NCBI GenBank assembly: GCA_024655865.1
Contig: JANLFM010000001.1
Span: 120,572 to 184,571 of the forward strand
Length of the DNA: 64,000 nt
Source of the DNA: Caldisericota bacterium
GTDB lineage: Bacteria > Caldisericota > JANLFM01
Reading direction: 5' to 3'
Below the pieces are notes generated by a model. It was not told where the DNA came from, searched no databases, and saw nothing but the letters and a program-made list of their open reading frames with translations. Below are positions 1-64,000 of this stretch, piece by piece (positions within the stretch are counted from its first letter, which is position 1; each line of letters starts with the position of its first letter). The position numbers and the translations under genes are program-made.

Positions 1-808
1 GCCCTCCCTCGTGGAGAGCGCTGAAGATAGAGGAAGTAATAAGGGTGTCCTTGAACCTGTTCGTCACCCGGACATCGTTCACGGAAAAAGCGGTAGTGAA
101 GGGGTGTGCCGTTTTATCCTGCCTTCCCCGCTGGAAATCATAGCCCATCTTCTCCAGGATTTTAAGTGTAAACTGGTACTGTTTTTCCGGATCATAGTTC
201 CTTAAGAGGAAATCACGACGAATCTCCACTCCGCTTTCTCTGATAGCTTGAACTATAGGCACAAGGCCCTTGCGCAGTTCCTCGAAAATCGCCCTGATGC
301 GCGAGGTTTTTAAACCGGGTTCGAAGTCATCCACCAGGGCATCGTAAATGGATTCCTCGTAACCAAGGGATTCGGCCTTCTCAATCATCAAATCTACTAT
401 CTGGGTAAGGTAGGGGGCGAAAATGGAAAAATTGGATTCCTTTCTCGCTTCCACCCATTTGTCCCTGGCCAGGGCAGTGGTCCGGGAAATACGCGCCACG
501 AGGTCAGGGGAAAGTTTGGTGTCCTTCTCGTATTCCCTCTTCACCTTGCGGAACAAAGCAGCATCATCGGATTCGGGATCCTGATTCTGGAAATATGGTT
601 CCAGTTCAGCAATAAGCTTCCCGACCTCGGAAGAGGTGAACTTTTCGTGAGCGATTTTGCTCAATGTGGCGATTTGCTCAGCTCTGGCTTCTCCACCCCG
701 AGGGGGCATATAGGTCTGCTGGTCCCATTCCAGCACAGCAATAGCGTGGACGATATCTATGACCTCTGCGACTTTTGTCTTGAGCTCTTTCAGTGCTTGA
801 AGTTCCAT
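1..808 (-). CDS. Metal-dependent carboxypeptidase, M32 family (partial, 3' end outside window)
   Basis: About 269 N-terminal residues of a roughly 500-residue M32 (carboxypeptidase Taq-type) zinc carboxypeptidase, which removes C-terminal residues from peptides in the cytoplasm. It starts at ATG 808 behind the ribosome site GGAAAGGAGT and opens MELQALKELKTKVAEV. Family landmarks visible are WDQQTYMPPRGG near residue 30, HPF followed by DVRVTNRF near residues 250-262, and ALHEG at the cut edge, which is the first half of the zinc-binding HExxH. The catalytic C-terminal half lies beyond base 1. It is separated from groEL by a hairpin, so it is probably transcribed on its own. The family call is firm; substrate preference cannot be read. 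Confidence 0.88.
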   Translation of the reverse strand, partial: MELQALKELKTKVAEVIDIVHAIAVLEWDQQTYMPPRGGEARAEQIATLSKIAHEKFTSSEVGKLIAELEPYFQNQDPESDDAALFRKVKREYEKDTKLSPDLVARISRTTALARDKWVEARKESNFSIFAPYLTQIVDLMIEKAESLGYEESIYDALVDDFEPGLKTSRIRAIFEELRKGLVPIVQAIRESGVEIRRDFLLRNYDPEKQYQFTLKILEKMGYDFQRGRQDKTAHPFTTAFSVNDVRVTNRFKDTLITSSIFSALHEGG

Positions 809-892
809 CAAATACTCCTTTCCTGAACCTGAATTACGAACAAAGCTCCCAATATTATAGATGGTGAGGGGGCAATTTGCCTATTCCACAAA

Positions 893-921
893 GAGGAGCC
901 CGGTCTCAAGCCGGGCTCCTC
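893..921 (-). terminator. Hairpin downstream of groEL
   Basis: A perfect 11-bp inverted repeat (GAGGAGCCCGG at 893-903, CCGGGCTCCTC at 911-921) with a 7-base loop lies about 50 bases past the groEL stop. On the minus strand it is followed by only a short T run (TTTG), so it is a plausible but not textbook intrinsic terminator for groES-groEL. Confidence 0.65.
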
Positions 922-969
922 ATATTAGGAGGGGGTATTTATAGGGTATGGGGAAGGGAAGGGGATATC

Positions 970-2583
970 TTAGTACTCAGGCGGAGGAGGGGGTGCTTGT
1001 TTCTCTTTCTCTGGCTTCTCCACCACAGCGGCTTCAGTGGTGAGGAGCATGGAAGCGATGGAGGCAGCATTCTGGAGTGCAGAGCGGGTAACCTTCAGCG
1101 GATCAACGATCCCTGCCTTGAACATATCCTCGAATTTCAGGGTTACGGCGTTGAAACCCTGGTTCACGGGCAGCTCTTTGACCTTTTCCACGATCACCGC
1201 ACCCTCCATGCCGGCGTTTTCAGCGATCAGCTTGAGGGGCTCTTCCAGCGCCCGCTTAACGATGTTAGCACCGGTGAGCTCGTCTCCTTCAAGCTTTAAT
1301 CCGTCGAGCTTCGACAGGGCATTAATCAGGGCTGTGCCGCCTCCGGCGATGATCCCTTCCTCGACAGCAGCCTTAGTAGCGGAAACGGCATCCTCGATCC
1401 TGTGCTTGCGCTCCTTCATCTCGGTCTCAGTGGCGGCTCCAACCTTGATCACTGCTACACCGCCAGCAAGCTTAGCGAGCCGTTCCTGAAGTTTCTCACG
1501 ATCGTATTCGGAATCGGTCTCTTCGATCTGGCGGCGAATTTGAGCGATGCGAGCTTTAATTTCCTCCTCGTTGCCCTTGCCGCCGACAATCGTGGTATCA
1601 TCCTTGTCCACCTTGACCTGACGGGCCTCGCCCAGCATGTCCAGGGTGACATTCTCAAATTTGATTCCTAATTCATCAGAGACCACCTGACCGCCCGTGA
1701 GGATGGCGATGTCCTGGAGCATGGCTTTCCGCCTATCGCCAAATCCGGGAGCTTTAACGGCGCAGCAACGGAAAGTGCCACGGACCTTATTCAGCACTAA
1801 GGTGGCTAAGGCTTCCCCTTCCACATCATCAGCTATGATCAGGAAGGGACGACCCTTCTGGGCCAGCTTTTCTAAAACGGGGAGAAACTCCGTGACCGCG
1901 GAGATCTTCTTATCTGTAATGAAAATGTAGGGTTCATCCAGGATGACTTCCATCCTCTCAGGATCGGTGACGAAGTAAGGGGAGATGTAACCGCGGTCAA
2001 ATTGCATACCCTCGACGAACTCTAAGGTAATGTCCAGTCCCTGAGATTCCTCAACCGTGATCACACCGTCCTTGCCTACCTTCTCCATGGCATCGGCAAT
2101 GACATTGCCAATTTTTTCATCCTTAGAGGAAATGGAGGCTACCTGAGCGATTGATTGCTTGTCCTCAACTGGTTTGGCGAGCTTCTTCAGCTCCTCCACC
2201 GCCCTGTCCACGGCTTTCTCGATGCCTCGCTTTAAAGCCAGGGGATTGGCACCGGCGGCTACGTTTTTCAAACCCTCGCGAATAATGCACTGGGCAAGCA
2301 CGGTAGCGGTGGTCGTTCCATCTCCAGCGACGTCCTGGGTCTTAGTAGCTACTTCCTTTACCAGCTGAGCGCCAAGGTTCTCAAAGGGATCCTCGAGGTC
2401 AATTTCCTTGGCGATAGTCACGCCGTCATTTGTAATAGTGGGCGGACCAAATTTCTTCTCCAGTACAACATAACGGCCTCTCGGGCCAAGCGTGATTTTT
2501 ACGGCATTGGCCAGAGCGTTCACACCGCGCTCTAATGCCCGTCGACCTTCTTCATCGAAAATCAAAAGCTTTGGCTGTGCCAT
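970..2583 (-). CDS. groEL: Chaperonin GroEL (Hsp60)
   Basis: 537 residues, close to the usual ~540. GroEL forms the tetradecameric ATP-driven folding chamber in the cytoplasm and works with GroES. Visible signatures: [20 protein letters not shown] at the N-terminus, [18 protein letters not shown], the ATP-site segment [11 protein letters not shown], and [15 protein letters not shown] near residue 400. The start has a strong ribosome site (AAGGAGGG) 12 bases after the groES stop, so the two are one operon. The C-terminus is proline-rich (QAPPPPPEY) instead of the common Gly-Gly-Met tail. Expression is expected to be heat-inducible through the CIRCE element upstream of groES. Confidence 0.98.
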
Positions 2584-2595
2584 TTCAAACCCTCC

Positions 2596-2889
2596 TTAAC
2601 CTTCAAGAATTGCGAGAATGTCGCGCTCGCTCAAAATTAAATACTCTTCGCCCTCAAGCTTGATTTCAGTTCCACCGTATTTGGCGAAGATGATGGTATC
2701 CCCTACCTTAACATCCACGGGGATCCTTTGGCCGGTTTCCTCGTTCACCCGGCCGGGACCAACGGCGATCACTTTCCCTTTCTGGGGCTTTTCTTTTGCC
2801 GTGTCGGGAATGACAATTCCCGCCTTGGTTCGCTCTTCGCTCTCCAAGACCTTAACAACTACTCGATCTCCTAATGGTTTTAAGTTCAT
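2596..2889 (-). CDS. groES: Co-chaperonin GroES (Hsp10)
   Basis: 97 residues, full length for the family. It forms the heptameric lid of GroEL. Visible features: [11 protein letters not shown] at the start, the mobile-loop region [19 protein letters not shown] (residues ~17-35), [10 protein letters not shown], and [19 protein letters not shown] near residues 62-80. It is first in the groES-groEL operon, preceded by AAGGAGGGATACTGC and by the CIRCE operator. Confidence 0.98.
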
Positions 2890-2919
2890 GCAGTATCCCT
2901 CCTTGAAAGTCTAACTTGA

Positions 2920-2949
2920 AGTCTACAAATATTTTAGCACTCATGTCAA
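2920..2949 (-). promoter_or_regulatory. Predicted sigma-A-type promoter of groES-groEL
   Basis: On the minus strand TTGACA (2949-2944) is followed after 18 bases by TAGACT (2925-2920). The perfect -35 sits in the loop between the CIRCE arms, so repressor binding would directly block RNA polymerase. The -10 is imperfect. Confidence 0.6.
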
Positions 2950-2967
2950 GAGAGTGCTAAAATATTT
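2927..2967. promoter_or_regulatory. CIRCE operator (HrcA binding site)
   Basis: The element TTAGCACTC-N9-GAGTGCTAA occurs perfectly at 2934-2942 and 2952-2960. Symmetry continues outward to 16-bp arms (AAATATTTTAGCACTC at 2927-2942, its exact complement at 2952-2967). CIRCE is the binding site of the heat-shock repressor HrcA, which implies an hrcA gene elsewhere in the genome. Confidence 0.97.
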
Positions 2968-3017
2968 GGGAAAAATTCCTGGCAGATTTCCCCGATTATT
3001 GCTTTAGAAATGAAAGA

Positions 3018-4349
3018 TCAGGATGGATAGATCAGAGTCAGGGAAAACTCCTTCTCCAGAGCTTGAAGGTTCTCTCCCCTGAGGTCCAAACCATCCTCCT
3101 GGAAAATGGGGTTTACAATCACCCAGTCAAAGCTTCTTCCATTTCCCTTAAGGGCGCTCAGCAAAACTCTGAAATCCTGGACGGCGAGAAGGCCCAGGGT
3201 TCGGATTGATCCCCCAAAAGAAAGGCTGGGAACCGGGAGAACTGGAACCTGAGGAAGGTATTTCTGAAAGGCCAGGCTTACTACTTTAAAAGCGAGTTCG
3301 CTCGTCAGGCATACTCCCTTGCCCTTTTCCGGGATCGCTGAGGATAATCCCCTCAGAGATTCCACATCCAGGTCATTGGAGAAGACAAGCCCGCTCTTCT
3401 CCCCCATTTTTTTGAAAATTGTAAACTCCAGAGATTGGCTCCCTCTTTGCACCTCGAGCTGGGGGTTCTCCGCCTGGTTGATTATTTTAAACGCTTCCTG
3501 CCTGGAATCGGGCTCCTTTCCGTTTATTTTTAAAATTACATCCTCCGCCTTCAAGCCACACTTTTCCGCCGGGCTTCCCCTGATCACCCCTTCTACTTCC
3601 GTCTTAAGATCGGAAATCAAGGGAGGCTCGATTACCAGGGGAATCCCAACTCTTTTTCGTAAGAGTAGCATCCTCTCTTTCAGTTTGAGCCAATCCTCCA
3701 TTGATCCCTGGAGATCCCTGGGTGCCCACTTAGAACCCCCGGGAAGAAGAAGCCTCACATAATATGCTCCCAGATCCTCAACGATTTTCAGGGATTCCGG
3801 GAGTTCCTCGAGGAAGGGGAGCGCAAGTATAAAAGAGGCCTGAAATTTGATCCCGGAGCGCACTAAGTAATAGAAGTGCTGGATAGTCTCTTCTGGATGG
3901 GGATCGCCTAAAAGCGAGGCCCTCTTTGAGGCCTTCAAAGAGTTAAAAGAGATAACGAGCTCAATGGGGTTCAGGGAGGAGAGTGCCTCCTGGATTTTAG
4001 GGGAAAGGAGAATTCCGTTCGTGGTAATCTGAATCAGGGTTTTTGGGAAAGCCCTCCTCAGCTCCTTTATGATCGCTAAAAACTGGGGATGAAAAAGAGG
4101 CTCACCCTCGTTGAGCCTGGTAGCCGATTCGCCAATGATGATCTTTTCTTGAGGGTTGAGACTATAAATTAAATCCTTAATCAGATCCGAAGGAAGAAAG
4201 GGGATGTTGAAAACCATTATCCCCGGAGGGTTGTAGCGATTGGAACAGAAGTAGCAGGAAAGGTTGCAGGCACTTCCCAGGGGCAAGACGTTGTGGTGAG
4301 TTACTGCTTTTATGATATGAGGAAGGATATCCGCATAAAGCGAGCCTAT
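3018..4349 (-). CDS. Radical SAM protein with internal PDZ domain
   Basis: A radical SAM iron-sulfur protein: CNLSCYFC matches CxxxCxxC for the SAM-cleaving [4Fe-4S] cluster, followed by a TIM-barrel-like stretch (EGEPLFHP, ITTNGI). At about residues 230-300 there is a PDZ-like segment (GVIRGSPAEKCGLKAEDVIL), and a ~100-residue C-terminal domain follows. The combination recalls the radical SAM-PDZ-DUF512 group, though the order differs. The start is unresolved. The nearest conventional start, TTG at 4286, has no ribosome site and would remove a conserved-looking VTHHNVLPLGSACN lead-in. The reading frame stays open upstream, where GGAGGT stands 6 bases before an ATA codon at 4349, overlapping the previous stop; I used that as the likely 5' end. 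Substrate unknown. Confidence 0.75.
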   Translation of the reverse strand: MGSLYADILPHIIKAVTHHNVLPLGSACNLSCYFCSNRYNPPGIMVFNIPFLPSDLIKDLIYSLNPQEKIIIGESATRLNEGEPLFHPQFLAIIKELRRAFPKTLIQITTNGILLSPKIQEALSSLNPIELVISFNSLKASKRASLLGDPHPEETIQHFYYLVRSGIKFQASFILALPFLEELPESLKIVEDLGAYYVRLLLPGGSKWAPRDLQGSMEDWLKLKERMLLLRKRVGIPLVIEPPLISDLKTEVEGVIRGSPAEKCGLKAEDVILKINGKEPDSRQEAFKIINQAENPQLEVQRGSQSLEFTIFKKMGEKSGLVFSNDLDVESLRGLSSAIPEKGKGVCLTSELAFKVVSLAFQKYLPQVPVLPVPSLSFGGSIRTLGLLAVQDFRVLLSALKGNGRSFDWVIVNPIFQEDGLDLRGENLQALEKEFSLTLIYPS

Positions 4350-5383
4350 CGCCAGACCTCCCGATATTTCCCCTTCTCTATCAGCACCTGGCCGTCCAGA
4401 ATGAGAGTTGGGTCGGGGATAACGAAATCGGTGTGAAGGTCAGATTCCGTGTTTCCCCCAATGTGGGCGTTGTCCCCGATGGCTACGTGCACTGTTCCTT
4501 TTATTTTCTCAGCTTCCAGAACGATATCCGTTCTTCGGGCTTGAGGGTTGGTGCCGATCCCCAACTCCGCACAGTTCCTCCTGTGCTTTAATTTCGGGTC
4601 CTTTAAATCGAGCAAATCTCTCAGCCTCTCCCCTGCTAATCCTCCTCCCTGGCATTCCACCGCGTATCCTTCTTCAAATACAAGGACTAAGTCCTCCGTT
4701 AAACTGGAACCCCAACCCGCAGGGACAACGAGCTTTCCTTGAGTGCTTCCTTCAATCGGAGCGATGTAGGCCTCCCCTCCGGGCAGGTTTCCCCATTCTC
4801 CGGGGTTCAGGTAAAGACCTGTATCGGCCTCCCCTGCCCTTCCTTCCAGGCTCAGGCTTAAATCGGTCCCTTTCTCCGTTAGAATTCTGGCACTTCTTGC
4901 CGCGGTCAAAAGGGATGCCAGCCTTTCGCTTTCCTCCTTTATTGCCGCGTAATCCGCAGCCAGGGGGCCTGAAGGAGAAAGCATCTCGGGGAGTAATCCG
5001 GGCATGCTGGCCAATCGTGCGCCCTTGTCAGTAGCAGCCTTACGGGCATTTGTGTGGGAAAGGGAGCGAGTGGTCATAGCCAGGATGACGTCATACTTTA
5101 AGAGCTCATAGGCGGCCTCAGGAGGGGGTTCCATCCCTGACTGTCTAACCATAGGATAAACGTAGTAAGAGACCTTCCTGGGAAATTTCTCCCTTAAAAT
5201 CTCGAAGGCGAGACGGGCCATAAGGGAGCGCCGAACGATCTCGGCGACTTTATGGGATTCCAGATTCCATTCCTCCTTGCCCGGGATGTCGTTCAACACT
5301 AAAACTGTCTCCTCCGGCCTATATCCCATATTCACAGTAAGGAGGTTCAGGATCCCCGTTTCAATCTCCTCTCGATTGAGCAT
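4346..5383 (-). CDS. Aminopeptidase, M29-like family
   Basis: 345 residues resembling the leucyl/thermophilic aminopeptidase (M29, AmpS-like) superfamily, cytoplasmic metalloenzymes removing N-terminal residues from peptides. The C-terminal NAHIGGNTESDLHTDFVI carries the His/Asp pattern expected of metal ligands, and EGSTQGKLVVPAG with the later EGYAVECQGGG fit the family's central domain. The start (MLNREEIETGI) follows a good AGGAGGAG site, 12 bases after the tsaD stop. It is a divergent member and shorter than classical M29 enzymes (~410). Peptidase activity is inferred. Confidence 0.7.
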   Translation of the reverse strand: MLNREEIETGILNLLTVNMGYRPEETVLVLNDIPGKEEWNLESHKVAEIVRRSLMARLAFEILREKFPRKVSYYVYPMVRQSGMEPPPEAAYELLKYDVILAMTTRSLSHTNARKAATDKGARLASMPGLLPEMLSPSGPLAADYAAIKEESERLASLLTAARSARILTEKGTDLSLSLEGRAGEADTGLYLNPGEWGNLPGGEAYIAPIEGSTQGKLVVPAGWGSSLTEDLVLVFEEGYAVECQGGGLAGERLRDLLDLKDPKLKHRRNCAELGIGTNPQARRTDIVLEAEKIKGTVHVAIGDNAHIGGNTESDLHTDFVIPDPTLILDGQVLIEKGKYREVWR

Positions 5384-5395
5384 TTCTCCTCCTTT

Positions 5396-6397
5396 CTATT
5401 CATAAAGGCTTAAATTAGGGTCCACATCCTCTTTAAGAGAAAGCGTTAGTCCTTTTTTAAAAAGAGCGAAGCCCGCTCGGGCAATCATTAGCGCATTGTC
5501 CGTGCAAAGGCCAGGTGAGGGAATATAAAGCTCCACGTTCAGTTTCAGGGCCAATTCCTTTAATTTTTCCCGCAAACGGGAGTTGGCAGCCACCCCACCG
5601 GAGACAATCACCCTCTTATAAGAACCTTGCTTTATGGCGCGCTTGGTCTTTGAAATCAACGAATTTACGACCGCTTCCTGGAAAGAGGCACAGATGTTCT
5701 CAATGGGAACGCTTTCCCCTCTTCTTTTTAGTTCCTCAACAAAATAGATTACTGCCGTCTTCAGACCAGAAAAAGAAAAATCCAGGGGGTTATCCATCTC
5801 CGCAACGGGAAACCTGTGGTAGTTCTGGTCACCTCTGCGCGCCAGCAAATCTATCTGCGGTCCTCCTGGGTATGGCAAACCGAGGAAGCGGGCGATTTTA
5901 TCCAGGGTTTCTCCGGCGGCATCGTCTCTGGTGGTGCCGAGCTGACGGAACTTCTCCTCTTCATCAACAGCTATCAATTCCGTATGACCACCCGATACTA
6001 CCAAAGCCAGTGCCGGGAGTTTTACCTCATTTTCCAAAAAGGCAGCATAAATGTGTCCCGCCAGGTGGTTCACCCCTAAAAGGGGGATCCCCAATCCAAT
6101 AGAGAGCGCCTTCGCGGTTTCCATTCCCACAAGCAGGGCCCCTACAAGCCCGGGCCCTCTGGTTACGGCAACGGCATCCACCTCTTTCAGGTTCAATCCG
6201 GCCTGGATCAGGGCTTCCTGAATTAAAGGGGTGAGAACCTCTATGTGCCTGCGCGAGGCAAGCTCAGGAACAACGCCCCCATACTTCTGGTGCAGATCCA
6301 CCTGAGAAGAGACGAGTGAGACCAGTTGCTCTCTCTCGTCCTTCAGGAGGGCAACAGCCGTTTCGTCGCAGGAGGTCTCAATCCCCAGAAAAATCAT
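5396..6397 (-). CDS. tsaD: tRNA N6-adenosine threonylcarbamoyltransferase TsaD
   Basis: 333 residues, normal length. TsaD transfers the threonylcarbamoyl group to A37 of ANN-decoding tRNAs with TsaB and TsaE. Visible: GIETSCDETAVAL at residues 5-17, the metal-binding HLAGH (His111 and His115), SGGHTEL, and FSFSGLKTAV. The ASKHA fold is supported by VSGGVAANSRLREKL near residue 265. The gene follows the threonine aldolase gene with a one-base gap. TsaB and TsaE are not in the window. Confidence 0.97.
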   Translation of the reverse strand: MIFLGIETSCDETAVALLKDEREQLVSLVSSQVDLHQKYGGVVPELASRRHIEVLTPLIQEALIQAGLNLKEVDAVAVTRGPGLVGALLVGMETAKALSIGLGIPLLGVNHLAGHIYAAFLENEVKLPALALVVSGGHTELIAVDEEEKFRQLGTTRDDAAGETLDKIARFLGLPYPGGPQIDLLARRGDQNYHRFPVAEMDNPLDFSFSGLKTAVIYFVEELKRRGESVPIENICASFQEAVVNSLISKTKRAIKQGSYKRVIVSGGVAANSRLREKLKELALKLNVELYIPSPGLCTDNALMIARAGFALFKKGLTLSLKEDVDPNLSLYE

Positions 6398-6398
6398 C

Positions 6399-7424
6399 CT
6401 ACTGGAGCAGTTCCCCTAAAACCTCACTTGCGTACCTGGCACCCTCAAAGGAAACGTCCTTATGGGTAACCATCCTGATACGGTAATCGTCCAGGTCCAG
6501 GCAAAGCACGCCTCGATCGGCGAGTTTCTTTACTAACTCTCCCGCTTTCGGCTCCCTCAGGGAAAATATTATTATGTTGGTCTCAGGACGATTCCAGTCT
6601 GGTTTGACGAGATGGGAGCCCTCAATGGCCCTGGCGATAATTTTTGCCTTTTCGTGGTCCTCCTCGAGTCTGTCTATCATCTCAGTTAAGGCCACGATGC
6701 CACAGGCAGCCAGGATCCCAGCCTGTCGCATCCCTCCACCATAAAGCTTGCGCGCTACCCTTGCTTCCTCAATGAAATCATTGTTCCCGACAACCATTGA
6801 GCCTACCGGGCAGCAAAGCCCCTTGGAGAGGCAGAACATCAGGGAGTCCACCGGTGCGGCAAAATCCCGGGCTGGTATTCCAGACGCTACTACAGCGTTA
6901 AACAATCGGGCGCCGTCCATGTGAACCCTGGCTCCCTTTTCGTGAGCGAGGCGCGAAATTTCCTTGATCGTTTCCAGGGGATAAATGGTTCCCCCGGCCA
7001 TCATGGAAGTCTGCTCAATGCACACCAAACTGGTTTTGGGTGCGTGGATGTCCCCGGGTGGGCGGAAAAGAGGAGCTATGTCCTGGGGCTGGAGGATCCC
7101 CCTCACACCTTTAACCAGTCTGGTCTGAACCTGGGCTAAAGCGGCCAATCCCCCTACCTCGTGGAGGAAGATATGGGATTCCTCCTCCAATATGACCTCG
7201 CTTCCCCTGGGAGCTTGGACTCTTACGCAGATCTGGTTGGCCATCGTCCCTGAGGGGACGAAAAGGGCAGCCTCCCTGCCGCAAATATCAGCAGCCATCT
7301 CCTGGAGGCGGTTAATGGTGGGATCCTCGCCAAAGACGTCATCCCCTACCTCCGCCTCGTACATGGCCTTCCTCATCTTTTCCGTGGGCACAGTCACTGT
7401 GTCCGATCGAAGATCAACTCTCAT
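6399..7424 (-). CDS. ltaE: Low-specificity L-threonine aldolase
   Basis: 341-residue PLP enzyme of fold type I that cleaves L-threonine or L-allo-threonine to glycine and acetaldehyde. Hallmarks: MRVDLRSDTVTVPTEKMRKAM at the start, the GDDVFGEDPT motif, HMDGARLFNA (Asp pairing with the PLP nitrogen), and the PLP lysine in CLSKGLCCPVGS (Lys201). Glycine and acetaldehyde output could feed C1 metabolism, but no such link is shown by the context. It precedes tsaD in the same direction; a strong hairpin lies upstream. Confidence 0.93.
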   Translation of the reverse strand: MRVDLRSDTVTVPTEKMRKAMYEAEVGDDVFGEDPTINRLQEMAADICGREAALFVPSGTMANQICVRVQAPRGSEVILEEESHIFLHEVGGLAALAQVQTRLVKGVRGILQPQDIAPLFRPPGDIHAPKTSLVCIEQTSMMAGGTIYPLETIKEISRLAHEKGARVHMDGARLFNAVVASGIPARDFAAPVDSLMFCLSKGLCCPVGSMVVGNNDFIEEARVARKLYGGGMRQAGILAACGIVALTEMIDRLEEDHEKAKIIARAIEGSHLVKPDWNRPETNIIIFSLREPKAGELVKKLADRGVLCLDLDDYRIRMVTHKDVSFEGARYASEVLGELLQ

Positions 7425-7475
7425 TGTCGCACCCCTTTTAAATTTTACCTTACTATTTTAAGGGCCGAATGCAGT

Positions 7476-7515
7476 CAAATCAAAAAGGAGACCCAGAGGT
7501 CTCCTTTTTGATTTG
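7476..7515 (-). terminator. Strong intrinsic terminator of the aminotransferase gene
   Basis: A perfect 18-bp inverted repeat (7476-7493 with 7498-7515) and a 4-base loop. On the minus strand the 3' arm contains CTTTTTGATTT. The A/T-rich stem ends make it able to act in both directions. It separates the aminotransferase transcript from ltaE. Confidence 0.85.
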
Positions 7516-7537
7516 TGGGCCGAATATTAGGGGTAAT

Positions 7538-8746
7538 TCAGGCAGCCAGCCTTTTCTTCACAATTTCCGAAAGCCTTTTAATTCCCTCTCGATTTATTTC
7601 CGGGGAGGAGAAAGAGAAATTCAAGCGCATGCAATTTTCACCTCCGCCATTAGGGAAAAACCCTGTCCCGGACACGTAAGCCACCTTCACCGAGAGCGCT
7701 TCCTTGAGCATTTCGTTGGTATCCACTCCCTTTGGCAGCTCTGCCCAGAGAAAAAGGCCTCCTTGCGGTTTGGTCCAGCGCACCTTGTCCGGGAAAAACT
7801 CCTCCAGGGCGTTTAGCATTCCATCCCTTTTCTTTTTGTATTCCCTGTTGAGGACCTCCACATGGGGCTCAATGTACCCCCTCTTTGTGAATTCCAGAGC
7901 GATGAATTGAGTGAAAGGGGAAGTACACAGGTCAGTGGCCTGCTTGGCCAGTGTGACCTTGCGGATAAAATCCTCAGGTCCGACGATCCATCCCAGGCGC
8001 AGGCCAGGGGAAAGAATTTTGGAGAATGTTTCCAGGTAAATAACAGTTCCATTATTATCTAAAGAAGCGATTGAGGGAATGGGCTCGCCCTCGTATCGCA
8101 ACTGGTGATAAGGGGCATCCTCCACGATGGGGATGTTGTATTTATTTGAGATTTCAAGAAGCTGAAGGCGGCGCTGATATGAAAGGGTCACGCCTGCGGG
8201 ATTCTGGAAAGTGGGAACTGTGTAGATGAACTTCGGGGCTTTTCCCGAAGAGCGCAAGGTCTTAATGCGATTTTCTAAAATTTCGGTGCGCATACCCTCA
8301 TCATCCATAGGAATTGGAATCATCTGAGCTTGAAAAGCGCCAAAGGCTTGAATGGCTCCTAAGTAGGAGGGGGCTTCCACAAAAACTATATCTCCAGGAT
8401 TGATCAGGACTTTAGCCACCAGGTCAAGCGCCTGTTGAGAGGAAGCCACAACAATTACATTTTCGGGACTGCACTTTATGCCTTGCTTTTTGGATCGCTC
8501 CGCGATTAAGCTCCTCAAAGCGGGAACTCCCTCGGTCGTTCCGTACTGCAAGGCCTCTTCGGGATGCTCTCTGAGCACGAGGTCCACGCACTCTTTGAAC
8601 TTCTCTACGGGGAAGAGCTTGGGATCGGGGAGTCCTCCTCCGAAGGAAATGATATCGGGCTGATTGACTAACTTGAGGAGCTCACGGATGGCAGAACTTT
8701 TCAGAGTTTTGGCTCGCTCTGAAAACAAAGCGTCCCAGAAAATCAT
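7538..8746 (-). CDS. PLP-dependent aminotransferase, class I (2-aminoadipate/aromatic type)
   Basis: 402 residues, the usual size for the LysN/MocR-domain-like branch of fold type I aminotransferases. Visible: FGGGLPDPKLFP near residue 35, LQYGTTEGVPALR, VPTFQNPAGVTLS, EDAPYHQLRY, and the PLP-lysine motif TFSKILSPGLRLGWI. Members transfer amino groups between 2-aminoadipate, aromatic or branched amino acids and 2-oxoglutarate; the true substrate cannot be read. There is no N-terminal helix-turn-helix domain, so it is not a MocR regulator. It is a single-gene unit ending at the strong terminator; a ribosome site (TTTTGGAGG) precedes the ATG. Confidence 0.9.
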   Translation of the reverse strand: MIFWDALFSERAKTLKSSAIRELLKLVNQPDIISFGGGLPDPKLFPVEKFKECVDLVLREHPEEALQYGTTEGVPALRSLIAERSKKQGIKCSPENVIVVASSQQALDLVAKVLINPGDIVFVEAPSYLGAIQAFGAFQAQMIPIPMDDEGMRTEILENRIKTLRSSGKAPKFIYTVPTFQNPAGVTLSYQRRLQLLEISNKYNIPIVEDAPYHQLRYEGEPIPSIASLDNNGTVIYLETFSKILSPGLRLGWIVGPEDFIRKVTLAKQATDLCTSPFTQFIALEFTKRGYIEPHVEVLNREYKKKRDGMLNALEEFFPDKVRWTKPQGGLFLWAELPKGVDTNEMLKEALSVKVAYVSGTGFFPNGGGENCMRLNFSFSSPEINREGIKRLSEIVKKRLAA

Positions 8747-8840
8747 CGCAAACCTCCAAAAGTGTTATTTGGGGGAGATTTGCAAGTAATTACTTTTAAA
8801 TCCCTTTACTATTATGGCAACCACCTGAAAAAAAGGCAAG

Positions 8841-9533
8841 TCAAGAAGGAAAATCGTATCTCCAGATTTCCTCTCTGGATCTAAAATGCAGGTCCCTGTT
8901 AAATTGTTTTTCCACATTGTGAGAAAAGGCGCTGATCACTTCGTTCAAGCTGGTCTTTTTTCCCAATTCCCGTTCCATAGAGGTAACGGGAAGATTGGGT
9001 TCCCCGCAAGGGTTAATAAAAGAAAAATAGGAAAGGTCAGGGTTTACATTCAGGGCCAGGCCATGCTGGGTCACTTTTTGTCTCACAGCGATCCCAATTG
9101 AGCAAATCTTTTTCCCCTTAACCCAGACCCCTGGCTTTCCCTCGATCCTCTCCGCTTTAATCGCGAAGGGATCGAGGGTGGAGATCACCAGCTCCTCGAG
9201 GATTTCCACAAAGCGTTTAACCCTCAGGTCTTCGAGGAGAAAAACAAAATACACTATAAGCTGCCCGGGGCCATGATAGGTAATATCCCCTCCCCTGTCC
9301 ACGCGAAAAAATTGGGCTTCCCTTTTCCTCAACTCCTCCTCCCCCAAAAGCAGGTTTTCCTCTTTCCCGTGCTTTCCCAGAGTGTAAACATGGGGGTGTT
9401 CCAGAAATAGGAGCACATCAGGAATTTTTCTTTCCAGAACCAGGGGAAGTAACTTCTGCTGTAACCTCCAGGCGTCCTCGTAAGGGACCAATCCTAAATC
9501 GCTGGCCCAGATCTCAGGTGAAGTAAAGGCCAT
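8841..9533 (-). CDS. lipB: Octanoyltransferase LipB
   Basis: 230 residues. LipB moves octanoyl from acyl-carrier protein to lipoyl domains, the first step of protein lipoylation; LipA would follow but is not in the window. Visible: LEHPHVYTLGKHGKEENLL, the RGGDITYHGPGQLIVY signature, the active-site Lys in VKGKKICSIGIAV and the catalytic Cys in FINPCG. The start overlaps the PPC-domain gene by 20 bases, indicating translational coupling. Confidence 0.96.
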   Translation of the reverse strand: MAFTSPEIWASDLGLVPYEDAWRLQQKLLPLVLERKIPDVLLFLEHPHVYTLGKHGKEENLLLGEEELRKREAQFFRVDRGGDITYHGPGQLIVYFVFLLEDLRVKRFVEILEELVISTLDPFAIKAERIEGKPGVWVKGKKICSIGIAVRQKVTQHGLALNVNPDLSYFSFINPCGEPNLPVTSMERELGKKTSLNEVISAFSHNVEKQFNRDLHFRSREEIWRYDFPS

Positions 9534-9936
9534 AAAGGCCGCTTTCCTCCTTTTTGCGGAAAATGGGGCAACTGATCTCCTGAATAAAAATTTCGTTAGT
9601 TATATGCACCGTTCCCTTGAAAAGGTGCCCCCCGGTAGCATCTCCATCAGGCTTGATCAGGATGACGTGCAGATGGAGGTTGTATCCCTCCTCTTGTTTG
9701 GAGATATTCCCGGAAAGGGAAGCCAATTCGCAGGGAAAGGGCAAGTAATGGCGCTGATACCCTCTCTCCGGGCCATGGAAGTATCCCACCTCTACTTCTT
9801 TGAGCATGCCGATACCGGAGAGAACTACCCCTGTGGCCAGATGATAGGATTCCGCAGCCTCTTTCAATTTTTCGAGTACATTTTCCCCTGTTTCCAGCCT
9901 AACCATAAGAATATTTCCCTCTTTTTTAGTGTACAC
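9514..9936 (-). CDS. PPC (DUF296) domain protein
   Basis: 140 residues forming a single PPC/DUF296 domain, found in plant AT-hook proteins and as stand-alone bacterial and archaeal proteins. The metal-site pattern is recognisable: LHLHVILIKPDGDATGGHLF supplies the two spaced His and the GGHL motif. AT hooks are absent, so DNA binding is not implied. It heads a two-gene unit with lipB (20-base overlap); a link to lipoate metabolism is only suggested by this coupling. Ribosome site AAGGAGGAAAG lies upstream. Confidence 0.85.
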   Translation of the reverse strand: MYTKKEGNILMVRLETGENVLEKLKEAAESYHLATGVVLSGIGMLKEVEVGYFHGPERGYQRHYLPFPCELASLSGNISKQEEGYNLHLHVILIKPDGDATGGHLFKGTVHITNEIFIQEISCPIFRKKEESGLYGLYFT

Positions 9937-10002
9937 GGTCTTTCCTCCTTCCTTATCCTAAAATGATACCGGAGCGGAAAAATACCGGTTCCGGGGAAAA
10001 GT

Positions 10003-11280
10003 TCAGGGCAACTCGCTGAGAATATTCAAGGCAAGCTCCTCGTCCGGAGCCAGGATCAGGTATTGAGCCTGGCCCGAGGGATAGAGCAGACCCACTTCAT
10101 TTTCTCCCACATAAAGGGAACCCCGATAGTAATTAGTTGGCGCGAAACCAAAACGACTTTTCAGGAAATTCTCCAAGGCAAATTCAGCCTCGGAAGCATC
10201 CTGGGGAGAATCCCACCTGGATTCCAGTATAAAAACCATCATTCCCTCTTTTTCCCAGAGCTGGTAGCGGGAGCCATTCCAGCCCGTAGAAGCAACCAGG
10301 GCTTGATTTTCTGGCAAAACGGACTTAAAGAGGAAGCGGAAGTCGAACTCTCCCAGAGCATTATCCCTGACCAGGGTAAAACCCTCAAGGGATTTCCATT
10401 CTGGGAAAGTGATAGTAGCGGGTTGCTCGTTGGAAAGGTACTTCTCAGGATGGATAATCTGCTCGGTGGAAAAAGGAGGCTTTTCAAAGGCCTGATTGAC
10501 AAACGTCCAACCACCCTTTTCATAAAGGGTTTTAACGAAAGTCATTCCCTCCTGGTAAGGGAAGAGCAGGGATTCTACAACATAGGGCGGTGCCGATTCC
10601 AGGGCGCTTTGATTTAAATCGAGGGAGTCAAGGAGAAGGCCCAGGCCAAAGCTCAAACTGCTGTTTTTCTGGACGTAGAGCACGGAGGTCCAGGAGGCGT
10701 CCCCCTCGTATAATGATTGTACGGCCATGAGCTCATCATCGCTTCCTTTAAAGTCGGGAGGGATAAATCTGGAGAGATCGAAATTCTGGTCCTGAATGCC
10801 ATGAACAACCTCGTGCACTAATGCCAGGCGCTCCAGGGCAGTGGTTTTATCCTCTTTCTTCAGAACTTTAAGCTCCCCGCTTTCATGATCGTAGAAACCG
10901 TACACCTGCTCGCTTAAGACCTCCAAAAGCACCTCTTTCAGGCTCTGCTCGCCCTCCAAAATTCCCAGAAAGCGCAGCACCTTCTCTGTAGATTGGAGAT
11001 CCTGCTGGCTTAGCTCATCCTCCATGCTTTCTTTCAGTGCCTGATTAAGGGCCTCCTTATCCAGAAATCCTGCAGGGATTTCCTCTTTCAGGGGCAATTG
11101 TCTTAAATTGGACACCTCGCCCTGGATGGCACTGATATCCAGAGAGGGGGGATTAAACTGGGAGGGCTCCTCTAATTTCACGGGAAAATAGTCCTTCAAA
11201 AGGAATCCGAGGAGCAAAGCGCAGATCAAGAGCGCAGTTATTAAGACAAACTTCACGGCCAGTGGTGTCCTTTCATTCAT
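10003..11280 (-). CDS. Membrane-anchored HExxH protein (putative metalloprotease)
   Basis: 425 residues. An N-terminal transmembrane anchor (VKFVLITALLICALLLGFLL, residues ~9-28) puts the rest outside the membrane. About residue 155 carries HEVVHGIQDQNFDL, a zinc-peptidase-type HExxH, followed ~40 residues later by YEGDASW, where a third ligand may lie. The last ~130 residues look like a separate domain. I know similar HExxH-QDQxFDL proteins only as uncharacterised, so proteolysis is inferred. It overlaps the DUF885 gene by an ATGA junction: a predicted cytosolic peptidase and a surface one would be co-expressed with dcd. Confidence 0.65.
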   Translation of the reverse strand: MNERTPLAVKFVLITALLICALLLGFLLKDYFPVKLEEPSQFNPPSLDISAIQGEVSNLRQLPLKEEIPAGFLDKEALNQALKESMEDELSQQDLQSTEKVLRFLGILEGEQSLKEVLLEVLSEQVYGFYDHESGELKVLKKEDKTTALERLALVHEVVHGIQDQNFDLSRFIPPDFKGSDDELMAVQSLYEGDASWTSVLYVQKNSSLSFGLGLLLDSLDLNQSALESAPPYVVESLLFPYQEGMTFVKTLYEKGGWTFVNQAFEKPPFSTEQIIHPEKYLSNEQPATITFPEWKSLEGFTLVRDNALGEFDFRFLFKSVLPENQALVASTGWNGSRYQLWEKEGMMVFILESRWDSPQDASEAEFALENFLKSRFGFAPTNYYRGSLYVGENEVGLLYPSGQAQYLILAPDEELALNILSELP

Positions 11281-12887
11281 CCTAAAATCAACTTCCGCTG
11301 CAACTTCAAGGGCAGAGAGCCGTTCCTAAGAAGGGAATCATGAAAGTCTTTCAAGCGGCCGCCCCTTTTCATAAATTCTTCCCTCAACTTTAAAATTTCT
11401 CTCTTCCCAATCATGTAGGTCATGGGCTGGGTAGGGGTCTGGGTGTAGCGCCAGACTTCGGAGAGGGCACCGCTCTCTTCAAGACCCACGTGTTCCACGA
11501 GCATCTTCGCTCCCTCCTCAACGCTCATTTTTCCCGTGTGCAGCCCGACATCAATTATAATGCGATAGGCTCGAAAGAGCTGATCGGCCAGGCGGTTTAA
11601 CCTGGCCTCGGGCTTTTCAAAAAAGCCCTGTTCCTCCATAAGTTCCTCGCAGTAAAAAGCCCAGCCCTCCACAAAAAGCGAGGAAACGAAGTGCCCAATT
11701 TTCCGGGGAAGAGAGCGAGAAGCGTTGGACCAGATGATCTGGAGGTGATGACCGGGATAGGCTTCGTGGACAGCAATCAGAGAAATTTTGGGGAAGGAGT
11801 GCGAGCTCAGCTTTTTGTCTTGTTCATCAACAGGAAGTGTCCGATCCACGGGAGTGACCCAGAAAATCCCCTGCTGTTTCTCTGAAAGCGGCCCAGGGGG
11901 AAAATAGGCGGCGTAGGGAGTCAAAATCTTATCAAACTCCGGGGTCTCCATCACCTCCAGGGTTTCCCATTGCGGAATTGAGGCGATGTCCTTTTCCTGA
12001 ATAAACCTTCTGGCCTCTGAAACAGCCCTGCTGTAAGCTGGAATCAGCTCCTGGGCCCGGGGGTGATCCTCACCTGTTCGGGAAAGAACCTCCAGCATTC
12101 CCCTTTCAGGGTCAATGGTCCGAGCAAGAAGGCGCATCTCTTCCTCTGTTTGGGATACAAGCTCTCTCCCGTACTCCAGGATTTCTTCAGACCCGTAATC
12201 CAAAAGGTGGACCCTACGGGCATACTCCTCCCAGAGATCTTTTCCCAGAGCAAAATCCTCCCTCGCCGAAGAGGGCAGGCTTTCTAAATAGGAGATGAAC
12301 TCCTGGGACGAAAGCAAGGCCTGTTCAGACAGTTCCTCTATCTCCGATTTTAAGGAGGGATATGAGCTGGCCAGGGAGGGAATCACGGAACCTAAAAGGT
12401 CCCTCCCGGCCTTGAGGGTTTCTACAGCAATCTTTACCCAGATGCGCGGGGGATTTTTCAGGTTTTCCTTCCCCCTCTGGAAGAGGGAGGGGATCAGTTT
12501 CAATCTTTCTCTCACGCTGTACAGCCTCTCCTCCAAGGGGGCAAAATCGTAGAGCAAGAGCAAGTAGGGCCCATAAATAGCGTCATCCACGTAATTGGAG
12601 GGATCCTTACTCAAAACTTCCGCTGCTTCCAGTTCCAGTATTATTCGAGTGGTCAAGGCTAACATCATCTCCCTGTCCACCTCAACCTGGGGATCATCAA
12701 AGGTTAAGTTCTGGTACCGGGAGTGCCACTTTTTAGTCCTTTCCAGGAAATCTGCAATCCTTTCTGGTGAATAGTCGGGCATTAGGGAATCAAAGCGATG
12801 ATCTCCGAACTGGGTAGCCCAGATAGGGTTAAAGCGGAACAACTCCTCCAGATAGGAATTTACGTCCTGATAGAAATTCTTAATCAT
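11277..12887 (-). CDS. DUF885 family metallopeptidase-like protein
   Basis: 536 residues of the DUF885 family, related to M1/M2-like zinc peptidases. The expected zinc motif is HEAYPGHHLQ near residue 375 (HExxxH variant), with FVEGWAFYCEELMEEQG about 35 residues later providing the downstream Glu. No signal peptide is visible, so it is probably cytoplasmic. Activity on peptides is inferred; the family is poorly characterised. Its ATG overlaps the dcd stop as TAATG, so translation is coupled. Confidence 0.85.
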   Translation of the reverse strand: MIKNFYQDVNSYLEELFRFNPIWATQFGDHRFDSLMPDYSPERIADFLERTKKWHSRYQNLTFDDPQVEVDREMMLALTTRIILELEAAEVLSKDPSNYVDDAIYGPYLLLLYDFAPLEERLYSVRERLKLIPSLFQRGKENLKNPPRIWVKIAVETLKAGRDLLGSVIPSLASSYPSLKSEIEELSEQALLSSQEFISYLESLPSSAREDFALGKDLWEEYARRVHLLDYGSEEILEYGRELVSQTEEEMRLLARTIDPERGMLEVLSRTGEDHPRAQELIPAYSRAVSEARRFIQEKDIASIPQWETLEVMETPEFDKILTPYAAYFPPGPLSEKQQGIFWVTPVDRTLPVDEQDKKLSSHSFPKISLIAVHEAYPGHHLQIIWSNASRSLPRKIGHFVSSLFVEGWAFYCEELMEEQGFFEKPEARLNRLADQLFRAYRIIIDVGLHTGKMSVEEGAKMLVEHVGLEESGALSEVWRYTQTPTQPMTYMIGKREILKLREEFMKRGGRLKDFHDSLLRNGSLPLKLQRKLILG

Positions 12888-13468
12888 TATGGCTCCTTTT
12901 TGAACTCCTGATCCAAAGAAATTCGAGAGGGAGTGGGGCCTTTTTGTCCCTGATATTTGGAGGCTCGGCCCACTCCGTAAGGTCGGGCTACTTTACCGGT
13001 TTCCAGGAAGGAAACCTGGCAAATTCTCATCCCCGGGTACAGGGCAACCGGTATTTTTCCCACGTTAGAGATCTCTAATGTCACGGTACCCTCAAAGCCG
13101 GGGTCGATGTACCCGGCAGTGGAGTGAATAATAATCCCGATCCTCCCCAGGGAGCTTCTGCCCTCCACCCTTCCCACGTATTTCGGGGAAAGCCAGAGGT
13201 ACTCCACCGTGCACCCTAAAACGAATTCTCCGGGGTGCACAATAAAAGGATTTCCCTCCTTCACTTCCACCAGTTCCGTGATTTCTTCCAGGCTCATGGA
13301 AAAGGGATCAAAGACGGCGTATCTTGTGGGGTTGAATACTCGAAAGCTACAAGCGAGCCTTAAATCCACAGACGCTGGCTGGAGCTGGGTTTCCAGACAA
13401 ATTTCCGGATGGAAGCGGATATCGCCCGCCCTCAAAGCTTCCAGAATCTGGGTATCCGAGAGTATCAT
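12887..13468 (-). CDS. dcd: dCTP deaminase, probably bifunctional (dUMP-forming)
   Basis: 193 residues of the dUTPase/dCTP deaminase trimer fold. Motifs: EGRSSLGRIGI, HSTAGYIDPGFEGTVTLE with the catalytic Glu, YPGMRICQVSF, and the C-terminal lid SKYQGQKGPTPSRI. The HSTAG...GFEG form and the SKYQGQ-GPTPSR lid resemble the mycobacterial enzyme, which converts dCTP directly to dUMP, more than the E. coli mono-functional type (HLTAHRIDPGW). This supplies dUMP for thymidylate synthesis. It heads a three-gene unit with the two peptidase-like genes. Confidence 0.93.
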   Translation of the reverse strand: MILSDTQILEALRAGDIRFHPEICLETQLQPASVDLRLACSFRVFNPTRYAVFDPFSMSLEEITELVEVKEGNPFIVHPGEFVLGCTVEYLWLSPKYVGRVEGRSSLGRIGIIIHSTAGYIDPGFEGTVTLEISNVGKIPVALYPGMRICQVSFLETGKVARPYGVGRASKYQGQKGPTPSRISLDQEFKKEP

Positions 13469-13536
13469 CCTTTAATTATAGAATAATCCCCCGGGCCGTG
13501 GTAAGCAGAATTTTAATTTCTGAATCCGTACTGAGC

Positions 13537-14703
13537 TTAGCCCACTACTGCTGGCTCGCGTACCAGCTCCCCTTTCTGGAATCTTTGGTAATTCAGACGG
13601 GTGATGTCATAACTCAGGGTTTCACCCAGGATCCATTCGGCCATCAGCTCGCCCACTACGGGGCCAAACATGAACCCGTGTCCGGAGCCACCGGCAGCAA
13701 TATAAAGGCCCGGGACCTCATCGATGGGACCCAGAATGTGGTGCGCATCCGGAGTCATCTCGTAAAGGCCGGCCCACTGGCGCACGATGTTCACGCTCTT
13801 GAGCATGGGAAGAACGCTTGTGGCTGCCTGGCTCATTCGCTCCAGGAAGCGCCAGGTAGGAGAGAAGTCAAAATCTCTGGGGTCATGCCAGTGTGCCGGG
13901 TTTTCCGGTCCAATTCCCATGATGAAGGAGCCGTGTGGGCGCTGTTGAATGTAATAACCGATGGAGAAAGAGATCACCATAGGAGCGAAAGCCCTCTCCA
14001 GGGGTTCGGTAATTAAAATCTCATGCTTCTCTCCCCAGAGAGGAATTTCTACGCCAACTGTCTTCATGAGGTGCGAGCTCCAAGCACCACAAGCCACGAG
14101 CACCTTCTCCCCTTCGATAAGCTCTCCGTTAACCTTTACCCCGCGGATTTTACCCCTCTCCTGAACCAGCCCCTCCACTCTGGTCCACTCCCTGATCTCT
14201 ACCCCTAACCTGCGAGCTGCCCTGGCATAGGCAAAGGTAGTATGCAGGGGATCGGCGTGTCCATCGCGCTGGTGGAATGTTCCTCCGTAAACCCCGTTTA
14301 AGTTAAGTTGAGGAAAACGGGCTATTATCTCCTCTACGGTTAAGATCTCGGTCATAATTCCCAGGCGATGCTGAACCTCCACCCTGGATTTCAGGTTTTC
14401 CCATTCCTTCTCACTATAAGCAAGAACGAGGTATCCTCCCTGCCAGAGTTCAATCTTGTCCTCGGGGTAGTCTAACTCTCGAGCGAGGTGCTCGAATTTA
14501 TCCAGGCTGCGCTTCATCAGGCCGATGTTGAACTCAGTACCAAATTGGGCTCGAATTCCTGCAGCGCAGGAACCAGTGGAGCCCGCGGAGACGAACTCCT
14601 TTTCTAAAAGTAGGATCCTTCCCGCTTTCTTTTTGGCTAACTCGTAAGCGGTGGCCACTCCTGTAATGCCCCCGCCCACGATGATGATGTCGTAAGTGCT
14701 CAT
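13537..14703 (-). CDS. FAD-dependent amino-acid dehydrogenase subunit (HcnC/SoxB/PDH-beta-like)
   Basis: 388-residue DAO-family flavoprotein. The FAD motif is IIIVGGGITGVATAYEL at residues 6-22, and PGLYIAAGGSGHGFMFGPVVGE at the C-terminal end is typical of sarcosine oxidase beta, glycine oxidase and dye-linked proline dehydrogenase. It should oxidise a secondary or D-amino acid (proline, hydroxyproline, sarcosine or glycine) at the FAD. It is last of five same-strand genes that encode the electron-transfer partners, linked by an ATGA overlap to the BFD-like gene. Substrate cannot be assigned from sequence. Confidence 0.88.
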   Translation of the reverse strand: MSTYDIIIVGGGITGVATAYELAKKKAGRILLLEKEFVSAGSTGSCAAGIRAQFGTEFNIGLMKRSLDKFEHLARELDYPEDKIELWQGGYLVLAYSEKEWENLKSRVEVQHRLGIMTEILTVEEIIARFPQLNLNGVYGGTFHQRDGHADPLHTTFAYARAARRLGVEIREWTRVEGLVQERGKIRGVKVNGELIEGEKVLVACGAWSSHLMKTVGVEIPLWGEKHEILITEPLERAFAPMVISFSIGYYIQQRPHGSFIMGIGPENPAHWHDPRDFDFSPTWRFLERMSQAATSVLPMLKSVNIVRQWAGLYEMTPDAHHILGPIDEVPGLYIAAGGSGHGFMFGPVVGELMAEWILGETLSYDITRLNYQRFQKGELVREPAVVG

Positions 14704-14978
14704 TTCCCCTCCTTGGCAAAAACCTTTAGTGGCGTAGCACGCAAAGGCGGCCGCACAACAGTGGGCCTCGTTTTGACTTCGTCAATGGGAACATTCAAGT
14801 GTTGGGCGAGCTCTCGAAGGACGAGGATCCTGCAGGTTTTCCCGCCGCAGGGTCCCATCCCTATTCTCAGGACGCGCTTGAGCTGATCCCAGGAGGTATA
14901 CCCTTCCTTAATGGCGTTCCGCACATCCTCCAGGGTAATATCCTCGCAGCGACAGATAATCACCTTTTTAGGATCCAT
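14700..14978 (-). CDS. BFD-like [2Fe-2S]-binding protein (delta-like subunit)
   Basis: 92 residues. CRCEDIT near the N-terminus and GPCGGKTC about 35 residues later give the four cysteines of a bacterioferritin-associated-ferredoxin-like [2Fe-2S] domain. The start ATG 14978 (MDPKKVIICRC) has the ribosome site GGAGGAGAG; a longer frame extends into the previous gene but adds no conserved sequence. In dye-linked proline dehydrogenases and HcnB-type enzymes such a domain carries electrons between the flavin subunits. Confidence 0.88.
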   Translation of the reverse strand: MDPKKVIICRCEDITLEDVRNAIKEGYTSWDQLKRVLRIGMGPCGGKTCRILVLRELAQHLNVPIDEVKTRPTVVRPPLRATPLKVFAKEGK

Positions 14979-14979
14979 A

Positions 14980-15468
14980 TCATTCTCTCCTCCTGAAGAA
15001 GCGCACTTCCATAATCTTCTCTGGCGGCACGCTGATGCGCACAAGCGAGGTCTTGGTCTTCTTATCAATTCCGGGTAAGGAATAAACCCTTTCCACTCTT
15101 GCCTCACAAACCGCCCTCCCGTATCTGTCCAGGCCGTCCACGATCTCTCCCGGGTTGGGCAGGGGAACGAACTCGTAGGCCAAGGTGATCAGCCCTCGAT
15201 CTTCCTTCAACTCCATGAGGAAAATAGCTATCCCTGGGCAAGCGGCAACGCACAAGCCACATCCGTTGCATAATTCATGATTTATCCTAGGGGTGGAAAC
15301 CAGGGTCTCCATGGTAATAGCTTTTGTGGGGCAGGAATAGACACAGGGATCGCAGGGGATATCCTGGTAGCATTCGTGCATGGCCACGGCCTTCTTACGC
15401 ATGCGCTCTTCCGTGGGCATGCTCGTTTTTAAATTCTCAAAAGTAGGAACGCCGTCAACCTCGATCAT
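14980..15468 (-). CDS. 4Fe-4S ferredoxin subunit (gamma-like)
   Basis: 162 residues from ATG 15468 (MIEVDGVPTFENLK), preceded by AGGAGTG. A cysteine set CDPCVYSCPTKAI plus CNGCGLCVAACPGIAIF around residues 45-90 indicates ferredoxin-type [4Fe-4S] centres, one of them possibly incomplete. The C-terminal ~70 residues form an extra domain. It corresponds to the ferredoxin-like gamma subunit of the four-subunit dye-linked L-proline dehydrogenases known from Thermococcales. Confidence 0.85.
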   Translation of the reverse strand: MIEVDGVPTFENLKTSMPTEERMRKKAVAMHECYQDIPCDPCVYSCPTKAITMETLVSTPRINHELCNGCGLCVAACPGIAIFLMELKEDRGLITLAYEFVPLPNPGEIVDGLDRYGRAVCEARVERVYSLPGIDKKTKTSLVRISVPPEKIMEVRFFRRRE

Positions 15469-15470
15469 TT

Positions 15471-16553
15471 TTACACTCCTTTTGTATGGAGGCGCTCTAA
15501 CCCCTGGCAAACCTTCTCGCTTAGGGAGGACCGCCGGAATTGAGTGAGAAGCATCTTCAGTTCATCAATTTCATCCTTGTTCACCTCATATCCTAAATCC
15601 AGGGCCGTTTGCAGTCCGGATATCCTTCCCTGGAGGGCAGCTGTGGTAGCCTCCTCAATTCCCGCAACATCTCCGGCGACGAAAATTTCAGGATGGGAAG
15701 TGCGACCTGTTTCATCGTGCCAGGGAACAAATCCCCCCAGCTCCGGAATATAGTATTCCCTGACGCCAAGCTCGAAGAGGAGCTCGCTTAAGGGCATCAA
15801 TCCCACCGCCAGAAGGACTACATCCACAGAGAAGGTCCTCTCGGTACCAGGAATGGGCTGAAATTTTTCGTCCACCCCGATGGTCTCCGCTCTCTCCACG
15901 TGTCCCTCTCCATAAACCCCGGTGATGGTCCTTTTCAAGAGAATGGGAACACCTGCCCTTTGAATCTTAGCGGCATGCACCCAGTAAGCTCCACCCAGGC
16001 GAGGAAGGATATCAATAATTGCTTCCACTTTAGCCTGAGCCTGGAGCAACTGGTAGGCCACGATCACTCCTACGTTTCCCGAACCTACAATCAGGTATCT
16101 TTCTCCGGGGAGGACACCATAAACGTTCATCAGGGTCTGCACTGCGCCAGCACCATAAACTCCGGGATAATCGTTGTTCTCGAAGGTAATCATGCGCTCA
16201 GAGGCTCCAGTGGCAATCACTACGCGTTTGGGCTTAATTTTGTAGAAATCCTCCAAATCAGCGGCTAACCAGATTCCGTCTTTATAGGCGCCAATTACTT
16301 CAAATCCTAAAAGGGTTCGAATGCGAGGGTGGTTTTGAATCTCACCTTCCCACTTTTGCGCCAGTTCAAATCCTCGAGCTCCTGCTCCGCGAGCTGCCCA
16401 GCCGAAAAACTTGTGAGTCTGTTTGACTAACTGACCTCCCAGGTTTTGAAATCGGTCCACCAGGAGAACGGTGGCTCCGGCATTGGCTGCAGCGAGTGCC
16501 GCGTTCATACCCGCAGGCCCCCCTCCAACCACCAGGACGTCTGGCTCGATCAT
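15471..16553 (-). CDS. FAD/NAD(P)-dependent oxidoreductase (HcnB/PDH-alpha-like)
   Basis: 360 residues from ATG 16553 (MIEPDVLVVGGGPAGMNA); the ATGA overlap with the upstream gene supports this start over longer alternatives. There are two Rossmann motifs: VVGGGPAGMNAALAAANAG for FAD and IVGSGNVGVIVAYQLL for a second dinucleotide. HPEIFVAGDVAGIEEATTAA is the usual C-terminal FAD motif. It is homologous in layout to HcnB and to the alpha subunit of dye-linked proline dehydrogenase, likely passing electrons from the amino-acid-oxidising subunit to an acceptor. Confidence 0.9.
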   Translation of the reverse strand: MIEPDVLVVGGGPAGMNAALAAANAGATVLLVDRFQNLGGQLVKQTHKFFGWAARGAGARGFELAQKWEGEIQNHPRIRTLLGFEVIGAYKDGIWLAADLEDFYKIKPKRVVIATGASERMITFENNDYPGVYGAGAVQTLMNVYGVLPGERYLIVGSGNVGVIVAYQLLQAQAKVEAIIDILPRLGGAYWVHAAKIQRAGVPILLKRTITGVYGEGHVERAETIGVDEKFQPIPGTERTFSVDVVLLAVGLMPLSELLFELGVREYYIPELGGFVPWHDETGRTSHPEIFVAGDVAGIEEATTAALQGRISGLQTALDLGYEVNKDEIDELKMLLTQFRRSSLSEKVCQGLERLHTKGV

Positions 16554-16858
16554 TTGAGCACTCCCTTGTCTTTTTGAATTTCCACTTTCATCCCTTCCCT
16601 TAATGGCGTGATGCAAGTACGAATGTTTGGCTTGCCATCCACAACCATCAAGCAGGAGGAGCAATTACCGATAGCACAGAAAAAACCACGAGGCCTGTGA
16701 AGGTTCACACTTTCCCTCATCTCATAGAAACCGTTGGCCACGAGAGCTGCAGCAATTGGCTCCCCTTCGTATCCCTCTACCTCTCGCCCTTCAAAAATGA
16801 ATTTAACTTTTTTCTTGGGTGGGAAATTAAGGATAGGATGGACTGTGATCCTGCGCAT
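16550..16858 (-). CDS. [2Fe-2S] ferredoxin-like subunit (HcnA-like)
   Basis: 102 residues. CAIGNCSSCLMVVDGKPNIR followed by TC gives the Cys spacing of a plant-type [2Fe-2S] domain, as in HcnA and the gamma/N-terminal parts of D-hydroxyproline and sarcosine dehydrogenases. It is first of the five-gene operon and overlaps the next gene by ATGA. The preceding ribosome site is AAAGGAGATGAGG. Confidence 0.88.
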   Translation of the reverse strand: MRRITVHPILNFPPKKKVKFIFEGREVEGYEGEPIAAALVANGFYEMRESVNLHRPRGFFCAIGNCSSCLMVVDGKPNIRTCITPLREGMKVEIQKDKGVLK

Positions 16859-16919
16859 GCGACCTCATCTCCTTTCTTATTGGAAGGACAAAAGTCCCAA
16901 GGCTTATCATTAATTATGA

Positions 16920-16948
16920 ATTTTACAACTCATTGCTTTATATGTAAA
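16920..16948 (-). promoter_or_regulatory. Predicted promoter of the dehydrogenase operon
   Basis: Minus strand: TTTACA (16948-16943), a 17-base spacer, then TAAAAT (16925-16920), about 60 bases upstream of the first ATG of the five-gene operon. Confidence 0.5.
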
Positions 16949-17094
16949 TTGAGATAAACGGCAATTAAAGGCTGGGAAGTTCTTTTCTAATGATGTTTCT
17001 CGGGTTCTCATGTAAAATTTTAAATTTTATTTTTAATTTCGCTCAATTTTCCTGGCACGAGGAAACGAATACTACAATTTCGAAAAGTTATTTT

Positions 17095-17124
17095 TTGATC
17101 CAAATTTATCAAGAGTGCTATAAT
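17095..17124 (+). promoter_or_regulatory. Predicted promoter of the GT21 glycosyltransferase
   Basis: TTGATC (17095-17100), an 18-base spacer, then a perfect TATAAT (17119-17124), 44 bases before the start codon. Confidence 0.6.
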
Positions 17125-17168
17125 TATTCTGGATTTATAGAAATAAATACTAAGGCCGTGGAGGCCAA

Positions 17169-18320
17169 ATGGCTTTATTTTTTGTTATTTTAATTTCGAT
17201 ATCTTGCTTTTACTGGCTGGTATTGATGGCCACCTCTCTGCATTTTTTCCATCAGCTATTCCCCTCAGCCAAAAGCCTGCCTCCGATATCCGTACTCAAG
17301 CCTGTGAAGGGGATTGACCCCGAAGCCTATGAAAGCTTTTCCTCCTTTTTGAAGCAGGATTATCCTGAGTTTGAGGTAATTTTTGGGGTGATGGACGCGA
17401 ACGATCCCGCTATTCCCTTGATCAGGAGAATCCAGAGCGATTTTCCCGAAAGAAGCGTGAGCCTGGTAATTGCCCAACCATTCGGTACCAATCAAAAAAC
17501 AGCGATTCTACACTCCCTCTCCAGGGAGGCCAAATATGACCTGCTGGTTCTTGCAGATTCCGACATCAGCGTTAATCCTGATTTTCTTAAGCGGCTGGCC
17601 TCGTTTTTCCAGGACGAGAAGGTTGGCCTCGTGGGGTGCCTTTACCGCAGCTTGGGCATAAACCTCTGGAGCAAGGTGGAATCCCTATTGATTAGCACCT
17701 TTCTCCTGCCCTCGGGAATTCTTGGCCACCGCATACTAGGATTAAGGTACGCTTTTGGTGCGGCCCTGGCTGTTCGGCGCAAGGCTCTTTCAGACATTGG
17801 CGGGTTCGCCTCGTTCAAGAATCATGTGGCGGACGACCACGAGATAGCAAGGTTAATTCACAAAGCCGGCTGGAACATTCTCCTTATTCCTTACGTGGTC
17901 TCCAACCACCTGAATTGCGTATCTAAATCAGAATTCTGGGCTAGACAGTTGAGATGGATGAAAGTTGCCTTCGTTTGCCACAGGAGCGCCTATCCCGCCA
18001 TCTTCCTTACCTTTTCTTTTCCCTTAGCGCTGCTCTTTGTCCTTCTTTCATCGTTTTCTCCCATCTCTCTCTGGTTTTTGGTCGTCACCTTTGGTGTCCG
18101 CTTTGTGGTAGGAGTTCTTATGGCTGATCTCCTGGAACACAAAGAGCTGAGGCGCTGGCTTTACTTGATGCCCCTGGTGGACCTGGTTTTCGCTTTTCTC
18201 TGGATTACAGCTCCTGTTTTTAAGAGGTTCACCTGGAGGCACGACGAGTACATCATCCTTCCTGATGGCAGAATGGTTCCTATTGTTAGCGATGAATTGA
18301 AAGAAGTGCCCCGAGCTTGA
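17169..18320 (+). CDS. Family 2/21 membrane glycosyltransferase (ceramide glucosyltransferase/HpnI-like)
   Basis: 383 residues. N-terminal membrane helix (residues ~2-24), a GT-A catalytic domain, and two to three C-terminal helices (~residues 275-350). Catalytic motifs are in order: ADSDIS (D1-D2), VADDHE (D3) and RQLRWMK (the (Q/R)xxRW motif). The family adds a sugar to a membrane lipid: glucosylceramide in eukaryotes, N-acetylglucosaminyl-bacteriohopanetetrol for HpnI in bacteria. No hopanoid genes are nearby, so the lipid acceptor is unknown. GGAGG four bases ahead of the ATG supports the start. Confidence 0.85.
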   Translation: MALFFVILISISCFYWLVLMATSLHFFHQLFPSAKSLPPISVLKPVKGIDPEAYESFSSFLKQDYPEFEVIFGVMDANDPAIPLIRRIQSDFPERSVSLVIAQPFGTNQKTAILHSLSREAKYDLLVLADSDISVNPDFLKRLASFFQDEKVGLVGCLYRSLGINLWSKVESLLISTFLLPSGILGHRILGLRYAFGAALAVRRKALSDIGGFASFKNHVADDHEIARLIHKAGWNILLIPYVVSNHLNCVSKSEFWARQLRWMKVAFVCHRSAYPAIFLTFSFPLALLFVLLSSFSPISLWFLVVTFGVRFVVGVLMADLLEHKELRRWLYLMPLVDLVFAFLWITAPVFKRFTWRHDEYIILPDGRMVPIVSDELKEVPRA

Positions 18321-18429
18321 CTCTTTAAAAATAATTCCCACCTTTACATAATTTACAATTCTTTATTTGTTATTTTTAATGAGGCTTTGGTAAAGAGGAG
18401 ATATACTCGCCTTAGGAAGGAAGGTAGAA

Positions 18430-19995
18430 GTGGCTCTCTGGAAGAAAGTTGTTGTGATCGTCGTAGTTATAGCCCTCCTTGTGTCCGGAGGGATTTATCT
18501 GGTATTGCGTTTCAGGGGCACCGGGGAGGCCCAGCCCATCGTGGCTAAGGTGGAGAGGGGAGAAATCCAGCGAATACTGTCCTTTTCCGGTTCAATTAGC
18601 CACATCAATCAGGTAGAGGTAACCCCGAAAGTAGCAGGTAGGGTCTCGGAAATCCTGGTAAAGGTAGGAGACAGAGTGGAGAAAGGCCAGGAGTTAATCA
18701 AAATCGAGATTCCCGACCTTGATTATCAGATTGCTCAGGCTCAGCTCAACCTGGATGCTGCTCGTCTAAAACTCCAGCAATTAGAAGAAGGCCCTTCAGC
18801 GGAAGAACTTAATACTTTGAAGCTTTCCGTGGAAAAAGCTCAGCAGGATTTGATGAGGGCTGAAGAAAATTACAGCAGAGTATTGGAAACCGCCACCTTC
18901 ACTGCTTCTGTTGCGGAAAAAGCCGTGAACGTTGCTGAAAGAAGATTGAAAGAGGCACAGGATAATCTGGAGCTCACAAAAAAGAGCGTGGCGCAATCAA
19001 TTCAAATAGCGCAAACCTCGGTAGACCAAGCACTTGAGGATGTGGAAAATGCTCCCAATGCTACATCCAGGGAAGCAGCAGAGCGTAAGCTGAACCTGGC
19101 GGAGGAACAGCTGGAGGCTCAAAAAATTGCTGGGGAGCAGCAGATCAGGGCTGCCGAATCGCAGGTTAAAGCAGCCGAGGACTCCCTGGAACAGGCCAGG
19201 CAAAACCTGGAACAGAGAAAGTTGAGCAACAGAGATCTGATCGCACAAGCTGAAGCCGCCCTGGAATCAGCCAGAATGGGCCTGAAAATTGCTCAGGCTC
19301 AATACGATCAGCGCTCAACTCAGGTATCTCCCACCACCATCGAACTTCAAAAGACGGCTATCGAGCAGGCCGAACTGACCCTGAATAACCTCCTTAAAGA
19401 AAAAGAGGATGCGGTAATTCGCTCTCCCTCTCAAGGAGTAGTGGGAATTTTAAATGTCAAAGTTGGGGATCCAGTCATGGTCAGCACTCCGCTGATTTCC
19501 CTTGTGGATCTCGATATGCTTGAGGTCCAGGCTAATATCCCTGAGGTAAACATCGGCTTCCTCCGCCCCTCAATGGAGGCCACGGTCAAAGCAGACGCTT
19601 TTCCTGATTTGGCATTCAAGGCAATCCTTTCTTATTTTAATCCTTTAGCCTCGGTTACCCAGGGCGTGGTGAACTACATCGCTCATTTTACCCTGGAGGA
19701 GAGCGCTATGACCTACCTTAAGCCGGGAATGACCGTGGAGCTGGAAATCGTTGTAGAAAAATCCACCAATACCCTGATCATTCCTCGTCCTGCCCTTCAT
19801 CAGGAAGGCTCCCAGGATTACGTTTACATCTGGGATGGGCAGAAGATGGAATACAGGGCGGTTAAAGTTGGTATTCAGAATGAAATCCAGGTAGAGATTA
19901 AGGAGGGCTTGAAGGAAGGCGAAGAAGTAGTGCTCTCTTTGAAGAGCAGCACGTTCACCCTTACCCATCCCACCCCCTCCAGTTCTCTGCCATGA
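18430..19995 (+). CDS. MacA/HlyD-type periplasmic adaptor of an ABC exporter
   Basis: 521 residues. Start GTG 18430 with AAGGAAGG upstream. One N-terminal membrane segment (residues ~5-25) leads to a biotinyl-lipoyl-like half (VEVTPKVAGRVSEILVKVGD). Next is a very long alpha-helical hairpin, residues ~95-310, rich in Ala/Gln/Glu, then the second lipoyl half (VIRSPSQGVVGILNVKVGD), a beta-barrel and a C-terminal domain. The hairpin is longer than in E. coli MacA, as in adaptors of Gram-positive-type exporters without an outer-membrane channel. It forms one unit with the ATPase and permease that follow. Confidence 0.9.
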   Translation: MALWKKVVVIVVVIALLVSGGIYLVLRFRGTGEAQPIVAKVERGEIQRILSFSGSISHINQVEVTPKVAGRVSEILVKVGDRVEKGQELIKIEIPDLDYQIAQAQLNLDAARLKLQQLEEGPSAEELNTLKLSVEKAQQDLMRAEENYSRVLETATFTASVAEKAVNVAERRLKEAQDNLELTKKSVAQSIQIAQTSVDQALEDVENAPNATSREAAERKLNLAEEQLEAQKIAGEQQIRAAESQVKAAEDSLEQARQNLEQRKLSNRDLIAQAEAALESARMGLKIAQAQYDQRSTQVSPTTIELQKTAIEQAELTLNNLLKEKEDAVIRSPSQGVVGILNVKVGDPVMVSTPLISLVDLDMLEVQANIPEVNIGFLRPSMEATVKADAFPDLAFKAILSYFNPLASVTQGVVNYIAHFTLEESAMTYLKPGMTVELEIVVEKSTNTLIIPRPALHQEGSQDYVYIWDGQKMEYRAVKVGIQNEIQVEIKEGLKEGEEVVLSLKSSTFTLTHPTPSSSLP

Positions 19996-20001
19996 AGCAA
20001 T

Positions 20002-20733
20002 ATGCCTGTAATTGAAGTCCGCGAATTGAAGAAAAACTATCACTTGAGCAGGACCACGATCGTGCCTGCCCTGAGGGGAATCTCTTTTAAGGTGGAGGCC
20101 GGAGAATTCGTAGCCATTATGGGGCCCTCTGGCTCTGGCAAATCTACCTTGATGCACATCCTGGGATGCTTGGACGTCCCCACATCCGGGGTCTACTTCT
20201 TAGAAGGTCAGGATACGCGCAAGCTCACGGATAACGAACTTGCCAGATTAAGGAATAGGAAAATCGGTTTCGTCTTTCAAAACTTCAACTTGCTCCCCAG
20301 GAACACGGCGCTGGAAAACGTGGAGCTTCCGTTAATTTACAACGATCATCGCGCACCGAGGGAGCTGGCGCGCAAAGCCCTGATCAAAGTTGGTCTGGAG
20401 GAAAGAATGAACCACAGGCCGAATGAGCTCTCTATTGGCCAGCAGCAGAGAGTAGCTATTGCACGGGCTCTGGTCACTAACCCGGCAATTATTTTGGCCG
20501 ATGAACCCACGGGGAACCTGGACACCCGTTCTTCTGAGGAGGTTATGGCCATCATTCAGGAATTAAACTGCGAGGGACACACGATAGTCCTGGTTACTCA
20601 CGAACCGGATATTGCACAGCATGCCAAGCGCCTGATCAGGATCAAGGATGGACTCTTAATTGCTGATGAACCTGTGAAGAAGCAATTTGACGCCCGGGAA
20701 ATTTTGGCTTCCATGAGCTCGGAGAAGGGATAA
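20002..20733 (+). CDS. ABC transporter ATPase, MacB/LolD type
   Basis: 243 residues. Walker [12 protein letters not shown]-loop in [10 protein letters not shown], signature [15 protein letters not shown] (variant of LSGGQ), Walker [13 protein letters not shown] and the switch His in LVTHEPD. The sequence belongs to the MacB/LolD/FtsE-like group, which powers a transmembrane mechanical cycle in export of macrolides, peptides or lipids. It is followed directly by its permease (stop and start adjacent). Substrate unknown. Confidence 0.95.
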
Positions 20734-21957
20734 ATGAGGTTTTTACGCAATTTAAGAATTGCTCTCGGCGCACTCTTTCATAACAAGAGTCGGGCTTTTT
20801 TGACAATTTTGGGCGTGATCATCGGAGTGGCTGCCGTAATGATGATGCTTTCCATCGGTACCGGTGCGGAGGTAGCGGTGACAGAGGAAATCAAAGCCCT
20901 GGGGTCCAACCTCCTTCTGGTGGTTCCGGGCTCCATGACTGCTTCCGGAATAAGAACCGGAGGAGGAAGTACGACCTCCCTGACCCTGGACGACGCCCAG
21001 GCAATCTCTCGTATTCCCGGGGTCGTGGACGCCGTCCCTAGCATCCAGCGACAGGCTCAGGTAATTGTTGGAGAAAGGAACACGCAGACTTCGGTTGTGG
21101 GAACAAGCGCCAGTTACGAGAAAGTGTTGAATACTTCGGTAAGCGAAGGAAACTTTTTCTCCCCTTCTCAGGTGGAAAGGTGGGAAAGAGTAGCGTTAAT
21201 TGGAGCAACTGTAAAAGATAACCTATTCCCCGATGCTAACCCCATAGGGAAAACTATTCAGATCGTGAACGGGCCAAGGAGGGTCAGTTTTCGCGTCATT
21301 GGTGTTCTGGAATCTAAGGGAGCGTCGGGTTTCGTGAACAGGGATGACCAGATCCTGATTCCCGTGACCACGGCTCAAAAGCTCCTTTTTGGGGTTAAGA
21401 ATATAGGCTCCATTACAGTCGAGGTTTCCTCCCCGGAGAAAATGGATCAGGTGTCCACAGAAATCTCCTCACTGCTTCGGCTCCGGCATAACATCCCTAA
21501 AGATAAGGAGAATGATTTCACTATTTTCAGCCAAAAGGACATATTGGGAACCCTGGGTTCCGTGATGAATTACTTCACGATCGTCCTTGCAGGAATCGCC
21601 AGCATTTCCCTACTGGTGGGGGGAATTGGCATTATGAACATTATGCTTGTTTCTGTAACTGAAAGGACCAGGGAAATCGGGTTAAGGAAGGCAATTGGAG
21701 CCTTAAAAAGGGACGTCGTACTTCAGTTCCTCCTGGAGGCCATAATCCTGTCCACTACGGGAGGAATTATAGGGATTATTTTAGGCTACGGGGGCTCCCT
21801 GATCATCGCCAAAATTGCTGGCTGGCCCGCCGTGGTTACCCCTTTATCAATTCTTCTGGGATTTTTCTTCTCCATGGCCGTGGGCCTCTTTTTCGGAATT
21901 TATCCGGCCCAGAAGGCAGCAAGCCTCAACCCCATTGATGCCCTGCGCTATGAGTAG
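20734..21957 (+). CDS. ABC transporter permease, MacB type
   Basis: 407 residues with the MacB topology: one N-terminal helix (residues ~17-42), a ~230-residue extracellular MacB periplasmic core domain, then three C-terminal helices starting at ~residue 280. The conserved coupling segment SVTERTREIGLRKAIGA sits between the second and third helices. It completes the tripartite exporter with the two preceding genes. There is no outer-membrane TolC-like gene here. Confidence 0.94.
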   Translation: MRFLRNLRIALGALFHNKSRAFLTILGVIIGVAAVMMMLSIGTGAEVAVTEEIKALGSNLLLVVPGSMTASGIRTGGGSTTSLTLDDAQAISRIPGVVDAVPSIQRQAQVIVGERNTQTSVVGTSASYEKVLNTSVSEGNFFSPSQVERWERVALIGATVKDNLFPDANPIGKTIQIVNGPRRVSFRVIGVLESKGASGFVNRDDQILIPVTTAQKLLFGVKNIGSITVEVSSPEKMDQVSTEISSLLRLRHNIPKDKENDFTIFSQKDILGTLGSVMNYFTIVLAGIASISLLVGGIGIMNIMLVSVTERTREIGLRKAIGALKRDVVLQFLLEAIILSTTGGIIGIILGYGGSLIIAKIAGWPAVVTPLSILLGFFFSMAVGLFFGIYPAQKAASLNPIDALRYE

Positions 21958-22025
21958 AGTTTTCACGAAATTTTAATTTTCCTGTGTTATACTTAAAAAT
22001 TAATTAACGAAGGAGGTAGGTAAAA

Positions 22026-22589
22026 ATGATTGCATTGTGGATTGTCCTTGGATTGATAGTTTTAATTCTAATCTGGGGCATCGCCACTTATAACGGTTTT
22101 ATGGTCTTAAAAAGGCGAATCGAAAATGCCTGGGCGCAGATCGATGTCCAACTCAAAAGAAGATACGATTTGATCCCTAACCTGGTAAATTCAGTCAAGG
22201 GATACATGAAATATGAGCAGGAAACCCTGAACAAGGTAGTGGACGCCAGGGCGAAGGCCGTTTCCGCCCAAACAATACCGGATAAAATCCAGGCTGAAGG
22301 TGCCCTTACTCAAGCCCTGAGGGGGCTTCTGGCGGTAGTGGAAAACTACCCTGATTTGAAAGCCAGCGAGGAAGTTTCTACCTTGATGGAGGAGCTTCGA
22401 AACACGGAAAACCTGATTTCCTTCGCCCGTCAGTTCTACAATGATAATGTCATGACCTATAACACCAAGCTTTCCATCTTCCCGGCTAACGTCGTCGGGA
22501 ACATGTTTGCCTTTAAACCGGCTACTTTCTGGGAGATAGCCGCTGCCGAGGAACGGGAGGCACCAAAGGTAGATCTTACCAAGCTATAA
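22026..22589 (+). CDS. lemA: LemA family protein
   Basis: 187 residues: an N-terminal membrane helix (residues ~2-22) and a helical extracellular or cytoplasmic domain. LemA signatures are visible: YNGFMVLKRRIENAWAQIDV, LKRRYDLIPNLVNSVKGYM and YNTKLSIFPANVV. The function of LemA is unsettled, but it is very often linked to HtpX-type proteases, as here. The start has AGGAGGTAGG; a TATACT (21988-21993) upstream may be a -10 without a convincing -35. Confidence 0.93.
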   Translation: MIALWIVLGLIVLILIWGIATYNGFMVLKRRIENAWAQIDVQLKRRYDLIPNLVNSVKGYMKYEQETLNKVVDARAKAVSAQTIPDKIQAEGALTQALRGLLAVVENYPDLKASEEVSTLMEELRNTENLISFARQFYNDNVMTYNTKLSIFPANVVGNMFAFKPATFWEIAAAEEREAPKVDLTKL

Positions 22590-22590
22590 A

Positions 22591-23565
22591 ATGAGCGTTT
22601 TCAGCTTCTGGGAAGAACAGAGAAAGAACGTCACAAGAAGCTACCTCTTAATTTTCTTTTTCGTCATCCTCATGGGGGGTTTCGGCTTCCTCATCGACTA
22701 TTTCTTTGAAACCGGGCCCTGGTTCACTGTGGTCTTTTTGGGGGTAGCTCTAATTCAGGTGCTGGTGGGGGTGCTCTCTGGCCCGAGTCTGGTTCTCTCT
22801 TCGGTAGGGGCACGGCCCATCAATCCCCTTGATCCAGAGCATAAGCAACTGGAAAACATTATTAACGAGATGGGGATTGCCTCCGGACTAAAGCCTTTGC
22901 CCAAGATCTATTATATTCCTGGGGAAAAGTCCATCAATGCCTTTGCTACAGGGTTAAAGAGCGAAAACGCTTATATCTGCGTCACCGAGGGCTTACTTGA
23001 GGCCCTGAATCGGGAGGAAACTCAGGGGGTCATTGCCCACGAGTTGAGTCACATCTACAACAAAGACATGCTCTACATGACGCTTCTTTCTGCTATTTTA
23101 GGCGCAGTGGTAATCATCCAGGTGATGGCCTTCAGGGGAGCCTGGTTAGTGGCGCGGACGGGCGGCGGAAGATCGAGAAGGGACTCCTCAGGATGTGCCT
23201 ACGCCATCGTCTTTCTGATCGTAGTGGGGCTTCTGGCCACCATATTTGCTTTCCTGGGCCGCATCCTTCTTTTTGCCGTATCTCGCCAGAGAGAGTATCT
23301 GGCGGACGCCAAGGCTGCGGAGTTCACAAGAAACCCTCAGGGGTTGGCTTCAGCTTTAAGAAAAATAGCTCTAACTGCAGGAAAGGTTCAAAACGCCAGT
23401 ATCGCTACCGCGCATCTTTTCATCTCTGATCCCTTAAAAAGAAAAGTCAACGAAAAAGAGGGGTTTTTCGCCAACCTTTTCAGCACTCATCCCCCGATCT
23501 ATAAAAGGATAGCCCGGTTAGAAGGGAAAAGCCCGGAACAGGTATTAATGGAGCTGGAGCAGTAA
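22591..23565 (+). CDS. htpX: M48 family zinc metalloprotease, HtpX-like (copy 1)
   Basis: 324 residues. Two N-terminal membrane helices, a zinc motif HELSH near residue 150 in GVIAHELSHIYNKD, two further helices, then the third-ligand segment REYLADAKAAEFTRNP. HtpX proteases degrade misfolded membrane proteins, with the catalytic site on the cytoplasmic face. The gene follows lemA by one base, a common pairing. It is about 60% recognisably alike to the next gene by eye, so the two are tandem paralogs. Confidence 0.92.
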   Translation: MSVFSFWEEQRKNVTRSYLLIFFFVILMGGFGFLIDYFFETGPWFTVVFLGVALIQVLVGVLSGPSLVLSSVGARPINPLDPEHKQLENIINEMGIASGLKPLPKIYYIPGEKSINAFATGLKSENAYICVTEGLLEALNREETQGVIAHELSHIYNKDMLYMTLLSAILGAVVIIQVMAFRGAWLVARTGGGRSRRDSSGCAYAIVFLIVVGLLATIFAFLGRILLFAVSRQREYLADAKAAEFTRNPQGLASALRKIALTAGKVQNASIATAHLFISDPLKRKVNEKEGFFANLFSTHPPIYKRIARLEGKSPEQVLMELEQ

Positions 23566-23633
23566 AAGAGTCCGGGATCCCATGTCAAGGTTTCTCCCTA
23601 TGAATGGGCGGTTAGAAGAATAAATAGTCCCTA

Positions 23634-24686
23634 ATGGCAGTCATCAATTTTTACTTTGAGGAAAAAAGGAACAAGCGCAGAAGCTTTTTTCTAATTGTGC
23701 TTTTCATCACAACAATGGGGCTTTTCGGACTCCTTGTGGACTCCGGGTTAGATTCTTTTCCCTGGTTTACCGCGGCTTTCCTCATTCTGGCGCTCGGGCA
23801 AGTTCTTTTAGGGATATACTTCGGACCAAAAATGGTTCTCAATTCGGTAGGGGCGAAAATAATTTCCTCCAAAAACCGGGAACACCGAGAGCTTCATAAT
23901 ATCTTGAACGAACTTTGCGTGGCCTCCGGATGGTGCCCGCAGCCAAAAGTTTATTACATTCCCAAAGACCCTAACATTAATGCTTTTGCTACTGGGGTAT
24001 TCCGGGATGATTCATATATCTGTGTTACGGAAGGCCTTTTAGAAACCCTGGGGCGCGTGGAGACCCAGGGAGTAATCGCTCATGAGCTAAGCCACATTCA
24101 GCATAGGGACACCCTTTATATGACCCTGATTTCCTCCATTCTGGGGGCAACTATGTTGATTAAGTCGATTTCCTTCGAAGTACTGCGGGGGTCTTTCTCA
24201 AGGAAGGATGATTCTGAAGGAATTTCCTTTGGGTGTAGTGCAATGTTTTTCTATCTCTTTTTCGTGTGGATTCTGGCAGCCATTTTTTCCTTTCTGGGGC
24301 GCATCCTGCTTTTTGCTATCTCGCGCTCCAGGGAATACCTTGCCGATGCCCATGCCGTAGAGCTCACCAGAAACCCCTTTGGTTTGAGTCAAGCCCTGCG
24401 CAAAATTGCAATTAAGAACATTAGAAACCCAAAGGCTTCTCTGGCAATCGCTCACCTTTTCATCTCAGATCCTTTGAAAAGGGCTGTGAATGAAAGAAGC
24501 GGATTCTGGGCAGACCTCTTCAGCACTCACCCTCCCATACATCTGCGCATCGCTAAATTGGAGAACAAGGCGCCACAAATGGTACTGCAAGAACTGGAGG
24601 AAGAGTTTTCCTCTTTAAAGGCGCCCCACACAACCCCTTTAAACCAGAAAGAGGGGGAGCAAAAAGAGGAACCTCGAGAGGTATAA
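23634..24686 (+). CDS. M48 family zinc metalloprotease, HtpX-like (copy 2)
   Basis: 350 residues, a paralog of the preceding gene with the same order: two helices, GVIAHELSHIQHRD, two helices, and REYLADAHAVELTRNP. It differs in the loop between the helices (RGSFSRKDDSEGIS instead of a Gly/Arg-rich stretch) and carries an extra ~25-residue charged tail ending in EGEQKEEPREV. All zinc ligands are kept, so both copies should be active. The 68-base gap is free of obvious signals. Confidence 0.9.
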   Translation: MAVINFYFEEKRNKRRSFFLIVLFITTMGLFGLLVDSGLDSFPWFTAAFLILALGQVLLGIYFGPKMVLNSVGAKIISSKNREHRELHNILNELCVASGWCPQPKVYYIPKDPNINAFATGVFRDDSYICVTEGLLETLGRVETQGVIAHELSHIQHRDTLYMTLISSILGATMLIKSISFEVLRGSFSRKDDSEGISFGCSAMFFYLFFVWILAAIFSFLGRILLFAISRSREYLADAHAVELTRNPFGLSQALRKIAIKNIRNPKASLAIAHLFISDPLKRAVNERSGFWADLFSTHPPIHLRIAKLENKAPQMVLQELEEEFSSLKAPHTTPLNQKEGEQKEEPREV

Positions 24687-24699
24687 TTGAGACTAAAAT

Positions 24700-25572
24700 A
24701 TGCCTATGAACGGAAACGGTTTAGTCTGGCTTAACGGAAGTTTTATGAGTTTTGAGGAAGCGAGGATCTCGATTGAGGATCGAGGCTTCCAGTTCGCAGA
24801 TGGAGTCTATGAGGTCGTAAGAGTCTATGATGGCAAACCTTTTACTTTCCAGGAACATTTAAAAAGGTTAAGGCAGAGCGCTTCCCTGATCGAGCTCGAT
24901 TTTAAAATAGAGGACGATAGGCTCAAAGAAATCGGGCAGGAACTGGTTTCTCGCTCAGATCTAAAGGACGCCGAGCTTTACATCCAGATCACAAGGGGAG
25001 TAGCTCCCCGTTCCCACGCCTTCCCCAGGGAGATTTACCCGACTATCCTGCTCTCCATTCGCCCCGTGCGCCCTTTGCCCGAAGGAGCTCTGGAAAAGGG
25101 AGTGAGCGCTATTACCCTTCCTGATGAGCGCTGGGCCCGATGCAATATCAAATCCATTTCCTTGCTGCCTAACGTGCTCGCTAAGGAAAAGGCCCGGAGG
25201 GCCGGGGCCTACGAAGCTATTTTTATCAGGAACGGCATCGTCACGGAAGGGGCCTCTTCCAACATTTTCCTTCTCCTTGAGGGAGTTTTGCGCACTCCCC
25301 CTGCTGACTGGCGCATCTTGAGAGGGATCACCAGGGACTTGGTTTTAAATTTAGCAGGAAAAGAAGGGCTACCTTCCAAAGAGGAGGAATTCGGAGTAGA
25401 GAAGCTTTATCAGGCAGAGGAGGTTTTTATTACCAGTACGGCCATCGAGATCCTTCCCGTCGTAGAGATAGACAAAAGGAAAATTGGTGCAGGCAAGCCA
25501 GGAACAGTTCAGCACCTCCTCTATCAAAAGTTCAAGCAATTAGTCAAAGAAAATCCCGCACCTGCCCTCTAA
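24700..25572 (+). CDS. D-amino-acid aminotransferase, fold type IV
   Basis: 290 residues (MNGNGLVWLNG may be the true start at 24706). Fold type IV PLP enzyme: DRGFQFADGVYEVVRVYDG at the N-terminal side, the PLP lysine in RCNIKSISLLPNV, and EGASSNIF. The R-N-I-K-S and VYEVVRVY patterns fit D-alanine aminotransferase better than branched-chain aminotransferase. It would make D-glutamate or D-alanine for peptidoglycan; an alanine racemase gene is also present at 39-40 kb. Confidence 0.85.
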   Translation: MPMNGNGLVWLNGSFMSFEEARISIEDRGFQFADGVYEVVRVYDGKPFTFQEHLKRLRQSASLIELDFKIEDDRLKEIGQELVSRSDLKDAELYIQITRGVAPRSHAFPREIYPTILLSIRPVRPLPEGALEKGVSAITLPDERWARCNIKSISLLPNVLAKEKARRAGAYEAIFIRNGIVTEGASSNIFLLLEGVLRTPPADWRILRGITRDLVLNLAGKEGLPSKEEEFGVEKLYQAEEVFITSTAIEILPVVEIDKRKIGAGKPGTVQHLLYQKFKQLVKENPAPAL

Positions 25573-25593
25573 GGACTTAGGGGATGTATTTCA

Positions 25594-25624
25594 CCCCAGG
25601 AAAATGTGAAACATTTTCCTGGGG
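25594..25624 (+). terminator. Hairpin after the D-amino-acid aminotransferase gene
   Basis: A perfect 14-bp inverted repeat, CCCCAGGAAAATGT (25594-25607) with its complement at 25611-25624 and a 3-base loop, 22 bases past the stop. There is no T run afterwards, so termination may be weak or factor-assisted. Confidence 0.6.
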
Positions 25625-25663
25625 GCCTTAATAGCTGAAAATGCTGGCCAAGGAGGAAGAAGA

Positions 25664-26032
25664 ATGAAGATTGAGTACCCAATTACCTTTTTTTATGTCC
25701 GCAACCTGGAGAAAGAAACTTCTTTTTACCGCGACATTTTGGGGTTCAAGCTGGTCTTGGACCAGGGATGGATCAAATATTTTGCGTTAAACGATCACGC
25801 TCAACTGGGCCTGGTGGACGCCTCACGTGGATCGATTAAAGCCAGCGAGGACAAGCCTGTCCTTCTTTCCTTTGTGGTTGACGACCCGGACGCTTATTAT
25901 CAACGCTTGAAGGAAGCCCAATACGAGAAGCCAGTTCCCGAGCCAGTGACCAGAGAAGACATTGGCATTCGCGCTTTTATTTTCGAAGATCCGGAAGGCT
26001 ACAAGTTAGAGTTCCAGAAGTTCCTGAAATAA
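25664..26032 (+). CDS. VOC-superfamily (glyoxalase/bleomycin resistance-like) protein
   Basis: 122 residues forming two beta-alpha-beta-beta-beta modules: FFYVRNLEKETSFYRDILGF at the start and EDIGIRAFIFEDPEGYKLEF at the end. Members bind a divalent metal and act as isomerases, dioxygenases or drug-binding proteins; the specific role cannot be read. Strong ribosome site AAGGAGGAAG. It stands alone between two intergenic regions. Confidence 0.85.
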   Translation: MKIEYPITFFYVRNLEKETSFYRDILGFKLVLDQGWIKYFALNDHAQLGLVDASRGSIKASEDKPVLLSFVVDDPDAYYQRLKEAQYEKPVPEPVTREDIGIRAFIFEDPEGYKLEFQKFLK

Positions 26033-26137
26033 AGTTCACCGCCCAGGGAACGGTTAATTCTTAATCTTGCTGTATGAATTGGCCTGCGTCACGCTTTTGG
26101 GAATTGGATAGCCTCGAGCGCTGTCTTCCTCTTCTAT

Positions 26138-26266
26138 TCATGAAAAAGCGAGCTTCTGGTTGCTCCGAAACTGATTTCCTAACTGCTCCATAATAAAGGA
26201 GGGGCTCTGAATTGCTTTTGCCGAAGGAGCACCGTTAAGGAGGAAATTCGGCAGCCCGGGAACAAG
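26138..26266 (-). pseudogene. Possible remnant of a DsbA-like thiol oxidoreductase C-terminus
   Basis: In the 273-base gap before the SLH gene, one minus-strand frame reads GLPNFLLNGAPSAKAIQSPS and ends at a stop (26138-26140). The pattern G-x-P-x-F-x-x-NG...Q-x-P...L resembles the end of FrnE/DsbA proteins, where it follows the cis-Pro loop. There is no upstream continuation or CxxC. The likeness is by eye and short, so this is tentative. Confidence 0.2.
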
Positions 26267-26305
26267 TTTTCACTCTTTTGCGTCCAAAGTTAAAGAGGTG
26301 AAAAA

Positions 26306-27646
26306 ATGAGAAAGATGGAGAAAATAACCATTGTGTTACTGACCTTTCTTTTTATCTCTGGAGGGGTAAACGCTGCTCCTGTTGCGCCTCCAGGTGGCAC
26401 CCTGTATTTTCAGGTTTTCCCGGAAAAGCAGAGCTACGCTCCTGGAGAAAAGGTGGTTCTGCACTTAGTTCTGGAAAATCCGGGAAAGACGCCTTTGACC
26501 CTTCAATTTTCCACTTCTCAGGTTTACGATATTCAGATTACCGGCCCCGGTTCATATTTCTGGAGGTGGTCTAAAGGTCGCATGTTCGCCCAGGTGATCA
26601 CCACGATCACCCTCGAGCCCGGAGAGAAAAAGGAGTTTCAGGAGACCTGGGAAACCGAACCCTCCCTTTCTCCCGGAGAATACGAGGTTTTAGCCTGGCT
26701 CGTTTCCCCTAATTTAGAAGTACAGGCCAGCACCCAGGTGAACCTCGGGGAAGGCTCAACGGGAAAGGCAGTGGCCCTGATCTCTGACCCGGAAGGTTGC
26801 ATGATCCTGGTTCGAGTTCCAGACTCTTCACGGCTTTTAGCACTTAAGACCATGCTCCAGGAAAATAGGGTACTCTGGGTAGGAGGAAAGGTGGAAGCGG
26901 ATCGCTTCGCCAATCCTCCTTGGCACTTCCGCTTTGACCCTGAAACTCTGGAAGTCGCCGAGGTAACAGCCGAGGGGCTTCAGGCAGTGTATTTGCGCAC
27001 AATAGATTCCGAGTTGGATTACTGGATGCGGATCTCCCCGGCCTACATTCAGGGGAAGGTTGTGGCCATCTATGAAACTCCACCCTTCAATGACGCTGGG
27101 GAGAACTGGGCCTATCCTGTGATCCTGATGCTTTACGCCAAGGGGATAATTAACGGCTTCCCGGATGGGAACTTTTATCCTGAGCGCACCCTCACCAGGG
27201 CAGAATTTGTCAAGATGCTTCTTCTGGCACTCCATCCGGCTATTCCTATGGTTCGTATCCTTAACCCCACTTTCTCAGATGTTCCCTTCTCTCACTGGGC
27301 CTCCGATTTCGTGGAAAATGCGGTACTTTTGGGATGGATCAAAGGTTTCCCCGACGGAACCTTTCGTCCGGATGACCCTCTCACCAAGGAGCAAATACTG
27401 ACAATTCTGGCTCGCGCCGCGGGTTGGACAAAGGATGGGTACGAGCAATCCCTCCCTCAAAGTCCTACCTTTCCGGACATCCCCAAAGCTCACTGGGCTT
27501 TCCCTTATGTGGAAATTGCTGTAGAAAAGGGGTTGATCGGTTTAGGAGACCCTCACCTAACTGATGGCACTTTCGGGGTGGGTTTTCCAGCTTTGAGGAA
27601 TCAGACCTGTTTGCTTTTAGTGCGTTATCTCTTTTTCCAGAAATAG
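26306..27646 (+). CDS. Secreted surface protein with BsuPI, BP74-like and three SLH domains
   Basis: 446 residues. A signal peptide (ITIVLLTFLFISGGVNA, residues ~7-23) is followed by a BsuPI-like proteinase-inhibitor beta domain (FPEKQSYAPGEKVVLHLVLE, residues ~38-140). A ~75-residue middle domain follows whose PPWHFRFDPETLEVAE recalls the BP74 N-terminal domain. Three SLH repeats come at ~265-305, ~325-375 and ~385-440 (INGFPDGNFYPERTLTRAEF; FSDVPFSHWASDF; FPDIPKAHWAFPYVE). SLH repeats anchor proteins to cell-wall polymers, which fits an S-layered cell. Role unknown; an inhibitor of secreted proteases is possible. AAAGAGGTGAAAAA supports the start. Confidence 0.85.
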   Translation: MRKMEKITIVLLTFLFISGGVNAAPVAPPGGTLYFQVFPEKQSYAPGEKVVLHLVLENPGKTPLTLQFSTSQVYDIQITGPGSYFWRWSKGRMFAQVITTITLEPGEKKEFQETWETEPSLSPGEYEVLAWLVSPNLEVQASTQVNLGEGSTGKAVALISDPEGCMILVRVPDSSRLLALKTMLQENRVLWVGGKVEADRFANPPWHFRFDPETLEVAEVTAEGLQAVYLRTIDSELDYWMRISPAYIQGKVVAIYETPPFNDAGENWAYPVILMLYAKGIINGFPDGNFYPERTLTRAEFVKMLLLALHPAIPMVRILNPTFSDVPFSHWASDFVENAVLLGWIKGFPDGTFRPDDPLTKEQILTILARAAGWTKDGYEQSLPQSPTFPDIPKAHWAFPYVEIAVEKGLIGLGDPHLTDGTFGVGFPALRNQTCLLLVRYLFFQK

Positions 27647-27735
27647 ATCACGCAGGTACCCCAAGGCTTGCTTGAAAGCTAAATAAAAGATAAGAGAATA
27701 TAATAGGGGAAAAGCGGAGGGAAAAAGCGGGGAAG

Positions 27736-28419
27736 ATGCGGGTTTACGTGGGCACAAGTGGCTGGTTTTATTCCTGGAACGAGGGTGGCAACCTGGAATG
27801 GTACCTCCAGAACTCTGGTCTGAACACCGTGGAGCTCAACGCCAGTTTCTACCGCTTCCCCTTTCGCAATCAGATTACAGGTTGGGCCAAGAAAGGAAAG
27901 GATCTGCGCTGGGCGGTAAAAGTACACCGCCTGATCACCCACCAGCACAAATTAAATGAGGAAGCCCTGGGAACCTGGGAGAGGTTCAAGGAGCTCTTTA
28001 CTCCCCTCGATCCCCTGGTGGATTTTTACCTTTTTCAGCTTCCTCCTGGTTTTATGGACCTGGAAAAGGTTGTGGCTTTCTCGGAGAAAATTAGCCTGGG
28101 TCCTCGTCTCGCTCTGGAACTTAGAAACAAAAACCTTCTCAACGACCCTGAACTTCCCTCCAGGCTTCCCCCAGATTTAGTCCTTGTTTCCCAGGACTCG
28201 CCTGATTTCCAGGAAAAGCTTTTCCCGGGTCGCATCATTTACCTCAGGATGCACGGTCGCAGTGGATGGTACTCCCATGATTATTCCCACGAAGAACTGA
28301 AAAGCCTGGCCTCAAAAATCAGGACTTTGAATCCGGAAAGAGTTTACGTCTTTTTTAATAACGATCACGCCATGCTTAAGAATGCCCGATCTATGCTGGA
28401 GATTTTAACTCAAGGTTAG
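27736..28419 (+). CDS. DUF72 family protein
   Basis: 227 residues of the DUF72 TIM-barrel-like family, whose biochemical role is unknown. Typical elements: YVGTSGWFYSW at the start, LNTVELNASFYRFP near residue 35, WAVKVHRLITH, and YLRMHGRSGWYSHDYS with VFFNNDH at the end. Slightly shorter than the usual ~240-280. Stand-alone gene. Confidence 0.92.
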   Translation: MRVYVGTSGWFYSWNEGGNLEWYLQNSGLNTVELNASFYRFPFRNQITGWAKKGKDLRWAVKVHRLITHQHKLNEEALGTWERFKELFTPLDPLVDFYLFQLPPGFMDLEKVVAFSEKISLGPRLALELRNKNLLNDPELPSRLPPDLVLVSQDSPDFQEKLFPGRIIYLRMHGRSGWYSHDYSHEELKSLASKIRTLNPERVYVFFNNDHAMLKNARSMLEILTQG

Positions 28420-28572
28420 GGCGGGCTCTTTCTCTTCCTCTAAGTAGGTCTTGAGCTCAGAGTAAAAGGGGAAATCCTGAAGCTTCTCGTAGTAATAGCC
28501 CACGGGGTGACGCACCCTGTCGGGCTTATCCTCAAGAAAGCTCTGAAATAAGAGAAAACAGCCTCTGAGCTT
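28405..28572 (-). other. Short open frame, possible gene remnant
   Basis: Minus-strand open stretch of 55 codons, bounded by a TGA upstream and ending TAA at 28405, containing VRHPVGYYYEKLQDFPFYSE. Its composition looks protein-like (acidic/aromatic, ending in LEEEKEPALT) but it has no start codon with a ribosome site. I do not recognise it. It may be the 3' end of a lost gene. Confidence 0.2.
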
Positions 28573-28697
28573 TCAAGGAGGGATGGAAGAAAAAGAGCAA
28601 GGAAACCAGGTAGAAGCCAGAAGCTGCCGCTTTTTTCAATGATTTTATGAATAAAGCCTGGAACAATACAAAAATAATTTTATCTTATATTTTTATC

Positions 28698-29813
28698 TTA
28701 TATTTCCACTAATTCGTACTCCGTGGAACCGAGGCCGATCTCCTGCCCGTAGTGGAGCTGGTGCCTGTGGTCGATCCTGTCCCTCTCCCTGATCCCTGTG
28801 AATTTATCCTCACCTGGAGCCAGATGCCTCTCTAAGAGGGAACTCTCAAAACCAGGCATCTGATTTACGAGATCTAAGGAAGCAGCGTCTATGGCCACCG
28901 GGTCCAGGGAAGCCAGGATTCCTATATCCCTTACGATTGGGACATCGCTCCAAGGGAGGCAGTCGCAATCAGGCACGATGTTGATCAAGAAGTTCATGAA
29001 GCCCACTTTTCCCTTTTTATTCAGGATAGCTCCATAGGCGTGCTCTACCATCCTCTCCAGGAAGGACTGGACATCGCTTTCCCAGTTCGGGGAAATGGCC
29101 CTTACGGGGCAGACACTGATGCACTCCCCACAGCCGATGCAGATGTTGTGGTCGATTAAGGCCTTTCCTGAAGAGAATTCAATGGCTCCCGTGGGGCAGA
29201 CTTCCGAGCACTTCTTGCAGACGGTGCACTTCTCCTGCTTTACCTGGGGCTTCATGGCTGAATGTTGCCTCTGCTTACCTGCCGCAGGGGCGCAGCCCAT
29301 GGCCAGGTTTTTGATCGCCCCGCCAAAGCCGGCCTCCACGTGTCCCTTAAAGTGGCTGAGAACAATCATGCTGTCCGCAAAATAAATATCGCCAGCGATC
29401 TTCACGCTCTTGAAGTTCTTCTTGTTGATTTCCACCTCCACCGAGTTCTTGCTCTTCAGACCATCGGCAATAATGATGGGAGCGCCAACTACAGCATAAT
29501 CGAAGCCATGCTCGATGGCCGTAATCAGATGATCTACAGCATTGGATCTGGAACCCGTATAAAGGGTATTAGTATCGGTGAGAAAAGGCCTTCCTCCTTT
29601 GGCCAGAACCTTATCCACAACCTGGCGAACCCAAACCGGGTTCAGGTATGCGTCGTTACCCCTCTCCCCAAAGTGCAGCTTAATAGCTGTGAGGTCCCTT
29701 TCTGAGATCACGCTTCCTAATCCCGCAAGCTCAAAGAGTCTGGAGATTTTGGAAATTCTGTTCTCTCTCTCATTTTTGGCGCGCAGGTTAGCGAAATAGA
29801 CCTTGCTTCTCAT
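28698..29813 (-). CDS. DUF362 protein with two [4Fe-4S] ferredoxin motifs
   Basis: 371 residues. A DUF362 domain (KLHFGERGNDAYLNPVWVRQ; FLTDTNTLYTGSR) is interrupted near residues 190-250 by a ferredoxin insert: CTVCKKCSEVCPTGAI and CIGCGECISVCPVRAI, eight Cys for two [4Fe-4S] clusters. GGAIKNLAMGCAPAAGK just ahead is characteristic of this subgroup. Such proteins are common in anaerobes and are presumed electron carriers or reductases of unknown function. GGAGTCGAAGAAT precedes the ATG. Confidence 0.9.
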   Translation of the reverse strand: MRSKVYFANLRAKNERENRISKISRLFELAGLGSVISERDLTAIKLHFGERGNDAYLNPVWVRQVVDKVLAKGGRPFLTDTNTLYTGSRSNAVDHLITAIEHGFDYAVVGAPIIIADGLKSKNSVEVEINKKNFKSVKIAGDIYFADSMIVLSHFKGHVEAGFGGAIKNLAMGCAPAAGKQRQHSAMKPQVKQEKCTVCKKCSEVCPTGAIEFSSGKALIDHNICIGCGECISVCPVRAISPNWESDVQSFLERMVEHAYGAILNKKGKVGFMNFLINIVPDCDCLPWSDVPIVRDIGILASLDPVAIDAASLDLVNQMPGFESSLLERHLAPGEDKFTGIRERDRIDHRHQLHYGQEIGLGSTEYELVEI

Positions 29814-29916
29814 ATTCTTCGACTCCTTTCCGGAACCGCTGGATCACCTTTGATTTCCTTATTTTCTTCTCTATTTTAAGATAGAACTAAGATGGAAAAC
29901 AGGCCAGGTCATAAAA

Positions 29917-30249
29917 TTGAGAATCTGGGACATATCTCCTGGAAGACTTTACAGATCACACCTCCTTGCCGAGCACCGGGAGATCCATGCCATCTGGAAC
30001 ATCCTTACCCTGGGAAAGAAAGGATACTCCGGGCACCAGGAGACTTTAAGGTGGAAAGGTAAGCTCAAAGCACTATTTCTGCGCCACGAGGTAGTGATAA
30101 AGGAAATGGAGCGGAGGGGCTTCAGGTACAATTCTCAGCGTGAAGAGAGCCTGGCTACGGGTTCTCCCGTTCAGGACAAGTATCTGCAAACGCCCGAGGA
30201 GCAGAGAGAAATTTTGCGGAAAAAGGGGTGTTCTTGCAAGGTTATTTAG
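29917..30249 (+). CDS. Pyrimidine dimer DNA glycosylase (T4 endonuclease V-like)
   Basis: 110 residues starting at TTG 29917 (MRIWDISPGRLYRSHLLAEH). The helix HLLAEHREIH matches T4 DenV HLMAEYREL, placing Glu22 at the position of the catalytic Glu23. KGYSGHQETLRWKGKLKALF and the terminal KGCSC are typical of the bacterial members of this family. The enzyme cuts the N-glycosidic bond at UV dimers and nicks the abasic site using its N-terminal amine. The N-terminus here would begin with Arg instead of Thr if Met is removed. Assignment by motif. Confidence 0.8.
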   Translation: MRIWDISPGRLYRSHLLAEHREIHAIWNILTLGKKGYSGHQETLRWKGKLKALFLRHEVVIKEMERRGFRYNSQREESLATGSPVQDKYLQTPEEQREILRKKGCSCKVI

Positions 30250-30308
30250 AGTCACAGGATCTCCTTTATTGATTTGAAATTCTTGATGAGCACCTTTTAT
30301 TCTTCTGG

Positions 30309-33149
30309 TTACCCTTTGAGTCCAATTTCTTTCAATAGAAGAGCAGTCTTCCTGGTTTCCGGGTGATTCTCCCCCAGAGCCTCTCTCTGAATCCTGTAGG
30401 CTTCCTGGTAAAGGGAGGAAGCTTCCTCAATCTTCCCCTCTTGTTCATAGATCTGCCCCAGCAAGCGCATGCTGAGAGCCACTTCTGGATGATCACAAGA
30501 AAAAAAGGTCCTGCACATCTTCAGGGATTCCTCTGCCTGTTTGTATGCGCTTTCCAAATCTCCCAGCTTGAGGTTCGCTGAACTTAGACCGCGAAGGGTC
30601 TCCGCCATTTCAGGATGTTCGGAGCCAAAGAACTTCCTCTGAAGGGCCAGGGCTCTCTTCAAATTTGTGAGAGCCTCCTCGTAGTTTCCTAATTCAGCAT
30701 AGATGCTCCCCAAACGTCTGTAGGCCAGGGCAGTGTCGGGGTGTTCCTCCCCCAGCGTCCTCAGCCGGATATTCAGAGACCTGGAGTAGTAACTCAGGGC
30801 TTCCTTTGACTCGCCTTCGCTTTCCAGTATCCCCCCGATGTTCTCATAGGTTCCCGCAACGTAAGGATGGATTTCTCCAAAAACCTCCCTGTAAATTTTG
30901 AGGGCTTTCTTGTAGTAATCTAAGGCCAACTCATAATCTCCGGCATCCTCATAAGCCGTTCCCAGATTTATATAGCTTGCTGCCACCTCAGGATGCTCTG
31001 GAGGAAGCATCTTCAGCTTAATCTCCAGCGCCTTTTTATGGCTCTCAATCGCCTGAGTCAACTTTCCTTGAGCGTGATAGACAAGCCCCAGGTTATTGTA
31101 GGAGCCGGCCACATAAGGATGATCCCGTCCGAGGTGCTTCAGGCGCACCTCCAGGGCGGCCTGGTAATACTCAATGGCCCGATCATAATCCCCGATCGTG
31201 TTGTACACGTTTCCCAAGCTGTTCAGGCTTAAGGAAACATCAAGGTGATCGGGGCCCAGAACCTCTTTCCAGATCTTCAGGGCCTTTTCGTGATATTCAA
31301 TGGCCCTGGCGAAATCCCCTAACTGCCGGTAGGCGATCCCTAAATTGTTGTAGGAGCGGGCAATTTCCGCACTGTCCTGGGGTAGTACTCTGGTTTGTAT
31401 ACCCAGAGCCTTCTCTCGGAGTGCCACCGCTGATTGATAATCCCCTTGTGCGAAAGCGATGCTGCCTAATTTGTTTAAAGTGCGGGCTACCTCCGGGCTC
31501 TCCGGACCAAACGTTTTTTCTTCCAGGGAAAGAGCCTCATTCTGACACTCGGAGGCTTTGCTGTAATCTCCCTTGGCGTAATAGGCTTCTCCCAAAAGAG
31601 GAAGGAAAATGAGCTTCTCTTTCTCGGTTTTAAGGCGTGGTTCTGCGATTTCAATCACGAAATCAGGGGCAAAATGCTTTTCCAGAAAAGACCTTAACTT
31701 CTCCAAAGCCCAGCTCAGGTCCTCCTCTTTACCCGTTTCCAGCGAGTGTCGAACGGCCTCCTTCAGGGATTCTGCATCGCTCTCTCCGGATTTCAGATAT
31801 CTTTCTTTAAAGAGGTTCAGGAAAAAAGTGTGAACGACCCGGAATTCTATGGGGTAATCCTCCTTAAATCTCTGTCGCACCAGGTCGCTGACCGCGCGAT
31901 CAATGGTATAAATTCCCTGCTTCAACTCTTTGACGAAAGCGTAGCTCGTAAGCGAGGGAAAATCGCCTATCCCCCAGCTGATGTTGCACTGCCGGGCTAC
32001 TTCCTGAGAGACTTCTCGATCAAACCAGGAGACGAAGGAGAGCATTTCCAGCATTTTGCGGGTTTCAGGCCAGAGATGCCTGAAGACTCGGTCACAGAGG
32101 GAACGGAAGTCCAACACCTCCAGTTCCCGAAAGTCCACTTTCTCTTCGGTCTGCATCTGAAAGTAGCGCAGGCAGGAAAGGTATAGTGCCAGGGGGAGGC
32201 CTTCAGTGGTACGGAAAATTAAAGGGTGATATTCTTCGGGAATCCCCGCACCGAGGAGGAATTTCTCAGCATCGGAACGACTGAGTTTCTCTAAAGGGAT
32301 GGCCTTGATTTTCTCCTTCCACCCCTTATCGGTTGCCTCCCAGGCCAGGCGCTCCCTTCCTGCAACCACACACAGGACCTTCTGTTCCATTCCGCTGAAG
32401 TTCCCCAAAAATTGCCGGAACCAGTAGTCGCACTCCGGAGAATAACCAGAGCGCTGCTCGTAAAATTTCTCATGAGTATCAAAGAGGAGGACGAGATTTG
32501 AAAAGTTTTGTGACTGGTGTGCAATGTCCTCGTAAAGCGCAAGATCGAGCAGGGCTTCCTGCTCCCAGAGGGGCCTTTCCTCGAAGAATTCCAGAAACTC
32601 CCGAGCATAATCCATTTTCCTTCTCTGGGCTTCGGTCATTTTTACGAGTAAGGTTCTGGTCAGCCATTTTACCCCTAAACCCAGGTAGCTTCCTCCGATA
32701 AGCCCCGCTAAGTCCGTGATCGCCATTCCCAGAGTACGCAAGGGTTGCATCCTGTTCGTGCGCAGGCTTTCGGCTTCTTCCCTTCTCCCCCTTCTCAAGT
32801 AAAAATCCATCAGGGCCAGATAGAACAGGGGAAAATTCAGGCCGTGCCTCTCTAATTGTTCCGTCAAATTTAGGAGCGAGGATATGACATCCGTGGCCAG
32901 TTCGAAATTGAGGTAGGAGAACGCCACTTTCTTCTTATCCTCCCTTTGCGCTTTTAGATAGATCTCGAACCTCCTGAGCAGGCTGGTTTTGCCGCTTCCC
33001 CCAATTCCATAAATGTTTATTACGAGGTATTGTTCCTCTCCGCTCAGGCGCCTCTCGAATTCTTCAAAGAGGCTCTCCCGATTCACGAAGAGCCCGGCGA
33101 TTCTGGAAATTAACCTGTTTTCGAACTGCTCCCTGTTCCCTAAGGACAT
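30309..33149 (-). CDS. STAND-like P-loop NTPase with ten TPR units
   Basis: 946 residues. Residues ~1-330 hold an NTPase module: Walker A GIGGSGKTSLL near residue 48, a Walker B-like NLVLLFDTHEKF near 215, and a sensor-like VVAGRER. A helical/winged-helix linker spans ~330-500, where residues include WFDREVSQEVARQCN. The last ~420 residues are ten consecutive 42-residue kinesin-light-chain-type TPRs (unit form YNNLGIAYRQLGDFARAIEY...HP). This layout is that of STAND signal-transducing ATPases, which act in regulation, programmed death or phage sensing. No effector domain is visible. It faces the damaged-gene region. Confidence 0.85.
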   Translation of the reverse strand: MSLGNREQFENRLISRIAGLFVNRESLFEEFERRLSGEEQYLVINIYGIGGSGKTSLLRRFEIYLKAQREDKKKVAFSYLNFELATDVISSLLNLTEQLERHGLNFPLFYLALMDFYLRRGRREEAESLRTNRMQPLRTLGMAITDLAGLIGGSYLGLGVKWLTRTLLVKMTEAQRRKMDYAREFLEFFEERPLWEQEALLDLALYEDIAHQSQNFSNLVLLFDTHEKFYEQRSGYSPECDYWFRQFLGNFSGMEQKVLCVVAGRERLAWEATDKGWKEKIKAIPLEKLSRSDAEKFLLGAGIPEEYHPLIFRTTEGLPLALYLSCLRYFQMQTEEKVDFRELEVLDFRSLCDRVFRHLWPETRKMLEMLSFVSWFDREVSQEVARQCNISWGIGDFPSLTSYAFVKELKQGIYTIDRAVSDLVRQRFKEDYPIEFRVVHTFFLNLFKERYLKSGESDAESLKEAVRHSLETGKEEDLSWALEKLRSFLEKHFAPDFVIEIAEPRLKTEKEKLIFLPLLGEAYYAKGDYSKASECQNEALSLEEKTFGPESPEVARTLNKLGSIAFAQGDYQSAVALREKALGIQTRVLPQDSAEIARSYNNLGIAYRQLGDFARAIEYHEKALKIWKEVLGPDHLDVSLSLNSLGNVYNTIGDYDRAIEYYQAALEVRLKHLGRDHPYVAGSYNNLGLVYHAQGKLTQAIESHKKALEIKLKMLPPEHPEVAASYINLGTAYEDAGDYELALDYYKKALKIYREVFGEIHPYVAGTYENIGGILESEGESKEALSYYSRSLNIRLRTLGEEHPDTALAYRRLGSIYAELGNYEEALTNLKRALALQRKFFGSEHPEMAETLRGLSSANLKLGDLESAYKQAEESLKMCRTFFSCDHPEVALSMRLLGQIYEQEGKIEEASSLYQEAYRIQREALGENHPETRKTALLLKEIGLKG

Positions 33150-33432
33150 GAAATTTTGCCTTCCTCCAATCGCTTCTTAAAAGGAGTAGTTTCAGCCTCT
33201 GAGTAAATTGTATCAGATGTTCCCACAGATTCCGAAAAAATAAAGCGTTTTCAGTACAATTGAGATTTTCTAAATTTCACTTCTTGAAAAATTGGGCTGA
33301 AATGACCTCTCATGATCGGCTGATGAGTGATTAGGGCTTAAGGCTGGAGAATTTGGAGTAAAAACAGTATTATTTTTTAAATCTTCTTTTAGTCAGGCTT
33401 AATTAAAATGGGTTTCTTCAAGGAGGAGATGG

Positions 33433-34180
33433 ATGGAGAACGAAAAACCGTGGCACGACCAGGATACCTTCTGGCAGGAGGCGTACCCTACCATCTTTAC
33501 GGGATGGATAAGAGAGCGCTCCTCGGGAAGTAGAAAAGATTATAAGCCTTTTGGGGATAAGGGTTCCAGCTCAGGTTCTTGATCTTTGCTGTGGCATAGG
33601 CAGGCACTCCATTGAGCTTGCCCGCCTTGGCTTCGAGGTTACCGGTGTAGATCGCACCAGAGCGTTTCTGGAGGAGGCTAAAAGCAAAGCTTCATCCGAA
33701 AACCTAAACCTGGAATTTGTGGAGGCAGACATGGGCTCCTTTAGAAGGGCTGAGGCTTTCGATGCCATTTTGAACTACTTCACTTCTTTTGGATACTTTG
33801 AGACCTTAGAAGAGGATAGAAAGGTCCTGGAAAACGCCTACCAATCCCTGAAGCCCGGGGGGAGATTGCTTATGGACATAATGGGTAAAGAGCTCATTCT
33901 TTCGAACTTCCGAGTAAAGGACTGGTTTGAGGTGGACGACCTTTTCGTTCTTGAGGAGCGAAAGCTCTCGGAAAATTTTGAACGCCTGGAAACCCGGCGC
34001 ATCATGATCAGGGATGGAAAGCGCTCTGAGGTCTCATTTTCCCTCAGGCTTTATTCCGCAATGGAAATGAGGCTACTATTGCATCAAGCGGGCTTCAAAA
34101 AAGTAGAATTTTATGGCTCCCTTGAGGGCACTCCCTATAACCAAAACGCGCGCAGACTGGTGGCAGTGGCGGAAAAATAG
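33433..34180 (+). pseudogene. Class I SAM-dependent methyltransferase, frameshifted
   Basis: Two frames together encode one ~249-residue methyltransferase. The 5' part starts at ATG 33433 (MENEKPWHDQDTFWQEAYP) with AGGAGGAG upstream and runs out at TGA 33580. The rest continues one frame over from ~33530 (KIISLLGIRVPAQ). It has the SAM motif VLDLCCGIGRHSIEL, then FDAILNYFTSFGYF and LKPGGRLLMDIMGKE. The switch lies at ~33525-33531 (TCGGGAAGTAG), one extra or two missing bases. It could be a true pseudogene or a sequence error; the rest looks well preserved. Substrate unknown. Confidence 0.8.
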
Positions 34181-34195
34181 TGCCAGAATATCCTT

Positions 34196-35743
34196 GTGGA
34201 GAATGAGATTGAGATCAACGAGCAGTTCCAGAGAGCCCTGGATCTCCTGGAAAACACTTCCAAGGTGCTCTTCATCACCGGCAGGGCTGGAACTGGGAAG
34301 TCCACTCTTTTAAGGTATTTCAGGGAACACTCACACAAAAAATCGGTGGTCCTGGCACCCACCGGTGTGGCCGCCCTGAACGTCCAGGGCCAAACCATTC
34401 ATTCCTTTTTCGGCTTCGATCCAGAAATCACGGTTCCTGAAGCACAGCGCATTGCGCGCATCATAAGCGAAAAGGAGCTCTACCGCAGGGTAGAGGTAAT
34501 CATTATAGACGAGGTCTCCATGGTCCGTGCTGACCTCCTGGACTGCATAGATGTGTTTTTGAGGACCATCAGGGGGAAAAATCTGCCTTTCGGGGGAGCG
34601 CAACTGGTTTTCATCGGGGATCTCTATCAGCTTCCTCCCGTCGTTAAAGGAGAGGAGGAGAAAATTCTTTCTTTTCAGTACCCAACCCCCTTTTTCTTTG
34701 ACGCTCTGGTGATGCGGGAATAGGAGGAGCTGGAGAATATCGAGTTCGTGGAGCTGGAGAAAATTTACAGGCAGGAAGATGAAGAGTTTATCAACATTCT
34801 CAATGCTATCCGCTCGCGGCGCATCACTCCGGAGATGCTCGAGCGCCTGAACTCCCGCTTTTTCCCATATCCTGAGGAATTAGAAGAGGACCACATCGTA
34901 CTCACTTCCACAAATCAGCAGGCCAACGAGATAAACTCTTCCCACTTGAATCGATTAAAAGGGAAAGAAAAAATCTACCAGGGCGTCCTGGAGGGAAACT
35001 TCGAAAAAAGGGATCTTCCTACGGAAACCGAGCTCGCTTTAAAAGAAAAAGCCAGGGTGATGTTCCTGGTCAACGATCCCTATGACCGCTTCGTGAACGG
35101 AACTCTGGGAACTGTGGTGGAGATTGGTAAGGAACTCATTGTGGTGACGGATGACGGGCTGGAGGTGGAATTAGAACCCTTTACCTGGGAAATGTACCGC
35201 TCCCGCTGGAACCCTGAGGAGGAGACGATCGAGAGGGAAATTATGGGGACATTCACGCAGATTCCCTTGCGCCTGGCCTGGGCAATTACCATTCACAAGA
35301 GCCAGGGAAAGACCTTCCCGCGAGTGATCATTGATCTGGGTAAGGGAGCTTTTGCTTCAGGACAGGTCTATGTGGCGCTGAGCAGGTGCACCTCCCTGGA
35401 GGGGATTATCCTGAAAAAGCCTATTCGCCTGAGGGACATTCGCATAGATTACCGGGTTGTGAGGTACTTGACTAGATTGCAGGCGAAATTGTCTGAGCGG
35501 GAAATGCCATTTGAGGAGAAGGTGAGGATCCTCCAACAAGCTATCAGTAAGGGCGAGGAACTGGTAATCATCTACCTCGATGGTAGTGGCGATAAATCCA
35601 CGCGAAAGATCTTGCCCTTTTCTCTGGAAGAGACGGAGTACATGGGCAAAACATTTTTGGGGCTCTCCGCTTTATGCTATAAGAGGAACGCCAGAAGGAT
35701 GTTCCGCGTCGACCGGATTATTAAAATTGAGAAGACAAATTAG
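34196..35743 (+). pseudogene. Pif1-like helicase with C-terminal WYL domain, in-frame TAG
   Basis: One continuous frame broken only by TAG at 34721-34723; the reading before (FFFDALVMRE) and after (EELENIEFVELEKIYRQEDE) the stop is in phase and family-like. Superfamily 1 helicase motifs: Walker A GRAGTGKSTLL, Walker B VIIIDEVSMV, motif III FIGDLYQLPPV, and C-terminal AWAITIHKSQGKTF and VYVALSRC. The last ~70 residues (PFSLEETEYMGKTFLG... FRVDRI) look like a WYL domain, a ligand-sensing module seen on some bacterial Pif1 proteins. Start GTG 34196 lacks an evident ribosome site. Nonsense mutation, error or readthrough cannot be told apart. Confidence 0.8.
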
Positions 35744-35760
35744 TTATGAGGTGAGATGCT

Positions 35761-35955
35761 ATGGAGTGCCACCTGGAGTTGAATTTAAAGAAGTGTAATT
35801 GCACTTACGAGCCCTGCCCCCGAAAGGGACGCTGCTGCGAGTGCCTTCTTTATCACCGAGAAAACGGCGAGCTCCCCGCCTGCTACTTCTCTGAGGAAGC
35901 GGAGCGCACCTACAATCGCTCCATTTCCTTCTTCATTAAGACTTATAAAGGTTAG
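35761..35955 (+). CDS. DUF6485 family Cys-rich protein
   Basis: 64 residues with seven Cys: [20 protein letters not shown] then ACYF, a likely zinc or iron-sulfur site. I recognise the pattern ([18 protein letters not shown]) as the small DUF6485 family of anaerobic bacteria and archaea; function unknown. It has GAGGTGAG before the ATG and follows the helicase by 17 bases. It is intact although its neighbours on both sides are broken. Confidence 0.8.
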
Positions 35956-35977
35956 AGGCGTACCCTAAAGAGTCCGT

Positions 35978-36914
35978 TTAAACTTCCTTTTCAGAACTGG
36001 CAAGAATTGGCTCGGGTTCATCCTCATCGTGATCGGGCAGTATTCTCTCCGCGTTCCTGATGACTGGAAATAAGTATCCGCTCAGTCCCGAAATCACCAC
36101 GAGGAGGTTAAAGAGAAAGATCATCATGGCCATTCCCGAGCCCGGCCCTACTCCGAAAATTGAGCCAAAAGAACTGGCCAGTGAACCTCCCGGCTGGAAC
36201 GCTGGTTCAAATACGTAATCCGCAAGAGGTCCGGCGATAAGCAAAGCGATGGGAGACACCACCTATTCCTCCCGCAGCCTCGGCAGCCGCTAAAGCTGTG
36301 GCGTTACTTCCAGTTCGAGCCAGGATCATGGGGACAGCTACGGTCCAGGAAAAGCTGGAAAACAGGTTGCCAAAGAGAAAAATCAGTTGCAGGCCCAGAA
36401 GGCTGGGCTTGGAGAAAATATACCGGAATCCATACAGGGATTCCTTAAGCAGGGAACCCGCTCCCTCTATTCCCTCCTTTGAACGGGTAGGACTGGGAAT
36501 GCGGGAAAAAATCAGGGTAGTAAGAGCGATTATCAGGGAGAAAAGGTCAATCAAAAAAATTGGGGCGATCCCCACAAACCCCATCAAGAAAACAGCCAGA
36601 ACGGGAGCTAAAATTCCCGTTCCCGCCTCCGCCATGGTAACCAGAGCCGTGGCGCGGGAGTATTGGTGTTTGGGGATAAGAAGGGTCATGGCAGCGGAAT
36701 AGGCGGGCCAGTGAAAGGCAGCAAATATCCCGGCAAAGGCGCCGAGGGCATGGACATGCCAGATCTCAAGGTTTCCCATCAAAAACAGGATAAAAATTAC
36801 CAGAGTGGAAACTCCCATAGCGCTATCGGCAAGGGCAATAATAAGCTTTCTATTCCACCTGTCCACCAGGGCTCCAGCAATGGGGCTCATGAAAATCTCG
36901 GGCCCAAAGTTCCC
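35978..36914 (-). pseudogene. MFS transporter, truncated and internally deleted
   Basis: Remains of a ~430-residue major facilitator of the kind with the ending LAGPLADxVFEP...YLFPxxRN. The first membrane helices are missing: an in-frame TAA stands 8 codons ahead of MSPIAGALVDRWNRK. About 220 residues follow, then the frame shifts at ~36255, where AEAAGGIGG runs directly into VSPIALLIAGPLADYVFEP, a segment normally more than 100 residues further on. The tail ends in ILPDHDEDEPEP. Two independent lesions make a real pseudogene likely. Confidence 0.82.
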
Positions 36915-37077
36915 TTATTCCACAAATTCCATTTGAACGGCGAATCGCCAATTTGATTTCTGCTTGCTAATTTTTTCAGGTTGCTCCTTTGAAAACGGGT
37001 TTTGCCGGGCTCTCTGCGTCCTGCAAACGATCCCCTTGCCTTGTGAATTTAGGCTCTTTGAAAGGATGAGAGCTAAA

Positions 37078-37626
37078 TTAAAGAATAAGCCTCACCAGAG
37101 GGTACTCGGGATCGTCCCTCAAAATGTGGAAGCCGGAATTGAGGTAGAGCTCCACCGGTCCGGAGGGGTTCTCCAGGCCACTCTTCCTGGCAAAGGTCTC
37201 CACTGCTTTGAACCCTCTTTCTCGAAGTTCCTCAAGTATCTCTTGAAGGAGCTTTTTCCCCAGGCCCAAACCGGAGAATTTTTTATTGCCGATAAAAAGG
37301 CAGGCCAAAAATATGGCGTCCTCACTTAAGGGCCCAGAAGGGTATTCTGCGGCATTGGGGAAAAATCTGGGTGGTCCATATTGAGCGTAAACCGCCCCTT
37401 CCCCATCCAGGAAGAGGATTTTTCCGCATGGGCCGAACTCCTTCCTCACTTCCTCAACCCAGCGAAGTTTCTCTTCGAAAGCTCTTTCCTGCCACCCAGG
37501 AGAGTTTTCCTGCATTTTCTCCGGGTGTTCCCAGTAAAGGCAACGTTTGCAGGAAAAAGGAAACCGGTCGAATTCCGGAGCCCGGGGCAGGGTGCTCTCG
37601 TTTAAATCCTTAATTTCTATTTTCAT
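37078..37626 (-). CDS. GNAT-like N-acetyltransferase
   Basis: 182 residues. The acetyl-CoA loop appears as FSGLGLGKKLLQEILEEL near residue 118, with the family's later YLNSGFHILRDDPEYPLV. The N-terminal half has FPFSCKRCLYWEHPE, two Cys in CKRC that recall a small metal knuckle. Substrate unknown. The gene 27 bases upstream encodes a thiamine-binding-family protein in the same direction. Confidence 0.75.
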   Translation of the reverse strand: MKIEIKDLNESTLPRAPEFDRFPFSCKRCLYWEHPEKMQENSPGWQERAFEEKLRWVEEVRKEFGPCGKILFLDGEGAVYAQYGPPRFFPNAAEYPSGPLSEDAIFLACLFIGNKKFSGLGLGKKLLQEILEELRERGFKAVETFARKSGLENPSGPVELYLNSGFHILRDDPEYPLVRLIL

Positions 37627-37652
37627 TCCCTTCCTTATTTATTAGCTTTTCC

Positions 37653-37961
37653 TTAATCAGAATGACCCAGCTTCTCCTTTACGGAATGGATCTTCCCCTC
37701 CAGGGTAAGCTCTTTATCCCGTCTTTCGTCTATCTTTACAGTAGTGGCCACTCTCAGCACCCCTTGCTCGAACAGGCACTCGTGAACTTTCTTCACCAAA
37801 GTTAAGATTTCGTCCACCGATCCTTGAATGCAGGTAGACATGGGAGTTAGCACATAGGGAATTCCGCTTTCCTCGATGATTTTTTCCACCTCAGCTACAT
37901 AGCGAGAGAGACTGGGAGAGCCAGTCCCCAGCGGAGTAACAGTGATCTCGGCAACCGCCAT
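37653..37961 (-). CDS. Thiamine-binding-type protein, MTH1187/YqgV family
   Basis: 102 residues from ATG 37961 (MAVAEITVTPLGTGSPSLS), chosen because GAGGTG lies six bases ahead; a GTG three codons upstream is less well placed. Ferredoxin-like fold family MTH1187/YkoF, small tetrameric proteins reported to bind thiamine-like ligands. Typical: TPMSTCIQGSVDEIL near residue 42 and VATTVKIDERRD near 78. Biological role uncertain. Confidence 0.88.
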   Translation of the reverse strand: MAVAEITVTPLGTGSPSLSRYVAEVEKIIEESGIPYVLTPMSTCIQGSVDEILTLVKKVHECLFEQGVLRVATTVKIDERRDKELTLEGKIHSVKEKLGHSD

Positions 37962-38013
37962 TCTCCTCACCTCACATAAGATAAGATTTCAACTTTTCAA
38001 GTCGAGGGTTTCT

Positions 38014-38823
38014 TCAAACCCCCTTCTCGAGGCCGAGCGCCCCGCGGACCTCTCTCATGAACTCCTCCTTTTCCAGGACAAAGGCTTTGATGGGAATGCC
38101 GTTGACTACTATCCCTTCGAATCCTCCTCTCTTCTGGAACTCTTCAGGCTCTTCCGCCCAATTTACCCAGCGGATGGGGATTTCAGGCGTCAATTTCTCA
38201 ATTGCCTGTTCCGCCAGCTTGCAAAAGTAGTACTCCCAGGGGCAAAAAGAAGGCCCATAGAGGATCACTACCCTTCCTTTGTCCTCATCTTGCCTGACGT
38301 AAAGGGGTGGCTTCTTTTTCCCTTTTAAGTGAAAACCTTCCTCAAGGGGGAGAGATAGAAAGTCAGGATCATCAGGAGAAGGCTGAAAACCCCTCTTAAG
38401 AAAAAAATCCTTCATGGAAAGTTGCCCCTCTGCCTCTCCAGAGAAAGCCCAAACAGTAATCCCGGAGGCCGGCTTTCCTCCATTCCAATCCTGAGGCTTC
38501 CTGGCCTCCTCTATCAGAGAATCGAGGAGCAACGAGCCTATGCCCTTTCCCCAGTGTTCCTTGCGGGGCACGAAAATACACAGAAGGTGAAATATTCCTT
38601 CTTCGGGGACCGGTTGAAATTGAACCATTCCCGCTATTCCTCCCTCCAGAATAGCTATCCTGGCGAATGGTTCTCCTCTATCCAGCTTATCCCGAACCCA
38701 GGCCTCTTTCAGGGCTACGCCCTTGAGGAACGCCTCATCCTTTGCTCGATGTTCAGGAACGCAAAATCTTGAGAACTCAGGGATGAGTTCTCTGGAAATG
38801 TCCACCACAAAGGGTTTCTCCAT
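38014..38823 (-). CDS. GNAT acetyltransferase with C-terminal thioredoxin-like (YoaP) domain
   Basis: 269 residues. N-terminal GNAT domain (residues ~1-160) with HWGKGIGSLLLDSLIEEA as the acetyl-CoA loop, then a C-terminal part in which VVILYGPSFCPWEYYFCKLA resembles a thioredoxin-fold start with a Cys-rich turn. The domain pair is that of YoaP-like proteins. It ends about 50 bases before the thiamine-binding-family gene, so three same-direction genes may form one unit. Function unknown. Confidence 0.75.
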   Translation of the reverse strand: MEKPFVVDISRELIPEFSRFCVPEHRAKDEAFLKGVALKEAWVRDKLDRGEPFARIAILEGGIAGMVQFQPVPEEGIFHLLCIFVPRKEHWGKGIGSLLLDSLIEEARKPQDWNGGKPASGITVWAFSGEAEGQLSMKDFFLKRGFQPSPDDPDFLSLPLEEGFHLKGKKKPPLYVRQDEDKGRVVILYGPSFCPWEYYFCKLAEQAIEKLTPEIPIRWVNWAEEPEEFQKRGGFEGIVVNGIPIKAFVLEKEEFMREVRGALGLEKGV

Positions 38824-38927
38824 ACAGCTCTCCCATTGGAAAGATTAACTACAGGGATATTTTCTCAGATGAGAAGGGAAAGCACAAAAGACTTTGTTTT
38901 GAAAATTTAAGGCCCCTTCGCAGGAAG

Positions 38928-40040
38928 TCATTCTTCCGTATTCTTATAATCCCGAGGGACCAGTCTTCCCAGGGAGCAAAGGATCTCATAGCTGATAGTG
39001 CCGATCAGATCAGAGAGCTCGTCCACAGGTAAACCTTCCCCGAAAACGATTACTTCTTCGCCCGGTTTTATGTTCTCAATACCAGTCACATCCAGAGCGC
39101 ACATGTCCATACATACTCTCCCCACCTGAGGTACCTTTTTCCCTCGGATGAGAAAATAGCTAAGGTTGGAAAAAAGCCTTGTGTATCCATTTCCATAACC
39201 CAGAGGAATTATGGCGATCTTGCGCTTTTCCTTTGCCGTATATGCCCTTCCATAGCTGACCGTCTCCCCGGGCTCAACCTCCCGGATGCTCATCACCTTG
39301 GTTTTGACGGTCATGGCAGGCCTTAGGGAAATGACCCTCTTTACTTCATTTGAGGGGTAAACGCCGTAGACCATAATTCCCACGCGTACTAAATCCAGGC
39401 GAGATTCTGGCAGCTCTAAGGTGGCCGCGCTATTGGCCATATGCTTTAGAGGAACCCTGATCCCCGCCCTTTCCAGGTCCCGCAGGCACTGGCGGAACCT
39501 TTCCAGCTGGAAGCGGGCAAAGGTTTTATCCTCTTCGTCTGCAGTAGCAAAGTGGCTGAAAACACCTTCAAGCTCCAATCCCGGATGCCCAAGAATTTCT
39601 TTTGCGACCTTCAATGCGTCCTCGCATCGGACACCTAACCTGTTCATTCCTGTATCTATTTTCAGATGAACTCTGATTCTCTTTCTCACTTTTTGCGCTT
39701 CCCGATCAAGCACTTTCAGGGTCGAGGGACTCTCTACGGTTTGGGAAAGACCGTAATTTGCCACAATTTGCGCTTCCTCGGGTTCAATTGGCAGAAGGAC
39801 CAGAATTGGAGCCTTAATCCCCGCCTCTCGCAGTAGTTTCCCCTCAATTGGGTTGGCCACGCCTAACCAGGTAGCACCACTTTTTATGGCAACCTGGCCC
39901 ACTTCAAGAGCTCCGTGTCCATAGCCATCGGCCTTCACTACCGCCATTAAATGGCATTTTTCCCCGATCAGGCCCTTGATGGCTTTAACGTTTTGCGCAA
40001 TCGCTTCCAGATCAATGACTGCTTTGGTCGAATTCGCCAT
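38928..40040 (-). CDS. alr: Alanine racemase
   Basis: 370 residues, full length. PLP enzyme interconverting L- and D-alanine for peptidoglycan. The PLP lysine is Lys36 in AVVKADGYGHGA; the catalytic Tyr is in the C-terminal beta domain near SYGRAYTAKEKRKIAIIPLG. VRVGIMVYGVYPS and VGRVCMDMCALDVT are also typical. Stand-alone gene. With the D-amino-acid aminotransferase at 24.7 kb it points to a peptidoglycan wall. Confidence 0.97.
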   Translation of the reverse strand: MANSTKAVIDLEAIAQNVKAIKGLIGEKCHLMAVVKADGYGHGALEVGQVAIKSGATWLGVANPIEGKLLREAGIKAPILVLLPIEPEEAQIVANYGLSQTVESPSTLKVLDREAQKVRKRIRVHLKIDTGMNRLGVRCEDALKVAKEILGHPGLELEGVFSHFATADEEDKTFARFQLERFRQCLRDLERAGIRVPLKHMANSAATLELPESRLDLVRVGIMVYGVYPSNEVKRVISLRPAMTVKTKVMSIREVEPGETVSYGRAYTAKEKRKIAIIPLGYGNGYTRLFSNLSYFLIRGKKVPQVGRVCMDMCALDVTGIENIKPGEEVIVFGEGLPVDELSDLIGTISYEILCSLGRLVPRDYKNTEE

Positions 40041-40128
40041 GGCATACTCCTAAAAGAACCGCGCGGGCCAATTCTTCGCCGGCGCATGTGCTTGATTTTA
40101 CTTTTTTTAGACGGAAAATGGTAGGAGT

Positions 40129-41154
40129 TTAATTCTTTTTCTTCTTGAAGGAAGGCAGGGTGGGGGGTTCAGTATTAAATCCCTTCTCCCTCCATCCGCG
40201 CCTCCTTTCCGCGCAGGGGAAATTGCTTTCTCCTTGCTTTCTCAGAGTAAAGAAAGCCGTATGGATCAATGAACCGGCGTGGATCAGAGAGGAACCAACC
40301 ACCCTTTTTCCACTGAATCTATAATCTATGCCATACCCCACGGAATTGAAGACTTCAACTTTGCACTTCTTGATCTCCTCAATAAAGGTTTGGGGAAGGG
40401 TAATCCGTTGAAGATCTCGAGTTAGGTGCAAAAGGGCATCAAGCGCATAACTTCCCAGAATTTTCCTGTACAGCCTGAAATAGGCTTTGGAGGAAGAAAG
40501 AAATTCCATTCCCACAATAATCCCGTCGATCTGGACCATTAAGCCCTTCTGCTCCGGCAGTGGTTCAAAAGCCTGGAGGTATTCCTCAAGGTCCTCGGAC
40601 TTTTCCCGCGCTATGTCGCGAAAGGCCCCGGTTTCGGGTCTGCAGTTCGCTTCCTGGGCAATTTGATCAATTTCTCTCCAGATGGATCCCTGATCGGAAC
40701 GGAATCCCGTTTTACTTCTCAGGGACTCGGTAACGGTTTTCACTTTCTCCTCCCTGATCCTTGAGGAGATAAAAAAATCAGAATTGCCAAAACTCTTCGA
40801 TACCTGAAACCATCTTCCCCTTTCTGTACAGCTTACGGGAATAATCGTTTTCGATTTTTCCTTGAGAAGGATGGTAGTGTTCAGGGTCCTGTTCTGTTTG
40901 GCGCCAATTAATTCCTCCCCATCCAGGATGAGCACGGGGAGATCGGCTTCGTTTATCGCCAGTAGTTCTGGCACTACCCCTATTTGGTCCTTTTCCCTGA
41001 TTGTGAGGAGGCCCGCTTCCAGTGCTTCGTCAAAAGTAAGGTATTCCAGCCCCTGGGCGTCATCATAATAAAGTGGGGCAATGGACATATTTTTGTAGTT
41101 GTGGAACTCCCCCACCTGCAGTTTCTCAAGGAGGGAAACAAACAAACCTTGCAC
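40129..41154 (-). CDS. ARPP-1 (DUF6569) domain protein
   Basis: 341 residues. LPVLILDGEELIGAKQNRTLN near residue 75, with IIPVSCTERGRWF following, matches the ARPP-1 family as I know it. A central insert (~residues 130-200) and a basic tail ending KKKKN are present. The family has no established function. It is divergent from the lipase gene. Confidence 0.75.
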   Translation of the reverse strand: MQGLFVSLLEKLQVGEFHNYKNMSIAPLYYDDAQGLEYLTFDEALEAGLLTIREKDQIGVVPELLAINEADLPVLILDGEELIGAKQNRTLNTTILLKEKSKTIIPVSCTERGRWFQVSKSFGNSDFFISSRIREEKVKTVTESLRSKTGFRSDQGSIWREIDQIAQEANCRPETGAFRDIAREKSEDLEEYLQAFEPLPEQKGLMVQIDGIIVGMEFLSSSKAYFRLYRKILGSYALDALLHLTRDLQRITLPQTFIEEIKKCKVEVFNSVGYGIDYRFSGKRVVGSSLIHAGSLIHTAFFTLRKQGESNFPCAERRRGWREKGFNTEPPTLPSFKKKKN

Positions 41155-41376
41155 CGTAAATCACCCCTCATCAGTAAATTTTGTTTGATCATAAACCCCG
41201 AACGCTGCCAGCTTATGTGTCACCATTACCAAAAATTAAAAATAAAGGGCTTTTATGACCCGGACCATTCTCTCTCCCATTCGGTCAAATGCAACTTCAA
41301 AGAGAGGCTGAATTCTCTCCCCGGGCGTGCGGAAATGATAAAATGTGGGGTGTACTCAGTCATCTGGAGGGGTAAA

Positions 41377-42219
41377 ATGGCTCACTATACGGGCAAATTT
41401 AGAGGGGCCGGAGATCTGGAGCTTTTCTACCAGTGCTGGGAAACGGATGTGCCCAATAAAGTGAACCTTCTAATCATTCACGGCTTCGGGGAGCACAGTG
41501 GAAGGTACATGAACCTCGTTGACCACCTTGTACCCAGAGGGTATACGGTCTGGGGCTTTGATCATCGCGGACATGGAAGATCCCCGGGGCAGCGCGGACA
41601 CATCAACAGCTGGCAAGAATTCAGGGAGGATGTGCGATCCTTTGTTCAGATGGTGAGGGAAAAAGAGCAGCGCACTCCAATTTTTATTTTCGGGCACAGC
41701 CTGGGAGGCCTGATTGCTTTGGAGTTTGCCTTACACTACCCCGAAGGCTTAAAGGGGGTTATCGCCTCAAGTCCCGCTCTGGCACAAGTAGGTGTGTCCC
41801 CACTCCTTCTGGCTCTTTCGAAGATCCTTTCCGCGCTCTGCCCCCGGATTTCCATAAATATCAAATTGAATGCTGATCTTATCTCCAGGGATAAGGAGGT
41901 TGTTCGCGCTTACCGCGAGGATCCTCTGGTGCACAGTCTGGCAACCCCCAGGTTAGGGCCGGAACTGGATAAAGCAAAGTTTTGGACGATGGAACACGCT
42001 CAGGAATGGAAGCTGCCGCTGTTAATCTTGCAGGGAACCGCGGACTCCCTCGTTTCTCCAGAGGGGAGCAGAATCTTTTTTGAAAGGGTCCCCATTCAGG
42101 ATAAAAAGCTTATAGAGTACGAGGGGGGATACCATGAATCGCATAACGATCTCCATTTTGAACAGGTGATGAAGGACCTGGAAGCCTGGTTGGAAGCTCA
42201 CTTAGCTCAATCAATTTAG
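41377..42219 (+). CDS. Monoacylglycerol lipase-like alpha/beta hydrolase
   Basis: 280 residues from ATG 41377, preceded by GGAGGGG; the frame is open upstream but that part lacks family sequence and overlaps a divergent gene. Signatures: IIHGFGEHSGRY (oxyanion region), FDHRGHGRSPGQRGHI, nucleophile elbow GHSLGG, Asp in QGTADSLVSPEGS and the final His in GGYHESHND. Members release fatty acids from monoacylglycerols or act as lysophospholipases in the cytoplasm. Confidence 0.92.
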   Translation: MAHYTGKFRGAGDLELFYQCWETDVPNKVNLLIIHGFGEHSGRYMNLVDHLVPRGYTVWGFDHRGHGRSPGQRGHINSWQEFREDVRSFVQMVREKEQRTPIFIFGHSLGGLIALEFALHYPEGLKGVIASSPALAQVGVSPLLLALSKILSALCPRISINIKLNADLISRDKEVVRAYREDPLVHSLATPRLGPELDKAKFWTMEHAQEWKLPLLILQGTADSLVSPEGSRIFFERVPIQDKKLIEYEGGYHESHNDLHFEQVMKDLEAWLEAHLAQSI

Positions 42220-42628
42220 CTTTCGCTTCCCGTTTTGCTTTCTCTATTTTCTTTCTATAAGTTTCGGGCTATCGTCCAGCTTGAAGGGCTTAGCTTTTGA
42301 ACTGTAATGCAAAATTCAAAAACATCATTTACCTGAACTTATGACTTATGTGCGAGTTTCTTTCACAGGTTGAGGCCAGGCCCAGTGGTTGCGAAAAATT
42401 TTCAAAAGTTTTTAAAATTTCCCGAATTTTATGGTAAAATTAGTTTAAAGTTAAAGAGGGTGGCCCGAAGTAATCACCTGTAAAAACCTCGAATACTTTA
42501 TATACCTTTAGTTCCTATCTCATGATTCACCCTCAAAAAGAGAGGTGATGCGTAAAGGGAAAGCTGTTAGGATTTCAAAAGAAGTTTGGGAAATTTTATA
42601 AAAAAAGAAAGGGGGACTTTTTAGTAAT
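42220..42628 (+). other. 409-base leader/intergenic region ahead of the DUF2193 gene
   Basis: The upstream half is featureless and A/T-rich. A predicted promoter at 42412-42440 would give a ~180-base leader. The leader contains two crossing pairs of complementary heptamers: GAGGGTG (42456-42462) with CACCCTC (42528-42534), and ATCACCT (42473-42479) with AGGTGAT (42543-42549). It also has a 17-codon frame at 42548-42601 (MRKGKAVRISKEVWEIL), whose ATG lies in the last heptamer. A regulatory leader is possible but not established. Confidence 0.35.
42412..42440 (+). promoter_or_regulatory. Predicted promoter of the DUF2193 gene
   Basis: TTAAAA (42412-42417), a 17-base spacer, then TAAAAT (42435-42440). 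The -35 matches consensus at four of six positions. It is the best-spaced candidate in the region. Confidence 0.4.
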
Positions 42629-44170
42629 ATGCCAGATAAGGCGATTTATGAAAAGATGGTAAAAGAGGCTGTAGGGGCTGCGAGGGCTGATTATGGTGTA
42701 ATTAAGCAAAAGAGGGGTGGTCAATTCAAACTTACCGACGCCAAGCCATACGTAGATGCTGCAACCTCAATGAAGCCCGGCCCGGGTCAATCCAAAGAGA
42801 TCTTTGACCTTCACGTTGAGTCCGTAAAAGCCCATTATGACATTTTAGTAGGTCTCACTGATACCATCCGCCCCGAGGACGATCCCTTCGTAGAGCACTA
42901 CCAGACACCCCCCATCCTGGAAATCCTTTATGAGGTAGACCCGGCTTTCAAGGCCTCGATGTGGAAGTTCATCGACGCCATCGCTGCCAACAAAGCCCTA
43001 GTCGGCCGCGAGGCTGCAAGGCGCTACGGTGGCATGTATGGTCCCACCTGTGTTGTGGACTTCGCAATGTCGGTGGGCTCCACTTCCAACGTAGTCAACC
43101 AGATCCTGAGGACCCTGGACATTCCCGCTGACCACAAGAAGACCATTCTCGCTGCCAAGAGCTGGGGAATGAACACCTCCTACGGAATTGGCTCCGCTTT
43201 CCGGGCCGCCGTTGAAGCTGGGAAAACCCTGGCCGAGGCCGAGCAGGCAGAGGTCGAGACGCTCCAGTTCATTTACCGCGAGCCGGTAGCTGCTCAGGCC
43301 CACCTGATGGACACCCATAACCTGGGCGGGCACGGACCGCACACCTCCTTCGATACGAGAAAATACATGGCCCAGTACAAGGAGAGAATCAGGCCATTCG
43401 TCTTGGCTGCTCTGAACGCTAAAGTACATCCTGCAAACATCGTGGTTGTCCCCGCCTACTGCGTGGGTGACGTCGGCCACCATATTGCCCAGTCCGCTTA
43501 TAACATGTTCAAGGATGACATGGTCTTCGGAATCTACGAAGCCGTCACGGACGTCTTAGAGAACACCCTGAGGAAGGGCCTGGAGCTGGATGCTTACAAG
43601 AGTGAATGGGACGTCCTGACTGTGGCAACCGGTGCCCCTGCTGCGGCCACAGCTTACATTCTCTGGTTGGATTCCTTCACCGTTCCCATGGTAATTGACC
43701 TCTTCACCAAGCGCTTCTACAACTATGCCGCCATGAATCCCAAGCGCGGTGAGGCTGATGAGCTCCACAACGTGGACTTCATGGATATCCTCCTCCGCGG
43801 CGAGTCCATCCTGGACATCAGCCCCATCGGCGGTGGCGCCAAGATCAAGGGAATTCCCATCGACTTCAGCCCCATTGACAAGCACGAGGCCGTTTCCAAC
43901 CCGCAGCGCTACACCTATCCCGCCTGCGCCATCACCCAGCGCTTCGCCGCATTGATGAGCCTGGCGGACTTCCCCTGCTATCTCACTCCCGAGTGCGTAA
44001 CGGCGACACTTTCCACTAACTGCATCGCCTTCCACCCAGAGACCCCTGGCGCTCCCGTAAGAGGATGCAAGCACTGCGCTGCCACCACCTTAATTAAGAG
44101 GAACGTTCCCTTCGTCAAGGGAGTCGGAAAAGGCAACAAGGGTTACTGCCAGTGGGATGTAGCCGTATAA
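42629..44170 (+). CDS. DUF2193 family protein
   Basis: 513 residues with an excellent ribosome site (AAAGGGGGAC). I recognise the DUF2193 family, otherwise known to me mainly from methanogens; its reaction is unknown. Conserved-looking blocks: DPFVEHYQTPPILEILYE near residue 90, GPTCVVDFAMSVGSTSNVV near 145, KSWGMNTSYGIG, VPAYCVGDVGHHIAQSAYN near 280, and YPACAITQRF. A Cys-rich end follows (CKHCAATTL... GYCQWDVAV). Cys/His richness suggests a metal or redox site. There are no membrane segments. Codons are visibly biased to C- and G-ending forms, as in a highly expressed gene. It directly precedes the H4MPT cluster but has its own strong terminator. Confidence 0.85.
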   Translation: MPDKAIYEKMVKEAVGAARADYGVIKQKRGGQFKLTDAKPYVDAATSMKPGPGQSKEIFDLHVESVKAHYDILVGLTDTIRPEDDPFVEHYQTPPILEILYEVDPAFKASMWKFIDAIAANKALVGREAARRYGGMYGPTCVVDFAMSVGSTSNVVNQILRTLDIPADHKKTILAAKSWGMNTSYGIGSAFRAAVEAGKTLAEAEQAEVETLQFIYREPVAAQAHLMDTHNLGGHGPHTSFDTRKYMAQYKERIRPFVLAALNAKVHPANIVVVPAYCVGDVGHHIAQSAYNMFKDDMVFGIYEAVTDVLENTLRKGLELDAYKSEWDVLTVATGAPAAATAYILWLDSFTVPMVIDLFTKRFYNYAAMNPKRGEADELHNVDFMDILLRGESILDISPIGGGAKIKGIPIDFSPIDKHEAVSNPQRYTYPACAITQRFAALMSLADFPCYLTPECVTATLSTNCIAFHPETPGAPVRGCKHCAATTLIKRNVPFVKGVGKGNKGYCQWDVAV

Positions 44171-44204
44171 GGCTACCTCCTTTTGGTGGTTTAGTGTAAT
44201 TTAT

Positions 44205-44242
44205 GCCACTGGTGAGGGAATCCCTCACCAGTGGCTGTTTTT
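44205..44242 (+). terminator. Intrinsic terminator of the DUF2193 gene
   Basis: A perfect 15-bp inverted repeat (44205-44219 with 44221-44235) followed by TGTTTTT. One of the best terminators in the window; it isolates the DUF2193 transcript from mtdB. Confidence 0.92.
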
Positions 44243-44349
44243 AATCGGAGGGGGCTTAATTCATTCAATGGAAACCCTTCCTTGATTTTTCATGAAAAGG
44301 GGCTCGGATTGTTTTAAAATAATTCCAAATCAATTGCTTGGAGGTGAAA

Positions 44350-45228
44350 ATGAAAAACGTACTTATTTACCTTGATACTGATAAAAGAGCCAGCCTTTTT
44401 GACATCCTTTTTTCCTACGATGTCGGGTATGATGTAGTGGTCCCACTGGGAGGGGTTACGGCTGATGAAGTGAGAGCACTGGTTCAGGATGCCATGTTTC
44501 CCAGGGGACCGCAGGGAGCGAAATGCACCACCCTCTTCTTTGGCGGAAGCAACCCTGAGGAGGCCGAGGAGATGGCAGAAATTGCGAGGAAGACTATGTT
44601 CCCGCCCTTCCAGCTTTCCGTCGTTATCGACCCCAAAGGAGCATTCACCACGTCCTCTGCCATGATCGCAAAAGCTGTGGAGGCCTTGAAAACCAGAAAC
44701 GAAAGCCTTCAGGGTAAGAGGGCCCTGATCCTCGCCGGAACCGGACCTGTAGGAAGAATCGCCGCCAGGATCCTCGCAAAAGAGGGCGTGAATGTTTTCC
44801 TTACTTCCCGTTCAAGCAAAAAAGCTGAAGAAATCGCGGAAAAGGTAACTCAAAAGGTGGGAAAACTCGTGAAAGGGGTAAAAGCGGAAACCCCGGAGGA
44901 AGTCTTCGCGCTGGCTCAAGATTGCGAGCTCCTCCTTTCCACGGGAGCTGCGGGAGTGGAATTAATCCCCCAGAGTTATGTCGAGAAACTTTCTAAATGC
45001 CTTGTTGCTGTGGATGCTAACGCTGTCCCTCCCACTGGAATTGGCGGCGTCAATCCCGGCGACGACAAGAAGGAAGTCGGGAAAGCACTGGCAGTTGGGG
45101 CGCTCGCCGTAGGCGGTTTGAGGAACAAGATCGCACGGAAAATGCTCCAGGTGGCAATGGAAACCGGGGGATCTTTCCTCGATTACGAAAGCGGGTACAA
45201 ATTTGCAAAGGAACTGGTGGGGTTTTAG
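44350..45228 (+). CDS. mtdB: Methylene-tetrahydromethanopterin dehydrogenase, NAD(P)-dependent
   Basis: 292 residues from ATG 44350, five bases after GGAGG. It interconverts methylene- and methenyl-H4MPT with NAD(P). The N-terminal pterin domain shows SYDVGYDVVVPLGGVTADEV and MFPRGPQGAKCTTLFFGG, both typical of MtdA/MtdB. The Rossmann motif ILAGTGPVGRIAARILAKEG is near residue 130. The VVPLGGVTADEV and PRGP blocks fit the H4MPT-linked MtdB branch. It opens the C1 cluster; every later gene through the nucleotidyltransferase is on the same strand with short gaps or overlaps. Confidence 0.92.
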   Translation: MKNVLIYLDTDKRASLFDILFSYDVGYDVVVPLGGVTADEVRALVQDAMFPRGPQGAKCTTLFFGGSNPEEAEEMAEIARKTMFPPFQLSVVIDPKGAFTTSSAMIAKAVEALKTRNESLQGKRALILAGTGPVGRIAARILAKEGVNVFLTSRSSKKAEEIAEKVTQKVGKLVKGVKAETPEEVFALAQDCELLLSTGAAGVELIPQSYVEKLSKCLVAVDANAVPPTGIGGVNPGDDKKEVGKALAVGALAVGGLRNKIARKMLQVAMETGGSFLDYESGYKFAKELVGF

Positions 45229-45243
45229 GCAATTATAGAAAAA

Positions 45244-46416
45244 TTGCGCATCCTGATTACGGGTTTTTCAACCAGAGGGATTGCGGAAGCCGCAGTAAGG
45301 AGTGGATATTCTGCGGTAACCATCGATTTCTTTGGCGATTACGATCAGCGCTTGCTTGTGAAGAATTACTCCTTAATGCGGGACTTTGGACTCTCCTTTT
45401 CTACAAAAAACATTTTGCAGGTTTCAAGCAAAATCAAAACGGAAGCCGATGCTCTGGTCTACATTTCCCCCTTTGAGAACCATCCCGGGGACGTGCAGAG
45501 AATGAGCCGCGGTCGCATGCTCCTGGGGAACGCTCCGGAATCATTGAGAAAAGTACGCAACTGGCGCCTTATCCGTTCTTTCTTAAAGGAAGAGGGTATC
45601 GGTTTTCCGGAAACCATCTTCACGGGGGAGACGCTCCCCCAGTCCGGAACCTGGGTAGTAAAACCGGTAAAAAGCGGCGGTGGTCATAGGATTAAACTCT
45701 GGCAGGGTGAACGGCTGAAAAAGGGATACTTTCTGCAAAAGCTGGTAAATGGCATTCCTTGCTCAGCAGTTTTCGTAGCCAATGAAGAAAAAAGCGTGCT
45801 CCTGGGAATCACGGAGCAGTTAATCGGAAGGCCCGAATTAGGGTCCAGGGGGTTTACCTGGTGCGGCAACATTACCCCTGTTGAACTGGATAAAGAAGCC
45901 CTTGAGACTTTAGTTACAAGAATTGATGAGATCGCTTTTAAGCTAACCAAGTTCTTCGGGCTCAGGGGCATTAACGGCTTCGATTTCATTCTCTCCGAAC
46001 CAGATAACGCACCCGTCCTTGTGGAAATCAATCCCAGGTATCCAGCTTCCGTGGAAATAATTGAAGCAGCTTTTGGCCTTCCCGTCTTCGACATCCATGT
46101 CAGGGGATGCCTGGGAAAGCTTCCAGATTTCTCTCTGGGCGAGCGACTTAATAACCCTCGTTATTACGGGAAAGCTATTGTCTATGCGAAGGAAGACGTG
46201 AGAATTCCTCCTGAGGCCGCTTATTGGGTTCTTTTAAAAAGAAAGGACGTACCCTTTCCGGGCGAAACTATCAGGAAAGGGCACCCTATCTGCACTGTGT
46301 TTGCCACCGGCGAGACGAGAGAGGAATGTTGGAACGCTCTTTTGACTGAGGCGGGGAAATTAGAAGCAGAACTCAAACCCTGCCTTATCTTGACATCCAA
46401 GGAGAAAGAAGAATGA
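45244..46416 (+). CDS. ATP-grasp protein of H4MPT gene clusters (OrfY-like)
   Basis: 390 residues; TTG 45244 is the likely start, 15 bases after mtdB, without a clear ribosome site. N-terminal Rossmann-like part (ILITGFSTRGIAEAAVRSGY), then an ATP-grasp domain: GTWVVKPVKSGGGHRIKLW, LVNGIPCSAVFVANEE, and the metal/ATP segment VLVEINPRYPASVEI. Such ATP-grasp ligases occur in methylotroph H4MPT clusters (OrfY), where a role in cofactor synthesis is assumed but unproven. Its ATGA overlap with fwdD ties it to the operon. Confidence 0.8.
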   Translation: MRILITGFSTRGIAEAAVRSGYSAVTIDFFGDYDQRLLVKNYSLMRDFGLSFSTKNILQVSSKIKTEADALVYISPFENHPGDVQRMSRGRMLLGNAPESLRKVRNWRLIRSFLKEEGIGFPETIFTGETLPQSGTWVVKPVKSGGGHRIKLWQGERLKKGYFLQKLVNGIPCSAVFVANEEKSVLLGITEQLIGRPELGSRGFTWCGNITPVELDKEALETLVTRIDEIAFKLTKFFGLRGINGFDFILSEPDNAPVLVEINPRYPASVEIIEAAFGLPVFDIHVRGCLGKLPDFSLGERLNNPRYYGKAIVYAKEDVRIPPEAAYWVLLKRKDVPFPGETIRKGHPICTVFATGETREECWNALLTEAGKLEAELKPCLILTSKEKEE

Positions 46417-46754
46417 AAAGCTGGAAATTCTTGTTAATTACGGGCCGCAGCTTAAAACAGGGGCAAGCGGCCGAACAAGGAAAGTTCTCCCCGGAATACA
46501 TTAATGAGACCACTACCGTAGAGATTGGTAAAGAGGACGCCGAAAAACTCGGGTTAAGTGATGGTATGGAAGTAAAGTTAAAAAATACCTGCGGGGAGGG
46601 CATCTTTCATGTGCGGATCTCTCAGGGGTTGCCCTCCGGAATCCTGTTCATCCCCTACGGCCCTTCAGCTAACTTACTCATTCCCGCAGAGACCGGAGGC
46701 ACCGGAATGCCCGGTTGCAAAGGGATTGATGTAGAACTTTTGAAGGAGAGATAA
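46413..46754 (+). CDS. fwdD: Formylmethanofuran dehydrogenase subunit D (molybdopterin-binding)
   Basis: 113 residues, the molybdopterin-dinucleotide-binding beta-barrel domain of Fwd/Fmd enzymes: LITGRSLKQGQAAEQGKFSP at the start, then VEIGKEDAEKLGLSDGMEVK, and GPSANLLIPAETGGTGMPG near the end. With FwdB it should hold the bis-molybdopterin Mo or W cofactor. This subunit is not part of the hydrolytic Fhc complex of aerobic methylotrophs. The stop (TAA) and the fwdB ATG are directly adjacent. Confidence 0.9.
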   Translation: MKSWKFLLITGRSLKQGQAAEQGKFSPEYINETTTVEIGKEDAEKLGLSDGMEVKLKNTCGEGIFHVRISQGLPSGILFIPYGPSANLLIPAETGGTGMPGCKGIDVELLKER

Positions 46755-48023
46755 ATGGAAACTATAAGTGCAACCTGTCCGTTTTGCGGATGCCTTTGCG
46801 ATGATATCCAGATTGTTGTGGAGAATGGGAAAGTGCTGGAGGTGAAAAATGGGTGCAGCATCTCTAAGACTTTGTTCACCCACCATGATCCGGATGATCT
46901 GGTACCGCAAATTGAGGGCAAGAAAGCGAGCCTGGAGGAAGCTCTTGATAGGGCAGCCTCCATCATCCGCCAGGCTCGCTTTCCGCTCGTGTTTGGGCTT
47001 TCCATGACAAGCTGCGAAGCCCAAAGGAAGGCTGTGGAACTTGCGGAGTTCATCGGAGGGAATATCGACAGCACTTCAACGTTCTGCCATGGTCCCACAA
47101 CACTTGCCATGCAATCGGTTGGGGAACCAACCTGCACCCTTGGAGAGATTAAAAATCGAGCGGACCTGGTGGTATTCTGGGGATGCAACCCGGTGGAGGC
47201 CCACCCAAGGCACATTGCCAGATATTCGGTGTCACCGAAGGGGTTGTTCAACCCTGCCGGGAGGAGAGGAAGAACCGTGGTAACGGTGGATGTAAGGGCT
47301 ACCCCTACAGCTCGGGTCTCGGATATTTTCCTCCAAATCCAGCCTCACAAAGACTACGAGGTATTTGAGGTGCTCCGGGCTCTCCTTAAGGGAAAAGACC
47401 TGCGCATTGACAGTGTGGGCGGAATCCCCCTTGATGCCCTGAAAGACCTGGTGAACAAAATGAAGAGCTGCAAATTCGGGATCATTCTCTTCGGCATGGG
47501 TTTGACGATGACCAGGGGCCGACACCTGAATATAGAGGCTGCCATCTCGCTCGTTCGAGACCTCAACCAGTTCACCAAGTTCCTGATTATCCCGATGAGA
47601 GGGCACTATAACGTCACTGGAGCAGATGCTGTGCTCACCTGGCAGACAGGATACCCCTACGCTTTAAACTTCAGCCGTGGTTATCCACAATATAATCCAG
47701 GAGAATTTACTACCGTTGACCTTTTGCGCAGGAAGGAAGTGGACGCGGCTTTAATCCTTGCATCAGATCCCATGGCCAGTTTGCCCCGCCAGGCATCGAG
47801 TTATCTGGAAGAAATTCCTTTTGTAGTGCTGGATTGCAGGAAAAGCTATTCTGCCAGTTTCGCTACCGTTTTTATACCTGTGGCTGCTTCAGGAGTGAGC
47901 ATCTCCGGGACCGCCTATCGCATGGATGGTGTTCCCGTCCTTTTAAAAAAGGTCCTGGATTCCCCGCACCCCACGGATGAACAAGTTCTGGATGGCATAC
48001 TCAAGAGGTTAAGGCAAAGATGA
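46755..48023 (+). CDS. fwdB: Formylmethanofuran dehydrogenase subunit B (catalytic Mo/W)
   Basis: 422 residues. An N-terminal cluster motif CPFCGCLCDDI (Cys8, 11, 13, 15) with Cys34 in KNGCSISK can bind [4Fe-4S]. STSTFCHGPTTLAM places Cys111 where methanogen FwdB has its catalytic Cys or selenocysteine. VFWGCNPVEAHPRH and VTVDVRATPTA are typical of the family. The subunit should reduce CO2 to formate, or the reverse, at Mo/W-bis-molybdopterin. Genes for the polyferredoxin subunits FwdF/G are absent here, so the electron partner is unknown. ATGA overlap with fwdA. Confidence 0.93.
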   Translation: METISATCPFCGCLCDDIQIVVENGKVLEVKNGCSISKTLFTHHDPDDLVPQIEGKKASLEEALDRAASIIRQARFPLVFGLSMTSCEAQRKAVELAEFIGGNIDSTSTFCHGPTTLAMQSVGEPTCTLGEIKNRADLVVFWGCNPVEAHPRHIARYSVSPKGLFNPAGRRGRTVVTVDVRATPTARVSDIFLQIQPHKDYEVFEVLRALLKGKDLRIDSVGGIPLDALKDLVNKMKSCKFGIILFGMGLTMTRGRHLNIEAAISLVRDLNQFTKFLIIPMRGHYNVTGADAVLTWQTGYPYALNFSRGYPQYNPGEFTTVDLLRRKEVDAALILASDPMASLPRQASSYLEEIPFVVLDCRKSYSASFATVFIPVAASGVSISGTAYRMDGVPVLLKKVLDSPHPTDEQVLDGILKRLRQR

Positions 48024-49654
48024 TTCGCATAACCAAAGGAAAAGTATATGACCCGATAAATGGCATCAACGGCAAGGAATTAGATATCTGGGTTGATGGG
48101 GGAAAAATCGTTCAGGTCGGTGACGCCCCGGATCTCGTTGCCGAGCGCATAATTGATGCCGAAGGTTGCATCGTAATGCCGGGAGGAATAGATATCCATT
48201 CCCATATTGCTGGGGGTAAAGTCAATCTTGGCAGGAAACTGAGGCCAGAAGATCATCGCAAGGACGTTGTGCCCAGAACAGAGACAACCCGCTCCGGAGT
48301 GGGCCACTCCATTCCTTCCACTTTCGTTACCGGTTATCGGTATGCGCAAATGGGTTACACCATGGTCATGGAAGCTGCGATGCCTCCATTAACGGCAAAA
48401 CACACTCACGAGGAATTGCACGACATTCCTATAATTGACAAGGGCTCCTATACCCTGATGGGAAACAACCACTTCATTTTAAAGTTCATCGAAAAGGGTG
48501 AAATTGAGAAAGTGAAGTCCTTCATCTCCTGGTTATTGAAAACCACCAAGGGTTATACGATCAAAATCGTCAATCCCTGTGGGGTCGAAAGCTGGAAGTG
48601 GGGGAAAAATGTGGAAAACATTGACCAGCAGGCTGCCGATTACGCCGTCACCCCAAGACAACTGATTTCCATTTTGTCCCAGATAGCGGATGAGCTCGGT
48701 CTCCCCCACTCCATCCACCTGCACTGTAACAACATCGGAGTTCCGGGAAACTACGAAACCACCGTTGAATCGATGAAGGCCACGGGTACAAACAGAGTCC
48801 ACGTCACTCATGCTCAGTTTAATAGTTACGGAGGAAAGGGCTGGGCTGATATCCACTCAAAAGCTCGGGAGGTCGTCGAGTACGTAAATGAGCACCCAAA
48901 CGTCACTTTTGATGCTGGGCAAATCGTGTTCGGCGATACCACAACCATGACCGCCGATGGACCATGGCAGTATCGTTTATATCTTTTATCGGGAAACAAG
49001 TGGGTCAACGCCGATGTGGAAATGGAGACCAGTGCTGGTATCGTACCCTATACCTTCCGCAAGAAAAGCCTGGTCAATGCCGTCCAGTGGGCAATTGGTC
49101 TGGAACTAATGCTTCTCGCCGAGGATCCCTGGAGGGCGTTCATGACCACTGACCATCCAAATGGGGGGCCCTTCACCTTCTATCCCCAGATCATCAAACT
49201 CTTAATGAGCAGAGCCGCAAGGGAAGAGATGATTGCTCAACTTCCCAGGAGAGCTCTCGAAAGGATCTCTCTTCCCCAAATTACCAGAGAATACTCCCTT
49301 TACGAGATAGCGATAATTACCAGAGCTGCTCCCAGCAAGCTTCTCGGGTTACACCAGAAGGGGCATCTGGGTGTCGGGGCGGATGCGGACATCGCTATTT
49401 ACAGGGAAAACCCTGACGTTGAGAAAGTGTTCTCTTCCGTCCAGTATTTGCTCAAAGATGGGGAGGTCGTGGTAGAAAACGGCATTGTGCTCAAAAGCAC
49501 CTCGGGGAGAATCCTCTATGTGGATCCCGGGGAAGAAGGAGATATTGAGGAATACATCCGTGAGGAGTTCGAGAAGTTCTACACAGTCACTCTGGATGGC
49601 TATGGAGTTCCTGAAAATTACCTGGAGCGGGGTGAATGCGTATCATGTGGATAA
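48020..49654 (+). CDS. fwdA: Formylmethanofuran dehydrogenase subunit A (amidohydrolase)
   Basis: 544 residues of the amidohydrolase superfamily. It condenses formate with methanofuran or hydrolyses formyl-methanofuran. Binuclear metal motif DIHSHIAGG (His60, His62); Lys181 in TIKIVNPCG stands where the carboxylated lysine is expected; SIHLHCNNIGVPG supplies further His ligands. FMTTDHPNGGPFTFYPQ is a family signature. In methanogens a tunnel links this site to the FwdB site. It overlaps ftr by 19 bases. Confidence 0.94.
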   Translation: MIRITKGKVYDPINGINGKELDIWVDGGKIVQVGDAPDLVAERIIDAEGCIVMPGGIDIHSHIAGGKVNLGRKLRPEDHRKDVVPRTETTRSGVGHSIPSTFVTGYRYAQMGYTMVMEAAMPPLTAKHTHEELHDIPIIDKGSYTLMGNNHFILKFIEKGEIEKVKSFISWLLKTTKGYTIKIVNPCGVESWKWGKNVENIDQQAADYAVTPRQLISILSQIADELGLPHSIHLHCNNIGVPGNYETTVESMKATGTNRVHVTHAQFNSYGGKGWADIHSKAREVVEYVNEHPNVTFDAGQIVFGDTTTMTADGPWQYRLYLLSGNKWVNADVEMETSAGIVPYTFRKKSLVNAVQWAIGLELMLLAEDPWRAFMTTDHPNGGPFTFYPQIIKLLMSRAAREEMIAQLPRRALERISLPQITREYSLYEIAIITRAAPSKLLGLHQKGHLGVGADADIAIYRENPDVEKVFSSVQYLLKDGEVVVENGIVLKSTSGRILYVDPGEEGDIEEYIREEFEKFYTVTLDGYGVPENYLERGECVSCG

Positions 49655-50532
49655 ATGGAGTAGAAATTGAAGATACCTTTGCCGAGGCCTTCAAAATGTA
49701 TGCCGCGAGGATCATCGTCACGGCCGTTAACCGCCAATGGGCTTTGGAAGCAGCAACCAAGTTATCCGGCTTTGCCACCTCCATCATCGCTTGCGGATGT
49801 GAGGCAGGAATAGAAGCGGAAATTTCTCCGGAAGAGACTCCCGATGGTCGTCCCGGGGTATCTGTGCTCCTCTTTACCATGGGGAAAAAGGGAATGGAGG
49901 AACAACTGCTTAATCGCATCGGCCAGACAGTTATGACCTGCCCGACAACTGCCTGCTTTAACGGAGTAACCTCCCAGGAAAAGGTTAAGGTCGGCGGAAA
50001 ACTGAGGTACTTCGGAGATGGTTTTCAAATAAGCAAGCTTCTTGGGGAAAGAAGGTTCTGGCGAATCCCGGTCATGGAAGGAGAATTTCTGGTGGAGGAC
50101 TATTTCGGGATCCAACCAGCGGTGGGGGGAGGAAATTTTCTCATCCTGGGGGAAACTCCGGAGCAAACCCTGAAGGCGGCGGAGAGAGCTGCCGAGGCTT
50201 CAAGGAGTGTCAAAGGGGTAGTGCTGCCTTTCCCGGGTGGGATCGTCAGAAGTGGAAGTAAAGCGGGCTCCAGATACAAATTTCTGCGCGCCTCCACCAA
50301 CACGGCTTTCTGCCCCACGATCAGGGAGCAGGTGAAATCCGAACTCCCACCTGGAGTGAATTGTGTCCTGGAGATAGTCATCGATGGCCTGGATGAGGAA
50401 GTTATCCGGCAATCGATGAAGCGCGGCATTGAAGCAGCCTGTATCGAGGGCATAAAGAGGATTTCCGCAGGAAATTATGGGGGTAAGCTTGGTCCCTTCC
50501 ATTTTTATCTCCATGAATTATTCAAACAATGA
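49636..50532 (+). CDS. ftr: Formylmethanofuran:H4MPT formyltransferase
   Basis: 298 residues, standard length (FhcD in methylotrophs). It moves the formyl group between methanofuran and N5 of H4MPT. Typical: INGVEIEDTFAEAFKMYAAR at the N-terminus, ACGCEAGIE, TCPTTACFNG near residue 100, and FCPTIREQVKSELPPGVNCV near the end. ATGA junction with fwdC. Confidence 0.96.
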   Translation: MRIMWINGVEIEDTFAEAFKMYAARIIVTAVNRQWALEAATKLSGFATSIIACGCEAGIEAEISPEETPDGRPGVSVLLFTMGKKGMEEQLLNRIGQTVMTCPTTACFNGVTSQEKVKVGGKLRYFGDGFQISKLLGERRFWRIPVMEGEFLVEDYFGIQPAVGGGNFLILGETPEQTLKAAERAAEASRSVKGVVLPFPGGIVRSGSKAGSRYKFLRASTNTAFCPTIREQVKSELPPGVNCVLEIVIDGLDEEVIRQSMKRGIEAACIEGIKRISAGNYGGKLGPFHFYLHELFKQ

Positions 50533-51374
50533 GCGGGGTTGGAGAAATGAATGAGATCTTATTGAGACCAAAAGTTGAATTCGACGTCCCGGTGGAAGCT
50601 GAGGTCATTTCGCCAGACCTCTTCGCTGAAAAAAGCCACGAGGAGATTGGAAGCCTGCCTGTTTTTTTAGGCAACAGGAAAATGTGCCTGAAGGACCTAT
50701 TCGAAATAGAAGGTCAGTCCTCAACGAACATTGTCCTGGAGGGCGACTTTTCCCGGGTGAAAAAAATCGGTTACGGCATGTCTCGAGGGAAAATTCACAT
50801 TAAAGGTAACGTGGGAATGCACACCGGAGCCACTATGAAAGGCGGGGAAATCATCGTTGAGGGTGACGCTATGGACTGGCTGGGTGCCGAAATGAACGGC
50901 GGATTGATTTGGGTTAAGGGCAGTGTTGGCCACTTCGCGGGAGCATCCTACTGGGGGAGTAAGCATGGAATGAATCGGGGCATGATCCTGATCGAGGGAA
51001 ATACCGGAAACGAAGTAGGAAAGAAAATGCGCAGGGGCACAATCGCCATAAAGGGAAAAACGGGAGACTTTTTGGGAGTAGGTATGATCGGAGGAACTAT
51101 CCTTGCCTTTTCTGAGACCGGAGAAAGACCAGGAGCCGAGATGAAGAGGGGAAGCATTGTTCTCTTTCTGGAAAACTGTACCAACCCTCCTCCGCTTCTT
51201 CCCACCTTCACTTATAACTGCACATACAGCCCTACCTTCCTTAGGGTTTACCTAAAAACCCTAAGGAAACTCGGATTTCCGGTTAAGGAAGAGTACATTT
51301 CTGGGAAGTACAGGCGCTATAACGGGGACATCGTGGAATTAGGGAAAGGAGAGATCCTGATTTATGAACCCTGA
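50529..51374 (+). CDS. fwdC: Formylmethanofuran dehydrogenase subunit C (beta-helix)
   Basis: 281 residues. A right-handed beta-helix built from G-x-x-M-x-x-G repeats: YGMSRGKIHIKGNVGMHTGA, MKGGEIIVEG, MNGGLIWVKG, MNRGMILIEG, MRRGTIAIKG, MIGGTILAF, MKRGSIVLF (residues ~75-215). It resembles the C-terminal domain of glutamate synthase and structurally joins the A and D/B subunits. The start of mch lies inside its last codons. Confidence 0.95.
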   Translation: MSGVGEMNEILLRPKVEFDVPVEAEVISPDLFAEKSHEEIGSLPVFLGNRKMCLKDLFEIEGQSSTNIVLEGDFSRVKKIGYGMSRGKIHIKGNVGMHTGATMKGGEIIVEGDAMDWLGAEMNGGLIWVKGSVGHFAGASYWGSKHGMNRGMILIEGNTGNEVGKKMRRGTIAIKGKTGDFLGVGMIGGTILAFSETGERPGAEMKRGSIVLFLENCTNPPPLLPTFTYNCTYSPTFLRVYLKTLRKLGFPVKEEYISGKYRRYNGDIVELGKGEILIYEP

Positions 51375-52305
51375 GCTCAGTTTAAACCTTCAAGCCGAAA
51401 AAATAGTTGAGCGAATGATCGAACAAGCCCCCATCCTGGGTATAACCGTCAAGGAACTGGGAAACGGTTCTAAAATTTTGGATGCTACTTTCGGAGGATA
51501 CCGGGCCGGCAAATTGTTCGCAGAGGTGTGCATGGGTGGACTGGGAGAGGTTACCCTTACCTCTCTGGAATTCTCCTCCCTTTCCTTGCCGGGGGTGAGC
51601 GTCTCCGTTGAGTATCCCTTCCTTGCCTGTCTTGCTTCCCAATACGCTGGCTGGAGCATCAAGGTGGGCAGTTTCTTTGCCCTGGGCTCAGGACCGGCAC
51701 GGGCTTTAGCGCGAGTAGAGAAACTTTTTGAGGAGTTGAAATACGAAGAGAGCGCGGACAGGGCGGTAATAGTTCTGGAATGCAGAAATGCCCCAAGCGA
51801 GGAGGTCGCGAATTATGTAGCTCAACAATGCCGGGTGAAACCTGAAAACCTCTATATCCTTTTTGCCCCCACAGCAAGCCTCGTGGGTTCCATCCAGATT
51901 GCCGCGCGAATAGTTGAAACAGGGATGCATAAGATGAAGGAATTGGGGTTCGACATCAAGAAAGTACTCGCAGGCTACGGTACCTGCCCCATCGCCCCTA
52001 TTGCTAAGGACGACCTCCAGGCTATTGGAAGAACTAACGACTGCGTTCTTTACGGTGGCAAGGCTTTCTATCTGGTAGAGGACAATGAGAACCTGATTGC
52101 CGATATAGTATCTGAAGTACCCTCCTCCGCTTCCCGAGATTACGGAGCCCCCTTCCTGGAGTTATTCAATCGCTATGGAAATTTCTACGATATCGATCCC
52201 ATGCTCTTCAGCCCGGCTGAGGTCTATGTGAACAACCTGACAAATGGAAAAACTTACCACGCAGGGCAACACAACCTGGAAATCCTTCAGAGATTGCTGA
52301 GTTGA
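51364..52305 (+). CDS. mch: Methenyl-H4MPT cyclohydrolase
   Basis: 313 residues, standard for Mch, which hydrolyses methenyl-H4MPT to formyl-H4MPT. Visible: LNLQAEKIVERMIEQAP, CMGGLGEVTLTSL, GWSIKVGSFFALGSGPARAL near residue 98, GTCPIAPIAKDDLQAIGRTN near 205, and LVEDNENLIADIVSEVPSS. It overlaps fwdC by 11 bases and abuts the next gene by TTGA. Confidence 0.96.
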   Translation: MNPELSLNLQAEKIVERMIEQAPILGITVKELGNGSKILDATFGGYRAGKLFAEVCMGGLGEVTLTSLEFSSLSLPGVSVSVEYPFLACLASQYAGWSIKVGSFFALGSGPARALARVEKLFEELKYEESADRAVIVLECRNAPSEEVANYVAQQCRVKPENLYILFAPTASLVGSIQIAARIVETGMHKMKELGFDIKKVLAGYGTCPIAPIAKDDLQAIGRTNDCVLYGGKAFYLVEDNENLIADIVSEVPSSASRDYGAPFLELFNRYGNFYDIDPMLFSPAEVYVNNLTNGKTYHAGQHNLEILQRLLS

Positions 52306-53180
52306 AAATAGGAATACTGGGGCAAAGGAGAAGCTGGCACGTCCAGACTTTACAGGATGCCTTTTTAAGAAAAGGGGCCGTTTGCGATTTTCTCTCTATC
52401 ACCCGTATCGTAGCTGGAATTTTCCAGAGACCCTATGCCTCTACCGAAGGGCGGATACTGGAGAGCTACGACGCTCTGGTTGTGAGAAGCATCCCCTCTG
52501 GATCGCTTGAGCAGATTATTTTCCGCGTGGACGTCCTGCACAGGCTGGAGAACCTTGGTGTCAAGGTAATCAATTCCGCCACTACCCTGGAAAGGAGCGT
52601 GGACAAGTATTACACCTCTTCTCTCCTTGAGGACGCCGGCATCCCTACTCCCCGCACTATAGTGGCGGAGCGCTTCGAAAACGCCATGGAAGCGTTCCTC
52701 CAATTTAAGGATGTTGTGGTCAAGCCCCTTTTTGGCTCGGAAGGGAAGGGAATTGTCAGAATCCAGGATGAGGATATGGCATACAGGGTATTCAAGGCTC
52801 TGGAGTTAGGAAATTACATCTTCTACATTCAGGAGTTTATCCCTCACCGAAACCGGGACATCAGGGTTTTCCTCGTTGGTGACGAACCAATAGCAGGAAT
52901 GGTAAGGGAAAGCGATCTATGGAAAACCAATATCGCAAGGGGGGCTAAAGCCCAGGCCCTTGAGCTTACCACTACTCTGAAAGACCTCAGCATCAGAGCC
53001 GCCAAAATCCTGGGGGCATTTTATGCAGGAGTGGACATTCTGGAAAGCGAGGATGGGAAATTGTTCGTGACCGAGGTTAACGGGATTCCAGGCTGGCATG
53101 GCTTGCAGAGCACTACGGATATCAACATAGCTGAGCGCATAGCGGAACACGTGATTATGCTGACTCAGGAGCAAAGATGA
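52302..53180 (+). CDS. RimK/MptN-like ATP-grasp ligase (Orf17-like)
   Basis: 292 residues; TTG start overlapping the mch stop. ATP-grasp elements: VDKYYTSSLLEDAGIPTPRT, VVVKPLFGSEGKGIVRIQDE, EFIPHRNRDIRVFLVGDEPI, and VTEVNGIPGWHGLQ. The family adds glutamate to cofactors or proteins; MptN adds alpha-glutamate to H4MPT in methanogens, and Orf17 occupies this cluster position in methylotrophs. Tailoring of H4MPT or methylofuran with glutamate is the likely role, unproven here. Shares four bases with the next gene. Confidence 0.85.
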   Translation: MKIGILGQRRSWHVQTLQDAFLRKGAVCDFLSITRIVAGIFQRPYASTEGRILESYDALVVRSIPSGSLEQIIFRVDVLHRLENLGVKVINSATTLERSVDKYYTSSLLEDAGIPTPRTIVAERFENAMEAFLQFKDVVVKPLFGSEGKGIVRIQDEDMAYRVFKALELGNYIFYIQEFIPHRNRDIRVFLVGDEPIAGMVRESDLWKTNIARGAKAQALELTTTLKDLSIRAAKILGAFYAGVDILESEDGKLFVTEVNGIPGWHGLQSTTDINIAERIAEHVIMLTQEQR

Positions 53181-54055
53181 AAAAAGGTAATAAAGCCCGC
53201 CTGAGCGCAAAAGAGGTGTCACAATTAGCGCAAATTGCCTGTCTTTTGGAAGTCACTGCGGAGAAACCCGGCAATGTCACCCGGTGGAAAGATGCCAGTG
53301 ATATGGGCTATTTGGATTTTCTTTTAAGCGCCGTGGCTATAGCACCGGCCATCGAGAGCGCCAGGAACAAAGCTGTGGGGGAGGTGATTTTGAAGGCCAT
53401 CAGGGATACGCACCGCTTCACCTCTTTTAATACCAACCTAGGGATCGTGCTTCTTTTCGCCCCCATAGCGAAAGCATATTTCTCTGGCAGTAACCTCAGG
53501 GATTCCTTGCATGGGGTTCTTTCTTCCCTCACCGTAGAGGACGCGCAGAAAACCTACGAGGCGATCAGGATCGCTAATCCAGGTGGAATGGGAAAAATCG
53601 AAAAGTATGATATCAGTCAGAAAGAAGTGGACATCAACTTAAAGAAGGCTATGGAATTAGCGCAGGACAGGGACCTGATCGCCAAAGAGTATGTGACCGA
53701 CTTCGAAATTACTTTTACCCTGGGAGTCCCAGAACTGATGAAAAACTGGAGGAAGTTAGGAAGCTTATTGGATTCGATCGTACAAACCTTTCTCGTTATC
53801 CTCTCCCAAAATTGGGACTCCAAAATTTCCCGTACGCATGGGAAAAAAGTCGCCCAGGAAGTCACCTCCAGGGCAAATGAAATTCTCGAAGCAGGGGGAA
53901 TTTATACTCCTCTTGGTAGGAATTTACTTACCCAATTCGATCTTTTTTTGAGAGAGAACAAACTGAACCCCGGTACTACAGCAGATCTGGTCACGGCTTC
54001 TCTATTCGTGGCATTTCTTGAGGAGGGCCTCGAAGAATTCTTCAAAGAGCATTGA
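53177..54055 (+). CDS. CitG-like (triphosphoribosyl-dephospho-CoA synthase family) protein, copy 1
   Basis: 292 residues of the CitG family. LLEVTAEKPGNVTRWKDASD at the N-terminus, ATP-binding SFNTNLGIVLLFAPIAKAY near residue 95, and TTADLVTASLFVAFLEEG at the end. CitG makes the prosthetic-group precursor of citrate lyase, but no citrate lyase genes are here. Relatives in H4MPT clusters (Orf5) are thought to act in methanopterin or methylofuran metabolism. ATGA overlaps on both sides couple it to the ATP-grasp and nucleotidyltransferase genes. Confidence 0.85.
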   Translation: MKKGNKARLSAKEVSQLAQIACLLEVTAEKPGNVTRWKDASDMGYLDFLLSAVAIAPAIESARNKAVGEVILKAIRDTHRFTSFNTNLGIVLLFAPIAKAYFSGSNLRDSLHGVLSSLTVEDAQKTYEAIRIANPGGMGKIEKYDISQKEVDINLKKAMELAQDRDLIAKEYVTDFEITFTLGVPELMKNWRKLGSLLDSIVQTFLVILSQNWDSKISRTHGKKVAQEVTSRANEILEAGGIYTPLGRNLLTQFDLFLRENKLNPGTTADLVTASLFVAFLEEGLEEFFKEH

Positions 54056-55077
54056 ACCCGATGGATAAGCCTATAGAAGGCTATTACCTCGAATCGGTGG
54101 AGGGGTTTTTCTTTGCCGTAAAAGGGGTGATCCACCCTCCTTGTAGGATTTTCGCTATCTTAAGATACGCACCGGATGAAGCAGGAGAAAGGGTCAGAAA
54201 AGGAATCCGCTATCGCAGACTGTACGAGTTTGAAGAGCAGCAAGCCCTGCTTGAAAAGAAAAACCCTTCTTACCTATTATTTGATCCCATTTTGGGAACC
54301 TGGGTCCAGTGCGTTCCCAACGAGCTTATAGGAAAGATCCACAGTCCCCGCCTGAAGCTGGAGGAATTTCGCCACAGGGAGCTGGACGAGGTGGAAACGG
54401 ACGTCCTTCAGCTTGCTGAGCTCCTCGAAAAGGAATCGGGAATATGGGGCTGGGATTTAGGCGTTTCTGGTTCCGTTCTCCTTGGGCTTCACCTGTCAGA
54501 TTCGGATATTGACCTCGTCGTATATGGCGCTGAACCCTCGAGAAAGGTCTATGCGACCTTAACCAGGTTAATAGAGGGCTCCGTTGGCGGTCTTAAAAGG
54601 TTGGACATGGAAGATTTAAGGCAGCTCTACAGGCGCCGTTCTCAAGAAAGAGCTGTCTCTTTTGAAATGTTCCAAAAAACGGAACACGGTAAGGTGTTAC
54701 AGGGTAAATTCCGGGGGAGGGAGTATTTCATCAGGCTGGTAAAGGAACCCTGGGAAGTAAATGAGAAATACGGTGATAAAATATATTCCTCCCTGGGAAA
54801 GGTTAAAATTAGAGGAAAAGTCAAGGATGCGAGCGAAGCTTTTTTCACTCCCTGTACCTATAAAATCGAGGAGGTTGAAGTTCTGGAAGGTAAAACCGCA
54901 GCCATCCCCGGGGAGATAGTCTCCTTTCGGGGGAGATTTTGCGAGCAGGCAAAGGAGGGAGAGATCGTCCTGGCCAGGGGAAAATTAGAAAAAATACTTT
55001 CCAATGAAGGGAAGGTAAATTACAGGATCCTCCTCTGCGACTCTGAAGATTTCATGATTCCGGAATTTCCAGATTAG
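54052..55077 (+). CDS. Predicted nucleotidyltransferase, archaeal COG1665-like
   Basis: 341 residues. After a ~110-residue N-terminal domain comes the polymerase-beta-type motif GSVLLGLHLSDSDIDLVV: Gly140-Ser141, with Asp152 and Asp154 as metal ligands. A C-terminal beta-rich part follows, ending in a small OB-like segment (EIVLARGKLEKILSNEGKVN). The nearest family I recall is the archaeal predicted nucleotidyltransferase COG1665. It overlaps the CitG-like gene by ATGA and is last in the cluster, so a step in C1-cofactor synthesis or modification is suggested by position only. Confidence 0.7.
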   Translation: MNPMDKPIEGYYLESVEGFFFAVKGVIHPPCRIFAILRYAPDEAGERVRKGIRYRRLYEFEEQQALLEKKNPSYLLFDPILGTWVQCVPNELIGKIHSPRLKLEEFRHRELDEVETDVLQLAELLEKESGIWGWDLGVSGSVLLGLHLSDSDIDLVVYGAEPSRKVYATLTRLIEGSVGGLKRLDMEDLRQLYRRRSQERAVSFEMFQKTEHGKVLQGKFRGREYFIRLVKEPWEVNEKYGDKIYSSLGKVKIRGKVKDASEAFFTPCTYKIEEVEVLEGKTAAIPGEIVSFRGRFCEQAKEGEIVLARGKLEKILSNEGKVNYRILLCDSEDFMIPEFPD

Positions 55078-55111
55078 CTGGCCAAAGCCCGCAGTAGAGT
55101 GCTCTTATCCT

Positions 55112-56209
55112 CTATCCTTTGAGAACCAGGGGTTCCCAATCTTTGCCCGCAATAAAAGCCTCGGTTTTTACCCGGGCATCCTCATCGGAATATTGCAGGG
55201 GTGGGGATTTCATAAAGTAAGCGGAGGGCCCAACAATAGCACCTGCCAATCCTCTATCTAAAGCCAGCTTACAGCATCTTATAGCATCGATTACCACGCC
55301 GGCCGAGTTAGGGCTGTCCCAGACTTCGAGTTTGAGCTCGAGCGACAGGGGAACATCGCCAAAAGCCCGCCCTTCCATCCTGATATAGCAGAACTTGCGA
55401 TCCTTAAGCCAGGGAACATAATCGCTTGGACCCACGTGAATGTCACTAGGTGGCAATTCATAGTCCAATTGAGACGTGACGGAGCTTGTTTTGGAAATCT
55501 TCTTGGATTCCAGGCGCTCCCGCTCTAACATGTTGAAGAAATCGGTATTGCCCCCAAAATTTAACTGGTAAGTGCGCTCCAGCTTTACGCCCCGCTCCCT
55601 GAAAAGCCTGGTAAGCACTCGATGCACAATGGTGGCACCCACCTGCGATTTGACATCGTCCCCGATGATTGGTAGCCCCTTTTGGGCAAACCTTCGTTGC
55701 CAGTAGGGCTCACGGGCGATAAACACGGGAATACAGTTCACGAAACCACAACCAGCTTCCAATACCTGCTCAATGTACCACTTTGTGGCTTCTTCACTTC
55801 CAACTGGAAGGTAATTTACTACTACATCCGTTTTTGTCTCTTTGAGGATTTCCACGATGTCCGCGGTGGGCCCAGGGGCTTTGGTGATAATCTGCGATAG
55901 ATATTTCCCCAGCCCATCATGGGTCATTCCCCTGGCTACCTTAACCCCGATTAAAGGAACTTCACAGAACTTGATGGTGTTATTAGGGGGAGTGAATATA
56001 GCTTCCGCCAGGTCTTTCCCCACCTTATTTACATCAATGTCAAATGCGGCCACGAAATTGATGTCGCTTATATGGTATCCGCCCAGGTTAACGTGCATTA
56101 AACCGGGAACGAATTCGTTTTCTTTGGCGTCTTTATAGTACTGCACCCCCTGAACAAGGGATGAAGCACAATTTCCAACCCCGATGATGGCCACGTTAAT
56201 CTTTCCCAT
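55112..56209 (-). CDS. ino1: myo-Inositol-1-phosphate synthase
   Basis: 365 residues from ATG 56209 ([18 protein letters not shown]), six bases after AGAGGA. It converts glucose-6-phosphate to inositol-1-phosphate using NAD. Signatures: [62 protein letters not shown] and the later [13 protein letters not shown]. The length and form fit the short actinobacterial/archaeal Ino1. Products include inositol phospholipids, mycothiol or compatible solutes such as di-myo-inositol phosphate; the window does not say which. Convergent with the C1 cluster. Confidence 0.95.
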
Positions 56210-56230
56210 AGATTCCTCTCCTTCTCTGCA

Positions 56231-56259
56231 CATGAGGAATTTTAAGGGAAGTCCTCATG
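56231..56259. repeat. Inverted repeat ahead of ino1
   Basis: CATGAGGA (56231-56238) and TCCTCATG (56252-56259), perfect 8-bp arms 13 bases apart, between mobA and the ino1 ribosome site. There is no T run. It may be an operator for ino1 or chance. Confidence 0.35.
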
Positions 56260-56285
56260 CCAATCTGTTTTTAAAACCCACAGGC

Positions 56286-56930
56286 CTAATATAACTCATT
56301 ATGATCCAATATTGCGCCCTCTCTTCCCAAAAGGAGTGCCCTCTTCAGATCTGATGGTGAATTGATGTTGAAGAAGCTAATCATTTGAGGGTCAAAATTT
56401 ATGATCTCTTCCTCCTCCAGGTACCTCACGTGGAGGTTTGAAAGAGCGAGCGTGAGCTTAAGGAGGTTTTTCTCCAGATCACTTTTAAAAGCGGGAAGGC
56501 ATTCTCTGGAGTAGAGCGCATGGAGGGGTTGAACTTTGCCTTTAAGACGGGGGACAACCGCATCGAATCCTGGAACAATTTCGACCATATGCAGGAGAAG
56601 GGTGCGATTAAGAAAGGGCATGTCGCATCCAAAAGCAAAGGCCAGTTGAGTTTTGCTCGAAGAAATTCCGGTATAGAGTCCCCCAAGCGGCCCGCGTGCC
56701 GGGAAAATGTCGGGTATTATTCTCGTTTTAGGGTGATGCATGGGCAGGGTCTGATCATCAGAGATTACCAGAATCTCATAACTGAGGAGTTCCACCCTTT
56801 TTATAACCCACTCGAGCAGGGGTTTTCCCAAAAAGGGCAGGGTGGCTTTACTTCTCCCCAGGCGCTTTCCCTGCCCACCAGCAAGAATTATAGTGCTGAC
56901 CCTTTGGGAAATAGAGTCGAGGTTCTCCAT
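56286..56930 (-). CDS. mobA: Molybdenum cofactor guanylyltransferase MobA
   Basis: 214 residues, slightly above the usual ~195. It attaches GMP to molybdopterin to make the dinucleotide cofactor. N-terminal GTP site STIILAGGQGKRLGRSKATL at residues 12-31, then PDIFPARGPLGGLYTGI and FAFGCDMPFLN with the metal Asp. Its product is what the Fwd B/D subunits need, which fits the location facing the fwd genes. It follows the second CitG-like gene by 27 bases. Confidence 0.93.
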   Translation of the reverse strand: MENLDSISQRVSTIILAGGQGKRLGRSKATLPFLGKPLLEWVIKRVELLSYEILVISDDQTLPMHHPKTRIIPDIFPARGPLGGLYTGISSSKTQLAFAFGCDMPFLNRTLLLHMVEIVPGFDAVVPRLKGKVQPLHALYSRECLPAFKSDLEKNLLKLTLALSNLHVRYLEEEEIINFDPQMISFFNINSPSDLKRALLLGREGAILDHNELY

Positions 56931-56957
56931 GGTTGCAATTTAAGTTTTCCCGAAAAA

Positions 56958-58004
56958 CTAAAACCGTAGACCGAGAAGAAAGGCTATGAACAAAGTGGCC
57001 GCAGTAAAATCAGCAGCGGTTGCAGGGTAAAGTTCCCCCTCAGATTGGCTCAGTTCCTGATCCAGTTCCAGTAAAGCCTCGGTTCCCTCTTTAGTCCTCA
57101 AACCGCCCAGTTTGAGAATTTCCTTCGCTTCATGCGAGATTTCCTGGGCTTTGTTTCTGCCGATATTAACCGCTTCGCGAATATCTCTGGCATTCTTTAA
57201 TCCCACCCACCTGGCTATGCAGGGATCTCCTTGCTCAAAGCTGGCAAGGATTGTCAGGAAAGCTTCTACAGTTGCCGTGTTTATGTCCCTGGTCTCCCTG
57301 AAACTGTTAATCAAGGTTGGGTAGCCAATCTTAAAGCAGGTGGATTTAAGTCCATTCGCCCATTCCTGCGCAAATTCATCCCAGGTGCAGGCTTTCATGG
57401 CCTCATAAAGGGTAATTCCCTGGGATATAATTTTAGACTCCGCCTCCTCATCAAATATGTCAGGTACTTCCACCTCGGCGGTCTCCGAGAGGCGCCCCAA
57501 CTCCTCGGGGGAACAGCCCATGCGCATTACTTGATAGAAATCAACCGCGTCATGGGAAGTGGTCGAAGAAATAACCTCACTGATATTTTCCTGCAAGCCT
57601 TCCAGGGTCAAGGTACCCTTTTCGGCAAAGGTTTTACCGCTTGCAGCTGCGATCGGAACAAATAAAAGAATCGGTCCCGAGTGAGTATCCCCTCCCAGGT
57701 GCCACAGACGCACGCTCTCCATCCCCTGTTTTATCAGGTTACCAATACGGATATTGGAGATTTTTAGCTTTTTTTCTCCGGCGCGGATCCCCCTTAGGGC
57801 AGCTTCGCGAATCGTGGGTCCAATCGCCACCCCACCGGTCAGGAAATGCTCATATGTCCCTGCGCGTCGAAGAGGGAGATCAGCAGTTTTGCTTACGCTC
57901 CCAGGTTTTGGTCCGGTACTGACCTCAACTATTGAAGCGAGCTGACCGCAAAGCATAATGTAATCCGCAATCTCTTGCCTGGAAGAGGAAACAAGCTTCG
58001 TCAT
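56958..58004 (-). CDS. CitG-like (triphosphoribosyl-dephospho-CoA synthase family) protein, copy 2
   Basis: 348 residues, a divergent paralog of the copy at 53.2 kb. N-terminal SIVEVSTGPKPGSVSKTADL, central SGPILLFVPIAAASGKTFAE, and ATAADFTAATLFIAFLLG at the end align with the other copy. An additional ~40 residues lie in the middle. It heads the minus-strand unit with mobA. No ribosome site is evident and the predicted promoter leaves a very short leader. Role unknown; probably a cofactor step, by analogy. Confidence 0.8.
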   Translation of the reverse strand: MTKLVSSSRQEIADYIMLCGQLASIVEVSTGPKPGSVSKTADLPLRRAGTYEHFLTGGVAIGPTIREAALRGIRAGEKKLKISNIRIGNLIKQGMESVRLWHLGGDTHSGPILLFVPIAAASGKTFAEKGTLTLEGLQENISEVISSTTSHDAVDFYQVMRMGCSPEELGRLSETAEVEVPDIFDEEAESKIISQGITLYEAMKACTWDEFAQEWANGLKSTCFKIGYPTLINSFRETRDINTATVEAFLTILASFEQGDPCIARWVGLKNARDIREAVNIGRNKAQEISHEAKEILKLGGLRTKEGTEALLELDQELSQSEGELYPATAADFTAATLFIAFLLGLRF

Positions 58005-58023
58005 CTTAATTTAAATTTCAATT

Positions 58024-58053
58024 TAGATATCATTTTAATTGTTTCGCGGTCAA
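58024..58053 (-). promoter_or_regulatory. Candidate promoter of the CitG-like/mobA unit
   Basis: Minus strand: TTGACC (58053-58048), an 18-base spacer, TATCTA (58029-58024). This would place transcription start about 13 bases before the ATG, nearly leaderless, in keeping with the missing ribosome site. The -10 is weak. Confidence 0.35.
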
Positions 58054-58229
58054 GGCATCGCTTGCTTTTCCTGTCTTAAGAGTAGCTTTTCAATTTCCTT
58101 TTAAGCCAGCTTCTCTGGTTTGCAATTTTGATCGAAAAAGCGAGCAACTGCACCTACCCCGCATCGTGTAATTGCTTCAAGTAGATTATAATAAATAATT
58201 GAAGTTCACGAAAGAAAGCGGGGGTTATC

Positions 58230-58637
58230 ATGGACGAGCGGATTGAACCAGAAGAGCGAAGGGAAGAGGACTTGAATCGAGAGGAATTCAGGGAAAAGGA
58301 AAGCCCCTGGCGCCATACCGGGTCCCTCACCGGAGCGTTAATTTTAATCGTAGTGGGAATTGTCTTCCTTTTGGACAATGCCTGGGGAATCAAAGTAGGT
58401 AATTGGTGGGCGCTCATTATTCTTATCCCCGCATTTGCCGCCTTCGCACGCGCCTGGTCCGTTTATCGGGCAAAGAGCAGATTTACCTATGAGGCTTCCA
58501 GCTCCCTGACCGGAGGGCTGATCCTGGCTTTGGTAGCTTTCATCTTTCTCTTCTCCCTGGATTGGGGCAAAGTCTGGCCTGCATTCTTGGTTGTTCTTGG
58601 TCTTGGAGCCCTACTGGGCGCAATGCTCCGGAGATAG
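58230..58637 (+). CDS. Small four-helix membrane protein (LiaF-TM/DUF5668-like)
   Basis: 135 residues: a charged N-terminus of ~28 residues (PEERREEDLNREEFREKE), then four hydrophobic helices in two pairs (LTGALILIVVGIVFLLDNAW; WWALIILIPAFAAFARAW; and two more after residue 88). The LTG-LILI-VGIVFLL repeat is typical of LiaF-type transmembrane modules. Function unknown. Stand-alone gene followed by 276 bases with no clear signal. Confidence 0.7.
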   Translation: MDERIEPEERREEDLNREEFREKESPWRHTGSLTGALILIVVGIVFLLDNAWGIKVGNWWALIILIPAFAAFARAWSVYRAKSRFTYEASSSLTGGLILALVAFIFLFSLDWGKVWPAFLVVLGLGALLGAMLRR

Positions 58638-58913
58638 AACTTCGGGCCTGGTAAATTGCTCCTAAGGTAATGTGGCTGAAAATGCCTCCTAAATAGGGGA
58701 TCTGGTCTCCCTATACATCCCCTTAATTTGTACCTGCACTGACCTTCCTGAGGGCAAAATGAGGCCATTTTCAGGGTGTACAAGACTAATTAAAAGTGCA
58801 GGAAAATAGTCAAAACTATAAGAAAAAGAGACCGTAGCCGCTCGCTTTTTGATGCTTTCAATCGCTTTTTTTGAGGGGCAAAGAATTGAACACCTAAGAT
58901 CAGGAGGAAGTGC

Positions 58914-59423
58914 ATGAAGGATAAAGCAGGAAAGGGAATAAAGTGGAAATCCCGCAAGACCTGGAGGGAGAAACTGGAAAAAGAGCAGGAACGGAAGATT
59001 GTCCCCGTTCCAGAAAAGTGGCAAAAGCAGTACGGTACTGGAACCATGCTCGTCCCCAGGCCTCTGGATGTGGATTCCCTAATCAGACAGGTTCCCAGGG
59101 GGGAACTTGTGACCATCTCTCAGATCAGAGAAAGGTTGGCTTCCCTTTATGGCGCTGATACATGCTGCCCTTTGACCTGTGGGATTTTTCTCAGGATTAG
59201 TGCTGAAGCCGCCGAGGAGGACCTGCGCTTAAGTGAAATGCCCCTGGATCGGGTCACACCTTACTGGAGAGTTATCAGGGAGGACGGGAGCTTGATCGAC
59301 AAATTCCCGGGAAACGGAGAGCTACAGAGGGCTTATCTGGAAGAGGAGGGCCATGTTCTGGAATCTGGTAAAAAGGGTATCCTTCGGGTAAAAAATTTTG
59401 AAAAATCCCTGCACAGGTTTTAA
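58914..59423 (+). CDS. MGMT-like protein without the alkyl-acceptor Cys motif
   Basis: 169 residues: a basic N-terminal extension (~40 residues), then a winged-helix domain like the DNA-binding part of O6-alkylguanine-DNA alkyltransferase: VPRGELVTISQIRERLASLY and ADTCCPLTCGIFLRISAEAA. Where MGMT has PCHRV, this protein reads TPYWRV (residues 115-120), so it cannot transfer the alkyl group in the normal way. Alkyltransferase-like proteins with PWHR bind lesions for excision repair; this may be similar. AGGAGGAAG precedes the ATG. Confidence 0.8.
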   Translation: MKDKAGKGIKWKSRKTWREKLEKEQERKIVPVPEKWQKQYGTGTMLVPRPLDVDSLIRQVPRGELVTISQIRERLASLYGADTCCPLTCGIFLRISAEAAEEDLRLSEMPLDRVTPYWRVIREDGSLIDKFPGNGELQRAYLEEEGHVLESGKKGILRVKNFEKSLHRF

Positions 59424-59428
59424 AGTTT

Positions 59429-60355
59429 TTGGCATTGGGAATGATTTCACGGCTATGTTTTGAACTCTCACCCATTTTTCTGATCATTACGGGGGGTGTT
59501 TTTCTTGCCCTTTATTTAGGAAAAAGGCCCCTATGGTTGATCATTATCTCGGTCCTCTTTCTGGCCTTGGGCTTCCTTTTGATTTACGCCATCCACATTG
59601 CCCCTCAGGCGCTGAAAGTGAATGGAGTCACTTTCAGCCTCAGTACCACGATCGAAAAGCCTTCTTACAGAATTGCCTTGTTTTCCGACCTTCACGTTGG
59701 CGCCCTAAAAGGGCGAAGATGGGCAGAGAGGGTGGTGGAAACGATCAACAAGGAAAATCCAGATTTAATCCTAATTGGTGGAGATTTTGTTTTCCAGGCT
59801 GACCCTCAAAAGTTAAAGGACTACCTCGGGCCTTTAAAGGAGTTGAAAGCAAGGGAGGGCGTTTATGCGGTTTTGGGAAACCATGATTATGGAGTCCCCG
59901 GGGAGGATGTATCCTCAGAGTTGGAACTGGTTCTGGCTGAACTGGGAATTTCCCTCCTCCATAATCAAAGCGTGGAGTTTCAGAACTTCACCCTCGTCGG
60001 CGTTGACGAGGTGTGGGCAGGGAAGTCGAACCTCGAAAATGCCTTTCTTAAGGTGAAAAACGACAAACCCGTAATTTCCCTTTGCCACAATCCGGATATC
60101 TTTCTCTCCCCATCAAACTCCGAGGGGATCGGTGCCTTCCACGCTGATCTCTGGCTATTGGGCCACACTCATAATGGCCAGGTGAGGCTTCCCCTTTTGG
60201 GTCCCGTTTTTCTCCCCACGGAAACAGGAATGGAATGGGGATTTTACGATACCCCCTATGGCCCAGCCTTTATCACTCAGGGCGTGGGGGAAAGCGGGGC
60301 AAAGATCCGCTTTCTCACGGCTCCTGAAGTGGTAATTCTCGATTTAAAAATTTAG
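59429..60355 (+). CDS. Membrane-anchored metallophosphoesterase (YkuE/YaeI-like)
   Basis: 308 residues; start TTG 59429 or ATG 59441, neither with a clear ribosome site. Two N-terminal helices (residues ~15-55) then a calcineurin-like domain outside the membrane: FSDLHVG, IGGDFVF, GNHDYG, LCHNPD and GHTHNGQ in the usual order. Such enzymes cleave phosphomono- or diesters of lipids or cell-wall precursors. It follows the MGMT-like gene by five bases. Confidence 0.9.
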   Translation: MALGMISRLCFELSPIFLIITGGVFLALYLGKRPLWLIIISVLFLALGFLLIYAIHIAPQALKVNGVTFSLSTTIEKPSYRIALFSDLHVGALKGRRWAERVVETINKENPDLILIGGDFVFQADPQKLKDYLGPLKELKAREGVYAVLGNHDYGVPGEDVSSELELVLAELGISLLHNQSVEFQNFTLVGVDEVWAGKSNLENAFLKVKNDKPVISLCHNPDIFLSPSNSEGIGAFHADLWLLGHTHNGQVRLPLLGPVFLPTETGMEWGFYDTPYGPAFITQGVGESGAKIRFLTAPEVVILDLKI

Positions 60356-60418
60356 ACAGTATTTTTAAATTGATAAACCCGTTGCCTCCTCCAGTGCCTT
60401 CAGGTTAAACTCTAAACC

Positions 60419-61603
60419 ATGAAGGAGAAGCCCTGGAATCTTCAGCTCATCCTGATCAGCATCGTCCGACTGATCCTCACTACCGGCCTGAGAATGGCTT
60501 ATCCTTTCCTACCGGAGATTGCCCGGGGCCTGAACGTTTCCACTGAGACCGTTTCCCGCCTGATTTCCTTTCGCGCCCTGGCAGGATTTTTGAGCCCCCT
60601 TTTTGGCCCTCTTTCCGAAGCTTTGGGGAGGAAGGCGATCATGCTCCTGGGAATAGCGCTTTTCTCCATGATCTCGTTACTTGTGGCCCTTTTCCCTTCC
60701 ATCTGGACTCTGGGGATCGCTCTCTTTTTAATCGGACTGTCCAAGGCCATTTTCGATCCAGCGATGCAGTCCTACCTTGGCGATCGGGTCCCTTACAGGA
60801 AAAGGGGCTGGGCGGTGGCGGTAACCGAGTTTTCCTGGTCCGGTTCTCTTCTTTTGGGCGCGCCATTTGTTGGGCTCTTGATCCAATTGCAGGGCTGGTC
60901 CTCTCCTTTTTTGGCCCTTTCCGTCCTGGGATTCGCCTTTACGTTCATCCTTGGTTTGGCCATCCCTCAAATAAAGGGGGGAACGATCGGAGAAACCCCA
61001 AAATTCGCCAGGGTTCTCAAGGAGAATCCAGTAATATTTTCCGCAGCCGTCTTCGCCACCCTGACCCTTTTTGCCAACGAGGCGATCATGATCGTTTACG
61101 GGGTCTGGATGGAGAGCTCATTCAATTTGAGCATTACCGGGCTGGGGCTTACTGCTGGGTTGATCGGCGGTGGGGAGCTTCTGGGGGAATTAACGGCGGG
61201 GCTCGCCGTGGATCGTTTTGGAAAAAGGAGGGTGATCATAATCTTTTCCGCTCTGACTGCGCTTATTTACCTGCTTATCCCCCTCATCAGCAGGTCCCTC
61301 TGGAGCGCTCTGCTTTCTCTGTTTCTCCTTTTTTACTCCTTTGAAACTACTATCGTAGCCGTAATCCCTTTGTTCACAGAACTTGTGCCTCAAGCCAGGA
61401 GCGTGATGATGTCCGTTTCTGTGGCCTCTCAGAGCATGGGAAGAGCATTGGGAGCTCTACTGGGCCCGTCTATTTATGCCTGGAAGGGCTTTGGCTTAAG
61501 TGGCATTCTGGCCTTCATCTTTATGTTCTTAGCACTGGCAATCTTCGCCCTTAAGGTGAAGGAATCTCGCCCTCGACCCCAAGCAGGCGAACTGAGAGTT
61601 TAG
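60419..61603 (+). CDS. MFS transporter
   Basis: 394 residues with about twelve hydrophobic segments. The loop 2-3 motif appears as GPLSEALGRKAIMLLG near residue 65 and its counterpart in the second half as LAVDRFGKRRVIII near 262. An intact member, unlike the broken MFS gene at 36 kb, and not closely alike to it. Substrate not deducible; the drug-efflux-type motif is only partly kept. Confidence 0.88.
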   Translation: MKEKPWNLQLILISIVRLILTTGLRMAYPFLPEIARGLNVSTETVSRLISFRALAGFLSPLFGPLSEALGRKAIMLLGIALFSMISLLVALFPSIWTLGIALFLIGLSKAIFDPAMQSYLGDRVPYRKRGWAVAVTEFSWSGSLLLGAPFVGLLIQLQGWSSPFLALSVLGFAFTFILGLAIPQIKGGTIGETPKFARVLKENPVIFSAAVFATLTLFANEAIMIVYGVWMESSFNLSITGLGLTAGLIGGGELLGELTAGLAVDRFGKRRVIIIFSALTALIYLLIPLISRSLWSALLSLFLLFYSFETTIVAVIPLFTELVPQARSVMMSVSVASQSMGRALGALLGPSIYAWKGFGLSGILAFIFMFLALAIFALKVKESRPRPQAGELRV

Positions 61604-61669
61604 AACCCCTTTTCCTGCTTGAAAGGTGGATTTATAAAAGAGTGGAGCCCTTTAGAGAGGCTCGCCATT

Positions 61670-62104
61670 CTAAAGCTGGGAGGTGCAGTGGGGACACCTT
61701 GTGGCCTTCGAGGGGATCTGGGAGAGGCAGTAAGGACATTCCTTGGTGGCTGGAACTGGAGCTTCTTTTTTCCTGCGGAAACGATTTATCTGCCGGATTA
61801 CAAGGAAGAGCACGAAGCTCACGACGAGAAAGTTTAATACCTCATTGAGAAAAACCCCATAATTAATAGTAGGCGCTCCCGCTGCCTTGGCTTCGGCCAG
61901 CGAGGCGTAATGAGTCCTTGAAAGGTTGATGAATAAATTGGAGAAGTCCACCTTCCCCAAGAGCATCCCGATAGGAGGCATGATTACGTCATTGATTAAA
62001 GATTTAACCAAGGTACTTGTTGCCGCTCCCAAGATGATTCCCACTGTCATGTCAATCAGCGAACCCCTCAGAGCGAATTCCTTAAACTCTTTCCACAAGC
62101 TCAA
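61670..62104 (-). CDS. mscL: Large-conductance mechanosensitive channel MscL with zinc ribbon
   Basis: 144 residues. N-terminal [20 protein letters not shown] and IGAATS-like pore helix ([20 protein letters not shown]), a periplasmic loop, and a second helix ([19 protein letters not shown], ~residues 85-103). MscL releases solutes on hypo-osmotic shock. The cytoplasmic tail ends in [18 protein letters not shown], a four-Cys zinc ribbon absent from E. coli MscL. Convergent with the MFS gene. Confidence 0.95.
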
Positions 62105-62181
62105 TCACCTCCATTTTGAGATTACTGAAAACAGGGCCAGCACAAACAGGCTAGCTAGCAAGTACCCGCTCTCTCTCGGGC

Positions 62182-63573
62182 TCAGAGCTCAATAGTTTTA
62201 CCCCTCTCCGCAACAATCACAGCGGGAAACAACTCCTGGAACTTATCGGGATGCAGGGTATGAATGGGAATTAAAAAATCCGGGTTGATCGCGCTTACTA
62301 ATTCCCCAAGCTCTTCCCGACAGGCGTGCCCTGAGGCATGAGAATCCACTCTTTCCAGGTTGAAGCGTTGACACCAGTTCTTCAAAATATCGGACTCGAG
62401 CTCGTCAATGGGGTCCTCCAGGATCTCGGACATGGAAAAGATATACAGGCTTCCCGGCTCCGGCCTGACCTCCACGAGTTCAGTGAGATGGTAGAAATCC
62501 AGAACCCAGATGAACTCCTCCTGGGATTTTCCGATCTCCATAGCGGTTATTTTTCTCTCTCTGAGGCAGGGTCTCTCCCAGCTTTTTGCCCCTTCCTCTT
62601 TAAGCATACAGCTTTGATAGTCTTTATCGAGGAAATCCCCGGTTTTCGCCCGATGAAAGTGCACCAGAACGTTCTTCTTATCCTCCCACATAGCCTTAGC
62701 CAGGCCCAGGTGGGGATCGTCCTTTAAGGAATCGATCACGCAAGCGGTTTTCAAGGGAATGGCGAGCTTTCTTTTACTGTCTTTGGCAATTCTGTAAAAG
62801 GTGTATAACCTGTCAAGGTCCTTGGGATAAAGACCCACGACCACGAGCTTACTGGCTTTTTTCACCTTTTCTGAACACATCAGGTAGACGTTTTCCTCCG
62901 AGTCCCGCCGGGAGGAATCGATCCTCGTTCCTTCCAGGATAAGCGCCTTAGGGCGAGCTTGAGCCGCTTCTTTTAGAAAATCCTCCGAGAGCTGGGAAAA
63001 TGGACCGTGAAAACGAATATCTCCGGAGTAAGCCAAGGTTCCATCGGGAGTTTCCACTATAAAGCCATAGGCTCCGGGCACGGAGTGATCCACATGAATG
63101 GGCCGCACCAGAATGTTTTCCCCCACCTGGATCTTATCTCCTGTTCGGAAACAGCGTAATTCCTGGTGCTTTCCTAACTTGAATCTCGTTCCTGTAAGCT
63201 CTACCGCGGAGAGAATGGAAAAAGTGGTTTCTCCCATATACAGGGGGATCTCAGGGTGCAGAAACTTGACAAACATACAATGATCGCCGTGAGCGTGTGA
63301 AATGAAGACACCGGAATAGCGAAGGTCTTGGGGTTTAAGGCTGGTAAGTTTAAGGAGTTCGGGATGGTACAGGCCTGAAAGAGGGGGAACTAAGTCAAAT
63401 TCAAGATAATCCAGAAGACCAGCGCTGTTCCTCGGTTGCAGGAACTCATAGAAATACTCTTTCCCCCGGGAAAAGCTTTGCCCGAAATCCAAAAGGATAC
63501 GCTCACCGCCAGCTTCAAGCTCCACAATATTTCCTCCGATCTCCCCCACTCCGCCCCATAAGGTAACCTTCAT
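62182..63573 (-). CDS. Metallo-beta-lactamase-fold hydrolase, RNase J-like
   Basis: 463 residues. WGGVGEIGGNIVEL at the N-terminus is like RNase J; FISHAHGDHCMFVKFL gives the HxHxDH zinc motif (near residue 93), HVDHSVPGAYGFIV and YSGDIRFHG the further ligands, and DSHASGHACREEL with IPIHTLHPDKF the end. Length is below the ~555 of RNase J, whose C-terminal domain it lacks. Nuclease activity is plausible but unproven. It is separated by one base from the WYL-domain gene. Confidence 0.8.
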   Translation of the reverse strand: MKVTLWGGVGEIGGNIVELEAGGERILLDFGQSFSRGKEYFYEFLQPRNSAGLLDYLEFDLVPPLSGLYHPELLKLTSLKPQDLRYSGVFISHAHGDHCMFVKFLHPEIPLYMGETTFSILSAVELTGTRFKLGKHQELRCFRTGDKIQVGENILVRPIHVDHSVPGAYGFIVETPDGTLAYSGDIRFHGPFSQLSEDFLKEAAQARPKALILEGTRIDSSRRDSEENVYLMCSEKVKKASKLVVVGLYPKDLDRLYTFYRIAKDSKRKLAIPLKTACVIDSLKDDPHLGLAKAMWEDKKNVLVHFHRAKTGDFLDKDYQSCMLKEEGAKSWERPCLRERKITAMEIGKSQEEFIWVLDFYHLTELVEVRPEPGSLYIFSMSEILEDPIDELESDILKNWCQRFNLERVDSHASGHACREELGELVSAINPDFLIPIHTLHPDKFQELFPAVIVAERGKTIEL

Positions 63574-63574
63574 A

Positions 63575-64000
63575 TCATGTCTCCCGGGAATATTCGGCTA
63601 AGAGGTTCCGGAGAATCTTTACCGCTTCTTTGCGGAGTTCTGGGGGACGAAGTATTTCGGACTTATCCCCCCAAGACATTGCCCACCACAAAACCTCTCT
63701 GGGTTCCGCCACCCTTACTGTAAAAAGCAGATGGCCGTCCTTTTTCCTTTTTAAGTTCTGGGTGGGGTGCCACATAACCTCTTCGATCATGGGAGCTATT
63801 GAGGGTTCAAACCGGACAACCACTTCTTTCAATTCAGTTCCCCCTATGACCTGAAAGGCCCCCTCTAAAAAACTCTCCAGGTTAAACCCTTTTTTAATTT
63901 CGAAGGTAAAGGGGGTCAAATTAACTCTGGAGAACCGGTTAAGGCGAAAGAGCCTTACCTCTTTTTCCTGATGCGAATAGGCTATTACATACCAGGAGTG
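63575..64000 (-). CDS. WYL-domain transcriptional regulator (partial, 5' end outside window)
   Basis: The last 141 residues of a WYL-type regulator: HSWYVIAYSHQEKEVRLFRL at the cut edge is the WYL core (ligand-binding, with the conserved Arg pair), followed by LNRFSRV and a ~75-residue C-terminal extension (WAMSWGDKSEILRPPELRKE). The N-terminal helix-turn-helix lies beyond base 64000. Directly upstream of the RNase J-like gene, so co-transcribed and possibly its regulator. Confidence 0.85.
   Translation of the reverse strand, partial: HSWYVIAYSHQEKEVRLFRLNRFSRVNLTPFTFEIKKGFNLESFLEGAFQVIGGTELKEVVVRFEPSIAPMIEEVMWHPTQNLKRKKDGHLLFTVRVAEPREVLWWAMSWGDKSEILRPPELRKEAVKILRNLLAEYSRET

What the first reader, a model, noticed from the sequence alone, without database searches (positions are those of the whole stretch)
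44350..53180. Bacterial H4MPT/methanofuran C1 operon with a probably redox-active formylmethanofuran dehydrogenase
Seen: mtdB, fwdD, fwdB, fwdA, ftr, fwdC and mch in one overlapping plus-strand array. FwdB keeps Cys8/11/15/34 and Cys111 at the catalytic position (STSTFCHGPT), and a FwdD subunit is present. Known: in aerobic methylotrophs the related Fhc complex lacks the Mo/W redox function and has no FwdD. Inference: this bacterium runs true CO2/formyl-methanofuran redox chemistry, either an archaeal-type methyl branch of CO2 fixation or reversible C1 oxidation, with an unknown electron partner because FwdF/G are missing.
Basis: partly seen in the sequence, partly recalled or inferred. Interest (0 to 1): 0.82.

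Follow-up and report, generated by a model that had tools for sequence, protein, structure and literature searches.

The report
Redox-competent formylmethanofuran dehydrogenase operon in bacterium
A Caldisericota-type bacterium carries an archaeal-style enzyme set that should directly interconvert carbon dioxide and a carrier-bound one-carbon unit; its active site is intact, unlike the related but inactivated version used by methanol-eating bacteria, so it may be a surviving relative of that version's ancestor.

Summary
One tightly packed plus-strand array (44350-55077) encodes MtdB, an MfnD-like ATP-grasp ligase, FwdD, FwdB, FwdA, Ftr, FwdC, Mch, an MptN-like ligase and two further proteins. 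FwdB keeps the four [4Fe-4S] cysteines and Cys111 in a CHGP motif that lines up with the catalytic Cys/SeCys of solved archaeal FwdB, and FwdD is present. The host is a Caldisericota-type bacterium; of 54 genomes of its phylum only its genus has Ftr. Trees of FwdA, Ftr and FwdC put it in a bacterial clade with the inactive methylotroph Fhc complex, sister to a Bathyarchaeota group with the same gene order. So 'redox-competent bacterial Fwd' is supported by sequence. 'Archaeal methyl branch of CO2 fixation' is not: both genomes of the genus lack acetyl-CoA synthase, MetF, Mer and Fae; this genome also lacks formate-H4F ligase and any recognisable formate dehydrogenase. Best reading: a truncated CO2 <-> methylene-H4MPT module, most likely oxidising C1 units (e.g. 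from glycine) to CO2. FwdD-bearing bacterial Fwd was already known in outline (PMC5020050, PMC7325909), so this is a new, well-resolved variant, not a new kind.

The parts
42629..44170 (+). DUF2193 protein (PF09959), upstream neighbour, 94% identical in the sister species; function unknown; probably its own transcript
   Evidence: Pfam 766 bits
44205..44235 (+). terminator-like hairpin, 14 pairs, stem invariant between the two species
44350..45228 (+). MtdB-like NAD(P)-dependent methylene-H4MPT dehydrogenase (ATG at 44350 preceded by GGAGG; ORF opens at TTG 44338)
   Evidence: Mpt_N PF09176; E=6e-50 to MtdA structures
45244..46416 (+). ATP-grasp ligase, weakly MfnD-like (possible methanofuran biosynthesis)
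   Evidence: PF02655 80 bits; MfnD model 20 of 400 bits
46413..46754 (+). FwdD, molybdopterin-dinucleotide-binding subunit
46755..48023 (+). FwdB, catalytic subunit with Cys8/11/15/34 and Cys111-His-Gly-Pro
48020..49654 (+). FwdA, formyl-methanofuran amidohydrolase subunit, metal-site His/Lys/Asp conserved
49636..50532 (+). Ftr, formyl-methanofuran:H4MPT formyltransferase
50529..51374 (+). FwdC
51364..52305 (+). Mch, methenyl-H4MPT cyclohydrolase
52302..53180 (+). RimK-family ligase close to MptN (H4MPT:alpha-L-glutamate ligase)
   Evidence: MptN model 291 of 350 bits; tree with Bathyarchaeota
53177..54055 (+). CitG-like protein (PF01874), probable cofactor biosynthesis
54052..55077 (+). nucleotidyltransferase-like protein (PF01909), also next to Bathyarchaeota fwd loci
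56286..56930 (-). MobA-like molybdopterin guanylyltransferase near the operon (bis-MGD cofactor)
56958..58004 (-). second CitG-like protein

Best explanation
A redox-competent bacterial formylmethanofuran dehydrogenase module. FwdB/FwdD hold a Mo- or W-bis-MGD centre that interconverts CO2 and formate inside the complex; FwdA condenses formate with methanofuran (or releases it); Ftr moves the formyl group to an H4MPT-type carrier (probably glutamylated, given the MptN-like gene); Mch and MtdB take it to methylene-H4MPT with NAD(P)H. With no Mer, MetF, acetyl-CoA synthase or Fae, and in this genome no formate-H4F ligase or recognisable formate dehydrogenase, the route is a truncated CO2 <-> methylene-H4MPT branch. 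I think it most likely runs oxidatively, turning amino-acid-derived C1 units (glycine cleavage genes are present) into CO2 and low-potential electrons, perhaps passed via ferredoxin to the NuoEF-linked [NiFe]-hydrogenase. Shown: genes, intact ligands, absences in family searches, phylogeny. Inferred: activity, metal, direction, C1 source and electron partner. (My confidence is about 0.8 for redox competence alone, about 0.6 for the whole statement with the oxidative direction.)
For: CHGP with Cys111 conserved in all 78 archaeal/PDB FwdB compared (one SeCys position) and in both species here, lost in all eight other bacterial FwdB/FhcB compared. FwdD present. FwdA metal ligands conserved. MoaA found and a MobA-like gene near the operon. 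RFAP synthase of H4MPT biosynthesis occurs in this genus and not in three other genomes of the family. No CdhC, MTHFR, Mer, Fae, nor FTHFS in this genome; the only other Molybdopterin-domain match in it is a NuoG/HoxU-like hydrogenase subunit. Complete gcvT-H-P1-P2 set. NuoE/F-like subunits with a [NiFe]-hydrogenase.
Against: No biochemistry. The direction is not fixed by sequence; CO2 reduction to methylene-H4MPT for glycine/serine synthesis fits almost as well. No gene shown to link H4F-bound and H4MPT-bound C1 (GcvT may use only H4F). The polyferredoxin subunits of archaeal Fwd are not in the locus and were not searched genome-wide. MobA is also next to the inactive operon on L100, so its nearness does not prove FwdB is active. 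The sister genome has formate-H4F ligase genes, so that absence is not a genus trait.
Confidence: 0.6

Rival explanations
1. CO2-reducing use: the module feeds CO2-derived methylene-H4MPT into glycine/serine (a reductive-glycine-like assimilation), driven by H2 through the hydrogenase and ferredoxin.
For: All steps are reversible in the known archaeal enzymes; gcvT-H-P1-P2 and a [NiFe]-hydrogenase/NuoEF cluster are present; no other C1 entry found in this genome.
Against: No carboxylating pathway shown to depend on it; formyl-MFR synthesis needs very low-potential electrons and no dedicated electron subunit is in the locus.
Confidence: 0.25
2. Fhc-like hydrolysis: despite intact ligands the complex only transfers and hydrolyses the formyl group, releasing formate.
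For: Phylogenetically sister to Fhc with the same B-A-Ftr-C order; FwdA site conserved in both.
Against: Catalytic Cys, His, Gly, Pro and FwdD kept, as in every archaeal enzyme compared and in no Fhc compared; this genome has no FTHFS and no recognisable FDH to use formate.
Confidence: 0.1
3. Archaeal-type Wood-Ljungdahl methyl branch for CO2 fixation.
For: Enzymes of the first steps are present.
Against: No CdhC, Mer or MTHFR in either genome of the genus.
Confidence: 0.03

Closest known systems
Archaeal Fwd/Fmd of a Bathyarchaeota subgroup (loci L002-L008, L011, L013, L022, L065)
   Same: same order fwdD-B-A-ftr-C-MptN-like; FwdB 50-55% identical; all catalytic ligands; sister clade in FwdA, Ftr and MptN-like trees
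   Different: host is a bacterium; mch follows fwdC and is not from the same group; MtdB-type dehydrogenase; no acetyl-CoA synthase or Mer
Fhc formyltransferase/hydrolase of methylotrophic Proteobacteria (fhcBADC; PDB 6s6y)
   Same: same B-A-Ftr-C order, sister clade (both within one bacterial clade, 100/99 in FwdA+Ftr+FwdC), MtdB and ATP-grasp neighbours
   Different: Fhc has lost the catalytic Cys/His and FwdD; here both are kept; no Fae here
Hakuba Actinobacteria fwdDBA-ftr-fwdC (PMC7325909) and FwdD-bearing Firmicutes, Synergistetes, NC10 (PMC5020050)
   Same: bacterial Fwd with FwdD; catalytic Cys118 reported for Hakuba
   Different: Hakuba has CODH/ACS and H4MPT-synthesis genes were not observed there; here the reverse. 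Their sequences could not be put in my trees.

Membership tests
Fwd/Fmd (redox formylmethanofuran dehydrogenase) | FwdB family match with catalytic Cys/SeCys | tested here: met
   TIGR03129 568 bits; Cys111 aligned with 5t5i Cys118 and 9sfi SeCys position
Fwd/Fmd (redox formylmethanofuran dehydrogenase) | N-terminal [4Fe-4S] cysteines | tested here: met
   Cys8/11/15/34
Fwd/Fmd (redox formylmethanofuran dehydrogenase) | FwdD subunit | tested here: met
   E=1.5e-20 to 8rja_D; below the cut-off of the W-FwdD NCBIfam model
Fwd/Fmd (redox formylmethanofuran dehydrogenase) | FwdA binuclear metal-site residues | tested here: met
   equivalents of 5t5i His57, His59, Lys178, His229/231, Asp385 conserved
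Fwd/Fmd (redox formylmethanofuran dehydrogenase) | polyferredoxin/electron subunits FwdF/FwdG | not tested
   not in the array; no genome-wide search made
Fwd/Fmd (redox formylmethanofuran dehydrogenase) | Mo/W cofactor and activity | not testable with these tools
   needs protein
Fhc (formyltransferase/hydrolase) | B-A-Ftr-C operon and relation to the Fhc clade | tested here: met
   sister to Fhc inside one bacterial clade
Fhc (formyltransferase/hydrolase) | catalytic Cys and FwdD lost | tested here: not met
   both retained
Wood-Ljungdahl pathway | acetyl-CoA synthase (CdhC/AcsB) | tested here: not met
   PF03598 absent in G000 and G050
Wood-Ljungdahl pathway | methylene-H4MPT/H4F reductase (Mer, MetF) | tested here: not met
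H4MPT formaldehyde oxidation (methylotrophy) | Fae | tested here: not met
   PF08714 absent

The most novel reading that the evidence does not exclude
The operon is a living redox-active relative of the ancestor of bacterial Fhc: bacteria received a working CO2-linked Fwd from Bathyarchaeota-like archaea, used it without Wood-Ljungdahl or methylotrophy, and the redox centre was later lost at least twice (in the Fhc line and in the operon on contig L100).
Probability: 0.45. Interest if true: 0.75.

Novelty: new variant of a known kind. Interest (0 to 1): 0.57.

Why it matters
The role of H4MPT/methanofuran genes in bacteria that are neither methylotrophs nor acetogens is an open question (PMC5020050 calls it enigmatic). 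Here is a compact, nearly complete case: intact active site, cofactor-biosynthesis context, and a clear list of what is absent. It makes the proposed route from archaeal Fwd to bacterial Fhc testable with one expressible operon.

Tried and rejected
Chimera/contamination of the window: rejected (189-kb contig, same composition, same operon in a second species on a 492-kb contig). Counting L100 as a second copy in the genus: not done, because it is a short 8.9-kb contig with 42% G+C (host about 51%) in a bin with 6% contamination; its 4-mer profile is not decisive. FwdB tree: run, but the fast-evolving Fhc branches left the order unresolved, so I rely on FwdA, Ftr and FwdC. The FwdC tree alone (quick, midpoint root) does not by itself show the bacterial clade. 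AlphaFold of DUF2193: mean pLDDT 34, unusable, no fold search made; no PDB or plasmid relatives. An N-methyl-amine source via the SoxA/SoxB-like genes at 13.5-16.7 kb: only 23% identity to the oxidase next to Ftr in L078; left as a lead.

Full report
Observation. From the ATG of mtdB at 44350 to 55077 eleven plus-strand genes follow each other; from the MfnD-like gene on, neighbours abut or overlap by 4 to 19 bases: mtdB, MfnD-like ATP-grasp, fwdD, fwdB, fwdA, ftr, fwdC, mch, MptN-like ligase, CitG-like, nucleotidyltransferase-like. DUF2193 precedes them, separated by a 14-pair terminator-like hairpin whose stem is unchanged in the sister species. Overall the numbers of promoter- and terminator-like sites in the region equal chance; only this hairpin stands out by length and conservation.

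Host. The window is part of a 1.82-Mb genome in 63 contigs, 96% complete. A congener is the record 'Caldisericota bacterium A05DMB09' (G050; its 492,904-base contig is L075), with the same operon in the same order (FwdB 81%, Ftr 88%, DUF2193 94%). Of 54 genomes in the phylum only these two have Ftr. The operon has the G+C of its surroundings and a similar 4-mer profile, so the acquisition is not recent.

Active site. In an alignment of 88 FwdB sequences Cys111-His-Gly-Pro is invariant in 78 archaeal or PDB rows (one with X, the selenocysteine position of 9sfi) and in the two Caldisericota rows. It is lost in all eight other bacterial rows: L100 (WLGP), a Clostridia bacterium (L078), and six plasmid-borne proteobacterial Fhc. 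No FwdD match was found in those operons, whereas it is present here. FwdA metal ligands are conserved throughout. MoaA is present and a MobA-like gene lies next to the array. The only other Molybdopterin-domain match in this genome is a HoxU/NuoG-like subunit beside a [NiFe]-hydrogenase. So FwdB is the only obvious bis-MGD enzyme seen with that family model.

Phylogeny. Ftr: bacterial clade (Caldisericota, L100, Clostridia, Fhc including Methylorubrum) 100/96, sister (99/98) to a Bathyarchaeota subgroup. FwdA: bacterial clade 99/98, with the same sister 97/97. Concatenated FwdA+Ftr+FwdC: bacterial clade 100/99, with Caldisericota+L100 sister to Clostridia+Fhc; a tree joining Caldisericota+L100 to Bathyarchaeota without Fhc is rejected (AU p=0.0004; the tool warns that long branches can share in such a result). 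That Bathyarchaeota subgroup has the same fwdD-B-A-ftr-C-MptN-like order. FwdB itself is unresolved. Mch does not come from the same group, and MtdB is of the methylotroph type, so the array is a mosaic. Taken at face value, the redox centre was lost independently on L100 and in the Fhc line; this depends on L100 and on bacterial lineages I could not sample.

Pathway. RFAP synthase (H4MPT biosynthesis) occurs in this genus and not in three other genomes of the family. Absent from this genome: CdhC, MTHFR, Mer, Fae, FTHFS. FTHFS is present in the sister genome, partly on doubtful short contigs, so that absence may be species-specific. Present: FolD, gcvT-H-P1-P2, and a [NiFe]-hydrogenase with NuoE/NuoF-like subunits and a 1024-residue NuoF-NfnB-like protein. 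Hence no Wood-Ljungdahl pathway and no formaldehyde-activating methylotrophy; the branch ends at methylene-H4MPT. I favour oxidation of C1 units to CO2 with release of low-potential electrons (inference); the reverse for glycine/serine synthesis is not excluded.

Known work. FwdD in Synergistetes, Firmicutes and NC10 was noted by Chistoserdova (PMC5020050), who called the role in non-methanogenic, non-methylotrophic species enigmatic. Merino and colleagues (PMC7325909) described fwdDBA-ftr-fwdC with the catalytic Cys in Hakuba Actinobacteria, which have CODH/ACS but in which H4MPT-synthesis genes were not observed. An archaeal origin of the bacterial H4MPT branch has been argued before (Adam et al. 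2019, doi 10.1038/s41564-019-0534-2, cited there; I could not read it). My additions are the Caldisericota case with H4MPT synthesis but without Wood-Ljungdahl genes, the sister relation to Fhc, and the hint of repeated inactivation.

Limits. Absences rest on HMM searches of draft genomes. FwdF/G, SHMT and F420 genes were not searched genome-wide. Sampling of bacterial Fwd is narrow (one genome-collection scan, plus plasmids).

Noticed in passing
window 42629-44235: DUF2193, described by Pfam as archaeal and reported as conserved in methanogens (PMC9431491), is the best conserved gene of the locus (94%) and is followed by a terminator-like hairpin with a stem unchanged between the two species.
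   Followed up: partly
L100 1-8860 (G050 contig C2): A second, FwdD-less operon with an inactivated FwdB (SSSSLWLGPE), MobA-like, MptN-like and MfnD-like neighbours; G+C 42%, probably from another organism in the bin.
   Followed up: partly
window 53177-55077 and 56958-58004; L004, L007, L017 and others: CitG-like (PF01874) and nucleotidyltransferase-like proteins lie near fwd/H4MPT genes both here and in many Bathyarchaeota: candidates for missing cofactor-biosynthesis steps.
   Followed up: no
window 13537-16664: Minus-strand genes for a SoxB-like FAD oxidase, a 4Fe-4S protein and a SoxA-like flavoprotein (sarcosine-oxidase family, below model cut-offs); a possible N-methyl C1 source.
   Followed up: partly
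L116 and L120 (G000 contigs C62 and C29): Two similar molybdopterin-synthesis gene clusters in the same assembly, one with a broken moaA frame; perhaps a second strain in the bin.
   Followed up: no
L122 7472-17269 (G000 contig C60): Group-3-like [NiFe]-hydrogenase joined to NuoE/NuoF/NuoG-like subunits and a 1024-residue NuoF-NfnB-like fusion; a candidate electron partner.
   Followed up: partly
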